Source: an uncultured Clostridia bacterium
Lineage (GTDB): Bacteria; Bacillota; Clostridia; Oscillospirales; CAG-272
Assembly: GCA_944381075.1 (NCBI GenBank)
Contig: CALWJT010000037.1
Location: 1 to 57,878, forward strand
Direction of reading: 5' to 3'
Length of the DNA: 57,878 nt
Part shown: positions 1 to 57,878 of the stretch, in pieces
How positions within the stretch are numbered: position 1 is the first letter of the stretch
How the letters are laid out: each line of letters starts with the position of its first letter
Notes under the pieces: model-generated
What the model was told of the DNA's origin: nothing
Seen by the model: only the letters and a program-made list of their open reading frames with translations
The model's database searches: none
Program-made: the position numbers and the translations under genes

Positions 1-145
1 AAGAGAACCGGACGGGGGGCATCGGGAGAGCGCGGAGTATAGAACGGGGGTGGAGCAGGGAAAGCATCGGATCGACAGAGGGAAACCAGCAAGAAAAGGG
101 ATCGAGTATTGATATCCCAGACGGATATATATTAGGAGGAAACTG

Positions 146-937
146 ATGCACAATGAACGGGAGGGCCGCTGCGAGAGCTGCTCCAAGGAAAAAACGGACC
201 GGATCCCGATCCGGCGTGTGGTGGAAAAGCTGGATGCGGCATTTTCAAGGAACGATCTTGCAGAGGCGGGGAGGCTTCTCGCCTTCTGGGAGAAAGAAGC
301 GCGCGCGCTTGCCGATTTCCATGGACTGCTCGAAATTTTAAGCGAAGAGATCGGCTATTTCCGCCGGACGGGGGACCGCGCGCGCGGACTCGCCGCCGTT
401 TCCGAGGCGTTTGCGCTCATAGAGGAGCTGGGGCTTTCGGATTCGGCTTCCGGCGCGACCATTTATGTCAACGGTGCGACGACGATGAAGGCGTTTGGAA
501 GGGCGGCGGAAGCGATGCCGTACTATATGCGCGCAAAGAAGATTTTGGAAGAGAACCTGCCGTCCGACAGCTATCTTCTGGCAGCGCTTTTCAACAACAT
601 GGCGTCGGCATACGACGAGCTGGATGCGTTTGAAAAAGCGGAGGAATGTTACCGTGCGGCGATTCGGATCCTTGCCAAGAGTGTGGACAACGACGGAGAG
701 ATCGCCGTCAGCTATGTCAATCTTGCCCATCTTTATTACGACAGGGACAAGACGGATCCCCGTATTGCCTCTCTTTTGGAAACCGCTTGGTCCTATCTGA
801 TGTCGGAGCGCCTTCCGCACGACGGCAATTACGCTTTTATTTGTTCCAAATGCGCGCCGTCGTTCGGATTTTTCGGCTATTTTGCAAGAGAGGCGGCGCT
901 TCGGCGCGCGGCGGAGGAGATCTATGCGGGGACTTGA
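146..937 (+). CDS. Tetratricopeptide-repeat protein
   Basis: This 263-residue protein has no signal peptide or membrane segment, so it is probably cytosolic. Residues about 95-230 consist of helical-pair repeats with TPR-like spacing, for example the stretch with YNNMASAYDELDAFEKAEE-like character near residues 150-170. This suggests a protein-interaction scaffold. A clear ribosome binding site (taggagga, 131-138) precedes the ATG. The gene overlaps the start of the DUF4037 gene by 14 bases, so the two are translationally coupled and probably work together. TPR plus DUF4037 pairs occur in other Firmicutes, but I know of no assigned function. The family call is fairly sure and the role is unknown. 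Confidence 0.75.
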   Translation: MHNEREGRCESCSKEKTDRIPIRRVVEKLDAAFSRNDLAEAGRLLAFWEKEARALADFHGLLEILSEEIGYFRRTGDRARGLAAVSEAFALIEELGLSDSASGATIYVNGATTMKAFGRAAEAMPYYMRAKKILEENLPSDSYLLAALFNNMASAYDELDAFEKAEECYRAAIRILAKSVDNDGEIAVSYVNLAHLYYDRDKTDPRIASLLETAWSYLMSERLPHDGNYAFICSKCAPSFGFFGYFAREAALRRAAEEIYAGT

Positions 938-1850
938 GCTTTCCCGTGCGTTCTGGGAGGAATACGGCCGGCCGATGCTCGCGGAGAGATTTCCCGAATA
1001 TCAGGACCGGATCGCGGCGGGCCTTGTCGGACATGGGTCGGAATGCTTCGGCTTCGATGACGAAATCTCCCGCGACCATGATTTTGCCCCCGGCTTTTGT
1101 CTTTGGATCACCGAGGAGGACGAGCGGCAGTTCGGATTCCGCCTGTTTCGCGCTTATGCGGCACTGCCTGCGGAGTTTGGCGGGGTCCGCCTGAAGGAAA
1201 GCAGTGCTATGGGATCCGGGAAGAAGGGCGTGCATACCATTCCGGAGTTTTATTCCTTCTATACAGGAAGAAAAGGAGCACCCGAGGAGTGGCAGGACTG
1301 GCTTTACACGCCGTCCTTTTATTTGGCCGAGGCGGTGAACGGGGAAGTCTTTTCGGATCCGCTCGGCAAATTTACGGAGATCCGAGAGACGATCCTGCAT
1401 GGGATGCCGGAGGATGTAAGGCGCAAAAAAATCGCGTCGTGCGCCATTGCCATGGCGCAGACCGGGCAGTACAATTATAAAAGGTGCCTCGCACACGGAG
1501 AAAGCGGTGCGGCGGCGCTTGTGCTTTCGCGGTTTGCCGAGCATTGCGCCGACATGGTTTTTCTTCTCAACAAAGCGCATGCGCCGTATTACAAATGGAA
1601 GCTGCGCGCGATGCGGCGCCTGCCCCTGTTAGGCGATCGTTCGGGAATTTTGGAGGCGCTGCTTTCGGATGCCCCGTCCGCGCAAAAGTCCGATTGGATC
1701 GAATCGCTCTGCGCGGATGTGACAGGGGTGCTTGCGGCGCAGGACCTTGTACCGCCGCTCGGCGACTATCTGGAGCCGTATGCCTATGCGGTAAACGAGA
1801 CCATTGAAAACTCTGAGATCCGAAATCTGCATATCATGCTTGCGGATTGA
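924..1850 (+). CDS. DUF4037 domain protein (nucleotidyltransferase-like fold)
   Basis: This 308-residue soluble protein carries a GHGSECFGFDDEISRDHDF segment at about residues 36-54, typical of DUF4037. It resembles the GS...DxD core of nucleotidyltransferase-fold proteins, so an NTP-transfer activity is plausible but unproven. I chose the ATG at 924 because ggaggaga (912-919) sits directly upstream. An in-frame ATG at 882 would add 14 arginine-rich residues inside the TPR gene and has no ribosome binding site. The gene is co-transcribed with the TPR gene, whose stop lies 14 bases inside it. No terminator is visible between its stop and the promoter at 1874. Confidence 0.75.
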   Translation: MRGLELSRAFWEEYGRPMLAERFPEYQDRIAAGLVGHGSECFGFDDEISRDHDFAPGFCLWITEEDERQFGFRLFRAYAALPAEFGGVRLKESSAMGSGKKGVHTIPEFYSFYTGRKGAPEEWQDWLYTPSFYLAEAVNGEVFSDPLGKFTEIRETILHGMPEDVRRKKIASCAIAMAQTGQYNYKRCLAHGESGAAALVLSRFAEHCADMVFLLNKAHAPYYKWKLRAMRRLPLLGDRSGILEALLSDAPSAQKSDWIESLCADVTGVLAAQDLVPPLGDYLEPYAYAVNETIENSEIRNLHIMLAD

Positions 1851-1873
1851 AAAAGAGAAGCTTGTAAAAAATC

Positions 1874-1902
1874 TTGACAAACTTCATAAGATATGAGATA
1901 AT
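1874..1902 (+). promoter_or_regulatory. Sigma-A-type promoter for the membrane protein gene
   Basis: TTGACA (1874-1879), a 17-base spacer and GATAAT (1897-1902) form a near-consensus vegetative promoter. It reads toward the gene at 2014 and leaves a leader of about 100 bases. Confidence 0.7.
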
Positions 1903-2013
1903 ATTGGCATATAGAAAGACGAAAATAGTCGTTTTATGGCCGATAATCGATTTATGAGGATACTTCAGCTTTTGGATTCGCTGTCTGCGGATTAGATGGG
2001 AGAAAGGGGTTTT

Positions 2014-2544
2014 ATGGCAAGTCAATTCAGACAAAAGCGAAAAGAGCTTGTAAATAAGGCGCTTGCTGAGGATTCGGATATCGCTTTTGGGAAGCGATTT
2101 GCTACCGTTGTCGTAATCCTTTGGGTGTCCACCCGTGTGCTGCAGCTGGCATCCACGCTGCTGTCTATTTTGCTTGGCAGCTTGATCGTTTATTCGTTGC
2201 ATAACGTTTTCATGCTGCTCGTCATTGCGATATATTTGTGGGCGCTTTTTTTAGGCTTCCGCTGGACAGTCGTTTTTCCCGTATTTATGGGAGGGCTCCT
2301 GGTCATGGAGACCTTTCGCTTTAATTTGTACTATGTTTTGATTTCAGAGCGATATGCGTTGGATGCGCATTTGTATGCGTTGACGTATATTGTGGCCGCG
2401 TATGGGCAGATCCTTTTTTCCATTCTGCTTGTAGCGAGCCGCCGCTCCAGGCTCTATTTTGATACGGTCAATCAGACTACTCAGCGAATGCAAATGGAGC
2501 GCCTGGAAGAAAAATACAAAAAGAGACGTCATAAGAAGAAATAA
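2014..2544 (+). CDS. Small integral membrane protein of unknown function
   Basis: This 176-residue protein has a charged N-terminus, about four hydrophobic segments (near residues 30-55, 60-85, 90-115 and 125-145) and a very basic C-terminal tail ending KKRRHKKK. The tail should lie in the cytoplasm. The start at 2014 is preferred over an ATG at 1996 because gggagaaagggg (1998-2009) is correctly spaced only for 2014. I do not recognise the family. The gene is monocistronic, with its own promoter (1874-1902) and a terminator directly after the stop. Confidence 0.7.
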   Translation: MASQFRQKRKELVNKALAEDSDIAFGKRFATVVVILWVSTRVLQLASTLLSILLGSLIVYSLHNVFMLLVIAIYLWALFLGFRWTVVFPVFMGGLLVMETFRFNLYYVLISERYALDAHLYALTYIVAAYGQILFSILLVASRRSRLYFDTVNQTTQRMQMERLEEKYKKRRHKKK

Positions 2545-2573
2545 AAAAACCGGGATTTTATCCCGGTTTTTTT
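2545..2573. terminator. Bidirectional rho-independent terminator
   Basis: The stem CCGGGAT/ATCCCGG with a short T-rich loop is flanked by A-tracts and T-tracts. It can therefore stop transcription both from the + strand membrane protein and from the - strand VWA gene. Confidence 0.85.
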
Positions 2574-2668
2574 GCAGAAGTATGCTTATTCGCTTAAAAA
2601 GAGGCCGCAGGATGATAAACTCCAAGCGATATGCCTCGCGCGATATTCCCCCAGAAGGTTTCGGTATG

Positions 2669-2692
2669 TACCACCGCCGGCTGGCGGTGGCA
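2669..2692 (-). other. GC-rich hairpin downstream of the VWA gene
   Basis: The inverted repeat CCACCGCC/GGCGGTGG has a 4-base loop. It lies just past the VWA stop codon and lacks a T-tract on the - strand. It may be an mRNA-stabilising 3' hairpin ahead of the true terminator at 2545-2573. Confidence 0.4.
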
Positions 2693-2707
2693 GGCATTTT
2701 GGGAATG

Positions 2708-4090
2708 TCACAGTGTGAGCACGGATTCACAGCAGCGATAATCGGTGTCGATATTATGCGCGATGAAACGTGCTTTAAAGTTCCGTCGATTGCACATAGC
2801 GGAGGGAGATCCTCCGGATACATCCAAATCTTCGGGAACGACGAATTTGATACATTTGATAAGGACGTCTCTGCAAGTTGCCTGGTTGTGAGCAGGAATG
2901 GTCATGGCTTTCATGCCTCGCTGGTATTCCATGCCGTTTTCATCGACCTCCGTGAGGATCGCTGCAAATGCGACTCGCTTGCCGGGGCAAACATTTTTGA
3001 TGGTGACGTCCATTTGAATGATCCGGCCGACGGATTCCAGATAAACATCGCCCATATCGACGACAAGGGAATCGGAACAGCCCTCGACCGCAAGATCGAC
3101 CGGTACTGGACATGGTTCAGGATTCACAACGACGTCGCATTCTACGGAAACGGTAGGAGCGGGAAACGTGACGACGTTTCCTTCCGCATCAGAATATTTG
3201 ATAGACTCATTGACAAGCTTGGTGCCTGACGTCTGAGCGGTATGACGAACAAAGAATTCCAGAACGGCGCTTTCGCTGGCGCTGACGCCAAGTTCGGGAA
3301 TGTTCCATCTCAAAGAGGTGGAGTTGAGCGTGGTCGCGGTCCCCTTGTTGGGATTCAGCACGCTGGTAATGATGAAATCGGGATTGACAGTCTCGTCAAT
3401 GACGATATTTGTAGCGCCGGTTTTCGTAATGTTGGCGGCAAGTTCCGCAAACAGCTCTTCCAGCTCTGCCGAATCCGGCGTGATCGCTACATGGGAAGCG
3501 TCCGGGTCGGTGGCCCATTCGTTCAGTGCGTCGACGTTGAGTCCGTCGGAGCCGATAAGGCCGATGCAATAGATAATGATCCCTTGTGCTCTTGCCTGCG
3601 CTGCGACAGGAGCGGGCGGAGCACCGGTGGTCGTGTTTCCGTCTGTAAACATGACCATAACCTTGGCATTGCCGGACTGAGAGTCAAACAGCTGCGTTGC
3701 CTTAGTAAAGGCATCCGCATGATTGGTGTTTCCGCCTGCGCTTAGCATGTCAACAGCGTTTTTCAGCGTATCGACAGATGTGATGAGCTGCGTATTCTGT
3801 GTTGCGGTTTCCGCAAAGCTGACGATTCCGATACGGCTTCCCGATCCGATTTCACCGTCGGCAGCGCCGCCGGTCGCCTCCGCGATGATATCGATGAAGG
3901 TTTTGGCGCCGGTCTTCATATTGGCAAGCGGAGTGCCTGTCATACTTCCGGAGCGGTCTAAAATAAGCACGATATCTGTCGGATTGGTGATGATATCCGG
4001 GGCGGCTGTCAATGCCAGCGTAACGCGCAGAGAACCGTTGCAGTCGATCTGCGTCGCGTTGATGACTTTATTTGAATTTGTAACACCCAT
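2708..4090 (-). CDS. von Willebrand factor A domain protein
   Basis: This 460-residue protein has a VWA domain at residues about 37-225 with a complete MIDAS metal site: DRSGS at 45-49, Thr122 and Asp150 in FTDG. This implies divalent-metal-dependent ligand binding. Residues 230-345 look like a beta-sandwich (DUF11-like), followed by a Cys-rich C-terminal region with roughly ten cysteines. There is no signal peptide, lipobox or membrane anchor, which is unusual for this architecture. The start at 4090 is fixed by a strong aaggaggtaac ribosome binding site; in-frame upstream codons lack one. The gene stands alone and faces the membrane protein gene convergently. Its physiological role is unknown. 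Confidence 0.8.
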   Translation of the reverse strand: MGVTNSNKVINATQIDCNGSLRVTLALTAAPDIITNPTDIVLILDRSGSMTGTPLANMKTGAKTFIDIIAEATGGAADGEIGSGSRIGIVSFAETATQNTQLITSVDTLKNAVDMLSAGGNTNHADAFTKATQLFDSQSGNAKVMVMFTDGNTTTGAPPAPVAAQARAQGIIIYCIGLIGSDGLNVDALNEWATDPDASHVAITPDSAELEELFAELAANITKTGATNIVIDETVNPDFIITSVLNPNKGTATTLNSTSLRWNIPELGVSASESAVLEFFVRHTAQTSGTKLVNESIKYSDAEGNVVTFPAPTVSVECDVVVNPEPCPVPVDLAVEGCSDSLVVDMGDVYLESVGRIIQMDVTIKNVCPGKRVAFAAILTEVDENGMEYQRGMKAMTIPAHNQATCRDVLIKCIKFVVPEDLDVSGGSPSAMCNRRNFKARFIAHNIDTDYRCCESVLTL

Positions 4091-4118
4091 TGGTTTGTTA
4101 CCTCCTTCTGGGGGGATT

Positions 4119-4219
4119 CCCCATATCATACTATGCAGGGCGTGTGTAATTTGACAGCTCGAACCCTGCATGGCCGGTGTATCTCTCAATAAGGCGGCGG
4201 GGAACCGCGGGATATGGGG
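4119..4219 (-). promoter_or_regulatory. Structured 5' leader of the VWA gene
   Basis: Two nested inverted repeats lie just upstream of the VWA ribosome binding site. The outer arms are CCCCATATC (4119-4127) and GATATGGGG (4211-4219). The inner arms are ATGCAGGG (4133-4140) and CCCTGCAT (4164-4171). Together they could fold the leader into a long stem directly before the Shine-Dalgarno sequence. I do not recognise a known riboswitch. A TATACT-like -10 (complement of 4270-4275) could start this leader, but its -35 is poor. Confidence 0.4.
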
Positions 4220-4463
4220 CGGCGAAATTCCCCTTTTTGTGGCTTTGTTTTAGGCTCTGTCCTTTTCAAAGTATAGGGTTCCTTTTTTCTAATTGGAGGA
4301 TTTCTGAATATATTTTCTGAGACGGCTGCACGTCAGTCATCCATTCTATTTGCCGACGGAAAAGAGAAAGCAGTGACCGCTATCACATAAAAATTTTTGG
4401 AAGCGGTTAAACTATCGTTGCCCGCGGGTCTCTGTTCCGGTAAAATAAAATTTAGAAATCCGC
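4220..4463. other. Intergenic region without a recognisable gene
   Basis: The stretch between the VWA leader and the tRNA promoter holds no convincing open reading frame. It has a short inverted repeat (ACCGCT near 4376, AGCGGT near 4411) and T-rich runs but nothing I can name. Confidence 0.4.
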
Positions 4464-4492
4464 TTGACAAAACGCCGGATTTATGATAACAT
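4464..4492 (+). promoter_or_regulatory. Promoter of tRNA-Ser
   Basis: A perfect TTGACA (4464-4469) is followed after 17 bases by TAACAT (4487-4492). It lies 70 bases upstream of the tRNA. Confidence 0.6.
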
Positions 4493-4561
4493 ATCTTAGC
4501 TGGAAGAAGTTAGAGATTGGGCTTGCTTCCAAGGATGATGTATCCATAAAAATAGAAATTC

Positions 4562-4655
4562 GGAGAAGTACTCAAGTTGGCCGAAGAGGCGCCCCTGCTA
4601 AGGGTGTAGGTCGGGTTTAACCGGCGCGAGAGTTCAAATCTCTCCTTCTCCGCCA
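4562..4655 (+). tRNA. tRNA-Ser (anticodon GCT)
   Basis: This is a class II tRNA of 94 bases. The 7-bp acceptor stem is GGAGAAG/CTTCTCC. The anticodon loop CTGCTAA carries GCT at 4597-4599 and reads AGC/AGU. A long variable arm follows, then the T-loop GTTCAAATC and an encoded 3' CCA (4653-4655). The long variable arm and GCT anticodon identify serine. Confidence 0.97.
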
Positions 4656-4658
4656 CGT

Positions 4659-4688
4659 CGGAACGAGTTATGCTCGTTCCGATTTTTT
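4659..4688 (+). terminator. Rho-independent terminator of tRNA-Ser
   Basis: The stem CGGAACGAG/CTCGTTCCG has a 5-base loop and is followed by ATTTTTTAT. It begins three bases after the tRNA CCA end. Confidence 0.9.
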
Positions 4689-4689
4689 A

Positions 4690-5073
4690 TGTAATAAAAA
4701 ATCCGTCACCCGCTCCACTGTTCCTCCTTTTCGCAAAAAGTCACGCTCGGCTTACCTGTTCGGTTGTAAACGCCCTCACGACGGCTCGCTGTCGCTACCA
4801 ACTTTTTGCGAGTTACGAGGGTTCACCTCCCACCGCCGAAATGCCGAAAATATCTTTTTTATGTGGCTTAGACATAAAACGTTTCGTTGAAAAAATCAGA
4901 CAGAGCCTCAAAATATAGGCTGTGGCTGATTTTTTCTTCTCATTTCTATTATCCGAATTTGTCTGTTTTTCTCCTGCTTTTATCTTTTTTTCGGTGTCAA
5001 ATCGGGTGCAAAATCCTTTGTCGGGTGTCATTTGACTTACCATACGGAAATAAGACTTTTCTTGCCGTTCCTC
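4690..5073. other. Non-coding region with inverted repeats
   Basis: No gene is convincing here. The arms CGCAAAAAGT (from 4732) and ACTTTTTGCG (4801-4810) form a widely spaced inverted repeat. A second, terminator-like hairpin at 4890-4935 pairs AAAAAATCAG with CTGATTTTTT and CAGAGCCT with AGGCTGTG. A 247-base reading frame from about 4670 starts inside the tRNA terminator, has no ribosome binding site and was not accepted. The AT-rich composition differs from flanking genes. Confidence 0.45.
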
Positions 5074-5102
5074 TTGTGCTGTCTCTGGATTTCTGTTATA
5101 AT
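5074..5102 (+). promoter_or_regulatory. Promoter of the LysR gene at 5144
   Basis: TTGTGC (5074-5079), a 17-base spacer and a perfect TATAAT (5097-5102) lie about 40 bases upstream of the start codon. Confidence 0.65.
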
Positions 5103-5143
5103 GAAAAGGAAGACATGCGACATTGGGAAAGGGGAGAGAATCA

Positions 5144-6067
5144 TTGAATACGCTGCATTTTAAATATGCCGTCGAGGTAGAGCGCACCGGCTCGATTACA
5201 CAGGCGGCGGAGAACCTTTATATGGGACAGCCGAATCTCAGCAAGGCGATCATGGAGCTGGAGGATACGCTCGGCTTTCAGATTTTTGCACGCACTTCAA
5301 AGGGGGTGCTCCCGACAGAAAAAGGGAACCGTTTTTTGTCCTACGCCAAAAATGTCTTGGCTCAAATCGAAAAAATGGAAGCGCTGTCTGACGAGAATAC
5401 CGACCATCAATCTTTGAGCCTTGTGATTTCTCGTAGCGGCTATATTGCGTCTGCTGCCGCAAAGTTTGCGGGGGGACTGGATCCGTCCGGCAAAATCCGG
5501 CTGAACGTCAGAGAAACCAATGCGGTCCAGGTGATAGGCTGTGTGGCTTCGGGCGCGTTTGGCCTTGGCGTGGTGCGGTATAAGCAGCTCCATGAGAAGT
5601 ATTTTTTGGATTATATATCGGATAAAGAGTTGGACGTCATTCCGTTTTGGGAATTTGACAGTATGGTGACAGCTTCAAAACGGAATTTCTCCTCGGTGGA
5701 GGATTACCAGCGCCTGTGTGAGATGACGCCGATTGTATACGGTGACGAATCGATCCCCTATCTTTCCTTTGGAGAGGTGCGCAGAGAAGCAAAATCTCCG
5801 GCAGCCGACCGTGCGGTTTTTGTATACGATAGAAGCACGGCGCTGGAATTTTTGGATTTGCTTGCGGATACCTATATGCTGACATCTCCGGCGTTATCCT
5901 GTGAGCTGGACAAATACGGCTTGATGCAGAAGAAATATGAGATCCCGAATGAACGCTGCAAGGACGTGATCGTTTTTCAGAAGGGATATAAATTTTCGGA
6001 TGCCGACCGGAAATTTATCGATTTGTTGTCGGAAATCAAAAACGAGATAGAACTGACGCTTCGGTAA
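5144..6067 (+). CDS. LysR-family transcriptional regulator (paralogue of 49552)
   Basis: This 307-residue regulator has an N-terminal winged helix-turn-helix (residues 1-60, with the AAENLYMGQPNLSKAI-type recognition region) and a C-terminal substrate-binding-like effector domain. I chose the TTG at 5144. The ribosome binding site ggggagag (5131-5138) fits it, and the protein then aligns from residue 2 (NTLHFKYAVEVE) with the paralogue at 49552 (NILHLKYAVEVA). Similarity to that paralogue extends into the effector domain, with LGVVRYKQ matching LGIIRYQT. It sits just upstream of TATCGA repeats and the promoter of the ferredoxin-malate dehydrogenase operon, its likely target. The effector is unknown. 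Confidence 0.88.
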   Translation: MNTLHFKYAVEVERTGSITQAAENLYMGQPNLSKAIMELEDTLGFQIFARTSKGVLPTEKGNRFLSYAKNVLAQIEKMEALSDENTDHQSLSLVISRSGYIASAAAKFAGGLDPSGKIRLNVRETNAVQVIGCVASGAFGLGVVRYKQLHEKYFLDYISDKELDVIPFWEFDSMVTASKRNFSSVEDYQRLCEMTPIVYGDESIPYLSFGEVRREAKSPAADRAVFVYDRSTALEFLDLLADTYMLTSPALSCELDKYGLMQKKYEIPNERCKDVIVFQKGYKFSDADRKFIDLLSEIKNEIELTLR

Positions 6068-6245
6068 AAATTTTGAAAGCAGGCAGAAAAGGGCGTTTTT
6101 TCATTGCAATATTGGAATAATTACATGTATAAAATGGAATGTATTATTTATGACAATTGGCATGAGTTTTGAGCGGTCATGCAAATGGCGGAATTTATTG
6201 TGAAATTTGCCGGGATTTCACATCCTGTAAAGGAGAGAAGCCGTC
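6068..6245. other. AT-rich spacer between LysR and the TATCGA repeats
   Basis: No gene is seen. A T-run follows the LysR stop without a strong hairpin, so some read-through into the next operon is possible. A 19-codon GTG frame ends within the TATCGATA repeat region but has no ribosome binding site. Confidence 0.4.
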
Positions 6246-6289
6246 GCTTTTATCGATAAATAAATATCGATAAAAGCATATCGACATGC
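6246..6289 (+). promoter_or_regulatory. Three-copy TATCGA operator array, 14-bp period
   Basis: TATCGATA occurs at 6251-6258 and 6265-6272, and a third element TATCGACA begins at 6279. The copies start exactly 14 bp apart. The first two lie inside a perfect 13-bp-arm inverted repeat (6246-6258 and 6265-6277). The third element is followed by ATGC, six bases and TACATTTTACA, exactly as in the array at 50481-50510. I infer a binding site for the paralogous LysR proteins encoded beside each copy. Confidence 0.75.
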
Positions 6290-6300
6290 TTTTTTTACAT

Positions 6301-6329
6301 TTTACATATTCGTCCGCATATGATAAAAT
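6301..6329 (+). promoter_or_regulatory. Promoter of the ferredoxin-malate dehydrogenase-Hdr-Frd operon
   Basis: TTTACA (6301-6306), a 17-base spacer and TAAAAT (6324-6329). The flanking CATATGATAAAATAA is identical to the promoter at 50521-50549. The weak -35 directly adjacent to operator elements is typical of an activator-dependent promoter. Confidence 0.7.
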
Positions 6330-6495
6330 AAGCCCAGTAAAGTGAGGAAGTTTTTTGTCCGGGCCGGATGCGGACAGCGTTCCCTTGCTTTGACGGCTTG
6401 AACGAAAAATCATTTCGGATACGGCGACTGTCGATATTTGTTTTTTCCCGTCGGCGGCAGAAGACGAGGGAAAGGACTTTGAAGGAGAGTATTCG

Positions 6496-6522
6496 ATGGG
6501 AAAGGAACGGTGTTTCAAATGA
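6496..6522 (+). CDS. Putative 8-codon leader peptide coupled to the ferredoxin gene
   Basis: A good ribosome binding site (aaggagag, 6482-6489) precedes an ATG at 6496. The ATG opens an 8-codon frame (MGKERCFK), whose TGA at 6520-6522 overlaps the ferredoxin ATG as ATGA. The ferredoxin start has only a weak site of its own, so translation probably reaches it by termination-reinitiation. It could be a regulatory leader or the remnant of a lost upstream gene. At 51367 the homologous ferredoxin is likewise ATGA-coupled, there to a kinase gene. Confidence 0.45.
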   Translation: MGKERCFK

Positions 6523-6761
6523 AGAAAATTACGGTATGCGTCGGTTCGGCATGCTATATGAAAGGCTCGAGACAGGTGGTGGCGCAGCTTCAGCGTCTGA
6601 TTGAGGAGAATGGCCTGACCGATAAATACGAGCTGGAGGGAACGTTCTGCACAGGCAACTGCCAGCACGGGGTCTGTGTTGAATTTGACGGCAGGACCTA
6701 TTCGCTCACGCCGGACAATGCGGAGGAATTCTTCCGCACGGAAGTATTAAAGACCGCTTAA
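6519..6761 (+). CDS. Thioredoxin-like [2Fe-2S] ferredoxin
   Basis: This 80-residue protein belongs to the thioredoxin-like [2Fe-2S] family, related to the NuoE/HydC N-terminal fold. Its four ligands follow the canonical spacing CVGSAC (C-x4-C) and CTGNC (C-x3-C). It should be a small cytosolic electron carrier or redox-sensing subunit. The start at 6519 matches the homologues at 51367 and 51656 (MKKITVCVGSAC against MKVTVCIGSSC). It is the first full gene after the TATCGA array and is followed 41 bases later by malate dehydrogenase with no terminator between. No NuoF-like partner is adjacent. Confidence 0.88.
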   Translation: MKKITVCVGSACYMKGSRQVVAQLQRLIEENGLTDKYELEGTFCTGNCQHGVCVEFDGRTYSLTPDNAEEFFRTEVLKTA

Positions 6762-6802
6762 AAAACACGGAAAAATATTTTATTTTTAGGATGGAAATAC
6801 AT

Positions 6803-7750
6803 ATGAGCAAGAAAATTACAGTCATTGGCGCGGGAAGCGTCGGAGCAACCATCACGTATACGCTTTCTGTCATGGGCGTTGCGGATGAGATCGTCATGAT
6901 CGACATCAACGAAACCAAGGTGCTCGGCGAGGCGCTGGACATCCGACAGGGACTTCCGTTCTGCGGCACCCGTTCAGTATATGCCGGCGGCTATGCGGAA
7001 GCGGAAAATTCCGATATGGTCATCATTACGTCGGGGCTGCCGAGAAAGCCCGGACAGACCCGTCTCGAGCTGGCGCAGGTGAATGTGGATATTCTCAAGG
7101 GCATCATGCCGAAAATCACCAAATATGCGCCGGATGCGATCTACCTTTTGGTTGCCAATCCCGTGGATATTCTCACTTATACGTTTGTCAAGTATTCCGG
7201 GATCCCGGAGCACCGCGTGTTCGGGTCGGGGACCATGCTCGATTCCGTCCGCCTCCGTGCAAGGCTTGCGGAATATTATGATATCGATTCCAAATATATC
7301 ACTGCATATGCGCTTGGAGAACACGGCGATTCGATGTTCGTGCCGTGGTCGATCATGTCCATCAACGGGATTGGGACCCGGCTGTATGAAGAAAAGTGCG
7401 AAGAAAAGGGCAGCATGATGCCGGCGATTGACCGTGCGGAGATCGAAAAGTATGTCCGTACCTCCGGCGGCCGCGTCATTGCGAGAAAGGGCGCGACCTA
7501 TTATGCGGTTTCCATGTCGGTGGCGCATATGTGCCGCTGTGTGCTGGAGAATTTCGGCACGGTGCTGCCGGTATCCGTGATGATGCACGGAGAGCATGGC
7601 GTCAGCGACGTATGTCTCAGCTATCCCACGATGCTCAACTGCAACGGTGTGCAGACCAAGATCCCGACTCCGCTTTCCCCGGAGGAGGAGGCCCTGCTTC
7701 GCCGCAGCGCCGACGCATTGAAATCTGTGATTTCGGGACTTGCCTTTTAA
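6803..7750 (+). CDS. mdh: Malate dehydrogenase, lactate dehydrogenase-like family
   Basis: This 315-residue NAD-dependent 2-hydroxyacid dehydrogenase has a Rossmann GAGSVG (9-14), Asp34 for NAD preference, and the catalytic LGEHGDS His (about 174) with Asp147 and Arg150. The substrate-specificity loop reads LPRKPGQTR (79-87). Arg stands where lactate dehydrogenases have Gln (position 102 in classical numbering), which in this family marks malate dehydrogenase. Its place before fumarase supports oxaloacetate plus NADH to malate. The ATG at 6803 has aggatgg 8 bases upstream; the in-frame ATG at 6791 is too close to any ribosome binding site. Lactate dehydrogenase is the alternative, less likely. 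Confidence 0.85.
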   Translation: MSKKITVIGAGSVGATITYTLSVMGVADEIVMIDINETKVLGEALDIRQGLPFCGTRSVYAGGYAEAENSDMVIITSGLPRKPGQTRLELAQVNVDILKGIMPKITKYAPDAIYLLVANPVDILTYTFVKYSGIPEHRVFGSGTMLDSVRLRARLAEYYDIDSKYITAYALGEHGDSMFVPWSIMSINGIGTRLYEEKCEEKGSMMPAIDRAEIEKYVRTSGGRVIARKGATYYAVSMSVAHMCRCVLENFGTVLPVSVMMHGEHGVSDVCLSYPTMLNCNGVQTKIPTPLSPEEEALLRRSADALKSVISGLAF

Positions 7751-7875
7751 ATTGCCATTATGATACGGCGGTCATGACCGTCCGCGGCGCACGTCCGCGG
7801 GCTGTAATGCCGCCGTTTATGCGGGATTTGCTTTGATATCAAAACAGCCTTTGACGGCGGAAACGGAGATATGTG
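7751..7875 (+). other. Structured spacer between mdh and fumC
   Basis: Outer arms ACGGCGG (from 7765) and CCGCCGT (from 7811) enclose an inner CGGTCATGACCG palindrome and a repeated CCGCGG. No T-tract follows, so I do not call a terminator. It may be a processing or stability element between co-transcribed genes. Confidence 0.35.
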
Positions 7876-9261
7876 ATGGAATATCGTATAGAACATGATT
7901 CGATGGGCGAGGTCCGGGTGCCTTGCGACAAATACTGGGGCGCGCAGACCGAGAGAAGCCATGAAAACTTCAAGATCGGCGTCGGAATCGAGACGATGCC
8001 GCGGGAAATCACGCATGCGTTCGGAATCCTCAAAAAAGCGTGTGCAATCGCCAACCATGCGCTCAAGCCGGAGAAAATGACAGTGGCAAAGCTGCAGGCG
8101 ATATCCGCTGCCTGCGACGAGGTGATTGCGGGCGAGTTAAACGAGCATTTTCCCCTTGTTGTGTGGCAGACCGGCTCCGGCACGCAGTCCAACATGAACG
8201 CGAACGAGGTCATCGCCAGACGCGGCACGGAAATTGCGGGCGGTTCCTTGGAAAAGCCCCTGCATCCGAACGACGACATCAATATGAGCCAGTCCTCCAA
8301 TGATACGTTCCCGACGGCGATGCATATCGCGGCGGTGCTTGCCATTGAGGACAAGGTGTTCCCGGCGATCGACAGGCTTGTCGCCACGTTCCGCCGCCTG
8401 GAGGCGGAAAACGAGGGGATCGTCAAAAGCGGCAGAACGCATTTGCAGGATGCGACCCCGATTGCGTTTTCCCAGGAGATCAGCGGCTGGCGCTCCTCTC
8501 TGGAAAAGGATAAAAAGATGCTGGAGACGGCTCTTCCCGGACTGCGCGAGCTTGCGCTCGGCGGGACGGCGGTCGGCACCGGACTCAACGCGCCGCGCGG
8601 CTTTGATACAAAGGTCGCCGAAGCGGTATCCGAGCTTACGGGACGCACATTTGTGACGGCTCCGAATAAATTTCACGCGCTGACCTCTAAGGATGAGCTT
8701 GTGTTTGCGCATGGCGCGCTGAAAGCGCTTGCGGCAGATATGATGAAGATCGCCAACGACGTGAGATGGCTCGCTTCCGGTCCGCGCGACGGACTCGGCG
8801 AGATTTTTATCCCGGAAAATGAACCCGGCTCGTCCATTATGCCCGGCAAGGTCAATCCTACGCAGTGCGAGGCGGTGACGATGGTCGCCGTTCAGGTCAT
8901 GGGAAACGATGTGGCAGTCGGCATGGCGGCATCCCAGGGAAATTTTGAGCTGAACGTGTTCATGCCGGTCTGTATTTACAACTTCCTCCAGTCGGCAAGG
9001 CTGCTTGCGGAATCGATGGTATCGTTCAACGACAACTGCGCCGTCGGGATCCGCGCCAATAAGGAAAAAATGCGGCATAATCTCTACAATTCCTTGATGC
9101 TGGTGACGGCACTCAATCCGTATATCGGCTATGAAAACGCTGCGAAAACCGCAAAAAAGGCATATCACGACAATATTTCGCTGAAGGAAGCGTGTGTCGC
9201 GCTCGGCTTTTTGACAGCGGAAAAATTCGATGAGGTATTCCATCCTGAGGAAATGATATAA
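7876..9261 (+). CDS. fumC: Fumarate hydratase, class II
   Basis: This 461-residue class II fumarase interconverts malate and fumarate without an Fe-S cluster. The superfamily signature GSSIMPGKVNPTQ is intact, as are the GSGTQSNMNANEV substrate loop, the SSNDTFPTA segment and the GRTHLQDATP catalytic-His region. Its length is normal. The ATG at 7876 is preferred over a GTG at 7873 by ribosome-binding-site spacing. Its product is the substrate of the FrdAB pair encoded 6 kb downstream in the same operon, and hdrB follows after 12 bases. In this setting the enzyme probably runs toward fumarate. Confidence 0.95.
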   Translation: MEYRIEHDSMGEVRVPCDKYWGAQTERSHENFKIGVGIETMPREITHAFGILKKACAIANHALKPEKMTVAKLQAISAACDEVIAGELNEHFPLVVWQTGSGTQSNMNANEVIARRGTEIAGGSLEKPLHPNDDINMSQSSNDTFPTAMHIAAVLAIEDKVFPAIDRLVATFRRLEAENEGIVKSGRTHLQDATPIAFSQEISGWRSSLEKDKKMLETALPGLRELALGGTAVGTGLNAPRGFDTKVAEAVSELTGRTFVTAPNKFHALTSKDELVFAHGALKALAADMMKIANDVRWLASGPRDGLGEIFIPENEPGSSIMPGKVNPTQCEAVTMVAVQVMGNDVAVGMAASQGNFELNVFMPVCIYNFLQSARLLAESMVSFNDNCAVGIRANKEKMRHNLYNSLMLVTALNPYIGYENAAKTAKKAYHDNISLKEACVALGFLTAEKFDEVFHPEEMI

Positions 9262-9273
9262 GGAGGAAAAAAG

Positions 9274-10050
9274 ATGATTTTCAGTTATTACCCGGGCTGT
9301 ACGCTGAAAACAAAGGCCAAGGAGCTGGACGCCTACGCCAGACGGTCCGCCGAGGCGCTGGGCATCACACTTTCCGAGCTTCCGGAATGGCAGTGCTGCG
9401 GCGGCGTCTATACCACTGCGGAGGATGAGATCGCGACGAAGCTTTCTTCCGTGCGGGCGCTGATGGAGGCGAAGAAAGAGGGACATGCGCTGGTTACGCT
9501 TTGTTCGGCCTGTCATAATGTCATCAAGCAGACCCAATACGCCCTGAATACGGACGACGATATGGCGTTCAAGGTCGGAAATTATATGCAGTGCGACGCA
9601 AGGGCCGAGGCGGATACCAAGGTCATCCATTATCTGGAGCTCCTGCGCGATATTGTGGGCTTTGATGAACTAAAAAAGAATGTAAAAAATCCGCTTACCG
9701 GAAAGAAGATCGCCGCCTACTACGGATGTCTGCTGCTCCGTCCCAGCTCTGCCATGCAGTTTGACAACCCGGAAAATCCGAAGATTATGGAGGATTTTAT
9801 CCGTGCAATCGGAGCAACACCGGTGATCTATCCGATGCGCAACGAATGCTGCGGCGGATACATAACCGCGGAGGACCCGGCTATGGCAAAGAAAAACAGC
9901 ACCGCTGTATGGGAGAGTGCCAAGGACTTTGACGCGGACTATATCATCACGGCATGTCCGCTTTGCCGGTACAATCTCATCAAATCGGAAAGTCCGCTTC
10001 CGGTGATATATTTTACGGAGCTTCTTGCCGAAGCGCTGGATGTCAAATAA
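9274..10050 (+). CDS. hdrB: HdrB-like subunit with two CCG cysteine motifs
   Basis: This 258-residue soluble protein is homologous to heterodisulfide reductase subunit B. It has two complete CX(n)CCGX(n)CXXC motifs: Cys9, Cys41/42, Cys78/81; and Cys153, Cys193/194, Cys229/232. In HdrB these hold two non-cubane [4Fe-4S] clusters that reduce a disulfide or pass electrons on. A methanogen-type CoM-CoB disulfide is not expected here. The real acceptor is either another disulfide or, by context, the fumarate reductase encoded downstream. An aaggagg-type site precedes the ATG, and hdrC follows after 12 bases. Confidence 0.9.
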   Translation: MIFSYYPGCTLKTKAKELDAYARRSAEALGITLSELPEWQCCGGVYTTAEDEIATKLSSVRALMEAKKEGHALVTLCSACHNVIKQTQYALNTDDDMAFKVGNYMQCDARAEADTKVIHYLELLRDIVGFDELKKNVKNPLTGKKIAAYYGCLLLRPSSAMQFDNPENPKIMEDFIRAIGATPVIYPMRNECCGGYITAEDPAMAKKNSTAVWESAKDFDADYIITACPLCRYNLIKSESPLPVIYFTELLAEALDVK

Positions 10051-10062
10051 GGAGGGGTCAGG

Positions 10063-10452
10063 ATGCTTACGAATCGGGAAAAAGAACAGATACTCATCTC
10101 GAGCGGGGTCGATGTACGCAAATGCATGCGATGCGGCAAATGCACCGGCACCTGTCCTGCCTATGATGAGATGGAATACCATCCGCATGAATTTGTCTAT
10201 ATGGTGGAGAAGGGCGAAATCGAAAAGCTCATGAATTCCTCTTCCATTTATAAATGTCTTACCTGCTTTGCATGCGTGGAGCGCTGTCCGCGAGGTGTGG
10301 AGCCGGCGAAGATCATCGAGGCGGTGCGGCTTGCCGTGATCCGAAAACAGGGAAATAATCATATCAAGGCGGAAGATATTCCGTGCATGGCGGAGGATGA
10401 CGATACGCCGGGACAGCTTGTCGTCAGCGCTTTCCGCAAATATAAAAAGTGA
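10063..10452 (+). CDS. hdrC: HdrC-like 4Fe-4S subunit
   Basis: This 129-residue protein has two [4Fe-4S] motifs, CMRCGKCTGTCP (about 25-36) and CLTCFACVERCP (about 66-77). Their spacing matches heterodisulfide reductase subunit C, which wires HdrA to HdrB. There is no membrane segment. Its stop overlaps the region of the next gene's ribosome binding site. The same two-cluster arrangement recurs in the C-terminal half of FrdB at 15716, which suggests how electrons could be handed between the two proteins. Confidence 0.9.
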   Translation: MLTNREKEQILISSGVDVRKCMRCGKCTGTCPAYDEMEYHPHEFVYMVEKGEIEKLMNSSSIYKCLTCFACVERCPRGVEPAKIIEAVRLAVIRKQGNNHIKAEDIPCMAEDDDTPGQLVVSAFRKYKK

Positions 10453-10466
10453 GGGAGGGAAAACAA

Positions 10467-12458
10467 ATGCAGAAAATCGGTGTTTTTGTATGCCACTGCG
10501 GCACCAATATCGCCGGTACCGTCGATGTGAAGGCGGTGGCGGAGGCTCTCTCTCATGAACCGGGCGTGGTGTTTGCCGCGGACTATCCGTATATGTGCTC
10601 CGAATCGGGACAGAATCTCATCAAGGATGCCATCCGTGAGCACGGATTGACCGGTGTTGTGATCTGCTCCTGCTCACCCCGCATGCATGAGACGACGTTC
10701 CGCAAGGCGGCGGCGTCGGCAGGACTCAACTCCTACATGGTGGAGATTGCCAACATCCGCGAGCAATGCTCATGGATTCACAAGGATATGAAGACCGCGA
10801 CGGAAAAAGCGGTGATTCTGGGGCGCGCCGCCATCGCGAAGGTCGCGCTCAACACGCCGCTTACGGCAAGCGAGACCCCTGTGACCAAGCGCGCGCTTGT
10901 CATCGGCGGCGGCATTGCCGGCATTCAGACGGCGCTGGACATCGCGGACGCCGGCTTTGAGGTCGATATCGTCGAGAAGGAGCCGACCATCGGCGGCAAA
11001 ATGGCGCAGATCGACAAGACGTTTCCGACGCTTGACTGCGCGGCGTGTATCCTGACGCCGAAAATGGTGGACTGCGCGCAGAACGAAAAAATTCATATTT
11101 ATGCATACAGCGAGGTGGAGAGCGTCAAGGGCTTTGTCGGCAATTTTACGGTCGGAATCAAGAAAAAAGCGCGCTATGTCGATGAGACCAAGTGTACCGG
11201 CTGCGGGCTTTGCACCGAGAAATGCCCGATGAAAAAGACGCCGAACCTCTTTAACCTCGGACTCGATACCCGTTCCGCGATCTATATCCCCTTTGCGCAG
11301 GCAGTACCAAAGGTGGCGACCATCGACGCCGATTACTGCAATATGCTCAAAAACGGGAGGTGCGGCGTCTGCTCCAAGGTCTGCACGGCGGGCGCTATCG
11401 ATTATCATCAGCAGGATGAACATATCGAGGAAAAGTATGGTGCCATCGTTGTTGCGACGGGCTTCAATCCGATTAAGCTCGATAATTTCGACGAATACGC
11501 CTATGCGCAGAGTCCGGACGTCGTCACGTCCCTTGAGCTCGAACGCCTGATGAACGCCGCGGGTCCGAACGGCGGCACGCTGCTTCGTCCGTCGGATAAA
11601 ACGCATCCGCACACCATCGTATTCGTGCAGTGCGTCGGTTCGCGCGATACCTCCGGCTGTGGCAAGCCGTATTGCTCCAAGATCTGCTGCATGTACACGG
11701 CCAAGCACGCGATGCTCATCCGCGACAAATATCCCGACACGGAGGTCTATGTCTTCTATATCGACGTGCGCACGCCGGGCAAGAACTTCGATGAATTCTA
11801 CCGCCGTGCGGTCGAGGAATACGGCGTGCACTACATAAAGGGAATGGTCGGCAAGGTCATGCCGCAGAAAAACGGCAAGCTGCTTGTGCGCGCCTCCGAT
11901 CTTTTGGCGGGCGAGCAGCTGAAAATCGAGGCGGATATGGTGGTGCTTGCGGCGGCAATCGAGCCCGACAAGACGGCAAGATCGCTTGCGACGATGCTGA
12001 CCGCCTCCATGGATACCAACGATTTCTTTACGGAAGCGCACCCGAAGCTGCGTCCGGTGGAAAGTCCGACGGCGGGGATCTTCCTTTCCGGCGTCTGCCA
12101 GGGACCGAAGGACATACCGGAGACGGTCGCGCAGGCGAGCGCCGCCGCCGCGAAGGTCATCGGGCTGCTTGTCAAGGATAAGTTAAAATCCAACCCCTGC
12201 ATCGCGCATGCCAATGAGACGCTTTGCAACGGCTGTTCCTCCTGTGAGAGAGTATGTCCGTATGGGGCGATTACCTATGTCGACAAGGAATTCCGGATGC
12301 CTGACCGGACGACGAAAATCCGTCGTGTCGCGTCTGTCAACGCGGCGGTCTGCCAAGGATGCGGCGCCTGCACGGTCGCCTGTCCCTCGGGCGCGATGGA
12401 CCTTTCCGGATTCTCGAATCAACAAATCATGGCGGAGGTGGATGCGATATGCCGATAA
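10467..12458 (+). CDS. hdrA: HdrA-like FAD iron-sulfur subunit (candidate bifurcating subunit)
   Basis: This 663-residue flavoprotein is HdrA-like. The N-terminal domain carries VCHCGTN (8-14) and CSCSPRMHE (67-75). A Rossmann VIGGGIAGIQ (145-154) binds FAD, CAAC (191-194) belongs to the inserted cluster, and CTGCGLCTEKCP (about 243-254) is a ferredoxin motif. Another Cys-rich stretch lies near 303-320, and the C-terminus adds two [4Fe-4S] motifs, CNGCSSCERVCP and CQGCGACTVACP. In characterised Hdr complexes this FAD is the site of electron bifurcation. The ATG at 10467 follows agggaggg; an upstream in-frame start overlaps hdrC. The end overlaps the MvhD-like gene by 10 bases. Confidence 0.92.
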   Translation: MQKIGVFVCHCGTNIAGTVDVKAVAEALSHEPGVVFAADYPYMCSESGQNLIKDAIREHGLTGVVICSCSPRMHETTFRKAAASAGLNSYMVEIANIREQCSWIHKDMKTATEKAVILGRAAIAKVALNTPLTASETPVTKRALVIGGGIAGIQTALDIADAGFEVDIVEKEPTIGGKMAQIDKTFPTLDCAACILTPKMVDCAQNEKIHIYAYSEVESVKGFVGNFTVGIKKKARYVDETKCTGCGLCTEKCPMKKTPNLFNLGLDTRSAIYIPFAQAVPKVATIDADYCNMLKNGRCGVCSKVCTAGAIDYHQQDEHIEEKYGAIVVATGFNPIKLDNFDEYAYAQSPDVVTSLELERLMNAAGPNGGTLLRPSDKTHPHTIVFVQCVGSRDTSGCGKPYCSKICCMYTAKHAMLIRDKYPDTEVYVFYIDVRTPGKNFDEFYRRAVEEYGVHYIKGMVGKVMPQKNGKLLVRASDLLAGEQLKIEADMVVLAAAIEPDKTARSLATMLTASMDTNDFFTEAHPKLRPVESPTAGIFLSGVCQGPKDIPETVAQASAAAAKVIGLLVKDKLKSNPCIAHANETLCNGCSSCERVCPYGAITYVDKEFRMPDRTTKIRRVASVNAAVCQGCGACTVACPSGAMDLSGFSNQQIMAEVDAICR

Positions 12459-12886
12459 GCGAATTCAAACCGAAAATCGTCGCGTTCTGCTGCAACTGGT
12501 GCTCCTATGCGGGCGCCGACCTTGCGGGCACGAACCGCCTGAACTATCCCGCCGATGTGAAAATCATCCGCGTGCCGTGCTCCTGCCGCGTCAACCCGAT
12601 CTTTATCCTGCGTGCGTTCCAGAGAGGCGCGGACGGGGTGATTCTCTGCGGCTGCCATCCGGGCGACTGCCACTATACGACAGGCAACTACTATACCAGA
12701 CGCCGTATGACGCTGCTTTTCTCGATGCTTGACTATCTCGGCATCGAGAAGGAGCGCACCCGCGTCGAATGGGTCTCTGCTGCGGAGGGCGCGAAGTTCG
12801 CCGCCGTCATGCAGGACTTTGTAAAAACGGTAACGGAGCTTGGAGAAAACAAGAGATTGGAGGACCGCAGATGCAAGAAGCCATGA
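12449..12886 (+). CDS. floxD: MvhD/FloxD-like hydrogenase iron-sulfur subunit
   Basis: This 145-residue protein belongs to the MvhD family. Cysteines at FCCNWCSY (about 13-20), VPCSCR and LCGCHPGDCHY hold a [2Fe-2S] cluster. In methanogens MvhD passes electrons from hydrogenase to HdrA. No [NiFe]-hydrogenase is encoded here; the partners are the Flox-type subunits that follow, so it probably connects NADH-derived electrons to HdrA. The start lies inside the hdrA 3' end (10-base overlap), and its own end overlaps the next gene by 16 bases, indicating tight translational coupling. Confidence 0.88.
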   Translation: MPISEFKPKIVAFCCNWCSYAGADLAGTNRLNYPADVKIIRVPCSCRVNPIFILRAFQRGADGVILCGCHPGDCHYTTGNYYTRRRMTLLFSMLDYLGIEKERTRVEWVSAAEGAKFAAVMQDFVKTVTELGENKRLEDRRCKKP

Positions 12887-13839
12887 AAAAAAGAGCAAAA
12901 GAGCTCCTCGCCTCCGGTGAGGTCACAAGAGTCATCGGATGGAAGAAAAACGAATTTGATTACGATATCACGCCCGCAGTGTTTGAATCGGCGGAGGAGA
13001 TCGACCGCGATTTCCGCTATGACGATTTCTGCGGCCCGAATCTTTCCAAATTCACGTTCAAAAATCAGAAAAACGATACGAAAACACTGGTGTTCTTAAA
13101 GCCGTGCGACACTTACAGCATGACGCAGCTCATCACGGAGCATCGTGTGAACCGTGACGCGCTGTATCTTATCGGGATCCCGTGCTTTGGCAAAATCGAC
13201 ATCGAGAAAATCCGTGCGGACGGTACGGACGGTATCCTTTCGATTGCATCCGAAGGGGCGGATGTCACGGTAAAAACGCTTTACGGCGACAAGACCTATG
13301 TAAAGGCAGATGTGATGGCGGAGCGCTGTCTTGCCTGCAAGAGCAAGTATCATACGATTTACGACGAGCTGATGGGCGAGGAGGGCGAGGTCATGGAGAC
13401 CGGCCGCTTCAACGAGGTTGAAAAACTGGAAGCCATGACGCCGGACGAGCGGTTCGGCTTCTGGCGCGGCGAGCTTTCCCGCTGCATCCGCTGCAACGCC
13501 TGCCGGAACGCCTGCCCCGCCTGCACGTGCGAGAGCTGTGTGTTCGACAATCCGGATACCGGCATTTCTCAAAAAGCGGCGGCGGATTCCTTTGAGGAAA
13601 ACATGTTCCATATCATCCGCGCGTTCCATGTCGCGGGTCGCTGCACGGACTGCGGCGAGTGCTCAAGAGTTTGTCCGCAGCATATCCCGCTGCATCTGCT
13701 CAACCGCAAGTTTATCCGGGATATCGACAAGCTCTACGGCGAATATCAGGCCGGCGAGGAGGTCGGCCAGCGATCGCCGCTTGTGAATTTCACGACGGAC
13801 GACGCGGAGCCGGATATCGTCCGGAAGGGAGGAAAATAA
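12871..13839 (+). CDS. Flox-type 4Fe-4S subunit (FrhB/AsrA-related)
   Basis: This 322-residue protein has an N-terminal region resembling F420-hydrogenase/formate dehydrogenase beta subunits (LKPCDTYSMTQL near 69). A Cys motif ERCLACKSKY and two [4Fe-4S] motifs, CIRCNACRNACPACTCESC and CTDCGECSRVCP, follow. It matches one of the two iron-sulfur subunits (FloxB/FloxC) of Hdr-Flox clusters; I cannot say which letter applies. The ATG at 12871 follows ttggagga. It lies one base upstream of the next gene, so these subunits are made together. Confidence 0.82.
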   Translation: MQEAMKKRAKELLASGEVTRVIGWKKNEFDYDITPAVFESAEEIDRDFRYDDFCGPNLSKFTFKNQKNDTKTLVFLKPCDTYSMTQLITEHRVNRDALYLIGIPCFGKIDIEKIRADGTDGILSIASEGADVTVKTLYGDKTYVKADVMAERCLACKSKYHTIYDELMGEEGEVMETGRFNEVEKLEAMTPDERFGFWRGELSRCIRCNACRNACPACTCESCVFDNPDTGISQKAAADSFEENMFHIIRAFHVAGRCTDCGECSRVCPQHIPLHLLNRKFIRDIDKLYGEYQAGEEVGQRSPLVNFTTDDAEPDIVRKGGK

Positions 13840-13840
13840 G

Positions 13841-14866
13841 ATGGTCAGAATTTCTCTTGACAGCGTGAATGCTCTCTTCGCGGCGATCGCAGAGAGGGAA
13901 GCGCTTTATATCCCGACCGATACGGCGCCGGGCATCGCGCAGTTTAAAAAGTGGCAGTCCGGCATGGAAATGACGGAAAGGCTCAAGACCTCCCGCAGCG
14001 CGAAGGATTTCTTTTTCCCACAGACGGAGAATCTTGTGGATTTTAAGGTGAGCGGCAAGAAGATCGACATCATCGATCCGCGCGAGGAAACCGAGGATTT
14101 TGTCATCTTCGGCGTGCGCGCCTGCGACGCGAAAAGCTTTGAGATCCTGGATCGCGTATTCCTTTCGGAGCCGGTCGACACCTATTATCAGAACCGCCGC
14201 GCGCATGGCACCATCGTGACGCTTGCGTGCTCGCGTCCCTCCGAATCCTGCTTCTGCCAGACGTTCGGGATCGACCCCGCGGCGCCGGGCGGCGACGTTT
14301 CCGCATGGAAGCGTGAGGGTTTCCTGTATCTTGAACCGATAACGGAGAAGGGCAGGACGCTGCTTTCCGGACTCTCCGCTCTTTTGGAGGAATGTCCGGA
14401 GGATGCGGTCGAAGCGGAGAAGGAGAGCATCCGCGGCATTCTGAAAAAGCTGCCGCTTGCATCTCTTACGCCCGATGCGTTCGGCGGCGGAAAAACGGAG
14501 AAGTATTTTGATTCGGAAAAATGGAAGAGCCTTTCCGAGGCGTGCCTTGGATGCGGCACCTGCACCTTTGTCTGTCCGACCTGCCAGTGCTATGATATCC
14601 GGGATTTTGATACCGGGCACGGTGTGCGCCGCTTCCGCTGCTGGGACAGCTGCATGTACTCCGACTTCACGAAAATGGCGAGCGGGAATCCGCGGCTGAC
14701 GCAAAAAGAACGGTTCCGTCAGAGATTCATGCACAAGCTTGTCTATTATCCGGAGAACAACGATGGGATTTTCGGCTGCGTCGGCTGCGGCAGATGCGTG
14801 GAGAAGTGCCCGATTTCCATGAATATCGTCAAAGTGATGAAAACGCTGGGGGAGGATGAAACATGA
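13841..14866 (+). CDS. Flox-type 4Fe-4S subunit (AsrA / hydrogenase-beta-like)
   Basis: This 341-residue protein resembles the AsrA and sulfhydrogenase beta family. It has a VRACDAKSFEILD motif near 90 and Cys pairs at ACSRP and SCFCQ. Two C-terminal [4Fe-4S] motifs are present, CLGCGTCTFVCPTCQC (about 236) and CVGCGRCVEKCP (about 311). It should relay electrons between the FAD/NAD-binding subunit and HdrA. It begins one base after the previous stop and overlaps the next start as ATGA. Confidence 0.82.
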   Translation: MVRISLDSVNALFAAIAEREALYIPTDTAPGIAQFKKWQSGMEMTERLKTSRSAKDFFFPQTENLVDFKVSGKKIDIIDPREETEDFVIFGVRACDAKSFEILDRVFLSEPVDTYYQNRRAHGTIVTLACSRPSESCFCQTFGIDPAAPGGDVSAWKREGFLYLEPITEKGRTLLSGLSALLEECPEDAVEAEKESIRGILKKLPLASLTPDAFGGGKTEKYFDSEKWKSLSEACLGCGTCTFVCPTCQCYDIRDFDTGHGVRRFRCWDSCMYSDFTKMASGNPRLTQKERFRQRFMHKLVYYPENNDGIFGCVGCGRCVEKCPISMNIVKVMKTLGEDET

Positions 14867-15696
14867 ACGCTGAAACATTGATTCCGAAGGTCGGCGTCGT
14901 GACGGAGGTCAGAATCGACACGCCCGATATCAAGAATTTCCGCGTCGTCGGCACGGACGGCAAAAAGCTGTTTGTCCATAAGCCGGGCCAATGCGCGATG
15001 ATCTCGCTTCCCGGCATCGGAGAAGGCATGTTTTCGATCACCTCCTCTCCGACCAACACGGAATATATGGAATTTGAAATCAAAAAATGCGGATGTCTCA
15101 CAAGCTGGCTCCATAAGATCGAGGCGGGACAGGAAATTACGGTGCGCGGTCCTTACGGCAACGGCTTCCCGGTGGATGATGCCTTTGTCGGGCGCGACCT
15201 GCTCATCATTGCGGGCGGCGTCGGACTGGCGCCGGTGCGCTCGGTCATCAATTATTGCCGGCATTTCCGTGACCGTTATGGAAAAATCGATATCGTATAC
15301 GGTTCACGCACGAAGGAGGACCTCGCGTTTTATGAGGAGATCCTCCATGAGTGGATGAGCCCCGAGGAGAAGGACGTCCATGTCCACCTTACCATCGACC
15401 GTGAAGAAGAGGGTTGGAACGGGCATGTCGGCTTCGTGCCGAATTACGTGAAGGAGCTTGCCTTTGATACCGATAAAACCGTTATCATGTGCGGGCCGCC
15501 TATTATGATTAAATTCACGCTTGCGGGGCTCAAAGAGCTTGGCTTCGACGAGAAGCAGATTTACACGACCATGGAGCTTCGCATGAAATGCGGCGTCGGA
15601 AAATGCGGCAGATGCAACATCGGGTCAAAATACGTCTGCAAGGACGGTCCGGTGTTCCGAATGGATGAGCTCTCCGAGCTGCCGGACGAATATTAA
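14863..15696 (+). CDS. floxA: FloxA-like FAD/NAD(P)H-binding oxidoreductase subunit
   Basis: This 277-residue flavoprotein of the ferredoxin-NADP reductase superfamily resembles AsrB and dihydroorotate dehydrogenase electron-transfer subunits. An FAD-binding FSITSSP segment (about 56-62) comes first, then an NAD(P)-binding GGVGLAPVRS (about 117-126) and a terminal CGPP. The C-terminal CGVGKCGRCNIG...VC motif holds a [2Fe-2S] cluster. It is the likely NADH entry point of the complex. The start overlaps the previous stop as ATGA. FrdB follows after 19 bases, so the NADH module and the fumarate reductase are in one transcription unit. Confidence 0.88.
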   Translation: MNAETLIPKVGVVTEVRIDTPDIKNFRVVGTDGKKLFVHKPGQCAMISLPGIGEGMFSITSSPTNTEYMEFEIKKCGCLTSWLHKIEAGQEITVRGPYGNGFPVDDAFVGRDLLIIAGGVGLAPVRSVINYCRHFRDRYGKIDIVYGSRTKEDLAFYEEILHEWMSPEEKDVHVHLTIDREEEGWNGHVGFVPNYVKELAFDTDKTVIMCGPPIMIKFTLAGLKELGFDEKQIYTTMELRMKCGVGKCGRCNIGSKYVCKDGPVFRMDELSELPDEY

Positions 15697-15715
15697 GGAT
15701 GGGAGGATTTCTGAA

Positions 15716-16390
15716 ATGGAAAATATGGTAAACATCTTTCTATACGGCAAAAAATATGAGGTCCCGTCGAATCTGACCATCATGGGCGCGATGGAATACG
15801 CGGGATATCAGCTCGTGCGCGGCTGCGGCTGCCGGAACGGCTTCTGCGGCGCCTGCGCGACGATTTACCGCATCAAGGGAGACAATGAGCTCAAGGTATG
15901 CCTTGCCTGCCAGACCAAGGTGGAAAACGACATGTATATCGCGACGCTGCCGTTTTTCCCGCTTGTCAAGCAGGTCTATGACATGGAGAAGATCCGTCCT
16001 ACTGAACAGATCATGATGCAGCTCTATCCTGAGATTTATAGCTGTATCGGGTGCAATGCCTGCACGAAGGCCTGTACGCAGGGACTGAATGTCATGCAGT
16101 ACATCGCCTATGCGCAGAGAGGCGAGTTTGAAAAATGTGCCGAAGAATCCTTTGACTGCGTGATGTGCGGCGTATGCTCATCCCGCTGTCCCGCGGGGAT
16201 CTCGCATCCGCAGGTCGCGCTGCTTGCAAGGCGCCTCAACGGAAAATATCTCGCGCCGAAGTCCGAGCATTTGGAAAATCGTGTGCGCGAGATAAGAGAC
16301 GGAGACTTCAAGGAGCTGCTTGAGGGACTCATGCAGAAGCCGATCTCGGAGATGAAAGAGCTTTACAACAACAGGGAAATCGAAGCGTGA
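15716..16390 (+). CDS. frdB: Fumarate reductase iron-sulfur subunit (TfrB/HdrC-like, no membrane anchor)
   Basis: This 224-residue protein has an N-terminal plant-type [2Fe-2S] domain (CRNGFCGAC...VCLAC, about 39-64). It then has two complete [4Fe-4S] motifs, CIGCNACTKACT (about 103) and CVMCGVCSSRCP (about 143), spaced as in HdrC. Classical FrdB has a [3Fe-4S] site in this region. The layout resembles the first part of methanogen thiol:fumarate reductase TfrB, but the HdrB-like CCG domain of TfrB is absent and is encoded separately at 9274. The ATG at 15716 follows ggatgggagg. No cytochrome b or anchor gene adjoins it, so the enzyme should be soluble. Confidence 0.85.
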   Translation: MENMVNIFLYGKKYEVPSNLTIMGAMEYAGYQLVRGCGCRNGFCGACATIYRIKGDNELKVCLACQTKVENDMYIATLPFFPLVKQVYDMEKIRPTEQIMMQLYPEIYSCIGCNACTKACTQGLNVMQYIAYAQRGEFEKCAEESFDCVMCGVCSSRCPAGISHPQVALLARRLNGKYLAPKSEHLENRVREIRDGDFKELLEGLMQKPISEMKELYNNREIEA

Positions 16391-16402
16391 GGGGGCGAGA
16401 GA

Positions 16403-18022
16403 ATGTATAACGATAAAATGCTGGAATCCATGAAAAGAGTCGCGGAAAAGCGCGCGGCAAACGCAGCGCTCGAGCCGCGCAGAATGACAGCGGACGAGAA
16501 GGACGCTCTGCTCGCAAAATTTCATCCGGATTACAAAAGAGAAGAATTTGCGACGCTTTCCGTGGGAAAAAATAAAGGCGACAAGGTCCCGCGCGAGCTT
16601 CGCGCGCTTCTTGAGGCAGAAAGCCGGATCGACCCTGAAAAAATCGATTTGTCTCATCCGGATTATGAGACGGATGTTCTTGTCATTGGCGGCGGCGGCG
16701 CCGGAGCTTCCGCAGCCATTGAGGCAAATGCCGCCGGCGCGAAGGTTATGATCGTCACGAAGCTGCGCATCGGCGATGCGAACACCATGATGGCGGAGGG
16801 CGGCATCCAGGCGGCGGATAAGCCGAACGATTCGCCGGCGATCCACTATCTTGACGCTTTCGGCGGCGGACATTTTGCCGCAAAGCCGGAGCTGCTTTAC
16901 AAGCTGGTAAGCGAGGCGCCGGAGGCGATCCTCTGGCTGAATGAGCTCGGCGTCGAATTTGACAAGGCGCCGGACGGCACCATGATCACTACGCACGGCG
17001 GCGGCACCTCGCGCAAGAGAATGCATGCCGCGAAGGATTATTCCGGCGCGGAGATCATGCGCACGCTGCGCGACGAGGTTTTCAATCGGGAGATCCCGGT
17101 CGTGGACTTTACGGCGGCAATCGAACTCATTCTGGATGAAAACGGCCGCTGTGCGGGCGCGGTCCTCATGAATATGGAAACGAGGGAGCTCCTTGTCGCC
17201 AAGGCAAAGACCGTCATTCTTGCAACGGGCGGCGCCGGCAGGCTGCATTATCAGGGCTTTCCGACCTCCAATCACTATGGCGCGACGGCAGACGGTCTTG
17301 TGCTCGGCTACCGTGCCGGCGCAAAGCTGCTCTACGCCGATACGCTTCAGTATCATCCGACGGGAGCCGCGTATCCGGAGCAGATCTTCGGCGCGCTTGT
17401 GACGGAAAAGGTCCGTTCCATCGGTGCAAAGCTTGTCAATGCGGACGGCGAGGTGTTCATGCATCCGCTGGAAACGCGCGATGTGGCGGCAGCTTCCATT
17501 ATCCGTGAATGCACGGAGCGTGCAAAGGGAATTGCGACCTCAGACGGCGTCGGCGTATGGCTCGATACGCCGATGATCGAGCTTAAAAACGGAGAGGGGA
17601 CCATAGAAAAGAGGATTCCCGCAATGCTGCGTATGTTCGGCAAATACGGAATCGATATCCGCAAGGAGCCGATCCTTGTGTATCCGACGCTCCATTACCA
17701 GAACGGAGGACTTGACATCGATACCGACTGCATGACCGGCGTAGAAAATCTCTTCGCGGCGGGCGAGGTGGTCGGCGGGATCCATGGGCGCAACCGCCTG
17801 ATGGGAAATTCGCTGCTCGACGTCATCGTATTCGGCAGAGATGCCGGACGTGCCGCCGCGGCAAAATCTCAGTCTGTGACGGTAGGGACACTTACGCTTT
17901 CCCATGTCGCTCGCTTCGCCGCGGAGGTCAAAGCGGCCGGCGTTGCAAGCGATGCCGTATCTCCCAAGCTTCTTCCGACCTATACGCATGGAAATCCGAA
18001 GCTTGAGGACAAAAATCGTTAA
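16403..18022 (+). CDS. frdA: Fumarate reductase flavoprotein subunit (non-covalent FAD type)
   Basis: This 539-residue protein is of the SdhA/FrdA family. An unusual extension of about 90 residues precedes the FAD-binding VIGGGGAGAS (94-103). Catalytic signatures are present: QYHPTG (316-321), TRD (358-360), HYQNGG (431-436) and GRNRLMGNSLL (462-472). The His that covalently binds FAD in respiratory FrdA is replaced by Asn127 in NTMMAEGG, so FAD should be non-covalent, as in thiol:fumarate reductase TfrA and aspartate oxidase. Context (fumC, mdh, pckG, frdB) argues for fumarate to succinate rather than aspartate oxidation. Another enoate substrate is possible. Confidence 0.85.
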   Translation: MYNDKMLESMKRVAEKRAANAALEPRRMTADEKDALLAKFHPDYKREEFATLSVGKNKGDKVPRELRALLEAESRIDPEKIDLSHPDYETDVLVIGGGGAGASAAIEANAAGAKVMIVTKLRIGDANTMMAEGGIQAADKPNDSPAIHYLDAFGGGHFAAKPELLYKLVSEAPEAILWLNELGVEFDKAPDGTMITTHGGGTSRKRMHAAKDYSGAEIMRTLRDEVFNREIPVVDFTAAIELILDENGRCAGAVLMNMETRELLVAKAKTVILATGGAGRLHYQGFPTSNHYGATADGLVLGYRAGAKLLYADTLQYHPTGAAYPEQIFGALVTEKVRSIGAKLVNADGEVFMHPLETRDVAAASIIRECTERAKGIATSDGVGVWLDTPMIELKNGEGTIEKRIPAMLRMFGKYGIDIRKEPILVYPTLHYQNGGLDIDTDCMTGVENLFAAGEVVGGIHGRNRLMGNSLLDVIVFGRDAGRAAAAKSQSVTVGTLTLSHVARFAAEVKAAGVASDAVSPKLLPTYTHGNPKLEDKNR

Positions 18023-18067
18023 GCAAAATCTCCATATATATTTTTTCTGAAAGGAAAGGGAAAAGTA

Positions 18068-19861
18068 ATGAAGAATTTTACACAAAACAAGACGGTCCTT
18101 GCATGGATCGACGAGATGAAGGCGCTCCTTACGCCGGACCATGTGATGGTCATCGACGGCAGCGAGGAGCAGCTCGATGCGCTCCGCGCGGAGGCGGTCG
18201 CCACAGGTGAGATGATAAGACTCAATGAGGAAAAGCTCCCTGGATGCTATCTCCACAGAACCAAGCCCAACGACGTGGCGCGTGTTGAGGACAGAACCTT
18301 TATCTGTTCAAGGGAAAAAGAAAACGCCGGTCCTACCAACAACTGGTGCGATCCGAAGGAAATGTACGCAAAGCTCTATGATATCGCCCGCGGTTCCTAC
18401 AAGGGCAGGACCATGTATATCATCCCGTATTCCATGGGACCTATCGGCTCTCCGCTTGCCAAGATCGGCATTGAGGTGACGGATTCCATCTATGTCGTGC
18501 TCAACATGGCGATCATGACCCGCGTCGGCAGCAAGGTCTTTGAGGTCCTCGGCGACTCCAACGACTGGGTAAGAGGCCTGCATGCGAAATGCGACGTGGA
18601 TCCGGAGAAGAGATACATCTGCCAGTTTCCGGAGGACAACACCATTATTTCCGTAAACTCCGCATACGGCGGCAACGTTCTGCTCGGCAAGAAATGCTTT
18701 GCGCTTCGCATCGCTTCCTATCAGGGCTGGAAGGAAGGCTGGATGGCGGAGCACATGCTCATTCTCGGCGTCGAGAATCCGAAGGGTGAAATCAAGTATG
18801 TGGCGGCTGCGTTCCCGTCTGCCTGCGGAAAAACCAATCTCGCGATGATGATCCCGCCGGAATATCTGAGAAAGAAGGGCTATAAGGTCTGGACGGTCGG
18901 CGACGATATCGCATGGATGCGCATCGGCGCGGACGGCAGACTGTATGCCATCAATCCGGAGAACGGATTCTTCGGCGTGGCGCCTGGCACGAATGCACAT
19001 TCCAACTATAACGCGCTGGCGTCCACCAGAAAGAACACGATTTTTACCAATGTAGCGCTCAATACGGATGACAACACCGTGTGGTGGGAGGGACTTGACA
19101 AGAATCCTCCGGAGCATGCCATCGACTGGAAGGGCAATCCGTGGAATCCTTCGATGTATAACAAAGCGGATAAATCCACCTATGCGGCGCATCCGAACTC
19201 CCGTTTTACAGCTCCTGCCGTCAACTGCCCGTGTATTTCACCTGAATTTGACAAGGGAGCCGGCGTTCCGATCTCGGCTATCATCTTCGGCGGACGCCGT
19301 GCAAAATGCGCGCCGCTTGTCTATCAGTCCAAGAGCTGGGAGAATGGTGTATTTGTAGGCTCCGCCATGGCATCCGAGACGACTGCCGCCGCCGCCGGCG
19401 CGGTCGGCGTGGTACGCCGCGACCCGATGGCGATGCTTCCGTTCTGCGGATACAACATGGGAGATTATTTCGCTCACTGGCTTGAGATGGGCAAAAAGCT
19501 CGGCGATAAAGCGCCGAAGATCTTCAACGTCAACTGGTTCCGTACCGACGATGAGGGCAACTTCATTTGGCCGGGCTTCGGCGACAACATGAGAGTGGTC
19601 AACTGGATCATCGACCGCTGTGAGGGCAAGGCGGACGCTGTGGAAACCCCGATCGGCTATGTTCCGAGACCGGAAGATATCGACCTTACCGGTCTTGAGG
19701 ATTTCGATATCGAGAAGCTGAAATCCATTCTCGATGTGGATAAGAAGGTATGGGCGAAGGAAGCGGCAGAAATTGAAGAGCACTTCAAGAAATTCGGCGA
19801 TAAGCTTCCGAAGGAGCTGAAGAATCAGCTGGAAACGCTGAAGAAAGCAGTTGCCGAATAA
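18068..19861 (+). CDS. pckG: Phosphoenolpyruvate carboxykinase (GTP)
   Basis: This 597-residue enzyme is of the GTP-dependent class. The nucleotide loop FPSACGKTNLAM is at 249-260, with the hyper-reactive Cys252 typical of GTP enzymes, and the length matches. In a succinate-forming anaerobe it would run PEP plus CO2 plus GDP to oxaloacetate plus GTP, supplying malate dehydrogenase at 6803 and conserving a phosphate bond. A strong aaaggaaaggg site precedes the ATG. It is the last gene of the + strand succinate block, 45 bases after frdA without an intervening terminator, and ends at the hairpin 19892-19923. Confidence 0.96.
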   Translation: MKNFTQNKTVLAWIDEMKALLTPDHVMVIDGSEEQLDALRAEAVATGEMIRLNEEKLPGCYLHRTKPNDVARVEDRTFICSREKENAGPTNNWCDPKEMYAKLYDIARGSYKGRTMYIIPYSMGPIGSPLAKIGIEVTDSIYVVLNMAIMTRVGSKVFEVLGDSNDWVRGLHAKCDVDPEKRYICQFPEDNTIISVNSAYGGNVLLGKKCFALRIASYQGWKEGWMAEHMLILGVENPKGEIKYVAAAFPSACGKTNLAMMIPPEYLRKKGYKVWTVGDDIAWMRIGADGRLYAINPENGFFGVAPGTNAHSNYNALASTRKNTIFTNVALNTDDNTVWWEGLDKNPPEHAIDWKGNPWNPSMYNKADKSTYAAHPNSRFTAPAVNCPCISPEFDKGAGVPISAIIFGGRRAKCAPLVYQSKSWENGVFVGSAMASETTAAAAGAVGVVRRDPMAMLPFCGYNMGDYFAHWLEMGKKLGDKAPKIFNVNWFRTDDEGNFIWPGFGDNMRVVNWIIDRCEGKADAVETPIGYVPRPEDIDLTGLEDFDIEKLKSILDVDKKVWAKEAAEIEEHFKKFGDKLPKELKNQLETLKKAVAE

Positions 19862-19891
19862 AAGGCGGCTGTCCGTAAGCGCATCAAAAAA

Positions 19892-19923
19892 CGGCTGCCA
19901 AATCCTTTTGGATTTGGCAGCCG
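19892..19923. terminator. Terminator between pckG and the convergent PQ-loop gene
   Basis: Perfect 14-bp arms CGGCTGCCAAATCC/GGATTTGGCAGCCG with a TTTT loop, preceded by AAAAAA. The A-run gives a good U-tract for the - strand; on + the tail is only moderately T-rich. Confidence 0.8.
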
Positions 19924-19935
19924 GGATATCTTTAT

Positions 19936-20253
19936 TCAGGCTTTTTCGCTCAGCGTTTGCGTTGTTTTTCTGTTTTCTTCGCTTTCACGCAGTTTGTCCA
20001 AGTGACGATTTCGGTAGTAGACAACAAGGTCCGTCGATACGATCAGCAGGTTGATGATATAGGCGACAAGGACATAATTGATTTTATCACTCATGATTTT
20101 CGCGGTGATCCCTGCGACGTATCCGCACATGATGAGAAGAATGAACGGTCTGCTCATCCCTTTGGCAGTACCTGCTTTGTAGCTTTTATAGACGGTAAGC
20201 GGCCATGAGATGCCAAAGCATACGAGCATCAAAGTTTCTAAAATTTCCGGCAT
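19936..20253 (-). CDS. PQ-loop / SemiSWEET-like small membrane protein
   Basis: This 105-residue protein has three hydrophobic segments (about 5-22, 33-52, 58-80) and a charged cytoplasmic tail. A WPLTVYKSYKAGTAKGMS stretch resembles the PQ-loop repeat of SemiSWEET half-transporters, with Gln replaced by Leu. If so, it would dimerise into a small transporter; the substrate is unknown. The ATG at 20253 follows gggagga with 7-base spacing; a TTG seven codons upstream lacks one. It diverges from the LysR-rex operon, and the AT-rich gap between them may carry shared LysR sites. Confidence 0.6.
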   Translation of the reverse strand: MPEILETLMLVCFGISWPLTVYKSYKAGTAKGMSRPFILLIMCGYVAGITAKIMSDKINYVLVAYIINLLIVSTDLVVYYRNRHLDKLRESEENRKTTQTLSEKA

Positions 20254-20291
20254 ATGAAAATCCTCCCAAATCAACTCAATCTTACAGCGTT

Positions 20292-20320
20292 ATTATATCA
20301 TGAATAAATAATAATGTCTA
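20292..20320 (-). promoter_or_regulatory. Promoter of the PQ-loop gene
   Basis: On the - strand, TAGACA (20320-20315), a 17-base spacer and a perfect TATAAT (20297-20292). The neighbouring 20320-20362 is almost pure A/T with overlapping TATA palindromes. Confidence 0.6.
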
Positions 20321-20375
20321 ATATATAATATATATGATAATGATAATTATAAAATTATGATAAGAGGGCCCTATA

Positions 20376-21260
20376 ATGGAACTGACTCAGCTCAAATATT
20401 TTTACGCGGTTGCTAAAAATTTACATGTGACAAAAACAGCGGAGCAGCTTCACATTGCGCAGCCGGCACTGACACAGGCGGTGCGGCGTCTGGAAAAGGA
20501 GCTGGGTCATCCGCTGTTCGCCTCGAAGGGCAGAAATATCGTATTGACGGAATACGGGAAATATCTGAAGGAACAGCTTGCACCCATTCTGGAAAAGCTG
20601 GATCTTCTTCCGCATGAATTGGAAATGCTGGCAGCGCTGGAAAGAGAAACGATCCATATCAACGTAGGCGCGGCATCGGCGGTGGTTACGGAATGTATCA
20701 TTCAGTACCGCAAGCAAAATCGAAACGTGAATTTTAAGGTAGTGCAAAGCGATTCTGAGGGGATGCCATATGATATCGATATCAGCACGGAGCTTCGGCA
20801 TAAGGGAAAAAACAGTGCCACCCGTATTTTTACAGAGCAGATTTTTCTTGCAGTGCCTGCTGTCGGCAAGTACGCCGGCCGGCGCGTGATGGCGCTGTCC
20901 GAGGTCTCCGACGAAGAATTCGTCAGCCTTGCCGGCGTGAAGAATCTGCGTACCATCTGCGATAAATTTTGCAGAGAAGCAGGGTTTTCTCCGCGGATCG
21001 TTTTTGAGAGCGACAATCAGAGCGCGGTCAAAAATCTGATTGCTGCGGGTGTCGGCGTTGGTTTTTGGCCAGAGTACACATGGGGTGTGATGGATTCTCC
21101 GGATGTCAATTTGATTGGCATTACCGATCCTGAATGTAAGCGGGATATCGTGATAACATATAACGAAAACAAGGAAGATACCAGAGAGGTCAAGGGGTTC
21201 TATGAATTCATTACGGAGTATTTTGAAAAGCTTTTTCATACGCCGCGTGTGATGCGTTAG
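20376..21260 (+). CDS. LysR-family transcriptional regulator, CysL/CynR-like
   Basis: This 294-residue LysR protein has an N-terminal HTH (1-60, KTAEQLHIAQPALTQAVRRLEKEL-like) and an effector domain ending with the usual AAGVGVGFWPE pattern near 228-238. A weak aagaggg site precedes the ATG. It is followed 15 bases later by rex and is probably co-transcribed with it. It diverges from the PQ-loop gene, the classical LysR arrangement for regulating a neighbour. It belongs to a different branch from the paralogues at 5144 and 49552. The effector is unknown. Confidence 0.85.
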   Translation: MELTQLKYFYAVAKNLHVTKTAEQLHIAQPALTQAVRRLEKELGHPLFASKGRNIVLTEYGKYLKEQLAPILEKLDLLPHELEMLAALERETIHINVGAASAVVTECIIQYRKQNRNVNFKVVQSDSEGMPYDIDISTELRHKGKNSATRIFTEQIFLAVPAVGKYAGRRVMALSEVSDEEFVSLAGVKNLRTICDKFCREAGFSPRIVFESDNQSAVKNLIAAGVGVGFWPEYTWGVMDSPDVNLIGITDPECKRDIVITYNENKEDTREVKGFYEFITEYFEKLFHTPRVMR

Positions 21261-21275
21261 CCAAAGGAGGATAGT

Positions 21276-21920
21276 ATGGCTCAAAATGAAATATCCATCG
21301 CTACGATCCAGCGTCTTCCCATATATCTCGACTATTTAAAATCGATGACGGGCGGTGCGGAATATATCTCGGCAACGGCTCTTGCGTCGGCGCTTGGCTT
21401 CGGTGAGGTACAGGTCAGAAAGGATCTGGCTTCGGTCTGCTCGTCCGGAAAGCCTAAAATTGGATATCATGTAGAAGAGCTGAAAGCGGAGATCGAGGAA
21501 TATCTCGGATATCATAAAGCGAACAACGCTATTGTGATCGGCGCAGGCCGGCTTGGCTGTGCTCTTCTTGGATATGAAGGCTTCTCACGGTATGGACTGA
21601 ATATTCTTGCCGCTTTCGATATAGATGTATCTAAGGTGGGCAAAATGGAGAATGGGAAGCCTATTCTCAGCATGGAAGAGCTTGCCGGATTTTGCCGTCG
21701 TGAAAACGTGCAGATCGGGATCATCACCGTACCCGCGGTCCATGCCAAGCAGGCCTGCGAAGCGCTGCTCGCCGCTGGAATCTTAGCGATTTGGAACTTT
21801 GCTCCGATCCATTTGGATGTGCCGGAGTCTGTTATTATAAAAGATGAAAATATGGCGTGTTCTCTTGCCGTGCTCTCTACAAAGCTCGCCAAAAAGCTGG
21901 GAGAAAACGCCGCAACATAA
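21276..21920 (+). CDS. rex: Redox-sensing transcriptional repressor Rex
   Basis: This 214-residue Rex has an N-terminal winged helix (1-80, with SATALASALGFGEVQVRKDL at 32-51), a Rossmann VIGAGRLG (87-94) for NAD(H) and a C-terminal dimerisation segment. Rex senses the NADH/NAD ratio and represses fermentation and electron-transfer genes when NAD is high. The ATG follows aaaggagg. Linkage to a LysR gene and proximity to the NADH-linked fumarate-reductase block make those genes plausible targets. By eye, however, I found no clear TTGTTAAnnnnTTAACAA site in the window. Confidence 0.95.
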   Translation: MAQNEISIATIQRLPIYLDYLKSMTGGAEYISATALASALGFGEVQVRKDLASVCSSGKPKIGYHVEELKAEIEEYLGYHKANNAIVIGAGRLGCALLGYEGFSRYGLNILAAFDIDVSKVGKMENGKPILSMEELAGFCRRENVQIGIITVPAVHAKQACEALLAAGILAIWNFAPIHLDVPESVIIKDENMACSLAVLSTKLAKKLGENAAT

Positions 21921-21925
21921 ATGGG

Positions 21926-21958
21926 AAAAAGGACGAATGCTTTGCATTCGTCCTTTTT
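21926..21958. terminator. Bidirectional terminator between rex and the DAHP synthase gene
   Basis: Stem AAAAAGGACGAATGC/GCATTCGTCCTTTTT with a TTT loop and T-tract on both strands. It serves rex (+) and the end of the aromatic operon (-). Confidence 0.9.
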
Positions 21959-21961
21959 TCT

Positions 21962-22990
21962 TTAAAGCTGTTCGGCAAGGTCATAAATCAGTCGTTCGGA
22001 TTTTTCCCATCCGAGGCAGGGGTCGGTAATGGATTTGCCGTAAATGCCGTCCCCGATTTTCTGGCAGCCGTCTTCGATATAGCTTTCGATCATCAGTCCC
22101 TTGACGATTTTTTTGATATCCGCATTGTGGCGGCAGCTGTGAAGGATTTCTTTGGCGATGCGAATCTGTTCCAGATACTTTTTGCCGGAATTCGCATGGT
22201 TGGTATCGATGATGACAGCTTTGTTTTTCAGGTCCTTTTCCGCATAGGTCTCGGAAAGGCGCAGCAGGTCCTCGTAGTGGTAATTCGGGAAGGAGTTGCC
22301 GCGTTCATCCACATATCCGCGTAAAATCGCATGGGTATAGGGATTCCCCTGGCTTTTAACCTCCCAGCCGCGGTAAATGAAGGCGTGAGCGTGCTGGGCC
22401 GCCGTAATTGAGTTCATCATGACGGAAATATCGCCGCTTGTCGGATTTTTCATTCCGACCGGAATGTCGAGTCCGCTCGCGGTAAGTCTGTGCTGCTGAT
22501 CCTCGACAGAACGCGCACCGACCGCCACATAAGACAAAAGGTCGTTGAGATACCGATGGTTTTCAGGATACAGCATCTCATCGGCGCAGGAGAATCCGGT
22601 TTCGCGCAGCGCACGCATATGCAGCTCGCGGATGGCGATGATGCCCTTGATCAGATCCGGCTTTTCGTTCGGATTGGGCTGGTGCAGCATCCCCTTGTAG
22701 CCGTCTCCGGTGGTACGAGGCTTGCCGGTGTAGATTCTCGGAACAATCACGATTTTGTCCTTGACCTTTTCCTGCACGCCGCGCAGTCTCGAAATGTAGT
22801 CGAGGACGCTGTCCTCGGAATCCGCGGAGCAGGGACCGATAATCAGCAGAAATTTATTGGATTCTCCGCTGAATATCTTTTTGATTTCCTTGTCGCGTTC
22901 CGCTTTGACTGCGGACAGCTCGTCGTTGATCGGATATTGTTCTTTGATTTCCTTCGGAATCGGGAGCTTTCTAATAAAATCCATATTCAT
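21962..22990 (-). CDS. aroF: 3-deoxy-7-phosphoheptulonate synthase (type I DAHP synthase)
   Basis: This 342-residue enzyme condenses PEP and erythrose 4-phosphate, the first committed step of aromatic synthesis. It is of the microbial type I (AroF/G/H) class, with an IGPCSADSED motif near 53-62, PRIYTGKPRTTGDGYKG at about 85-101 and the metal-site DTNHANSGKK stretch. No extra regulatory domain is fused. The ATG at 22990 follows gaggatgg; another in-frame ATG two codons later is possible. It is the last gene of the nine-gene - strand aromatic operon, ending at the terminator 21926-21958. Confidence 0.93.
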   Translation of the reverse strand: MNMDFIRKLPIPKEIKEQYPINDELSAVKAERDKEIKKIFSGESNKFLLIIGPCSADSEDSVLDYISRLRGVQEKVKDKIVIVPRIYTGKPRTTGDGYKGMLHQPNPNEKPDLIKGIIAIRELHMRALRETGFSCADEMLYPENHRYLNDLLSYVAVGARSVEDQQHRLTASGLDIPVGMKNPTSGDISVMMNSITAAQHAHAFIYRGWEVKSQGNPYTHAILRGYVDERGNSFPNYHYEDLLRLSETYAEKDLKNKAVIIDTNHANSGKKYLEQIRIAKEILHSCRHNADIKKIVKGLMIESYIEDGCQKIGDGIYGKSITDPCLGWEKSERLIYDLAEQL

Positions 22991-23011
22991 GATCGTATAC
23001 CATCCTCACTT

Positions 23012-23878
23012 TTATAGTTTGTCATTTTTATCGAACAAGGCGCGCCTGCTTGTTGAGTACCGCATCATCTCGCGCAGTCCCTCGCGGTCGCCGGTTTCCA
23101 ATAGCCCGCGGAGCTTATCCAGCTCCTTTTCAAAAAGACCCATTTGATGGAGGAGCGCATCGCGGTTGGCGAGAAACAGCTCGCTCCACATCTCATCGTT
23201 CAGCCTCGCGATCCGTGTCAGATCTCGGAAGGAGTCGCCTGTATATTCTTCAAGATGCTTGGTTTTCTGACAGGTCATCAGCGAAATCGCGATACAGTGC
23301 GTAAGCTGGGAAACGAAAGCGATGATCTCGTCATGCTGCTCAGGAGAAAGGGTCGCGACTCTGGCAAAGCCGAGCGTATGCCCCAGCTCCTCGCAAAGCG
23401 CGATTGCTTCCGGCGTGTTTTTTTCGGAGGGCGTCACCACGTAATTTGCACCATGAAAAATCGCATCGTCGCTGTTTTGAACGCCGGAAACCTCGCGTCC
23501 TGCCATGGGATGTGCTGCGATGAATTCTACATCCGGACGCAGCATTTCCTGTATGGTCGGCACGATGCAGCCCTTGACGCCGGTGACGTCGGTGATAATG
23601 GCGCCGGACTTGAAATACTGCTGGTTGTCCCGCACCCATTCCGTAAAAATATGCGGATACAGAGCGAATATCACGATATCGGCATCGCCGATGAGCGCAG
23701 GGTCGATTGCGGTCGTCCCGCGCTCTATCATCCCGTGGGAAAGCGCATAATCGATGGAGCTTTGGCTTCGCGTGATAGCGGATACGGAAAATCCCTTTTT
23801 GGTGAGCGCCATCGCGTAGCTTCCTCCGAGAAGTCCCATTCCTACGATTAAAATGTGCTTACTTTTGTCAAGCTTCAT
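23012..23878 (-). CDS. tyrA: Prephenate dehydrogenase
   Basis: This 288-residue NAD(P)-dependent enzyme of tyrosine synthesis has a Rossmann VGMGLLGGSYA (12-22) and the substrate-binding HPMAGREVSG region (about 131-140) typical of prephenate dehydrogenases. There is no fused chorismate mutase and no C-terminal ACT domain, so feedback inhibition by tyrosine through ACT is not expected. The start overlaps the aroA end by 11 bases. Confidence 0.92.
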   Translation of the reverse strand: MKLDKSKHILIVGMGLLGGSYAMALTKKGFSVSAITRSQSSIDYALSHGMIERGTTAIDPALIGDADIVIFALYPHIFTEWVRDNQQYFKSGAIITDVTGVKGCIVPTIQEMLRPDVEFIAAHPMAGREVSGVQNSDDAIFHGANYVVTPSEKNTPEAIALCEELGHTLGFARVATLSPEQHDEIIAFVSQLTHCIAISLMTCQKTKHLEEYTGDSFRDLTRIARLNDEMWSELFLANRDALLHQMGLFEKELDKLRGLLETGDREGLREMMRYSTSRRALFDKNDKL

Positions 23879-25085
23879 ATTCGATTACCTCCGCTCCGAG
23901 CGATTTTAACATATCAAAGTATTCGGGCAGGCTTTTCCGCACCGCCTGTGCGCCCTCGATTTCTCCTCCCGTTACCGTGAGCAGGGCAGAGAGTGCCATC
24001 ACGATTCGATGGTCGTTGTGGCCATGCAGGATTTCCCGCGGCGCATGGAAGCTTGCCGGATATACGACGATGGAGTCCTCGTAGACGGTGACGGATGCGC
24101 CGAACTTGGCAAGCTCCTGCGCCATTGCAGCACCGCGGTCGCTTTCTTTGATTTTCAACCGTCTCGTTTCCCGGAATACCGCACCGTTCTTTGCCGCGGC
24201 TACCGCCATGAGGATCGGTCCGAGGTCGGGACAGTCGCCGATATGAATGGTGGGCGTCCCCTTTGCGAGCATTTCAAAGAATTTGAGATACACCTTGTCG
24301 CCCTGCCGGCTGGCATCGGAAAGTCCGGTGATTTCCACCTCGTTCCCGAACAGCTTCAGCGCGGCGAAAAACGCAGCGTTGGAATAGTCACCCTCCACCG
24401 TCATCTCACATGGATGATAGGTCTGCCTGCCTGGAACAAAAAGAGTCCTGTCGTCTGTCCACGATACGTGGACGCCGAAGGCGGCAAGCGCTTCGATGGT
24501 AAGCTCAAGGTAGGGACGGCTTTCGACCGGCGGCAGAATGGAAAGCGTGCTGTCTCCCTCGCAGAGCGGAAGCGCGAAGAGAAGTCCGCTGATAAACTGA
24601 CTGCTGATATTGCCCGGTATTTTGTAATGACCGGGCGTAAGCCTTCCTCGGACCGAAACCTCGGTTTCGGTTTGTCTGTAGAAAAGATTTTGCTCACAGC
24701 AGATCGTTTCATATACGGTAAGAGGACGGGACAGCAGCTTGGCGCTTCCGGAAAACCGCACTTCTTTTCCGCACATCAGAGCAAGAGGAAGAAAAAACCG
24801 GAGCGTGCTCCCGCTCTCTCTGCACGCAAGCGGTTCTTTCGGTTCCGCGGAAAAAAGATCCGTTCCGGTAATGGTTACGGTATTCCCGGCCTTTTTGTAC
24901 TGAACGCCGAGTGCTGCAAGACATCCGAGCGTCGCCATCATGTCTTCGGAGTCCGAAATGCCGTGAAGTATGCTGACTCCGCTCTTCGCAAGTCCGCCGC
25001 AGACAAGAAGTCTGTGCGCCATGCTTTTGGAGGGCGGCGCTTGAATGACGCCGTGGAGCGGACGCGGTATGATTCGTACGTTCAT
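23868..25085 (-). CDS. aroA: 3-phosphoshikimate 1-carboxyvinyltransferase (EPSP synthase)
   Basis: This 405-residue enzyme transfers enolpyruvyl from PEP to shikimate 3-phosphate. It shows the N-terminal PPSKSMAHRLLV (17-28), the ESGSTLRFFLPLA segment (90-102) and a late HNDHRIVMALS motif (about 356-366). The ESGSTLRF core resembles class II bacterial enzymes (CRESGSTLRF rather than LGNAGTAMRP). The start overlaps aroQ by four bases (ATGA). Confidence 0.94.
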   Translation of the reverse strand: MNVRIIPRPLHGVIQAPPSKSMAHRLLVCGGLAKSGVSILHGISDSEDMMATLGCLAALGVQYKKAGNTVTITGTDLFSAEPKEPLACRESGSTLRFFLPLALMCGKEVRFSGSAKLLSRPLTVYETICCEQNLFYRQTETEVSVRGRLTPGHYKIPGNISSQFISGLLFALPLCEGDSTLSILPPVESRPYLELTIEALAAFGVHVSWTDDRTLFVPGRQTYHPCEMTVEGDYSNAAFFAALKLFGNEVEITGLSDASRQGDKVYLKFFEMLAKGTPTIHIGDCPDLGPILMAVAAAKNGAVFRETRRLKIKESDRGAAMAQELAKFGASVTVYEDSIVVYPASFHAPREILHGHNDHRIVMALSALLTVTGGEIEGAQAVRKSLPEYFDMLKSLGAEVIEYEA

Positions 25086-25522
25086 GCGTGGGCCCCTCCC
25101 ATGCGCATCAAAAGCTCGATGGCTTCCAGATATCCGTCGGTGCCATGTCCGGCAATGGTGCCGATGCAGGCGGCGCGGACAAAACTAGTTTTGCGGAATG
25201 CTTCTCTTGCATTCACGTCGGAAATATGAACCTCTACCGTCGGGATTCCGACCGCTTTGACGGCGTCGAGCAGGGCAATGCTGGTGTGGGTATAGGCGCC
25301 GGGATTGATGACAATGCCATCGAAGCTTCCGTATGCCGACTGGATGGCATCCACAAGCGCTCCCTCATGGTTGGACTGAAAAAAGGAAATGCCGACGTCC
25401 TTTTCCCTGGCATATGCTGTGATTTTGGCGCAAAGGTCCGCATAGCTTTCCTGTCCGTAAACAGCGGGCTCTCTGATGCCGAGCAAATTAAGATTCGGAC
25501 CGTTGATGACAAGAATCCGCAT
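25082..25522 (-). CDS. aroQ: 3-dehydroquinate dehydratase, type II
   Basis: This 146-residue type II dehydroquinase has a GPNLNLLGIREPAVYG N-terminus with the catalytic Tyr (about 22), the NPGAYTHTS segment (about 73-81), the EVHISDVNARE motif with the catalytic His (about 98-108) and a terminal GHGTDGYLEA. The ATG at 25522 has a gaggagg-like site; a start 6 codons upstream does not. It overlaps the 3' end of aroE-aroK by 35 bases, which is unusually long within this operon. Confidence 0.94.
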   Translation of the reverse strand: MRILVINGPNLNLLGIREPAVYGQESYADLCAKITAYAREKDVGISFFQSNHEGALVDAIQSAYGSFDGIVINPGAYTHTSIALLDAVKAVGIPTVEVHISDVNAREAFRKTSFVRAACIGTIAGHGTDGYLEAIELLMRMGGAHA

Positions 25523-26774
25523 GATAAAAATCCTCCTCAATGGCTTTGACAGTGTGAAATACGTTTTCGTCGATCACGATTTGACGGTCGCAGGTGGAAA
25601 GATACCGCTCATATCTCTCCGCAAAACGGGCGGCAAGCGCCTCTTTATCCAGCGCAAGAGGCCTGTCCGCGGTCGGAACGATGTTTTCCAGCGCGCGGTC
25701 CAGAAAATAGATTCTCCCGCTCCGTTTCAGCGCGCGGACGTTGTCGTCCGACAGGACGGCGCCGCCTCCTGTGGCAATAACGGCTCCGGTCGAATTGGCG
25801 GCCTCGGCGACGGCTTTCCTTTCCCGCGTGCGAAAGCCGTCATTTCCGACTTCCGCAAAGATATCGGAGATTTCCTTGCCTGCTTTTTTGACGATCATCG
25901 CGTCCGTATCCAAAAAGCGCCGTCCGGTTTTTTCGGCAAGATAAAGACCCGCCGTCGTTTTTCCGCTTCCCGGCATACCGGTGAGCACGATATTTTCCTT
26001 TTCTGTCCGAATTTCATTGTATATTTTGTCAGTAAGCGCTGTGTCAAGCGGTTTTCCCGTGAAAAGCTCCGCCGCTGCGACCGCCTGAGCGACGAGCATA
26101 TAAAGTCCGCCCGCGGCCGGGATTCCGCGCTGCCGCGCTTCCAATACGAGATTGGTCCGCAGAGGATTGAAGATCACATCGATAACGCCGCGAAGCGCCG
26201 GAAGCTTTGCAAGGTCCGCGGGTATGCCGGCTGTCTTTTCGTTTCCGTCCGGATATGGGTACATGCCGCACGGCGTTGTATTGATCAGAAAATCCGCGTC
26301 GGCATGCCGTGCGTATGCCTCTTCATACGTGATACAGCCGTCTTTTTTCTGTCTGCCGGCGGTGAGAATGGATGCGGCTCCCAGTGCTTCCGATACGGCC
26401 CGCGCCGTGTGGGATGTACCTCCTGTGCCGAGAATGAGCACCTTCGCACCGGAAAGGTCGAGTCCGGCATGCAGAATAAGCGCCCGCAGTCCGGCAAAAT
26501 CTGTGTTGTAGCCGAAGAGTCTGCCGTTCCGGTTGACAACGGTATTGACCGCGCCGATTTTCTCGGCGGCGGGGTCGATTTCCGAGAGAAAGGGAATGAC
26601 CGCCTGCTTATAGGGAATGGTCACATTGATGCCGAGGAAGTCCTTTTTCCGCATGAACGCAGGAAGCGCGTCCGGCGGAAGCTCATGCAGCTCATATTCA
26701 TAGGATGCGATTTTCGCATGGATCTCTCCCGAAAAACTGTGGGAAAGATGTTCTCCGATCAGACCGTATTTCAT
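25488..26774 (-). CDS. aroE-aroK: Fused shikimate dehydrogenase - shikimate kinase
   Basis: This 428-residue bifunctional protein joins two consecutive pathway steps. Residues 1-258 are shikimate dehydrogenase, with catalytic Lys56 in NVTIPYKQ, Asp92 in YNTDF and NADP-binding GTGGTSHTA at 116-124. Residues about 262-428 are shikimate kinase, with Walker A GMPGSGKT (266-273), DTD for shikimate and metal binding, and a GGGA motif. Each half is near normal size, with little linker between them. It lies between aroC and aroQ, with ATGA overlap to aroC. Independent function of both halves looks likely because all key residues are present. Confidence 0.93.
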   Translation of the reverse strand: MKYGLIGEHLSHSFSGEIHAKIASYEYELHELPPDALPAFMRKKDFLGINVTIPYKQAVIPFLSEIDPAAEKIGAVNTVVNRNGRLFGYNTDFAGLRALILHAGLDLSGAKVLILGTGGTSHTARAVSEALGAASILTAGRQKKDGCITYEEAYARHADADFLINTTPCGMYPYPDGNEKTAGIPADLAKLPALRGVIDVIFNPLRTNLVLEARQRGIPAAGGLYMLVAQAVAAAELFTGKPLDTALTDKIYNEIRTEKENIVLTGMPGSGKTTAGLYLAEKTGRRFLDTDAMIVKKAGKEISDIFAEVGNDGFRTRERKAVAEAANSTGAVIATGGGAVLSDDNVRALKRSGRIYFLDRALENIVPTADRPLALDKEALAARFAERYERYLSTCDRQIVIDENVFHTVKAIEEDFYHADSCHQRSES

Positions 26775-27877
26775 GATATGCCTCCCGTGGGAGAGAGAAA
26801 ATCCGTCCCGAAGCGCAGCGCCAGCATATCGCAGAGCGCAAGTGCTGTCACGCTGTCGACGACGACTCGTGCACGGTGGACAATGGCGGGATCGTGCCTG
26901 CCGTGGATTTGCAGCTCCGTATTCTCATTTTTGAGAAAATCCACGGTATTCTGCTTTTGGTAAATGGAGGCTGTCGGCTTGACAGCACAGCGGAAGAGCA
27001 GCGGCATGCCGTTTGAAATGCCGCCGAGAATGCCGCCGCAATGGTTGGTGGATGTCTTGACTGTGCCATCCTCTGCATAAAAGCAGTCGTTTGCCTCGCT
27101 GCCGCGCATGCCGGCAAGGGCAAAGCCGTCTCCGAATTCAACGCCCTTGACGGCGGGCACCGAGAACAGGATATGAGAAAGCACGCCCTCCAGCGTATCG
27201 AACCAGGGCTCGCCGACGCCGGCGGGAAATCCCGTGACGGCGGTTTCGAGGATTCCTCCGACGCTGTCTCCCTCGCTTTTGGCGCCGGTGATCGCCTCTT
27301 TCATCTGTTCCGCTTTTGTGGAGTCCAGCACGGCAAAGGGACGGCCGGCAAGGACTTCGATATCACGGTCTGTATCGTCAAAATCCCGGTCGCGGATGCC
27401 GGCGCAGGAAAGGATATGCGTCCCTATCCGAATCCCGCGCGTGCGAAGCGCCGTGATGGCGACGGCGCCCGCCGCTACCAGTCCCGCTGTGATGCGTCCT
27501 GAAAAATGGCCGCCGCCGCGCGGGTCGGAATACCCGTGATATTTGCAGTAGGCCGTATAATCGGCGTGTCCGGGCCTTGCGACGGACCGGAGCGCATCAT
27601 AGTCGGCGCTTCGTGTGTCCGTATTTTCGACGAGAAAGACGATGGGCGTTCCGGCGGTTCTGCCCTCATAAACGCCGCAGAGGATCCGGACCGTGTCCGG
27701 CTCCTTTCTTGCGGTGGAAAGGGCGGAGAGCGACTTGCGAAGCGACATCTGATGCTCGATAAAGGCGTCGTCTACCGGAATGCCCGGCGCCATTCCGTCG
27801 AGGACCGCACCCACTGCCGCTCCGTGACTCTCTCCAAACAGCGTGACGCACACGCTGTTTCCGAATGTGTTTTTCAT
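26771..27877 (-). CDS. aroC: Chorismate synthase
   Basis: This 368-residue enzyme converts EPSP to chorismate using reduced FMN. Signatures visible are GESHGAAVGAVLDGMAPG (16-33), the RPGHADYTA segment (about 101-109), DPRGGGHFSGR (about 117-127) and GGISNGMP (about 284-291). No flavin reductase domain is fused, so it depends on reduced flavin from elsewhere, which is normal for anaerobes. The start overlaps aroB as ATGA. Confidence 0.96.
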   Translation of the reverse strand: MKNTFGNSVCVTLFGESHGAAVGAVLDGMAPGIPVDDAFIEHQMSLRKSLSALSTARKEPDTVRILCGVYEGRTAGTPIVFLVENTDTRSADYDALRSVARPGHADYTAYCKYHGYSDPRGGGHFSGRITAGLVAAGAVAITALRTRGIRIGTHILSCAGIRDRDFDDTDRDIEVLAGRPFAVLDSTKAEQMKEAITGAKSEGDSVGGILETAVTGFPAGVGEPWFDTLEGVLSHILFSVPAVKGVEFGDGFALAGMRGSEANDCFYAEDGTVKTSTNHCGGILGGISNGMPLLFRCAVKPTASIYQKQNTVDFLKNENTELQIHGRHDPAIVHRARVVVDSVTALALCDMLALRFGTDFLSPTGGIS

Positions 27878-28887
27878 GATGCAAATGCCTCCTTCAGCAG
27901 CCGGCGAAAATCGGAAAGCGACATCCGCCGCATTTCAAAGGAGCCGATTTCCGGAACAAAAATGAGATTCAGCTCGTTTCCGTCGAGCTTTTTGTCATGT
28001 GTGACTGCCTCAAAGATGCGTTCTGGATCAAAGCGCATTTCGGTGGGAAGTCCGACTTTGCGCAAGACATGAAGAAGCCGGTCGCGCGCGGCAGGCGCGC
28101 ACATCGGAAGCATGCCGAGCGCGACGCATTCTCCGTGATAAAGGCCATGCAGTCCCTCACAGCTTTCGATTCCATGTCCGATCGTGTGCCCGAAATTGAG
28201 GATGCGGCGCAGTCCGGTTTCTTTTTCATCATGCTCGACGACAGACTTTTTGATCGCGAGCGAACGCTCGATAATGGCGGAAATGTTTTCTTCCGGATCC
28301 TCGTTTTCGATGATCGTAAATAAATCGGCGTCGCAGGTAGCCGCCATTTTGATCGATTCGGCAAGGCCGTTTGCAAACTGTCTTGGGGAAAGGGTGGCGA
28401 GCACATCCGGATCGATGAGGACTTTTTTCGGCTGATGAAAGGCGCCGATGATATTTTTGACTCCTTCGAGGTTGATCGCGGTTTTGCCGCCGATGGAGGA
28501 GTCGACCTGTGAGAGCAGGGTAGTCGGGAGATTGTAAAAATCGATTCCGCGCATATAAACGGCGGCGGCAAAGCCTGCAAGGTCACCGACGACGCCTCCT
28601 CCTACGGCAGCGACGGCGTCGGTGCGGGTAAAGCCTTTTTCCAGCATAACATGGCAGAGCTTTTCAAGCATCGTAAAGCTTTTGCTTTCCTCTCCCTGCG
28701 GTACTGAAATTTTGACGGGATGCCGGCAGCCCTCGCATACCGTATCCGCATAGGCGGCAGGAACGCCGTCGTCCGTTACAACAAGAACTTTTCTGTCCAA
28801 ATTCAAATGTCCTGCCGCTTCGCGGAGCACACCGCGGCGGACGACGATATCGTAGCTGTTTTGGCCGAGATTCATCGTGAGCGTCAT
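27874..28887 (-). CDS. aroB: 3-dehydroquinate synthase
   Basis: This 337-residue NAD- and metal-dependent enzyme cyclises DAHP to dehydroquinate. It has GGGVVGDLAGFAAAVYMRG (about 97-115), PTTLLSQVDSSIGGKTAIN (about 120-138) and the metal-ligand LNFGHTIGHGIE and HGECVALGM stretches. The ATG at 28887 follows ggaggatacgat, while a longer in-frame extension lies wholly inside pheA. It overlaps the pheA stop as ATGA. Confidence 0.95.
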   Translation of the reverse strand: MTLTMNLGQNSYDIVVRRGVLREAAGHLNLDRKVLVVTDDGVPAAYADTVCEGCRHPVKISVPQGEESKSFTMLEKLCHVMLEKGFTRTDAVAAVGGGVVGDLAGFAAAVYMRGIDFYNLPTTLLSQVDSSIGGKTAINLEGVKNIIGAFHQPKKVLIDPDVLATLSPRQFANGLAESIKMAATCDADLFTIIENEDPEENISAIIERSLAIKKSVVEHDEKETGLRRILNFGHTIGHGIESCEGLHGLYHGECVALGMLPMCAPAARDRLLHVLRKVGLPTEMRFDPERIFEAVTHDKKLDGNELNLIFVPEIGSFEMRRMSLSDFRRLLKEAFAS

Positions 28888-30008
28888 ATCGTATCCTCCG
28901 GATTTTCTACGTGAAGGGCCGCCGGATACCGAAAGCTTCCGAACATCCGGAGCCTGTCGCAGCAAAGCGCAAGCTCCTCCATCATCGCTTTGCCTTCGGG
29001 ACTGCCGAGATCTCCTTCGGCTTCCACATAAAAGTAGTATTGCCAAAGCAGGTCCTTCATCGGACGGCTTCTCAGGCATTGCATGTTGAAGCCGTATTTG
29101 CCAATGACATTGATGGCTTTGGCAAGGGAACCGGCTTCGTTTCCGACGGTAAACATAAGGATGGAATGCCGGTCCTTGCCCGCTGCCGTCCCGTCTGTGA
29201 CGGCAGCGCGCGCAAGGACGGCAAAGCGCGTGGTGTTGATGTTGGTTTCGTTGATATTTTTGTCCAGAATAACAAGCCCGTATAAAGAAGCAGTCTCCTC
29301 GCTTGCAATGGCGGCAAGGCGAGGGGAGTTTTGCTCCCGCACGAATTTGGCGGCGAGCGCTGTGTTTTCAAATTTTCTTTCCCGAAAGCTGTGCTTGCGG
29401 ATATAGGGCGCACATTGTGCGAGTGCCTGCGGATGGCTGATGACTTCCTCGATATCGGAGATCGACGTTCCCGGTACGGCCATCAGGTGATGGGTGACGG
29501 AGAGATCATAGATGCCGGTGACATAGAGAGGACCGGAAAACATCATATCCATGACCGAAGCGACCTCGCCCGCTGTACTGTTTTCGATCGGCAGCACGGC
29601 ACAGTCGCATTCTCCCTCTACCACGGAGGTATAGGCGCTTTTGAAATCCGGATAGGGAACCCGCATCGCCGTGCTGAATATCTTGGCGGCGGCGATGGAA
29701 GCGAACGCTCCCTCGACGCCGCAGAACGCAACGCGCATACCGTGCATGAGCTTTTCCTGATATCGTCTGGAAACACGCATCGCATTTCGCTGAAAATCCA
29801 TGTAGTAGCCGCGCAGCTCATCGTTTTCGATATGGGAAGCATTTTTTGTAAGAAGCGATTCCTCCCGTGCGGCGTCATAAATGGGAAGTCCGTGCTCCGC
29901 CTTATATTCTGAAACGATTCGGACCGCATTCATCCTGCGGACAAAAAGTGCCGCGATCTCTCGGTCGACTGCGGAAATTTCTTCTCTGGCCTGGGTGAGC
30001 TTATCCAT
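28884..30008 (-). CDS. pheA: Bifunctional chorismate mutase / prephenate dehydratase
   Basis: This 374-residue P-protein has an AroQ-class chorismate mutase at about 1-88 (REEISAVDREIAALFVRRM at 8-26), a prephenate dehydratase domain at about 92-275 with the INTTRFAVL motif, and an ACT domain to about 360. In the ACT domain the usual GAL and ESRP phenylalanine-binding motifs read AGSLA and RSRP. Feedback control may therefore be weakened or changed; this is inference. The ATG at 30008 follows ggagaggttaat, one base from the aminotransferase stop. Confidence 0.93.
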   Translation of the reverse strand: MDKLTQAREEISAVDREIAALFVRRMNAVRIVSEYKAEHGLPIYDAAREESLLTKNASHIENDELRGYYMDFQRNAMRVSRRYQEKLMHGMRVAFCGVEGAFASIAAAKIFSTAMRVPYPDFKSAYTSVVEGECDCAVLPIENSTAGEVASVMDMMFSGPLYVTGIYDLSVTHHLMAVPGTSISDIEEVISHPQALAQCAPYIRKHSFRERKFENTALAAKFVREQNSPRLAAIASEETASLYGLVILDKNINETNINTTRFAVLARAAVTDGTAAGKDRHSILMFTVGNEAGSLAKAINVIGKYGFNMQCLRSRPMKDLLWQYYFYVEAEGDLGSPEGKAMMEELALCCDRLRMFGSFRYPAALHVENPEDTI

Positions 30009-30009
30009 A

Positions 30010-31212
30010 TTAACCTCTCCTGTTCTGATATTCGGCGGCGAGTGCCTGGAAAGCCGGAAGGGAGCGCCGAATCTGCTCCGTTTTGACGCAGTATGCGATC
30101 CGCACATATCCCGGAAAACCGAAATCGTCGCTCGGTACGAGCAAAAGCTCATGCTTTTTTGCCGTTTCGCAGAAACGGCAGGCATCCGGCTCGAGCGCTT
30201 TCACAAAAAGATAAAAGGCGCCGTCGGGACTGGCCGCGGAATATCCGTAGCGGGTGAGCGCTTCTAAGAGGAGCGCCCGGTTTTCCTTGTATACTGTGAG
30301 GTCAGAGGTTTTGCCGAGGCAGTCGGGGATCATATATTGGAAAAGGCTCGGCGCACATACAAAGCCGAGCGCACGGCCTGCGCCGAGAACCGCAGCGTAT
30401 ACTTCCTGGGCATTTTGCGCTTTGGGAGAGACAAGCAGATATCCGATCCGCTCGCCGGGAAGAGAAAGGGACTTGCTGAAGGAGTAGCATACGATGGTAT
30501 TGTCATAGTAGGCGGTAAGATAAGGGACCTTGACGTTTCCGTATACCAGTTCCCGGTACGGCTCATCGGAAAGGAGGAAGATTTCGTGTCCATACCGCGC
30601 CTGGGCATCATAAAGAATACGGCAAAGACGTCTGATGGAGTCCTCCGACAGAACGACGCCGGTCGGATTGTTGGGAGAATTGACGATGACCGCCTTGGTT
30701 TTTTCGGTGATGGCTGCTTCAAACGCCGCAAAATCGACTTGAAAGTCCGGCTCTGAGCAGGGAACCGGAACGAGGTGTCCGCCGGCCTTTTCGGTAAAGA
30801 CCTTATATTCCGGAAAGAACGGCGCGAACACGATGACCTCTTCCTCTGCGCCGTCTGCGAGAACGGCGTTCAGTGCGATGGTCAGCGCGGCAGCGGCTCC
30901 CGCCGTGAGATAGATGAGAGAGGCGTCTGCCGGCGCTCCATAGGTTTTTTGGATATAATCCGCAATGGCGGCCCGTACCCCTGCATCTCCCTGCGCAGAG
31001 GTATAGCCGTGCAGGGAGGTCGCCTCTGTTTCTGTCAGGAGACGCGTCAGTGTTTTCGTTACGATCTCCGGCGCGGGAACGCTCGGATTCCCAATGCTGA
31101 AATCAAAAACGTTTTCCTCACCGATCTGTGCTTTTCGTACTTTCGCATATTCAAATATCTCTCGGATGACAGATTTTTTAATACCAAGAGCTTCCATTTT
31201 TTTGGATATCAT
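30010..31212 (-). CDS. Class I PLP-dependent aminotransferase (probable aromatic)
   Basis: This 400-residue fold-type I aminotransferase has NSPNNPTGVV (about 174-183), a PLP-binding SDEPYRE segment and the Schiff-base Lys in SFSKSLSLPGERIGY (about 252-266). As the first gene of an operon devoted to phenylalanine and tyrosine, it most likely transaminates phenylpyruvate and 4-hydroxyphenylpyruvate. Aspartate aminotransferase activity is an alternative. The promoter is at 31268-31296, with a palindromic operator just downstream of the expected start site. Confidence 0.88.
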   Translation of the reverse strand: MISKKMEALGIKKSVIREIFEYAKVRKAQIGEENVFDFSIGNPSVPAPEIVTKTLTRLLTETEATSLHGYTSAQGDAGVRAAIADYIQKTYGAPADASLIYLTAGAAAALTIALNAVLADGAEEEVIVFAPFFPEYKVFTEKAGGHLVPVPCSEPDFQVDFAAFEAAITEKTKAVIVNSPNNPTGVVLSEDSIRRLCRILYDAQARYGHEIFLLSDEPYRELVYGNVKVPYLTAYYDNTIVCYSFSKSLSLPGERIGYLLVSPKAQNAQEVYAAVLGAGRALGFVCAPSLFQYMIPDCLGKTSDLTVYKENRALLLEALTRYGYSAASPDGAFYLFVKALEPDACRFCETAKKHELLLVPSDDFGFPGYVRIAYCVKTEQIRRSLPAFQALAAEYQNRRG

Positions 31213-31241
31213 CTTGCATTCTCCTGTCTTTTAAAAATAGG

Positions 31242-31256
31242 GTTAACAATGTTAAC
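31242..31256. promoter_or_regulatory. GTTAAC-AAT-GTTAAC palindromic operator
   Basis: A perfect inverted repeat GTTAAC/GTTAAC with a 3-base spacer. It sits about 5-20 bases past the predicted transcription start of the aromatic operon, where a bound repressor would block elongation. The divergent TetR gene at 31404 is the obvious candidate regulator. It is not a Rex site: the half-site order is reversed. Confidence 0.55.
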
Positions 31257-31267
31257 ATTTCTTCAAA

Positions 31268-31296
31268 ATTATATCGCAAATCCTGACGGAAGTCAA
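31268..31296 (-). promoter_or_regulatory. Promoter of the aromatic amino acid operon
   Basis: On the - strand, TTGACT (31296-31291), a 17-base spacer and a perfect TATAAT (31273-31268). Confidence 0.8.
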
Positions 31297-31346
31297 GATA
31301 AAATCAATAGAAATCCTCTGTTTTTGACGATTTTATCGATTTTTGA

Positions 31347-31375
31347 TTGAAAATCGGCGGCAAATGTGGCATAAT
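31347..31375 (+). promoter_or_regulatory. Promoter of the TetR gene
   Basis: TTGAAA (31347-31352), a 17-base spacer and CATAAT (31370-31375) lie about 28 bases before the start codon. Confidence 0.65.
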
Positions 31376-31403
31376 GAAAAAAGAGCAAAGTGAGGGATTT
31401 ACT

Positions 31404-31976
31404 ATGACGGATGACTTTTCTGGTACGGATACGCTGCGCCATCGGCTCCTTGTCGCCGGGACCAATGAAATCGGGCAGTATGGCATCGCCAATTTTTCGC
31501 TGCGCCGCGTGGCGGCGGCCTGCGGGACCTCTTGTGCGGCGCCGTACCGGCATTTTAAAAACAAAGAGGCGTTTATCCTTGAGATCCTTCGGTATATCGA
31601 GGGACAATGGGAGCTTTTATGCAGTCAAATTCTGTCGCTGTATGAAGGGGATATCCGCAAACAGCTGATCGAGGTCTGCATCGCTTATATTCGCTTTTGG
31701 GTGGCGAATCCCAATTATCGGATTGCGCTTGCGGAATCCGAGCATACCTTGGCTGCTGGGAAACCGGGGGAAGGCGCGTCTGTCCAAGCGGAGATCCACG
31801 TACTTGTCTGCGCGTACTGTCGGCTCTGCGGCAAAGAGGATGCGCAGGAACAAAAATTCTGCAAGATCAAGGCGATTTTATACGGGATGACGGCGATGCT
31901 GGAGAGCGGCGAGCTGCCCAATGATCCGGAGTCCTTTTCCATAATCCGAGGAATCCTGGAGGAGGAGTTTCAGTAA
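31404..31976 (+). CDS. TetR/AcrR-family transcriptional regulator
   Basis: This 190-residue protein has a TetR HTH at about 10-57 (FSLRRVAAACGTSCAAPYRHF) and a variable helical ligand domain. The ATG at 31404 follows gtgaggga and lies downstream of the promoter; earlier in-frame ATGs fall within the promoter. Divergence from the aromatic operon and the GTTAAC palindrome between them suggest it controls that operon and perhaps itself. The ligand is unknown. Its stop codon lies in a 14-bp palindrome, TAAGAGCGCTCTTA (31974-31987). Confidence 0.85.
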   Translation: MTDDFSGTDTLRHRLLVAGTNEIGQYGIANFSLRRVAAACGTSCAAPYRHFKNKEAFILEILRYIEGQWELLCSQILSLYEGDIRKQLIEVCIAYIRFWVANPNYRIALAESEHTLAAGKPGEGASVQAEIHVLVCAYCRLCGKEDAQEQKFCKIKAILYGMTAMLESGELPNDPESFSIIRGILEEEFQ

Positions 31977-32043
31977 GAGCGCTCTTAAAATATGGTCAAG
32001 AAACAAAGCACGCAGCGATGAGGCATGCGGGGACCATGAAAAT

Positions 32044-32076
32044 AAAAAAGCGGACCGATGTCGGTCCGCTTTTTTA
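32044..32076. terminator. Bidirectional terminator after the TetR gene
   Basis: Stem AAAAAAGCGGACCGA/TCGGTCCGCTTTTTT with a short loop. It also lies directly past the stop of the - strand S1C protease gene. Confidence 0.9.
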
Positions 32077-32081
32077 GCCTA

Positions 32082-33785
32082 TTATAAGGCAAGTATTTCT
32101 TCTTCTGACATCACGAGAACGAACATATCATATTCGACTCTTAAATCCGCTCCGAACGCAAGTCCGATATAATCGCCGTAACCGGTATAATCGGGAGACA
32201 GATAAATTAACAGGACAAAATAGTAATTTCCGTCCTCATCGACGATGACCGTCCCCTGATAATATTCCTCTGTGATTGCCGCTGCGGTATTCAGATCCGG
32301 CGAGCGGGATATCATGGGAAGCAAATACATTTGCTCAAAGGTATCGAGGGAATCGACCTTTACCATCACCATGACGGCAGCCTGCTCCTGCTCCGGCAGT
32401 TTGACGAAATATACGTCTCTGTCGTCCCGTGTGGAAATCACTGAGGATACGGTGTCTCCGTTTTCGAGGAGCTGTCCGTCAAAGCTTGTGCTTGTCTCTG
32501 AGACCGGTTTTTCTCCGATGAACCATTTCAGCGTGCCTTCCCTTTGGAAAAGCTCCTCGGGCGTGAGATCCACTTCAGAAAGGCCTTTTATCTGGGAGAT
32601 CTCAATGGCAAGGTTTAAATTTTGACCTTCCGTATAGCTTGCGGAATTGATCCCGATGACAAGTCCATGCTCATCGACCAGCGGTCCTCCGCTGTTGCCC
32701 TGCGAGATCGGTGCGGTCGATTGGATAAAGGATACGCCGGGCGCTTCCTCGATGCTGCGGTCTACATAGGAAATGATGCCGCTTGAGAAGGTCCCGGTAA
32801 GTCCGAGCGAGCTGCCAAGCGCGTAGGCGGCATCACCGACCTCCGGCTTTTCATCGGAAAGCTCAAGGTATGGGACCGTATTTCCTTTGGTATCAACGAG
32901 GAGGACGGCGACATCAAGCGCCTTGCTGTACGAAACGATCTCCTTCACCTCATAAACCGTTCCGTCGGAAAGCGTTACTTCGATTTTTCTGGCGTTTTCA
33001 ATGACATGATAGTTGGTGACTGCTTTTCCGTCCTCTGAGATGAAAAATCCAGAGCCCGTCGAAAAATGGATATCGTTTAACCGGTAGGTGTTGATCTCAA
33101 CGGTGCCGGGACTGATTTCTTTGAAAATTTCACTGGCGGACAAAACTTTTCTTTCCCATACCGCCTTTACGGTAAGGTCGCCGGTGACAGCGGAAACGTC
33201 CGTGTCCCATTTTACAAAATCATATTTTTCTCTGGAAACAGAGGGAAGGGAGGCGGCTTCGCCGTCCTTTACGGTTTGAACAAGAGGCGTATCGTCCTCC
33301 TGCGTACCGCCTGCAAGGTCAAAGGTCACGGTATGGACGGGCGTCCATACGGCGGTAACGGTCAAATCCTCGGTGACAGCGGAAAAATCCCGGCTCCAGC
33401 CGGTGAACGCATATCCCTCCTTCGAGACCGCCGGCGCCTCGGCAGCTTCGCCGTCGAGGACGCTCTGGACGAGCGCTTCGCTGTCCTTGGCGGTCCCTCC
33501 GTCAAGATCAAAGGTCACGGTATGTAGTTTTTTCCAAACCGGCGTCACCGTCGTCGCCTCGGTGGGATTTTCGTAATTTCCGTCCCAGCCGACGAGCGCG
33601 TACCCCTCTTTGGTGATTTCAGGCGGGACAATGGTCACGCCGTCCTTGTAGGTTTGCTTCAGCTCGCCGGAAACCAGCGTTGCGTCTCCGATGTCGAATA
33701 CCACGCGGGTCCCGCCGCAGCTGACAAGAAAAAGAAGCGCCGATATGAGGATAGCGCCGCACAGTAATTTTGCTGATTTTTTCAT
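32082..33785 (-). CDS. S1C (HtrA/DegP-type) serine protease lipoprotein with InlB-type repeats
   Basis: This 567-residue exported protein has a signal sequence with lipobox LVSC (Cys23), so it should be anchored outside the membrane. Three Flg_new/InlB-type beta repeats follow (about 26-84, 87-148, 150-211), the last two with HTVTFDL...GG openings. The trypsin-like protease domain has His260, Asp291 and Ser365 (GNSGGP). No PDZ domain is apparent; the last 170 residues are of unknown type, perhaps a beta-sandwich. The ATG at 33785 follows agaggggga; a start 7 codons earlier would spoil the signal sequence. A housekeeping or matrix-processing surface protease is likely. Confidence 0.87.
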   Translation of the reverse strand: MKKSAKLLCGAILISALLFLVSCGGTRVVFDIGDATLVSGELKQTYKDGVTIVPPEITKEGYALVGWDGNYENPTEATTVTPVWKKLHTVTFDLDGGTAKDSEALVQSVLDGEAAEAPAVSKEGYAFTGWSRDFSAVTEDLTVTAVWTPVHTVTFDLAGGTQEDDTPLVQTVKDGEAASLPSVSREKYDFVKWDTDVSAVTGDLTVKAVWERKVLSASEIFKEISPGTVEINTYRLNDIHFSTGSGFFISEDGKAVTNYHVIENARKIEVTLSDGTVYEVKEIVSYSKALDVAVLLVDTKGNTVPYLELSDEKPEVGDAAYALGSSLGLTGTFSSGIISYVDRSIEEAPGVSFIQSTAPISQGNSGGPLVDEHGLVIGINSASYTEGQNLNLAIEISQIKGLSEVDLTPEELFQREGTLKWFIGEKPVSETSTSFDGQLLENGDTVSSVISTRDDRDVYFVKLPEQEQAAVMVMVKVDSLDTFEQMYLLPMISRSPDLNTAAAITEEYYQGTVIVDEDGNYYFVLLIYLSPDYTGYGDYIGLAFGADLRVEYDMFVLVMSEEEILAL

Positions 33786-33839
33786 AGAATCCCCCTCTCT
33801 CTGCATCCTGTGGATTGAAAGAATATCTCTTTCTTTTAT

Positions 33840-33867
33840 ATTATAACAGAAAAAAGATAAGATTCAA
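33840..33867 (-). promoter_or_regulatory. Promoter of the S1C protease gene
   Basis: On the - strand, TTGAAT (33867-33862), a 16-base spacer and a perfect TATAAT (33845-33840). Confidence 0.6.
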
Positions 33868-33877
33868 TATGAAAAAG

Positions 33878-33914
33878 AAAACCGGCGGCATGAAATTTCA
33901 TGCCGCCGGTTTTT
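33878..33914 (-). terminator. Terminator of the GH78 gene
   Basis: An 18-bp-arm palindrome centred on GAAATTTC (AAAACCGGCGGCATG with its complement) begins two bases after the rhamnosidase stop and has T-runs on both ends. Confidence 0.88.
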
Positions 33915-33915
33915 C

Positions 33916-36126
33916 TCATGCCGTGAGGGTATGCGTTCCTTCTCCGAGCTCATACGTTTTGCCTGCGATGACGGCGGTGGCCGTAAGTCCCGACGGGACT
34001 GTGAACCGATATTCCGTCTGCCCGCCCGCGGTATGCTTCCATTCGGAACGGATGATACCGTATTTGGTCTTAAGCGACGCCTTCACATAGTCCATCCTGT
34101 CGGTGACGACAGGGCGGAAGCGGATATGCTCAAATCCGGGATGCTCCTCGTCCGTATCGATTCCCGCGCAGACGCCATAGAGCCAGTCGCCGACTGCGCC
34201 GTAGGCATAGTGATTGTAGGAGTTCATGGATTTGCTCCACATGGTGCCGTCGTCACGGATCCCGTCCCAGTGCTCCCACATGGTGGTCGCGCCATGGTCT
34301 ACGGAGTAGAGCCAGGACGGCATTTGATCCTGGAAGAGCAGGGTATAGGCGAGATCATCGTATCCGCAGCCGGTCAGCACATGAAGCAGATACGGCGTCC
34401 CGAGGAAGCCGGTCGTCAACTTGTCGCCGTTCTCATGGATCATCTGGACAAGCTTTTCCGCATGCGCTCGCTCCGTGCCCTCAGGACAAATCCCGAAATA
34501 GAGTGCGATGACAAGTCCCGTCTGCGTCAGTGGCTGGATGTTCAGCATCCCGTCCTTGTAGTAGTCTTGGTAGATACGCTGCTTGGTTTCCTGAATTTTC
34601 TTTTCATAATCTAAAAGGTCGAGGTCCTTCACACCGAGGATCTTGGAGATTTTTACGAACAGCATCGTGGAATAGGCACGGTAGGCATAGGCGAGATACC
34701 ATTTGCTGGTCGCGCCGTTGCACTGAGAGGTATCGGCATCGTGCGCGAGCCAGTCGCCGAAGTGCCTGCCGCTGCGCACATAGTCGTCGCCGAGCTCGTA
34801 CTGGTAATCGATCCACCGCTTGATGGTGACGTATTGACGGCGGAGCAGCTCACGGTCGCCGTAGAGCAGATACATCTGCCAGGGAACGATGACGCAGGCG
34901 TCCGCCCAGCCCATGGAGGGCGTCGCCATGCCGAGGTTCGGGACGTACGGCGGGATGGCGCCCGTTGCTCTTTGGTCAAGCGTGACGTCGGAGAGCCATT
35001 TGCGGAAGAATCTGTCAACGTTGAAATTGTAGCCGGCGCAGCGCGCGAAGACCTGCGCGTCCCCCGTCCAGCCGAGACGCTCGTCGCGCTGCGGACAGTC
35101 GGTCGGAACGTCGAGGAAGTTGCTTTTCTGCCCCCATATGATGTTGTGATAGAGCTGGTTGATCCGACGGTCGGAGCATTCAAACGTTCCGGTCCGCTCA
35201 AGGTCGGAATGAACGACGATCGCAGTGAAGGCATCCGGATCGACATCGCCGTGCCATTCGGTAAGGCGGATATACCGGAACCCGTAATAGGTGAATTCCG
35301 GCTTCCAGACGTGGTATTCTCCGTCGCCTACAAATACGATCTGCTCTTTGGCCGAGCGGAGGTTTTCGGTGTAGAAATTGCCTTCGGCATCAAGCACCTC
35401 TGCATGATCGATGACGATCCTTTCGCCCTGCGGAACGCAAAGAGAGAGCTCGATATATCCCGTCATGTTCTGACCGAAATCGATAACGGTCTCCCCCTTC
35501 GGCGTATGGATGATCTCGACCGGATTGAAGCGTTCATGCTCGCAGATGATCTCGCCCTCCTGAGGAACCAGGATGCTTCTCGCATGGCTCAATACCTTAA
35601 CGGGATGGATCTTGACGCCGGCGCGGTAGGAGGCGTCATACACGTCGCCGTTGTATATGTTGCAGGCGCGCCAGCAGGTTTCCCGTACTGAAAAATTACT
35701 GTCTGTAAGGATAACGTCTTCCGTCTCATCTTCGTAGACGATGACAAGGGAAGCAATGACAGCGTATTCCGTCGCCGAAAGCTCTTCGGTGGCCCAGTCA
35801 GCACAAGGCTTTCCGCCCAGCGCTGCATACGGCATCCGCCAGCCGGGCGCTGCGGTAATGGAAAGAACGTTCTCGCCCGTCCGAATGAGAGCGGTGACAT
35901 CATATTCCTGATACTGTACGCGATGATGGTAGGAGGTCCAGCCAGGCGCCAGCACATAGCTTACTTTTTCTCCGTTGACCCTGGCGGCGTAGACGCCGAG
36001 GGCAGAAACGGTAAGAGAGGCGTGCCGCACAGGCTTTTCCATACGGAAATTCCGGAAAAATTCAGATGCCGACTCGCCCGCTTCGTAATCCGGCTTGATC
36101 CACCGGGCTTCATAGATTCGATTCAT
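33916..36126 (-). CDS. Alpha-L-rhamnosidase, GH78 family
   Basis: This 736-residue protein without a signal peptide is probably intracellular. It has an N-terminal beta-sandwich region (about 1-290, with YFGFRYIRL-type and YDVTALIRTGENVL motifs). An (alpha/alpha)6 catalytic domain (about 310-650) carries the GH78 hallmark DCPQRDERLGWTGDAQ, whose acidic residues include the general acid. A C-terminal beta domain ends with PSGLTATA. It removes terminal alpha-L-rhamnose from plant glycosides or pectin fragments. The ATG at 36126 follows aaaggaac. It has its own promoter and terminator, and no transporter or sugar-pathway genes are adjacent. Confidence 0.92.
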   Translation of the reverse strand: MNRIYEARWIKPDYEAGESASEFFRNFRMEKPVRHASLTVSALGVYAARVNGEKVSYVLAPGWTSYHHRVQYQEYDVTALIRTGENVLSITAAPGWRMPYAALGGKPCADWATEELSATEYAVIASLVIVYEDETEDVILTDSNFSVRETCWRACNIYNGDVYDASYRAGVKIHPVKVLSHARSILVPQEGEIICEHERFNPVEIIHTPKGETVIDFGQNMTGYIELSLCVPQGERIVIDHAEVLDAEGNFYTENLRSAKEQIVFVGDGEYHVWKPEFTYYGFRYIRLTEWHGDVDPDAFTAIVVHSDLERTGTFECSDRRINQLYHNIIWGQKSNFLDVPTDCPQRDERLGWTGDAQVFARCAGYNFNVDRFFRKWLSDVTLDQRATGAIPPYVPNLGMATPSMGWADACVIVPWQMYLLYGDRELLRRQYVTIKRWIDYQYELGDDYVRSGRHFGDWLAHDADTSQCNGATSKWYLAYAYRAYSTMLFVKISKILGVKDLDLLDYEKKIQETKQRIYQDYYKDGMLNIQPLTQTGLVIALYFGICPEGTERAHAEKLVQMIHENGDKLTTGFLGTPYLLHVLTGCGYDDLAYTLLFQDQMPSWLYSVDHGATTMWEHWDGIRDDGTMWSKSMNSYNHYAYGAVGDWLYGVCAGIDTDEEHPGFEHIRFRPVVTDRMDYVKASLKTKYGIIRSEWKHTAGGQTEYRFTVPSGLTATAVIAGKTYELGEGTHTLTA

Positions 36127-36175
36127 AATGGGTTCCTTTCCGAAGTGATTTTTTATTCCAATGGATTCCGGTTCC

Positions 36176-36204
36176 ATCCTATCATATTGCTTTTTATAAG
36201 TCAA
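36176..36204 (-). promoter_or_regulatory. Promoter of the rhamnosidase gene
   Basis: On the - strand, TTGACT (36204-36199), a 17-base spacer and TAGGAT (36181-36176). Confidence 0.55.
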
Positions 36205-36291
36205 CCTATTCCGGTAAAAAAATAAAAGATTTTAGAACGGGCATGCCGGGAGAATGAAAGAAAAAGCCGCAGTGCGATTTCTTAAAATCGA

Positions 36292-36320
36292 TTGACAAAT
36301 ATAGTATTCTGTGGTAAATT
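36292..36320 (+). promoter_or_regulatory. Promoter of the papain-like protease pair
   Basis: A perfect TTGACA (36292-36297), a 17-base spacer and TAAATT (36315-36320). A ribosome binding site aggaga follows at 36349-36354. Confidence 0.65.
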
Positions 36321-36393
36321 AGAATTGAAATGGGGGTGATTCCATTATAGGAGAATCATATTTTCATTCTAAAAAACATCGTTTATACTCGCA

Positions 36394-37563
36394 TTGTTTA
36401 TGATTCTTGGTATAATTGCATGCATCTCAGTTTCGGCGGCAGAAATTTCCGCTTTTTCTGCATCAGAGGTCACTCTTGTGGAGGGAGAATATTATATACA
36501 AAACCGCTATCGTCCACGGTATGTACAGGTAGATAACAACGACAAGCCGGGTTATTCTACATCTGGCTCTATCTTAGAGCAGTGGAATTTTTGTGGGGAT
36601 GAACACCAGCGATGGTATATTTCCTCTGTCGGAGGCGGATATGATAAAATTGAAAATGTGAAAAGCGGTCTTGTGATTTCGGTTCCTTCTAATAAAATCG
36701 GAAGTGAAAATATTGCGTTGGTTCAGGAACCGTATACCGGAGCAGACCGGCAGAAATGGAAAATTACATTTACGAAATACGGTTCCTTTAAAATCAAGGC
36801 CAAATCTTCGGAATCCATTACCAATAAAGATCTTTCTATGGTAGTGGGGGACAGCTTATGGGGCGACAGCGACGGCTTGAATGTGGAGCAGCGCAAGTAT
36901 GTGGATAACGACAGCTTTCGTGATGAGTGGTATTTGCATTTGGTAATAGAAGACAGCGGGGTCGCTGTGGAAGGACAAAAGAAGAGCAACTGGTGCTGGG
37001 CGGCAACTGCGAGGATGTTCGCTAAACATTATTTTCCTAATGTTACATATACGCAAAATCAAGCTGTTTCTTATATATACGGCAGTGAAGTAAATCAAAT
37101 GGGCGGTGTTATAGAAGCGGCTAATGCAATGAATTACTATATTTCAAATTTAACTAATGAAGTGTTTAATATCAGAGGGACGGGATGGGAATACGGCGTT
37201 TATTCTAAACAGACGATCCGTACTTTCCTTGATAATAATCATGTTTTGTTTATAGGTCTCGGATTATATAACAGTGATAACGTAACGTCACGGGATACCG
37301 GTCATGCTATTTTAATATATGGTTATACAAAGCAAACGGTTATGAATAGCGACGGTTCTGCCCGCACAAGATATTGGTTTTTAGTAAGAGATCCATATCC
37401 TGAAAACGAAGGAAGAAGTTATATGATTTCCTATGAGAAATTATATAACGGTCGGAATCCACAAATGTTCGAGGAAGCAAATAAATATGCATGGGAATGC
37501 CAAATTGTGATAAACACAAACTATTCGTCAAATTTAGTTCCGTGCTACTTTACTTATGATTAA
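36394..37563 (+). CDS. Secreted papain-like cysteine protease with ricin-type lectin domain; start region disrupted
   Basis: At 389 residues this has a short hydrophobic leader, a ricin-type beta-trefoil (about 27-182, with QRW and RQKW repeats) and a papain-fold protease. The protease has Gln195, Cys201 in NWCWAA, His304 in TGHAILIYGY and Asp333, as in C39/C70-like families. The start is a problem. The only initiators are TTG at 36394 or ATG at 36400, 40 bases past the ribosome binding site (36349-36354). In-frame codons upstream (from 36373) would complete a normal signal peptide but are cut off by TAA at 36370-36372. The gene is clearly more AT-rich than its neighbours, suggesting transfer. 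It may be decaying, or a sequencing error may be present. Confidence 0.75.
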   Translation: MFMILGIIACISVSAAEISAFSASEVTLVEGEYYIQNRYRPRYVQVDNNDKPGYSTSGSILEQWNFCGDEHQRWYISSVGGGYDKIENVKSGLVISVPSNKIGSENIALVQEPYTGADRQKWKITFTKYGSFKIKAKSSESITNKDLSMVVGDSLWGDSDGLNVEQRKYVDNDSFRDEWYLHLVIEDSGVAVEGQKKSNWCWAATARMFAKHYFPNVTYTQNQAVSYIYGSEVNQMGGVIEAANAMNYYISNLTNEVFNIRGTGWEYGVYSKQTIRTFLDNNHVLFIGLGLYNSDNVTSRDTGHAILIYGYTKQTVMNSDGSARTRYWFLVRDPYPENEGRSYMISYEKLYNGRNPQMFEEANKYAWECQIVINTNYSSNLVPCYFTYD

Positions 37564-37591
37564 CGAAAAGTCGTGAATAGGAGGAATAACG

Positions 37592-38377
37592 ATGAAAAAA
37601 TACGTATGTTTTATTACAATATGTTTATTTATTCTATTCTCTTTTTCTATCTTTGCGAATGAAGGAATAGAAGATTCTCTATCGTTTTCAGACTCGGTTT
37701 ATCAAACGATTGAAAATGCGAATAAAGATAATACGATAAAAATATTCAACGGAACCTTCATGCATTTGTTTGGACAAAGAAAGGGCATTGAAGAAATCAT
37801 ATCGGATGAAAATCTGTTGGAACCTTACTATGCTGTAAAGGGACGGTTTTCCTCTGCTGAATATTATTATATAAGAGAGGGCGCTTCCTGTAAGATCAGC
37901 ATTCACCCGCCGGAACTGGATTCGACGCTTTCGTATGTGTTGAATCCGAGTTTGATTTTAAACAAGGTGTCGCCATTTCTCTCCGCCCAGCATATTTATT
38001 ATTTGAATGGAGATGCCTCTCATGACGGCATATATATTTATTATCAGACAGAAAAAGGTGATTACGTTTATTATCAAGAATTTGCAAGTGATGCAGAGGG
38101 GTATTTATTTCCCGTAGATGATTTTTATGCGATTGCGGAAGAAGTGGAAACGACTTTCCAAGCGGAAAAACAGGAGAGAGAGCATCTTGATAGTATTCAA
38201 AAATATTTATTCGGCGGTCCCACGCTGCTTTCTGACATCGTGGATATTTCTGAATATCAAATTACGCCGGGAAATCCGGTGCTGCTTTATGTAGGTCTTG
38301 CGGCGGCGGTGGGAATCGTCGGTGTCGGCGTATTTCTGCTGGTTCGGAGAAAACGGACGCGCCGTGCGTCTCGGTGA
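37592..38377 (+). CDS. Exported single-pass membrane protein of unknown function
   Basis: This 261-residue protein has a signal peptide (about 1-22, cleavage near IFAN), an extracytoplasmic region of about 200 residues rich in Tyr and Ser, one transmembrane helix (about 232-252) and a basic RRKRTRRASR tail. This gives type I topology. An aggagga site precedes the ATG, and it follows the papain-like protease by 28 bases. It is likely co-transcribed and functionally linked, perhaps as a receptor, inhibitor or immunity partner; that is inference. It shares the AT-rich composition of its partner. I recognise no domain. Confidence 0.65.
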   Translation: MKKYVCFITICLFILFSFSIFANEGIEDSLSFSDSVYQTIENANKDNTIKIFNGTFMHLFGQRKGIEEIISDENLLEPYYAVKGRFSSAEYYYIREGASCKISIHPPELDSTLSYVLNPSLILNKVSPFLSAQHIYYLNGDASHDGIYIYYQTEKGDYVYYQEFASDAEGYLFPVDDFYAIAEEVETTFQAEKQEREHLDSIQKYLFGGPTLLSDIVDISEYQITPGNPVLLYVGLAAAVGIVGVGVFLLVRRKRTRRASR

Positions 38378-38394
38378 ATAGAAATAAAAAATCA

Positions 38395-38433
38395 GCAAGG
38401 GCGGATGCCATAAGGCGTCCGCCCTTGCTTTCT
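38395..38433. terminator. Terminator after the protease pair
   Basis: Near-perfect 15-bp arms GCAAGGGCGGATGCC/GGCGTCCGCCCTTGC with an ATAA loop, then TTTCTT. A-rich sequence upstream may let it also serve the convergent gene at 38456. Confidence 0.85.
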
Positions 38434-38455
38434 TGCACATACTATATTTAAAAAT

Positions 38456-39337
38456 TTACGATTCCTGATTCTCCCCGCTTTCTGAAGCTTCCGACGGGAT
38501 AACCGGCGCCGGCTCCTTTTTGATGGCAGAGATCATTGTGTAAAGCACGGCAAAAATATAAAATACCGCGCCGCATTCTACGGCTTCAAAAAGAGATTCC
38601 GGCGTTAAGGAAATTTCCCAAAATGCTGTTAATGTAAATAAAGGAAGCATGTAAACTAAGACACATACCATTGCAATGAGGGAAAAAGCAAATCTTGCCG
38701 GGTTCTGTGCAGACGATACGGTGTTGCGTGTTTCAAAAAGGAAGAACAAGAGAAGCGCCGCGATGGAAACGTTGCAAAAGATTCGGTTGGGGTCATTATA
38801 AAGATAATCGGGATGGATGTAAGAGGCTGCAAGATAGGAGAGCGCCCAGAGTGCAGGGAAGAACGAAAGCGCTTTCTTGATTTTCGACTCGCCGTATCCG
38901 ACGGATGCGCTGAAAATAAAATATGCGGCCGCTCCAAACAGAGAGAAGAAGGAAATCCACTGAGCGGCTTTGAAAAACCAGCCGCCTCCTGTTTGGAAAA
39001 TGGTCCCGGCATAGTAGATCAGTACCAGAATGCCGACCGCGGCAAAGATAAAACCGCAAAGAGAACTGGAAAATACGGAAACCTGATTGGAAGAGGCGGA
39101 AAAACGTTCAAATTTTTCCCTCCGTATCCAAAAATAAGAGGTAAACAGAATCAGGACAACAGCCAGCATTCCATACCCCAGCAGCTGAATATAGAGATCT
39201 GCCTCCCTTGAGAATTCACCGTTGTATGGATCGTAATACCGATATAAAATAACGGTGCGGCATATCGCAAGGGCCAGTCCCGCCGCGATGGATAAGGACA
39301 TATACGCAATCATGATTTTCTTTTTGCTCAAAGACAT
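38456..39337 (-). CDS. Multi-pass membrane protein of unknown function
   Basis: This 293-residue protein has about seven predicted membrane helices and a charged C-terminal tail (PSEASESGENQES). The start at 39337 (MSLSKKK) is chosen for aaggaga just upstream, although the spacing is short; ATGs at 39352 or 39370 are alternatives. A TATAAT-type -10 lies at the complement of 39380-39385, with a poor -35. I do not recognise a family. It stands alone downstream of the ATP synthase operon. Confidence 0.65.
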   Translation of the reverse strand: MSLSKKKIMIAYMSLSIAAGLALAICRTVILYRYYDPYNGEFSREADLYIQLLGYGMLAVVLILFTSYFWIRREKFERFSASSNQVSVFSSSLCGFIFAAVGILVLIYYAGTIFQTGGGWFFKAAQWISFFSLFGAAAYFIFSASVGYGESKIKKALSFFPALWALSYLAASYIHPDYLYNDPNRIFCNVSIAALLLFFLFETRNTVSSAQNPARFAFSLIAMVCVLVYMLPLFTLTAFWEISLTPESLFEAVECGAVFYIFAVLYTMISAIKKEPAPVIPSEASESGENQES

Positions 39338-39502
39338 CCATCTCCTTATCATAAATAAACAATCATCCACTTCTAAAAAATTATATCGTATAAATGTTAA
39401 GAAAGTGTATAGGAAAATTAAACATTCCGAATTTTATTCATGATTTCGGAGATTTTTATAAAAAAATCGGGGATTTCCAATGCTTGTCTCACCTGTATGG
39501 AT

Positions 39503-42250
<2,748 letters not shown>

Positions 42251-42256
42251 AGCCCG

Positions 42257-43990
42257 TCACCGCTTTTCCCATTCGTTCAAAAATGCTTTGGAAAGCTCGA
42301 TCAATTTTTTCTGGTCTTCCTCTGCGAGCTTGCCCGATTGATCGATGCTCCGTAAGATCGCCGGCGCTTGCTTCTGGATAGATTCGATCAGTCCGGCGGC
42401 GCAGGACTGAATATCGTCCGGCGATATATCGATGAACAGATGGGCGAGTGCCGCCGTCAAGAGGATGATCTGCTCTGAGCGGCGCTGCGGATGATACTGC
42501 TTCTGCCGCAGGAGCTGCATCAGTCCCTGTCCATATATCAGCTGCTTTCTTGTCACCTCATCGAGGTCGCTTGAAAACTGCGTGAAAATTTTCATTTCCC
42601 GATACTGAGCAAGGTCGAGCCGGAGCGTACCGGTCGCTTTTTTCATTGCCTTGGTCTGAGCGCTGCCGCCGACGCGGGATACGGAGAGGCCGACGTTGAC
42701 GGCCGGACGCTGTCCGGCAAAGAAAAGATCGCTTTCCAAGAAGATCTGGCCGTCTGTAATGGAAATGATATTGGTCGGAATGTATGCCGAAACGTCTCCC
42801 GCCTGCGTTTCCACGATGGGGAGCGCCGTCATGCTGCCGCCGCCCTTGCTTTCGGAAAGCTGGGCGGAGCGCTCCAAAAGACGGGAGTGCAGATAGAAAA
42901 CGTCTCCCGGATACGCCTCGCGCCCCGGCGATCTGCCGAGCAGAAGACTCATGGAACGGTAAGCGACGGCATGCTTGGAAAGATCGTCGTAGACGATCAG
43001 AACATCCTGTCCCTTGTTCATGAAATATTCGCCGATGGAGCAGCCGGCATAAGGCGCAATGTATTGCAGCGGGGCGGGCTCTGAGGCGGTAGCGGCAACA
43101 ACGATGGTATATTCCATCGCGCCGTGCTTTTCCAGGTTTGCGGTAAGCTGTGCGATGGAGCTTGCTTTTTGACCGATGGCAACATAAATGCAAATGACGC
43201 CCTTGCCCTTTTGATTCAAAATGGTATCGAGCGCAATGGCTGTTTTTCCCGTTTGGCGGTCGCCGATGATGAGCTCTCTCTGCCCGCGTCCGATCGGGAA
43301 CATGGAATCGATGGCGAGGATGCCCGTTTCCAACGGTCTTGTGACAGGACTTCTGTCAATGATACCGGGCGCGGGGCTCTCGATTCTGCGATAAGCTTTG
43401 GTTTCGATCTCTCCCTTGCCGTCGATGGGATTGCCAAGCGCGCCGATCACCCGTCCGATCATTGCCTCTCCCACAGGGATGCCGGCAACCTTTCCCGTGC
43501 GCTTGACGGCGCTGCCCTCGGTCACGCCTTCGTCATCATCAAATAAAATACATGATATCTCATGCTCGTTCAAATTCTGGACCATTCCGCGGATCCCAGA
43601 GGAGAAAAGAAGAATTTCGCCGTAAGAGGCGTTTTTCATTCCCTGGACCGTAGCGATCCCGTCTCCGACGGTAACGACGGTCCCGATCTCTTCTGCCAAC
43701 GCCTGCGGAGTCCAGCGGCGGATGGTTTCGCGCAGAAGGGGAATGATATCTCCGTCTTTTGCGGATACTGCGTCGATGGCATGCCTAAGCTGCTCAAAGC
43801 GCCCTCTGACGCTGAAGTCGTAGATATCCGAGCCGACTTCAAGAAGAAATCCATGCATGGACGGATCCTCGTGAAATACAAGACGGATGCCGGGACCATA
43901 GCGGCGGGAAATGAATTCCTCCAGCTTTGCCTGCTGCTCAGGGCTCGGCGCCTTGGCGGCGAGCAGGACCGCTTCCGGATTACTTGTCAT
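42257..43990 (-). CDS. atpA: F1Fo ATP synthase alpha subunit with fused C-terminal delta domain
   Basis: At 577 residues this is about 75 longer than a normal alpha subunit. Residues about 80-577 are alpha, with Walker A GDRQTGKT (243-250) and the [14 protein letters not shown] segment. Residues about 14-75 resemble the C-terminal domain of delta (AtpH): a [18 protein letters not shown] helix, an [13 protein letters not shown] strand pair and [13 protein letters not shown]. The N-terminal six-helix half of delta, which normally docks onto alpha, is absent, and no separate atpH exists between atpF and this gene. The fusion may replace that docking and attach the b stalk directly. The start overlaps atpF by 11 bases. 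Confidence 0.9.
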
Positions 43991-44468
43991 GAGACTCGCT
44001 CCTCTCGACCGAAGCTAAGAAGGAATCATATGCCTGAGAGGTGCTCTCCGCGATGATTTTTTCGGCGGCTTCGGCAGCTGTTCTGGCAATATCTTCCTGT
44101 GCGGAGGCGACGATCTCATCGTGCTCCTTTTGGGCTTCGCTTTTTGCACGGCTGACAAGCTTTTCCGCTTCGGTGCGCGCATCGCTGATCCGAGCTTCGG
44201 CAGCCTTGGAAGCATCGGCTCTGGCCTGTTCTTTCAGCTCGCGGATTTCCTTATCGGCATTTTGAAGCTTTTGTTCATACTGAGCCTTCGTTTTTTCTGC
44301 TTCGGCAAGCTTGCTCTGCGTTTCTTCTTCGCGTTTTTCATATTCCTGTTTGCGTTTCTCCATGAAAGCTTTGACCGGCTTGTAAAGAAGGAAATAAAGA
44401 ATGGCGAACAGAATGGTGAAATTCAGAAGATGCAACAGAATTTGCTGCCAATCGATATTCAGTGGCAT
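43980..44468 (-). CDS. atpF: F1Fo ATP synthase b subunit
   Basis: This 162-residue peripheral-stalk subunit has one N-terminal membrane helix (about 8-28) and a long charged coiled coil (about 35-150). The ATG at 44468 is chosen because aaggaagg is correctly spaced; a GTG at 44477 abuts that site. Its C-terminus would normally bind delta; here the delta-like domain is on alpha, encoded immediately downstream with an 11-base overlap. Confidence 0.94.
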
Positions 44469-44483
44469 GGACGGCACCTTCCT

Positions 44484-44858
44484 TTATAGAACGAAGATAA
44501 GTAGGATGGCGACGATCAGCGCGTAAATGACGACGGTTTCAATAAAGACGAGTCCGAGCATCATGGTGGAGCGGATCTTGCCCTCCGCTTCCGGCTGGCG
44601 GGAAATCCCCTCCGATGATTTGCCGACGACGATGCCCATACCGATGGCGCCCGCCGCCGCCGCAAGTCCGACGGCGATTGCCGCGCCCCATGCTTTGGCG
44701 GAGGTGGCGTCCTCCGCGGTTTCCGCCGTATCCTGCGCTGCCGCTTCGTCGTTCGCCGCTGCGGGATTTTCATCCGCCGCGTAGGCGGGGAAAGCTGCCG
44801 CGGCCAAAAGCAGGACTGCGGCAAGGATCAATAGAAGCTTTTTTGTCATGATTTTCAT
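44484..44858 (-). CDS. atpE: F1Fo ATP synthase c subunit with N-terminal leader
   Basis: At 124 residues this is about 45 longer than a standard c subunit. Residues 1-27 form a signal-peptide-like segment ending AYA, followed by an acidic Ala-rich stretch (28-53), then the two c-ring helices (about 56-80 and 97-122) with the RQPEA loop (88-92). The ion-binding carboxylate is Glu107, followed by Thr108 and Tyr112 as in Na+-type c subunits. The helix-1 Gln of those proteins is Met74, so coupling-ion specificity is uncertain. The start overlaps atpB as ATGA. Confidence 0.92.
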
Positions 44859-45736
44859 TGTTTCGTACCTCCGATGGCATTTGCAGTCAAGTCGCCTGCC
44901 GCCGGGACGGCGGCGCGCTTGCTGGTTTTAGGATTGTGTTTTATTTCTGTAACCTCGCCGTAAAACAGCGCGGTCAGCATTGTCAGGACATAGGCCTGGA
45001 TGACGGCGTGGAGCAGGGTAAACAGAACGCCGACAATGACAGGCAAAACAAAGCTCAGCGAGATGTAATAATAAACAAGTCCGGTCACCAGCGCACCGCT
45101 GAGCAGAGCGCCGAACAGACGGAAGCTCATGGAGATCGGCAGGGAAAATTCCTTGAGCGTTCTTCCCAGTCCGCGCAAACCGTTTGCCGTGATGCCTCCG
45201 ACCAGTATGACGCCATAGGACAGAAATCCCAGCGCAATGGCTCCGTTGATATCCGACAGGGGAGCGGTCAGTGCGGTGGAAATCCCCTGCGTCGTAACGG
45301 CCTGAAAACCGAACAGCTCGAACAGGGTTCCGACGAAAATATAAGTCCCTGCAGTGAACACATAGGCACCGAGGAACCGGTTCCGGTGCGGGCTGTTGGA
45401 TTTTGCAAGCCGGTCGAAAAGCCCGACGGCCTCCTCCAGCACCGTTTGGAATTTACCGGGCACGTTCCGGAAGCGCGGAATGACAAAGATCCGCACAATG
45501 AGAGCGAATACGAAAAGAACGGCCGTAACAAGAAACGCCGAGATAAGTCCTGGATTGACGTCGATCAGACCGAAAAGACTGATTTTGTTGGTCTCGTGCA
45601 GGACTTCGTTTTGCATCAGCTCCTGGATGCTTTCTCCCTTGCTGCCGGAATTGCCCGTGAGAAAGACGCCGATCAACAGCGCAGCGATCACGAGCGCAAA
45701 GACAAGAAGGCTGATGCGCTTTTGTTTTTTGCTCAT
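44855..45736 (-). CDS. atpB: F1Fo ATP synthase a subunit
   Basis: This 293-residue membrane subunit has about six helices. The essential Arg lies in [11 protein letters not shown] (about 207-217), where the common Asn after FG is Ala. The C-terminal helix [21 protein letters not shown] matches the conserved end. The ATG at 45736 follows aaaggag; an upstream in-frame extension is Cys/Pro-rich and runs into the previous gene. It lies 40 bases after the second chromate-transporter gene with no terminator between. Confidence 0.93.
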
Positions 45737-45776
45737 ATTTTGCAAAACTCCTTTGCGGTAAGACTGTGATTCTGGG

Positions 45777-46352
45777 TCAGAAAAGGGAATACAGCAGCAT
45801 CCCAAGCCCTGCAGAGACCAGAATCATAAGAATCGGAGAGGGCTTTTTCTTTCGGAAGCGTTCCCATAAGAATCCTGCGAGGACCAGGACCGCAAAAATG
45901 ATGATGCCGTTCCAATCGACGGAAATCTTATCGGAGACGGTTTCAAAATGAAGCAGCGTACTGAAAAACATCGTAATGGCCGTGGCGAGGATCAGTCCCG
46001 TGATACAGGGACGGATGCCGCCCAGTGCCGCTCCGACTCCCGCATATTTCAAAAGATTCTGAATGAGCGCTGCAATAATGAGAATAATGAGGAAAGAGGG
46101 AAGAATGACGCCGAGTGTTGCCAGAAGCGAGCCTGCAATGCCGGCCTGTGTAGAACCGACAAAGGTCGCGATGTTGACGGCAATCGGCCCGGGAGTGGAC
46201 TCCGACACCGCAATCAGATTGAGAATCTCCTCTTCTGTCAGCCAGCCGTTTGAAAGGGCTTCTTCCCGGATAAGGGAAATCATCCCATACCCTCCGCCGA
46301 AGGACAGCGCGCCGATCTTGAAAAATGTGAAAAACAGCTTCCAGTAGATCAT
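45777..46352 (-). CDS. chrA: Chromate transporter family protein, half-size (second of pair)
   Basis: This 191-residue membrane protein is a single CHR domain, with the conserved FKIGALSFGGGYGMI (about 12-26) and SESTPGPIAVNIATFVG (about 49-65) motifs and about five to six helices. Two half-size CHR proteins encoded in tandem usually form a heterodimer. Chromate efflux has been shown for some members, but the natural substrate in an anaerobe is unclear. The ATG overlaps the upstream stop (ATGA). Confidence 0.88.
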   Translation of the reverse strand: MIYWKLFFTFFKIGALSFGGGYGMISLIREEALSNGWLTEEEILNLIAVSESTPGPIAVNIATFVGSTQAGIAGSLLATLGVILPSFLIILIIAALIQNLLKYAGVGAALGGIRPCITGLILATAITMFFSTLLHFETVSDKISVDWNGIIIFAVLVLAGFLWERFRKKKPSPILMILVSAGLGMLLYSLF

Positions 46353-46936
46353 TTTGACCGGTTCCTCCCCTTCTCGCGCAGAGAAGCGATGAGATAGCAG
46401 GCGACTCCCGCCGCTGCGCTGATCAAAATGTAGAAAATAGAGGAAAAATCGACGGCGAAGATGGAAAATGCGACCATAAAAAGAAGCGTAAGCGAAAAGA
46501 TGACAAGATGGAAAGCCGTCTTTTTCATTTCCCGAAACATTTTCCAGCCGGCGGACAGGATAAGATATATGACACACACTTGAATGCCGCGGAACGCATA
46601 TGCGGCGTATGTGAATTCCAAAAATTCGTCAAAAAAGAGCGAGATCGCATAAATGATGACAAAAGACGGGATACAAACTGCTATGGTGGCGGCGGCAGCG
46701 CCCAGCACCCCCGCTATCTTGTAGCCGATATAGGTAGCGCCGTTGATGGCAAGCGGTCCGGGGGTAGACTCGGAAATCGCTACCATGTCGAGGAACTCTT
46801 CCTTGCCGATCCATTTTTTCTTGGTGACGAATTCGTTTTCGATCAGCGCGATCATGGCATATCCGCCGCCGAATGTAAAAAGCCCGATTTTTAACATGGA
46901 AAAGAAAAGCTTCCATAACAGTTTGGTTCGTTTCAT
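46349..46936 (-). CDS. chrA: Chromate transporter family protein, half-size (first of pair)
   Basis: This 195-residue CHR-domain protein has LKIGLFTFGGGYAMI (about 15-29) and SESTPGPLAINGATYIGYK (about 54-72). It is homologous to the next gene, with which it overlaps by four bases. It lies 37 bases downstream of citrate synthase on the same strand. I see no hairpin terminator in that gap, so it is probably co-transcribed with gltA. Confidence 0.88.
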   Translation of the reverse strand: MKRTKLLWKLFFSMLKIGLFTFGGGYAMIALIENEFVTKKKWIGKEEFLDMVAISESTPGPLAINGATYIGYKIAGVLGAAAATIAVCIPSFVIIYAISLFFDEFLEFTYAAYAFRGIQVCVIYLILSAGWKMFREMKKTAFHLVIFSLTLLFMVAFSIFAVDFSSIFYILISAAAGVACYLIASLREKGRNRSK

Positions 46937-46973
46937 CTTATTGCCTTTTCATGGAAATAGGGATATGTAGTGC

Positions 46974-48335
46974 TTATCTGTCCGCAAGAGGAACATAAGG
47001 AACGGATTCTTTGACGCTGATATAAGAAGGGCGAATGATCTTGCCCGCGTTCTGGATCTCTTCCATTCGGTGGGCGCTCCAGCCGGCGATCCGCGCCACC
47101 GCGAAGATCGGCGTAAAAAGCTCGTAGGGGAGCCCCAGCATTTTATATACCATGCCGGAATAAAAGTCAACGTTGGCGCTGACGCCCTTATACATTTTTC
47201 GTTTTTCCGCAATGATTTCCGGGGCAAGCGAGGCGACGGTCTCATAGAGGGAGAATTCCTCTTCCATCCCTTTTTCGACGGAAAGCCGTTTCGCAGATTC
47301 CTTGAGGATATCAGCCCGCGGATCAGAAATGGAGTATACGGCATGTCCCATGCCGTATATCAGTCCCGCACGGTCGAATGCTTCCTTGTCGAGCAGGCGG
47401 ACAAGATAATCCTTCACCTGCGCTTTATCGGCAGTGTCGATGGAGGCTTTCATATCGTCGAACATCTGCATGACCTTGATGTTCGCGCCGCCGTGACGGG
47501 GGCCCTTGAGGGATCCGAGCGCTGCGGAAACGGCGGAATAGGTATCGGTTCCGGAGGACGTGACCACATGTGTGGTAAAGGTAGAGTTGTTCCCGCCGCC
47601 ATGCTCGGCGTGGAGCACCAGCGCAAGGTCAAGAAGCTTTGCTTCAAGCGGGCTGTATTCTCCATTTTCCCGCAGGATATAGAGAAGATTGGCTGCGGTC
47701 CCAAGCTCCGGCTTCGGAAAGTGGATGAACAGGCTTTTTCCGTTGTGATAATGCTGATAGGACTGATAGCTGTATACCGACAGCAGCGGAAACATGGCGA
47801 TAAGCTGGAGACATTGGCGCAGGACGTTCGGCGTGGAGATGTCATCCGGATTTTCATCATAGGCATACAGCGCAAGCACGCTGCGTGAGAGAATGTTCAT
47901 CATATCTTTGCCGGGCGCCTTGAGGATGAGGTCCCGCACAAAGGAGGGCGGCAGGGAACGGTAGAGCGAAAGCTGCGTGCAGAAATGTTCCAGCTCATTT
48001 TTTGACGGAAGCTCGGAGAACAAAAGCAGATAAACGGTTTCCTCAAAACCGGGACGGTTCTCCCTTAGAAAGCCCCTTACGATATCTCTGACATTGATCC
48101 CGCGATAGTAGAGCTGTCCCTCGCACGGCACCTCGTTGCCGTTTTCATCGCGCTTTTTTGCCTCGATGCAGGAAACCTCCGTAAGGCCTGCGACAACACC
48201 ATTGCCGTTCAGGTCGCGAAGCCCTCTTTTGACATCGTGTTCAAGATACATTTGCGCAACGATGTGATTGTTTCCGTTTGACCTTTCGGCAAGCTCTTTG
48301 ATATAGGGGGTAATTTCCGAATAGTTTGTGATCAT
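46974..48335 (-). CDS. gltA: Citrate synthase
   Basis: This 453-residue enzyme condenses oxaloacetate and acetyl-CoA. Catalytic residues are visible: His in LHAEHGGGNNSTFT (about 240-253), His in YGMGHAVYS (about 335-343) and Asp in SANVDFYSG (about 392-400). It is somewhat longer than the typical enzyme owing to an N-terminal extension. In this organism it probably serves glutamate synthesis, drawing oxaloacetate away from the succinate branch. It has a strong promoter and diverges from a LysR gene, an arrangement reminiscent of the Bacillus citrate synthase regulator CitR. Confidence 0.95.
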   Translation of the reverse strand: MITNYSEITPYIKELAERSNGNNHIVAQMYLEHDVKRGLRDLNGNGVVAGLTEVSCIEAKKRDENGNEVPCEGQLYYRGINVRDIVRGFLRENRPGFEETVYLLLFSELPSKNELEHFCTQLSLYRSLPPSFVRDLILKAPGKDMMNILSRSVLALYAYDENPDDISTPNVLRQCLQLIAMFPLLSVYSYQSYQHYHNGKSLFIHFPKPELGTAANLLYILRENGEYSPLEAKLLDLALVLHAEHGGGNNSTFTTHVVTSSGTDTYSAVSAALGSLKGPRHGGANIKVMQMFDDMKASIDTADKAQVKDYLVRLLDKEAFDRAGLIYGMGHAVYSISDPRADILKESAKRLSVEKGMEEEFSLYETVASLAPEIIAEKRKMYKGVSANVDFYSGMVYKMLGLPYELFTPIFAVARIAGWSAHRMEEIQNAGKIIRPSYISVKESVPYVPLADR

Positions 48336-48475
48336 GGTTTTGCCTCCTTTGATTTATCATTTGCTCGCAGAGCGTTTTTTATAAAGGGAATTCTTCTCAG
48401 AGCCGTCTCTGGGGGTCACGAAAGATGGCGGAGCATACAAAGAGCGCAAGGCCGCGTATCCGGATATCCATACTT
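48336..48475 (-). other. Leader of the citrate synthase transcript
   Basis: About 140 untranslated bases separate the predicted start site from the gltA ATG. A small hairpin (CAGAGACGGCTCTG on the - strand, near 48394-48407) is the only structure I see. No known riboswitch was recognised. Confidence 0.35.
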
Positions 48476-48481
48476 TTTCCT

Positions 48482-48510
48482 ATTATACACCTTGACAATT
48501 CATTTGTAAA
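48482..48510 (-). promoter_or_regulatory. Promoter of gltA with overlapping dyad
   Basis: On the - strand, TTTACA (48510-48505), a 17-base spacer and a perfect TATAAT (48487-48482). An imperfect palindrome, TTTGTAAAATATTATAATTT and on to 48528, starts at 48503 and covers the -35. It is a likely operator for the divergent LysR protein. Confidence 0.75.
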
Positions 48511-48573
48511 ATATTATAATTTTATAAAGTTCATAATATATTTATTATACTCAAGATACGCAGGAGAGCTGTC

Positions 48574-49473
48574 ATGACCATACGTCATTTGAAAATTTTG
48601 ATCGCCGTTTGTGAGAACGGGAGCATTACGAAGGCTGCCGAGATGCTGCACATAGCGCAGCCGGCGGTCAGCTGCACGATCGCGGAGATCGAGAAATACT
48701 ACAAGGTCGTCCTGTTTGACCGCATCAATCAGCGGCTTGTGATAACAGACGCCGGAAAAAACCTTTTGCTCAAGGCCAGAGAAGTGATCGCGAGCTTCGA
48801 CGATTTTGAAAACGTAGCAAGGCAGGGCAGCAAGCGTCCTACCATCCGGATCGGGTCCTCTCTTACCATCGGGAAAACCATCGTCCCCGCATACGTTCAA
48901 AAAATCAAGGAACAGTATCCGGAGGTCAAGCTGTCTGTGATGATTCATAATACGAGTGTCATCGAGAGGGAGCTGGAACAGGGAAACCTTGATTTTGGCT
49001 TTGTCGAAGGACAGGTCCTGTCCTCTCGGATCCATGCGGTGCCGTTCGGCTCCGACAGGCTTGCCGCGGTATGCGCGGCGGATTATGCGATCCCGGAAAA
49101 GGTCGCCCTTTCAGAGCTTGGTTCCCACAATCTTTTGTTTCGGGAAAAGGGGAGCGCCTCAAGAGAGCTGATCGACAACATCTTTTCCATTCACCGGCTT
49201 ACGGTGTCTCCGATGATGGAGTCCGTGAGCAATGAGGCGATTCTTGCGGCTGCGGCTGCGGGACTCGGCATTGCCATTCTGCCGGAGGGGCTGATCTGTT
49301 CCTACCTTGCCTCGGACCAGCTGAAAAAGATTGAAATCGACGGCGTAAATTTTGGCAGGGAATACTATATGATCTCGCATAAAAATAAAAAATTCAGTCC
49401 TCTTCAAAGGCAGATCTACGATCTGTTTCGGGCCGTATTTTCGGAGAAGAACGACCGGTATGCCTCCGCATAG
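48574..49473 (+). CDS. LysR-family regulator, divergent from citrate synthase
   Basis: This 299-residue LysR protein has an HTH at 1-60 (KAAEMLHIAQPAVSCTIAEIEKYY) and an effector domain beginning about 90 (IRIGSSLTIGKTIVPAYV). It belongs to the CysB/CbbR-like majority branch, distinct from the paralogues at 5144 and 49552. The ATG follows caggagag. The back-to-back arrangement with gltA and the dyad in the shared gap suggest control of citrate synthase. The inducer is unknown. Confidence 0.87.
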   Translation: MTIRHLKILIAVCENGSITKAAEMLHIAQPAVSCTIAEIEKYYKVVLFDRINQRLVITDAGKNLLLKAREVIASFDDFENVARQGSKRPTIRIGSSLTIGKTIVPAYVQKIKEQYPEVKLSVMIHNTSVIERELEQGNLDFGFVEGQVLSSRIHAVPFGSDRLAAVCAADYAIPEKVALSELGSHNLLFREKGSASRELIDNIFSIHRLTVSPMMESVSNEAILAAAAAGLGIAILPEGLICSYLASDQLKKIEIDGVNFGREYYMISHKNKKFSPLQRQIYDLFRAVFSEKNDRYASA

Positions 49474-49490
49474 GAACCTTTGATATCCAC

Positions 49491-49519
49491 TTGCAATTTG
49501 TCATAATAAATGCTATACT
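49491..49519 (+). promoter_or_regulatory. Promoter of the LysR gene at 49552
   Basis: TTGCAA (49491-49496), a 17-base spacer and TATACT (49514-49519), 32 bases before the ATG. Confidence 0.65.
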
Positions 49520-49551
49520 GTAAACAGTTCAGCCCGGGAGAGAGTGTGCGA

Positions 49552-50493
49552 ATGAATATTCTGCATTTGAAATATGCCGTTGAAGTAGCAAAAACGAAGT
49601 CGATCAGCAAAGCGGCGGAAAATCTGTATATGGGACAGCCGAATCTCAGCCGTGCAATAAAGGAGCTGGAAGAATCGCTGGGGATCATGATTTTCGACCG
49701 GAATCCTAAAGGGATCACAGTGACTCCTCAGGGCGAGGAATTCCTTCAGTATGCCAGACGCATCATCTCTCAGGTGGACGAGGTGGAGCAGATGTATAAA
49801 AGCCGTGCGTCCGGCAAGCAGAAATTTTCGGCATGCGTGCCGCGGGCAAGCTATATTTCTTACGCATTTGCCGAGTTCGCAAGGCAGATCGATCTTTTAT
49901 CGCCGGCGGAAATATACTATAAGGAAACCAATTCAATGCGCACGATCGCAAATGTTTCCAAGGAGGACTATTCGCTCGGCATCATTCGATATCAGACGGC
50001 GTTTGATAAATATTTTCAGATGATGTTTGAAGAAAAAAAGCTTGCCCACGAGAAAATTACGGATTTTTCCTATCGTTTGCTTGTCTCTTCCAAGTCGCCG
50101 CTTGCGGAAAAAGAGGAGATCGAAATGTCGGAGCTTGGGCAATATATCGAGATTACGCATGCGGATCCGTATGTGCCCTCGATGCCGCTTATCGACGTCA
50201 AAAAGGCGGAGCTGTCGGAGTTTGTCGATAAGCGGATCTATGTGTTTGAGAGGGCAAGTCAGTTCAACCTTTTGGAAACGGTGCCTCATACGTTTATGTG
50301 GGTGTCCCCCATCCCGGACTCCCTATGTGAGCGCTATGGCCTGGTGCAAAGGGCCGTCCGTGCCAATACCAAAACGTACTGCGACGTGTTTATCTGCCGC
50401 GGTGATTATAAGCTGACGTCTCTGGACCGGCTGTTTATGGAAGAGGTTCGGAAGGCAAGGGATGCCTATGTGGATCCGCCGGCATATCGATAA
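49552..50493 (+). CDS. LysR-family regulator of the hydrogenase locus (paralogue of 5144)
   Basis: This 313-residue regulator is closely related to the LysR at 5144. They share ILHLKYAVEV, the AAENLYMGQPNLSRAI recognition helix and effector-domain segments such as LGIIRYQT. The ATG at 49552 follows gggagag and lies past the promoter. The last codons and stop overlap the first TATCGATA element (50485-50492) of the operator array driving the kinase-ferredoxin-hydrogenase operon. It is the natural candidate to bind that array and the matching array at 6246. Confidence 0.9.
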   Translation: MNILHLKYAVEVAKTKSISKAAENLYMGQPNLSRAIKELEESLGIMIFDRNPKGITVTPQGEEFLQYARRIISQVDEVEQMYKSRASGKQKFSACVPRASYISYAFAEFARQIDLLSPAEIYYKETNSMRTIANVSKEDYSLGIIRYQTAFDKYFQMMFEEKKLAHEKITDFSYRLLVSSKSPLAEKEEIEMSELGQYIEITHADPYVPSMPLIDVKKAELSEFVDKRIYVFERASQFNLLETVPHTFMWVSPIPDSLCERYGLVQRAVRANTKTYCDVFICRGDYKLTSLDRLFMEEVRKARDAYVDPPAYR

Positions 50494-50510
50494 AAATATA
50501 TCGATATGCC
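50481..50510 (+). promoter_or_regulatory. Two-copy TATCGATA operator array, 14-bp period
   Basis: TATCGATA at 50485-50492 and 50499-50506 start 14 bp apart, within a perfect 12-bp-arm inverted repeat (50481-50492 and 50499-50510) with a 6-base centre. Downstream, ATGC, six bases and TACATTTTAC repeat the arrangement at 6285-6305. It overlaps the 3' end of the LysR gene. Confidence 0.75.
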
Positions 50511-50520
50511 ATATTTACAT

Positions 50521-50549
50521 TTTACTATTCAAAATCCATATGATAAAAT
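50521..50549 (+). promoter_or_regulatory. Promoter of the hydrogenase-sensor operon
   Basis: TTTACT (50521-50526), a 17-base spacer and TAAAAT (50544-50549), in the same CATATGATAAAATAA context as the promoter at 6301-6329. Confidence 0.7.
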
Positions 50550-50602
50550 AATAAAGAAATAACATGGATTCGTTTATTTCGAGGTTGTGAGGAGGACTTT
50601 CT

Positions 50603-51370
50603 ATGAAATTTGACAGGATTCTTGCGGCAAGAAAGGGCAAGATCGTATATCAAAGCGGAAATGCCGCTGTGAAGGTATTTGACGAAAGCTATTCCAAATC
50701 GGATATTTTGAATGAAGCGCTGAATCAGGCAAGAATTGAAGAAACAGGGCTTGCCATTCCCAAAATCCTGGAGGTCGGAACGGTCGACGGGAAGTGGGCG
50801 CTGTCCTTAGAGTACATAGAAGGCAGGACGCTTGCCTCATTGATGACGGAGCAGCCTGAGAAAAAAGACGAATATATGGCGCTTTTCGTCTCTTTGCAAC
50901 GGCAGATCCACAGCAAAAAGGCGCCGCTTTTGACGACGCTCAAGGATAAGATGACGCGCAAGATTTCTTATGCGGAGCTTGCGGCGACGGTTCGCTATGA
51001 TCTGCAGGTGAAGCTGCGGGAGATGCCGGGGCCGAGCTATGTATGTCATTGCGATTTTAGTCCGTCCAATATTCTGATACGAGACGATGGGACCCCGTTT
51101 ATTCTGGACTGGTCGCATGCGACGCAGGGAAATCCATGTGTGGATGCGGCGATTACCTATATTTTATTTCTGCTTTCCGGACATGGCAGCCTGGCAGAGG
51201 CATATTTGTCGCTTTTTTGCGAAAAATCGGGAATCGACCCAAAATCCGTTTTAAAATGGGTACCGGTCGCGGCGGCATCGAAATCGATCAAAACCGAAGG
51301 GGCAGACAAAGCATTTCTGCTTTCCTTGGCAAATACAGTGGATTATCAGAATGGAGGAATCAAACAATGA
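50603..51370 (+). CDS. APH-fold small-molecule or protein kinase
   Basis: This 255-residue protein belongs to the aminoglycoside phosphotransferase / choline kinase superfamily. It has an N-lobe with VKVF and SLEYIEG hinge-like strands, the catalytic HCDFSPSNIL (about 149-158) with the HxDxxxxN pattern, and the metal-binding ILDWSHA (about 167-173). A strong gtgaggagg site precedes the ATG. It is the first gene after the shared promoter. Because a SpoIIE-type phosphatase lies in the same operon, it could be the opposing kinase of a switch, but a metabolite kinase is equally possible. Confidence 0.8.
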   Translation: MKFDRILAARKGKIVYQSGNAAVKVFDESYSKSDILNEALNQARIEETGLAIPKILEVGTVDGKWALSLEYIEGRTLASLMTEQPEKKDEYMALFVSLQRQIHSKKAPLLTTLKDKMTRKISYAELAATVRYDLQVKLREMPGPSYVCHCDFSPSNILIRDDGTPFILDWSHATQGNPCVDAAITYILFLLSGHGSLAEAYLSLFCEKSGIDPKSVLKWVPVAAASKSIKTEGADKAFLLSLANTVDYQNGGIKQ

Positions 51371-51606
51371 AAGTTACGGTATGTATCGGCAGTTCCTGTC
51401 ATCTCAAGGGCTCGCGCCAGGTGGTTGAAACGCTGCGGCGCCTGATAGAAGAGAACCATCTGGAAAATAAAGTAGAGATTTCAGGCACTTTCTGTCTTGG
51501 CCAATGTCAAAAGGGCGTTTGCGTCACCATTGGGGATACGGTTTATTCGGTGACGCCTGAAACGACGGAGGACTTTTTTCAAACGCAGATTCTGTCGAAG
51601 GTCTGA
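51367..51606 (+). CDS. Thioredoxin-like [2Fe-2S] ferredoxin
   Basis: This 79-residue protein is the close homologue of the ferredoxin at 6519. The Cys pattern is CIGSSC (C-x4-C) and CLGQC (C-x3-C), and it shares KGSRQVVxxLxRLIEEN. The ATG overlaps the kinase stop (ATGA), so the two are translationally coupled. It probably carries electrons to or from the hydrogenase-like proteins downstream, or relays redox state to them. Confidence 0.88.
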   Translation: MKVTVCIGSSCHLKGSRQVVETLRRLIEENHLENKVEISGTFCLGQCQKGVCVTIGDTVYSVTPETTEDFFQTQILSKV

Positions 51607-51655
51607 TGGCGCCGATTCTGAAATCTTCTTCATCGAAACGGAAAGGAGTAGTCTC

Positions 51656-51928
51656 ATGATTGTTCAGATCTGTGTTGGCAGCTCCTGCCATCTGAAAGGC
51701 TCTCATGAAATTGTGGAACTGATGAAAAAAGCGATAGCGGAGCATTCCCTGGAGGACGAGGTGACGCTTGCCGGCAGCTTCTGCATCGGAAAATGCAATC
51801 GGGTGGGGGTGACCATCCAAGTGGATGATGACGTCTATACCGGCATCACGCCGATGGGCTTCGATGAATTTTTCCGCGAACATATCCTCGAAAAACTGGG
51901 AAACCAAGGAGGAAAGGCTTATGGCTGA
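51656..51928 (+). CDS. Second thioredoxin-like [2Fe-2S] ferredoxin
   Basis: This 90-residue member of the same family has CVGSSC and CIGKC ligands. It diverges from its neighbour (KGSHEIVELMKKAI, with a longer C-terminus). The ribosome binding site ggaaaggag precedes the ATG, and the end overlaps the HydS-like gene by 8 bases. In related loci a small ferredoxin of this type precedes HydS-like genes, supporting a partnership with the protein at 51921. Confidence 0.87.
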   Translation: MIVQICVGSSCHLKGSHEIVELMKKAIAEHSLEDEVTLAGSFCIGKCNRVGVTIQVDDDVYTGITPMGFDEFFREHILEKLGNQGGKAYG

Positions 51929-53594
51929 GTTTTTAAAGCTGAAAAAATCCAATTGTAAAAACTGCTATAAATGTATCCGCCATTGTCCGGTAAAATCCAT
52001 TCGCTTTTCCGGGAATCAGGCGAATATCGTCGGGAACGAGTGCATTCTCTGCGGGCAGTGCTTTGTCGTATGTCCGCAGAATGCGAAACAGATTGCGGAC
52101 AGCACGGAGCTTGTCCGCACATTGCTGGAAAGCGGCTCTCCCGTAATTGCGAGCCTTGCGCCTTCGTTTATTGCGAATTACGAGGGGGTTGGCATCGACA
52201 GCATGCGCGAGGCGCTGCGGAAAATCGGCTTTGCCGATGCGGAGGAGACCGCGATCGGCGCGACGATTGTAAAAAGGGAATATGAGAGGATTTTAGCAGA
52301 GGGCAGACAGGATATTCTGATTTCTTCCTGTTGTCATTCGGTGAATCTGCTGATCCAAAAGTATTTTCCGGCGGAGCTTGCGTATCTTGCGGATGTCATG
52401 AGTCCGATGCAGGCGCATTCGGCGGATATCAAGCGCCGGCATCCGGATGCGAAGACCGTGTTCATCGGCCCGTGCGTCGCCAAGAAGGACGAGGCGGACT
52501 ATTATAAGGGCGTCGACGCCGTTCTGACCTTTGAAGAGCTGACGGAATGGTTCGGACGCGAGCATGTGACGCTGGAGAAGAATAAGGACAGCCGCGACAA
52601 AAGCCGCGCGAGATTTTTCCCGACGACGGGCGGCATTCTCAAAACGATGGATTGTACTGCGGCGGGCTATACCTATCTCGCCATTGACGGCGTGGAGAAC
52701 TGTATGGCGGCGCTTCGCGATATTGAAGAGGGAAAGCTTCACAAATGCTTTATCGAGATGTCCGCCTGCGTCGGAAGCTGCGTGGGTGGTCCTGTCATGG
52801 AGAAATATCATCGCTCGCCGGTACGCAGCTACATCGCCGTGTCTGAGTATGCCGGCAAAGACGACTTTGATGTGCAGCAGCCAAGCCCTGCGGATACGGA
52901 AAAGCATTTTGAATACATAGAACGCAAGCTGAAAATGCCGACGGAGGAGGAGATCACGGAGATTTTGCGCCAGATGGGAAAGACCAAGCCGTCGGATGAG
53001 CTCAACTGCGGCTCCTGCGGCTACGATTCCTGCCGGGCGAAGGCGGTCGCCATTTATCAGGGCAAGGCAGAGATCTCCATGTGTCTGCCATACCTGAAGG
53101 AGCGCGCGGAGAATTTCTCGGACAACATCATCAACAATACGCCGAACGGCATTTTTGTTTTGAATGAGAATCTGGAGGTCCAGCAGATCAACCGTGCGGC
53201 GCTGAGCATTATGAATATCCCTCGTGCATCGGATGTCATGGGCGAGCCGGTCGTCAGGATCCTGGATCCGAAGATTTTTATCGATGTCAAAAATACCGGC
53301 CGCAGAATCTCCGAGCAGCATGTCTATCTTGCCGAATATGACAGGTATGTGGAGCAAACGGTGATTTTTGATAAGGAATACCGCATCCTTATCTGTATCA
53401 TGCGTGACGTGACTGAGGAGGAGACCGAGCGCGAAAAGAAAGAGGAAGTGAGCCGTCAGACCATTGAAATCGCCGATAACGTGGTGGATAAGCAGATGCG
53501 TATCGTACAAGAGATCGCGTCCTTGCTCGGTGAAACGGCAGCCGAAACGAAGATCGCGCTGACCAAATTAAAGGAGTCGATCACGAATGAATAA
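51921..53594 (+). CDS. Group C (HydS-like) [FeFe]-hydrogenase homologue with PAS domain
   Basis: This 557-residue protein has two N-terminal [4Fe-4S] motifs (12-22, 41-51). The H-domain has SSCCHS (136-141), IGPCVAKK (182-189) and SACVGSCVGG (281-290), so all four H-cluster cysteines are present. A further Fe-S domain (Cys363, 366, 371, 388), a PAS domain (about 400-500) and a coiled coil (about 500-550) follow. This is the layout of sensory HydS proteins, not of bulk H2-producing enzymes. The ATG at 51921 follows aaggagg. It probably senses H2 or redox state and signals through the adjacent phosphatase, whose start it overlaps by 8 bases. Confidence 0.9.
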   Translation: MAEFLKLKKSNCKNCYKCIRHCPVKSIRFSGNQANIVGNECILCGQCFVVCPQNAKQIADSTELVRTLLESGSPVIASLAPSFIANYEGVGIDSMREALRKIGFADAEETAIGATIVKREYERILAEGRQDILISSCCHSVNLLIQKYFPAELAYLADVMSPMQAHSADIKRRHPDAKTVFIGPCVAKKDEADYYKGVDAVLTFEELTEWFGREHVTLEKNKDSRDKSRARFFPTTGGILKTMDCTAAGYTYLAIDGVENCMAALRDIEEGKLHKCFIEMSACVGSCVGGPVMEKYHRSPVRSYIAVSEYAGKDDFDVQQPSPADTEKHFEYIERKLKMPTEEEITEILRQMGKTKPSDELNCGSCGYDSCRAKAVAIYQGKAEISMCLPYLKERAENFSDNIINNTPNGIFVLNENLEVQQINRAALSIMNIPRASDVMGEPVVRILDPKIFIDVKNTGRRISEQHVYLAEYDRYVEQTVIFDKEYRILICIMRDVTEEETEREKKEEVSRQTIEIADNVVDKQMRIVQEIASLLGETAAETKIALTKLKESITNE

Positions 53595-54759
53595 TCTTTG
53601 TGCAGATATCGGATACCGCAGCGTGAACCATTACGGCGAGGAGCTTTGCGGCGATCATATCGATGTCATTGAGCAGGGCGACGGGTCCACGGTGATCGTG
53701 CTTGCCGACGGCCTTGGAAGCGGAGTCAAGGCGAGCATTCTGTCGACGCTCACGGCGAAGATCATTTCTACGATGATGGCGGCGGGACTGTCTTTGGAGG
53801 ACTGTGTGTCCACGATGGCGGCGACGCTTCCGGTGTGCTCTGTACGCGGCGTGGCCTATTCGACCTTTACCATCATACGGCTCGTGGACAACGAGTATGC
53901 GGAGATCATCCAGTACGACAATCCCGCCGTTATTCTGCTGCGGGACGGGCATGGCGTGGAGATCCCGAAAACGGAATCCGTCATTGGCGGGAAGATGATA
54001 TACCGTTCCCGCATCAAGCTTCAGGAAAACGATATTTTCATCGCAATGAGCGACGGCTGCATTCATGCAGGCGTCGGGCTTGCGTTGAACTTCGGGTGGG
54101 ACAGGAAGGACATCATTTCCTATATGGAAACGTTTTACGGGGTCGGCTTCACGGCCAAAACGCTCTCTACTATCCTGCTCGACGAATGCAACCGTCTTTA
54201 TGACGGAAAGCCGGGGGACGACACGACGGTATGCACGGTCAGGATCCGGAAGCGTGAGCCGATGAATCTTTTGTTCGGGCCGCCGTCCAATCGGGACGAC
54301 TGCGATAAAATGATGTCGCTCTTCTTTTCCAAGGAGGGAAAGCATATCGTCTGCGGCGGCACGACCTCGTCGATTGCCGCGCGCTATCTTGGGAAAACCG
54401 TTCGGACCGAACTGAATTTCGTCGATCCCGATATCCCGCCGATCGCCCATATCGACGGCGTCGATCTTGTGACAGAAGGCGTCATTACCATCAATAGGGT
54501 GCTGGAATATGCAAAAGATTATCTGAAAGATAATGAGGCTTACAAGGATTGGAGCTACAAGCAGGACGGCGCCTCTATGATCTGCCGGCTTTTGTTTGAG
54601 GAGGCGACGGATATCAATTTCTTTGTTGGGCGCGCAATGAATCCGGCGCATCAAAATCCGGAGCTTCCCATCAATTTCAATATCAAAATGCAGCTTGTGA
54701 GCGAGCTTTCGGAATGCCTGAAGAAGATGGGAAAACGGATCAAGGTCAGCTATTTTTAA
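53587..54759 (+). CDS. SpoIIE-type PP2C serine phosphatase
   Basis: This 390-residue protein has a SpoIIE/PP2C core in the first 220 residues. Metal-binding motifs are LADGLGSG (about 39-46), MSDGC (about 155-159) and GDDTTVC (about 213-219). A C-terminal domain of about 165 residues is unassigned. No membrane segment is present. The 8-base overlap with the HydS-like gene implies stoichiometric production and direct signalling. The substrate could be a phosphoprotein made by the kinase at 50603 or another target. Confidence 0.88.
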   Translation: MNNLCADIGYRSVNHYGEELCGDHIDVIEQGDGSTVIVLADGLGSGVKASILSTLTAKIISTMMAAGLSLEDCVSTMAATLPVCSVRGVAYSTFTIIRLVDNEYAEIIQYDNPAVILLRDGHGVEIPKTESVIGGKMIYRSRIKLQENDIFIAMSDGCIHAGVGLALNFGWDRKDIISYMETFYGVGFTAKTLSTILLDECNRLYDGKPGDDTTVCTVRIRKREPMNLLFGPPSNRDDCDKMMSLFFSKEGKHIVCGGTTSSIAARYLGKTVRTELNFVDPDIPPIAHIDGVDLVTEGVITINRVLEYAKDYLKDNEAYKDWSYKQDGASMICRLLFEEATDINFFVGRAMNPAHQNPELPINFNIKMQLVSELSECLKKMGKRIKVSYF

Positions 54760-54792
54760 GGGAATTATCATGGAGAAAGGAAGGTTTCGGCT

Positions 54793-56223
54793 GTGAGAAA
54801 ATTTGATACCAAGGTGCAGCATCTAAAATATAAAGTGCTTCGCGAGGTCGCGCGTCTGGCATGGAGAGATGAGCTCCTGGAGCATATAACGGATATTCCG
54901 AAAACGATCGTTCCGGGAAACGAGGCAACGATGCGCTGCTGTATCTATAAGGAGAGGGCCATTCTCTCAGAACGGGTAAAGCTGGCAATGGGCGGCGATC
55001 GTGCCAATCCCAATGTGATCGAGGTCATCGATATCGCCTGTGATGAATGTCCAGTGGGAGGCTACAAGGTGACGGATGCCTGCCGCGGATGTCTGGCTCA
55101 TCGCTGTGAGGATGTTTGCCGGCGCGGCGCCATCAGCTTTGACGCGGCGCATGTCGCGCATATCGACAAAACGAAATGTGTCGAGTGCGGGCAGTGCGCA
55201 AAGGTATGCCCATACGGCGCTATTATGGATTTCAAGCGCCCGTGCGAGCGTTCCTGCAAGGTCGGCGCGATCTCTATGCGAGAGGATATGGCGGCTTCCA
55301 TTAACAATGATAAGTGTATTTCCTGCGGTGCATGTGTCTATCAGTGCCCGTTCGGTGCGATCTCGGATAAATCCTATATCCTCGATACCATTGATATTCT
55401 GAAAAAGAGCGAGAGCAACCAGAAATACAAAGTCTACGCCGTGGTAGCGCCGTCCATTTCCAGTCAGTTTACCTATGCGAAGCTTGGACAGGTGATAAGC
55501 GGCATCAAGGCACTTGGTTTCCATACCGTGGTGGAAGCGGCACTTGGCGCCGATATGGTTGCATACAACGAAGCGGCCGAGCTTGCGGAAAAGGGCTTCT
55601 TAACAAGCTCATGCTGTCCGGCGTTTGTATCTTATGTACAAAAGGCGTTTCCGGACCTTGCGCCGTATGTTTCTCATAACCTTTCTCCCGTCGGAACGAT
55701 TTCTAAATATATCAAGGATACTACGCCGGGCGCCAAGATCGTATTTATCGGTCCCTGCACCGCCAAAAAAATGGAGTTTCAAAAGCCGGAGGTGGCGCCC
55801 TACATAGACAGTGTCATCACCTTTGAGGAATTGCAGGCGCTCTTTGACAGCAAGGACATCGATATTACCTCTCTCGGCGAGGATGTGCTCGACAATGCCT
55901 CTTATTTTGGACGGATTTTTGCTCGCTGCGGCGGACTTTCCGATGCTGTGAAAGAGGCTCTGAAGGAGCAGGGAATCGACAATTTTGATCTGAAGGCGGT
56001 GTCCTGCGACGGGATCGAAGCTTGTCGCATGGCGCTTTTGAAAGCGTCCAAGCGTGTTCTGGACGGTAACTTTATCGAGGGAATGGCCTGTACGGGCGGT
56101 TGTATCGGCGGTGCCGGCTGTCTTACCCATGGAGAAAAGAACAAGGCGGAGGTCGACAAATACGGCAGGGAAGCGCATGAAAAGACCATTCAGGATGCCA
56201 TCGGTGTTTTGAATATTCATTGA
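54793..56223 (+). CDS. Monomeric [FeFe] hydrogenase, group B-like
   Basis: This 476-residue protein has several N-terminal [4Fe-4S] motifs (CRGCLAHRCEDVC at 97-109, CVECGQCAKVC at 129-139, CISCGACVYQC at 175-185). An H-domain follows with TSSCCPAF (271-278), IGPCTAKKME (319-328) and GMACTGGCIGGAGCL (430-444). The H-cluster cysteines are complete and the motifs fit the group B class. It likely exchanges electrons between ferredoxin and protons/H2. The start is GTG, placed after ggagaaaggaagg. It is the last gene of the operon, before the terminator at 56237. Whether it is catalytic or also regulatory is unknown. Confidence 0.88.
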   Translation: MRKFDTKVQHLKYKVLREVARLAWRDELLEHITDIPKTIVPGNEATMRCCIYKERAILSERVKLAMGGDRANPNVIEVIDIACDECPVGGYKVTDACRGCLAHRCEDVCRRGAISFDAAHVAHIDKTKCVECGQCAKVCPYGAIMDFKRPCERSCKVGAISMREDMAASINNDKCISCGACVYQCPFGAISDKSYILDTIDILKKSESNQKYKVYAVVAPSISSQFTYAKLGQVISGIKALGFHTVVEAALGADMVAYNEAAELAEKGFLTSSCCPAFVSYVQKAFPDLAPYVSHNLSPVGTISKYIKDTTPGAKIVFIGPCTAKKMEFQKPEVAPYIDSVITFEELQALFDSKDIDITSLGEDVLDNASYFGRIFARCGGLSDAVKEALKEQGIDNFDLKAVSCDGIEACRMALLKASKRVLDGNFIEGMACTGGCIGGAGCLTHGEKNKAEVDKYGREAHEKTIQDAIGVLNIH

Positions 56224-56236
56224 AAAACAGAGGAAA

Positions 56237-56274
56237 AGCAAAAAGGAAGCGGATTTTCCGCTTCCTTTTTTGCT
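56237..56274 (+). terminator. Terminator of the hydrogenase operon
   Basis: Stem AGCAAAAAGGAAGCGGA with its complement, TTT loop and a following T-run, 14 bases after the hydrogenase stop. Confidence 0.9.
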
Positions 56275-56430
56275 TTTGAACGTGGATACTGCGCAGAAAG
56301 ACAGGATAATAGAAAAGAGACGGTTTTTCAAGCCTTTCCTCTGCTGACAGATTGTTATCATGAAATCCTCTGTGGAAAGCGAGCTGCGGCAAAGTCACGA
56401 CAGGATTTGACGATCCTGAGGATAGGAAAA

Positions 56431-56460
56431 AAGAGAGCGTTTCAGTGGAAACGCTCTCTT
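56431..56460 (-). terminator. Terminator of the Ig-like surface protein gene
   Basis: Stem AAGAGAGCGTTTC/GAAACGCTCTCTT with a short loop, followed on the - strand by TTTTTCC. Confidence 0.8.
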
Positions 56461-56489
56461 GAAATTTCAACGGTTATGCGTACCGTCTA

Positions 56490-57878
56490 TTATTCCGCTT
56501 TTTTCTTCTTCTTGCTGACGACAATCACGATGACAACAACGGCTACAACAACGACAACGCCTGCCACGATGCCGATGATCAGTCCGATGGAAGGACCGTC
56601 TGAATCGCTGCTGCCTGAGGTCGTAGAGGTGGGTGTGGTCGGATTGGTCGGAGTGATGCTGCCGTCTACCGTGACCGTGAAGCGTGCTTCAAGGTCCAGT
56701 CCCTCGATTGTTGAAACCACGCGGACCTCTTTTTCACCGGGAGAGTTCGAGTCAAAACGGATTCTGTAATCGTCTTCGTCCATGTTGACGGTGGTGCCGT
56801 CTTCATAAACGAGAGCGACTCTCATTCCCAGCGTATCAAGACTTTCTCCGACGCCGTATGTCGTTTTGTTCGGCAGGGAGGTAACGCTCATTTCTGTCGG
56901 CGTTTCGACATGGACGATCACATCCGTTGTGAAGGTCAGGTCGCGTTCCGTGTCTGTTCCGACGACCGTAGCGGTCACATCACCGGGCGTTTTGGTATCA
57001 CAGGTGACGGTGATATCGAGTCCGGTCATCGTATCGTCTCCGCCGTGCAGCTTTTTGGTTCCGTTGTTATAGACGTAATAAATATCAAAGTCGCTTTCGG
57101 AGAGCGTATCTTTATAACGATAGGTCTCTTCCGGCGTTTCGATCTCAAGTCCCGTGACATCGATGATCTCGATATTCAGATCGGTGGTGAGTCCGTAATA
57201 ATTTGCCGTAATGGTTTTTTGTCCTACAGAAGAAATGTCTCCCGTATACCGGCACATGGACTCTGTGATTTCGGAATTGACCGTGCCGTCGGAATAAGTT
57301 ACCTGGAATTTATAGCCCTCCGGCGTAAAGCCGTCAGTTAAGGTCGAAAGCTCATATACCGTGGATTCCGGCTGCTCGATGACCTCTAACTTTTCGATTC
57401 CTGTTACGGAAATATCGTACGATACCGAATAGGGACCAAAGGACAATGTGACCGGCGTGCTTTCCGCGGCGGTGCTGAGGTTGACTGACGTGCTGGCGCT
57501 GTTCAGCGTTTCTGTCGTTCCGTCGGCGTAGGTAGCTTTCAGCTCAAGTCCGTCAAGGTCGAGCGTTTCGCCGACATAATACTGGGTTTTGGTAGGAGTG
57601 GAAACCAGCTCGAGGCTTGTGATGCTTTCCTCTTTGATTTCCAGTTCGCTCTTGTAGTTGGTGACATAATCAAGGCTGCCGATTACGATATAGTCGATAT
57701 CGATGGCAGCGCCCGGGTAAGCACCCGTGCCGTTTTCTACGTCAAAGCCGAAGGGGAAGATAAGGAGCTCATTGAGCTGTCCGCCCCAGCGGCTGTCCGG
57801 CATGCCTTCTGAATTTTCAGGGAGAAGATCCTCATAGTTGGTTGCGACGTTGATGTCTCTCATGCTGAAAATGTACGT
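56490..57878 (-). CDS. Cell-surface protein with Ig-like domains, 5' end outside the window
   Basis: The reading frame is open to the window edge, so the N-terminus is missing; an internal ATG at 57863 is not a convincing start. The visible 462 residues begin with part of a possible ligand-binding domain. They contain about four bacterial Ig-like repeats with the recurring pattern TYADGTT / TYSDGTV / VYEDGTT and xxYxVGExLD. A Thr/Ser/Pro linker, one transmembrane helix (about the last 30 to 8 residues, Val/Ile-rich) and a KKKKKAE tail end it. It is probably an adhesin or surface scaffold anchored by its C-terminus. Confidence 0.8.
   Translation of the reverse strand, partial: TYIFSMRDINVATNYEDLLPENSEGMPDSRWGGQLNELLIFPFGFDVENGTGAYPGAAIDIDYIVIGSLDYVTNYKSELEIKEESITSLELVSTPTKTQYYVGETLDLDGLELKATYADGTTETLNSASTSVNLSTAAESTPVTLSFGPYSVSYDISVTGIEKLEVIEQPESTVYELSTLTDGFTPEGYKFQVTYSDGTVNSEITESMCRYTGDISSVGQKTITANYYGLTTDLNIEIIDVTGLEIETPEETYRYKDTLSESDFDIYYVYNNGTKKLHGGDDTMTGLDITVTCDTKTPGDVTATVVGTDTERDLTFTTDVIVHVETPTEMSVTSLPNKTTYGVGESLDTLGMRVALVYEDGTTVNMDEDDYRIRFDSNSPGEKEVRVVSTIEGLDLEARFTVTVDGSITPTNPTTPTSTTSGSSDSDGPSIGLIIGIVAGVVVVVAVVVIVIVVSKKKKKAE

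Follow-up and report, generated by a model that had tools for sequence, protein, structure and literature searches.

Introduction

The Flx-Hdr complexes of Desulfovibrio consist of HdrABC, an MvhD-like FlxD, an NAD-binding FlxA and the Fe-S proteins FlxB and FlxC. HdrA and MvhD together form the bifurcating pair of methanogens. In SdhABE, the Fe-S subunit receives its electrons from SdhE, an HdrB-like protein. FlxABCD-HdrABC of Desulfovibrio is said to have been treated by Ramos et al. in 2015, and Hdr-Flox of D. alaskensis by Meyer et al. in 2014.

For the "succinate operon" of Pseudoclostridium thermosuccinogenes, ferredoxin-coupled fumarate reduction was proposed in 2020 (PMC7282089, where a 2019 preprint on this organism, 10.20944/preprints201912.0288.v1, is cited). 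According to the sections of that article dealing with the operon, it contains fumarase (RS03365), NADH dehydrogenase/heterodisulfide reductase (RS03360-30) and fumarate reductase (RS03325-20); if the tags run in fives, the latter two correspond to seven and two genes, respectively. The operon was about fourfold upregulated under CO2 limitation, with a change that was not significant for all subunits. Added H2 nearly abolished succinate (cited there from others), which was read as fitting ferredoxin coupling, and the effect of Na2S was opposite to that of H2; in the same sections, the coupling itself is an assumption. The first-pass annotation of the locus described below named no characterised example of such an assembly, yet both its gene order and its hypothesis were in print for P. 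thermosuccinogenes; ferredoxin-coupled fumarate reduction by such an operon is therefore not a new proposal. No assay of such a complex was found in the open literature, including the accessible parts of PMC7282089, PMC5861303, PMC6776011, PMC6046458, PMC9044749, PMC13014828 and PMC12578642; most subscription papers and all preprints were outside the scope of this search.

Results and Discussion

Gene arrangement

The window, i.e., the whole stretch of DNA that was analysed, comprises 57,878 nt of contig CALWJT010000037.1 from an uncultured Clostridia bacterium (CAG-272; assembly GCA_944381075.1). Nine genes were present as open frames on the + strand within positions 9274-18022, in the order (5' to 3') hdrB, hdrC, hdrA, mvhD, flxC, flxB, flxA, frdB and frdA. 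The features of the locus are:

6803..7750, + strand: mdh-like gene, lactate/malate dehydrogenase family (NCBIfam TIGR01771, 322.9 bits, cut-off 303.55)
7876..9261, + strand: fumC, class II fumarate hydratase (TIGR00979, 718 bits, cut-off 664.75)
9274..10050, + strand: hdrB, 258 aa (Pfam CCG, twice)
10063..10452, + strand: hdrC, 129 aa (two [4Fe-4S] motifs, Pfam Fer4 dicluster)
10467..12458, + strand: hdrA, 663 aa, FAD protein with ferredoxin domains (HdrA models, 5odc_A)
12449..12886, + strand: mvhD/flxD-like gene, FlpD family (PF02662, 187.5 bits)
12871..13839, + strand: flxC-like 4Fe-4S subunit (Fer4 dicluster only; flx name from position)
13841..14866, + strand: flxB-like subunit, relative of AsrA/sulfhydrogenase beta (Fer4_22, 107 bits)
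14863..15696, + strand: flxA-like NAD(P)H-binding flavoprotein with [2Fe-2S] motif (NAD_binding_1, DHODB_Fe-S_bind)
15716..16390, + strand: frdB, [2Fe-2S]-type domain and two [4Fe-4S] motifs (Pfam Fer2-type and Fer4)
16403..18022, + strand: frdA, 539 aa, flavoprotein (Pfam FAD_binding_2)
18068..19861, + strand: GTP-dependent PEP carboxykinase (NF003253, 883 bits, cut-off 504)
19892..19923, strand not assigned: hairpin of 14 pairs, probable end of the gene run (+ strand tail GGATATCTTT)

The nine genes had been described at first pass as contiguous on one strand with overlaps or gaps under 20 bases, and this was confirmed. Calculated from the likely starts, the gaps are 12 (hdrB-hdrC), 14 (hdrC-hdrA), 1 (flxC-flxB), 19 (flxA-frdB) and 12 bases (frdB-frdA), and the overlaps are 10 (hdrA-mvhD), 16 (mvhD-flxC) and 4 bases (flxB-flxA). 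The run is, however, longer than the nine genes recognized at that time: the mdh-like gene, fumC, which ends 12 bases before hdrB, and PEP carboxykinase, which begins 45 bases after frdA, had been missed. The mdh-like product is named L-lactate dehydrogenase by its NCBIfam model; its loop reads GLPRKPGQTR, with Arg at the position that favours malate over lactate. With the mdh-like gene and fumC upstream and PEP carboxykinase downstream, the branch from PEP to succinate is complete, and the occurrence of fumC and PEP carboxykinase in the same run indicates succinate formation.

The hairpin at 19892-19923 was scored as terminator-like on the - strand. A search for Rex operators gave one match (3 mismatches) vs 1.5 expected, and a promoter scan gave 19 vs 10 expected, with no clear start for the gene run. 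A common operon can mean common regulation and not a complex.

Hdr and Flx subunits

The Flx-HdrABC set is complete: hdrA, hdrB, hdrC and mvhD/flxD are accompanied by flxA, with its NAD-binding domain, and by two flx genes for Fe-S proteins; flxB and flxC were assigned by family and position. HdrA reached 809 bits with the NCBIfam HdrA2 model, under the cut-off of 1100; 5odc_A aligns to its residues 3-661 (E 2.3e-212), and this match is the sequence link to the methanogen pair. Invariant Cys amounted to 22 of 33 in HdrA (81 alignment rows), ten in HdrB (77 rows) and 8 in HdrC (74 rows). The best NCBIfam match of HdrB was SdhE (129 bits, under the cut-off of 500), and the FlxB-like protein gave 176 bits with the ShyB model (under the cut-off of 690). 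The closest PDB relative of the FlxA-like protein was sulfhydrogenase gamma, 9nez_C.

FrdA and FrdB

The residues of the fumarate site are present in FrdA (His318, Thr334, Glu335, Arg338, Arg359, His431, Arg465). In an alignment of 111 rows the equivalents of E. coli FrdA His232, Thr244, Glu245, Arg248, Arg287 and His355 were kept throughout, and that of Arg390 in 110 rows, with a gap in one. The best NCBIfam model was TfrA (354 bits, under the cut-off of 718). The protein is extended at its N-terminus by about 88 residues, and the C-terminal flavoprotein domain usual in such proteins was not matched by Pfam. L-aspartate oxidase NadB was considered for FrdA and rejected, with the nadB model at 277 bits (cut-off 452.75) and the gene run being one of succinate formation.

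The FAD-linking His (position of E. coli FrdA His44) is Asn in all 111 rows, Asn127 in the present protein, and FAD is probably bound non-covalently. Judging from His44 mutants of E. coli FrdA, such an Asn would presumably impair succinate oxidation. This bears on the reverse reaction (confurcation), in which succinate and reduced ferredoxin would be oxidised together to form NADH, as in a syntroph. HdrA-type enzymes are reversible in principle, and related hdr-frd clusters (type 3 loci) exist in other classes; however, besides the Asn, the presence of PEP carboxykinase, fumarase and the mdh-like gene in the run is as for succinate formation, and under standard conditions the reaction would cost 33-49 kJ/mol. 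Operation in this direction is hardly to be expected.

The naming of frdB at first pass needs qualification: by sequence the protein is no more than a weak SdhB/FrdB, with 31 bits against TIGR00384 (cut-off 88). It has a [2Fe-2S]-type domain and two CxxCxxCxxxC motifs, all eight Cys of which were invariant in 106 rows. No CCG domain was matched in FrdB by Pfam, and no CCG protein besides HdrB was found in the same genome, which led to rejection of a complete TfrAB-like thiol enzyme. AlphaFold models were of low confidence (pLDDT 54 for FrdB and 61 for FrdA); in a PDB fold search with the latter, E. coli FrdA ranked first with a TM of 0.40, and thus the search adds little to the sequence match.

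Conservation of the gene set

The first-pass annotation had proposed a search for co-occurrence of Hdr with anchorless frdAB. Among 196 genomes of the window's class, this HdrA was present in 27 of 28 FrdA-positive genomes vs 2 of 168 FrdA-negative ones (Fisher p 1e-29, kinship ignored; best 6-7 candidates at most scored per genome). hdrA and frdA shared contig and strand in 23 of the 27, at a distance of 3942-4064 bases, and were on separate contigs in the remaining 4. All nine genes were open frames in 63 of the 80 matches listed from named genomes; the other 17 loci were cut by contig ends, with the leftmost full gene at most 786 bases from the end, and in one locus (L052) flxB also had no open frame, yet was seen by tblastn. 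Two further FrdA lineages also carry all nine genes, arranged differently. Such orders were found in the genomes G257 and G005, G052, G056 and G095, and the latter branch separately from G257 in both the FrdA and the HdrA tree. A chance neighbourhood is ruled out by the co-occurrence and the nine-gene loci. Among Clostridia of gut and rumen the set appears to be widespread; carriers named for cultured strains include Ruminococcus flavefaciens YL228 and YRD2003 and Eubacterium coprostanoligenes ATCC 51222, and the question is therefore open to direct test.

At first pass, conservation of each gene set independently of the other had been named as an argument against a joint enzyme. This was borne out in part: within the class the two go together in 27 of 28, and in the phylum HdrA of this family occurred in 83/269 genomes without FrdA, and FrdA without HdrA in 3/30 (best 4 candidates at most scored per genome, so that further copies may have escaped). 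FrdAB of this family was present without matches to HdrA (at 1e-90), MvhD or CCG in G067, G071 and G296, and some FrdAB therefore do without Hdr. In G185, G010, G210 and G235, frdBA was separate from the Flx-Hdr genes of the same genome. The phylum counts would agree with two enzymes in one operon, Flx-Hdr bifurcating to some disulfide and FrdAB being fed by ferredoxin or by an Hdr-made thiol, for which the thiol:fumarate reductase of methanogens is the thiol-donor precedent. The thiol-donor form is opposed by the finding that, of the 27 class genomes holding both sets, 26 have HdrB as their sole CCG protein, which leaves no second CCG site for a separate thiol:fumarate reductase, and by the lack of a CCG match in FrdB. 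The near-perfect co-occurrence in the class and the recurrence of all nine genes, differently ordered, in separate lineages likewise make two enzymes quite improbable, although ferredoxin may serve FrdAB as donor. In G252 and G044, hdrC-hdrB directly precede frdB-frdA, with hdrA absent from the stretch read, which suggests that HdrBC may be in contact with FrdB.

Quinones, membrane anchors and use of ferredoxin

As claimed at first pass, there is no membrane anchor in the nine-gene run; furthermore, Sdh_cyt (PF01127) was not matched in the whole genome of this organism nor in any of the 28 FrdA-positive class genomes. UbiA (PF01040) had no match in the same genome, and a quinol enzyme whose Sdh_cyt anchor is encoded elsewhere was rejected for this organism. 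In the FrdA-positive class genomes UbiA was under the cut-off or absent in 24 of 28 and over it in 4; it was over the cut-off also in 3 of 16 named genomes, two of them labelled Ruminococcus flavefaciens, so some carriers may have quinones. RnfC was not over the cut-off in 14 of the 28, including the window's own genome, in which use of reduced ferredoxin would thus rest on [FeFe] hydrogenases. Hydrogenase matches (PF02906) were present in 27 of 28, and these enzymes could use ferredoxin.

Proposed reaction

The nine proteins would form one soluble complex, Flx-HdrABC-FrdAB, in which NADH reduces fumarate to succinate. Electrons would pass from NADH to FlxA, FlxB/FlxC, MvhD and the HdrA flavin, which may split each pair, one branch leading to FrdAB and the other to ferredoxin. 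The fumarate branch would proceed through HdrC, the two noncubane clusters of HdrB, FrdB and FrdA, with HdrB as an electron relay and not a thiol enzyme. The predicted reaction is: 2 NADH + fumarate + oxidised ferredoxin -> 2 NAD+ + succinate + reduced ferredoxin.

The first-pass claim of an NADH-driven bifurcating fumarate reductase is supported in part. The conservation, the lack of UbiA and Sdh_cyt and HdrB as sole CCG protein give good support to a soluble NADH-fed Hdr/Flx complex that delivers electrons to FrdAB. Reduction of fumarate by NADH through HdrB is considered quite probable; coupled reduction of ferredoxin, which we infer from the homology of HdrA and MvhD and from thermodynamics, appears somewhat more probable than its absence, and the same holds for the overall reading as a bifurcating enzyme. 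Complex formation and direction are likewise deduced, from gene content and conservation.

With ferredoxin potentials of -420 to -500 mV, dG0' of the bifurcating reaction is -48.8 to -33.4 kJ/mol, while uncoupled NADH:fumarate reduction releases 68 kJ/mol. The latter value, together with the genomes in which RnfC did not exceed the cut-off, would be compatible with a non-bifurcating form of the same complex, a soluble NADH:fumarate reductase with HdrA only as a wire and ferredoxin not reduced; every line of evidence for the complex fits it equally. Against it stand the presumed role of HdrA and MvhD as the bifurcating pair of methanogens, the conserved Cys of HdrA, the hydrogenases that could use ferredoxin, and the cost of a seven-subunit feed for a mere wire, and it is regarded as unlikely. 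The potentials of fumarate (+33 mV) and NAD in these calculations are those stated in the relevant part of PMC5861303.

If the bifurcating reading is true, it would explain fumarate reduction in succinate-forming gut and rumen Clostridia, which are mostly without UbiA or Sdh_cyt; flavin-based electron bifurcation would gain fumarate as a further acceptor, and the assumed energy and hydrogen balance of succinate formation in these bacteria would change. A wider reading, which spans different gene orders and lineages, is perhaps evenly balanced: FrdAB could be a portable soluble fumarate reductase, docked repeatedly via HdrBC onto Hdr bifurcation machines with HdrB as a pure relay, allowing, in those gut and rumen Clostridia that lack quinone genes, a membrane-free fumarate respiration that conserves energy as reduced ferredoxin.

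Comparison with known systems

E. coli FrdABCD, a quinol:fumarate reductase, has the same active-site residues in FrdA; the present locus differs by the absence of an Sdh_cyt anchor, of the FAD-linking His and of a match to the C-terminal flavoprotein domain, and by other cluster motifs in FrdB. SdhABE (8-methylmenaquinol:fumarate reductase) and the type E quinone reductases are related through SdhE, the best match of HdrB; these are quinol enzymes, whereas the genome described here has no UbiA match. In methanogen TfrAB, CCG-type clusters also feed a fumarate reductase, and TfrA is the best match of FrdA; however, TfrB has a fused CCG domain, while here HdrB is separate and the electron source would be NADH through Flx-HdrA. 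FlxABCD-HdrABC of Desulfovibrio has the same Hdr and Flx parts, but its acceptor is a thiol carrier and its gene run is not known to include frdBA, whereas here frdBA follows directly. In P. thermosuccinogenes, the locus-tag list shows the same succession as here, with fumarase first, then the seven genes of the Flx-Hdr part and finally the two for fumarate reductase, followed there by a hypothetical protein (a possible succinate transporter) and here by PEP carboxykinase.

The succinate gene run

The + strand of the window carries, in this order, an mdh-like gene, fumC, hdrB, hdrC, hdrA, mvhD, three flx-type genes, frdB, frdA, a gene for a GTP-dependent PEP carboxykinase and a 14-pair hairpin. 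From hdrB to frdA all junctions are overlaps or gaps of at most 19 bases. Outside this part the spacing is 125 bases from the mdh-like gene to fumC, 12 from fumC to hdrB and 45 from frdA to the PEP carboxykinase gene. The coordinates and gene names which the first-pass annotation had assigned to the hdr, flx and frd genes were confirmed by our reading of the window, as was its statement that the run has no membrane anchor, none being found among its genes.

6803-7750, + strand: gene of the lactate/malate dehydrogenase family, mdh-like (NCBIfam: L-lactate dehydrogenase, 322.9 bits, cut-off 303.55)
9274-18022, + strand: hdrB, hdrC, hdrA, mvhD, flxC, flxB, flxA, frdB, frdA

The flanking genes are of importance, because with them the route from PEP via oxaloacetate, malate and fumarate to succinate is complete. 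The automatic name of 6803-7750, L-lactate dehydrogenase, may be wrong, since the specificity loop (GLPRKPGQTR) contains an Arg, the residue selecting malate; the assignment leans to malate dehydrogenase.

Properties of the proteins

HdrA aligns over residues 3-661 with the crystallised methanogen HdrA (5odc_A). HdrB possesses both CCG domains (HdrB-type cysteine domains), with 10 cysteines invariant in 77 rows. FlxA, whose nearest PDB relative is a sulfhydrogenase gamma subunit, is a flavoprotein that binds NAD and has a [2Fe-2S] motif. In FrdB, two CxxCxxCxxxC motifs come after a [2Fe-2S]-type domain; the protein scored 31 bits with the SdhB/FrdB model, under the cut-off of 88.

FrdA resembles succinate dehydrogenases and fumarate reductases (top PDB chain 7d6v_A, E 3.7e-62; E. 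coli FrdA 1kf6_A, E 2e-49), and its top NCBIfam model was TfrA, with a score under the cut-off. An alignment of 111 rows comprised the window, the best 80 named loci listed and 30 sequences from phylum genomes. The equivalents of E. coli His232, Thr244, Glu245, Arg248, Arg287 and His355 were invariant, and that of Arg390 was kept in 110 rows, with one gap; the E. coli numbers of these fumarate-site residues and of His44 were placed via the FrdA/1kf6_A alignment. At the position of the FAD-linking His44 all 111 rows have Asn, and therefore the FAD is probably not covalently bound. Non-covalent FAD is expected of an enzyme working towards succinate.

Conservation in Clostridia

Scanning of named genomes yielded more than 80 relatives of FrdA; the best 80 listed, with 77-88% identity, stemmed largely from metagenome-assembled gut and rumen Clostridia, going by record titles, and included strains of Ruminococcus flavefaciens and Eubacterium coprostanoligenes. 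All eight partner genes of frdA were present as open frames and in window order in 63 of these 80 loci; at the remaining 17, the first complete gene from the left was at most 786 bases from a contig end. At one locus (L052) flxB had no open frame, yet gave a tblastn match. Within the limits set by contig ends, fumC was found at 59, the mdh-like gene at 35 and a PEP carboxykinase gene adjoining frdA at 2 of the 80 loci. Two metagenome bins labelled Treponema (L020, L030) contained the Clostridia-type operon, with FrdA identities of 82% and 80%, which is due either to transfer or to mis-binning.

Among 196 genomes of the class, FrdA (E up to 1e-90) was detected in 28, HdrA (E up to 1e-150) in 29, and both in 27 (Fisher p 1e-29, with genomes counted as independent despite kinship). 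The sole genome with only FrdA is 75% complete; of the two with only HdrA, one is 62% complete, and in the other the HdrA is distant (49% identity). In 23 of the 27 genomes a single contig holds both genes, on the same strand and at a distance of 3942-4064 bases; in four they are on separate contigs. The co-occurrence of the two gene sets, proposed as a check in the first-pass annotation, thus held for 27 of 28 FrdA-positive genomes of the class, but was incomplete in the phylum, where 3 of 30 FrdA genomes had no HdrA.

The wider family

The phylum sample comprised 299 genomes, with 30 containing FrdA, 110 HdrA and 27 both (both at 1e-90). The surroundings of the 30 FrdA matches beyond the own genome were inspected over as much as 19.5 kb, and open frames were examined for 13. 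The full set was present in G257, in the order hdrC-hdrB-hdrA-mvhD-flxCBA-frdBA, and in G005, G052, G056 and G095, with frdBA placed first. Eight loci, one of them (G254) cut by the contig, had hdr genes, mvhD and a flxC-like gene, with no match to flxA or flxB; two genomes (G252, G044) showed hdrC-hdrB-frdB-frdA. In many phylum relatives one in-frame TGA, possibly encoding selenocysteine, was seen within hdrA or mvhD; the window copies have none.

Elsewhere frdBA adjoins fumarase, malic enzyme or mdh-like genes (G185, G010, G210 and G130 by eye, G235 by tblastn), with hdrBCA-mvhD-flxC genes located at another place in the genomes of G235, G185, G210 and G010. It directly follows a pyruvate carboxylase-like gene in G071 (L147) and G296 (L145), judged by eye, and stands alone in G067 (L149); searches of these three genomes gave no match to HdrA, MvhD or CCG. 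By eye, its neighbours are membrane Fe-S or cytochrome-like genes in G033, G039 and G091. In G075 and G080, too, a weak hdrC-like match lies downstream of frdBA. The membrane Fe-S neighbours at L134, L128 and L158, and more weakly at L133 and L135, resemble cytochrome b or NrfH/RnfG-type genes by eye.

In a quick FrdA tree (44 rows, SH-aLRT only) full-set members occurred in three separate places, and the starred branches require two or more changes for the group of window type and G257; in the HdrA tree (32 rows) the three full-set groups were likewise apart. Either the Hdr-Frd link arose repeatedly, or an ancient link has since been broken and rearranged; each case favours a functional tie, and neither an unbreakable one. 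Taken across the wider family, the evidence favours modularity and counts against a fixed Hdr-Frd pair.

Quinones, CCG proteins and ferredoxin outlets

The quinone pathway marker UbiA (PF01040) was not matched in the own genome, which is 93.6% complete. It was over the cut-off in 4 of the 28 FrdA-positive class genomes, with sub-threshold matches in three more. Of 16 genomes tried behind the best 80 named loci, 13 gave no match. The other three did, one being that of L004 and two, those of L061 and L079, carrying the label R. flavefaciens; the other two of the four R. flavefaciens records (L046, L075) were without match. Since the UbiA family has other members, a match does not by itself establish a quinone. 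Among membrane anchor families the search covered Sdh_cyt (PF01127), which was absent from all 28 class genomes. Judged by UbiA and Sdh_cyt matches, a quinone route was not found for the window organism. The FrdBA module may be quinone-linked in G033, G091, G039, G075 and G080 (the genomes of L134, L128, L158, L133 and L135), because all five have UbiA over the cut-off.

CCG domains were present in 27 of the 28 class genomes. In 26 of these there were none apart from the two halves of a single protein, so that HdrB has no CCG rival there; G468 has two further ones. Of the ferredoxin users, RnfC was over the cut-off in 14 of 28, the own genome not among them, and the hydrogenase family PF02906 was matched in 27 of 28, with four matches in the own genome. 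Most simply, reduced ferredoxin would leave the window organism as hydrogen. The three genes at 51825-56223 may be an outlet for it and resemble a sensory-plus-catalytic hydrogenase module of Ruminococcus albus. No Rex-like operator stood out in a search for one.

21276-21920: Rex redox repressor, 1.4 kb past the succinate run (270 bits with the NCBIfam model)
51825-56223, + strand: [FeFe] hydrogenase-like protein with a sensory-looking C-terminal part, SpoIIE-like phosphatase and monomeric [FeFe] hydrogenase (the third: TIGR04105, 568 bits, cut-off 450)

Proposed mechanism and energetics

The genes, their residues, their co-occurrence and the missing UbiA and Sdh_cyt matches are observations; the soluble Flx-HdrABC-FrdAB complex that we propose, its direction towards succinate and its bifurcation are inferred. 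NADH would be oxidised at FlxA and HdrA would split the electrons, the high-potential half passing from HdrC via HdrB and FrdB to FrdA. The hdrC-hdrB-frdB-frdA loci of G252 and G044 suggest HdrBC-FrdB as the docking pair. That a CCG protein can supply electrons to an enzyme of this sort has precedents in TfrB, in the SdhE of the methylmenaquinol enzyme and in the type E succinate:quinone reductases; links to TfrB and SdhE were seen as NCBIfam model matches. With ferredoxin potentials of -420 to -500 mV, the coupled reaction is computed to release 49 to 33 kJ/mol, and the uncoupled one 68. The other potentials, +33 mV for fumarate and -320 mV for NAD, are those given in PMC5861303.

Comparison with known systems

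In the literature covered, which included few subscription journals and no preprints, no assay of a Flx-Hdr-Frd complex was found. For Pseudoclostridium thermosuccinogenes, PMC7282089 describes a "succinate operon" with fumarase, a set of genes for NADH dehydrogenase/heterodisulfide reductase and a pair for fumarate reductase, and proposes that fumarate reduction is coupled to ferredoxin; the set would number seven genes, provided that the locus tags increase in steps of five. At CO2 limitation expression of the operon rose about fourfold, with significance not for all subunits. Transformation and CRISPRi in P. thermosuccinogenes are the subject of PMC9044749 passages. H2 nearly abolished succinate, a result which the paper cites from others and which is read as fitting ferredoxin coupling; the effect of Na2S was opposite (PMC7282089). 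Our analysis adds the near-perfect tie between FrdA and HdrA within the class and its spread through gut and rumen Clostridia. It further adds that most of the carriers tested lack UbiA and Sdh_cyt, that HdrB is the sole CCG protein, that Asn occupies the FAD position, that the full set recurs with its genes in other orders, and that there are counter-cases which have no Hdr. The window shares with the P. thermosuccinogenes operon the gene kinds fumarase, Hdr/NADH dehydrogenase set and fumarate reductase and is another member of the kind proposed in PMC7282089.
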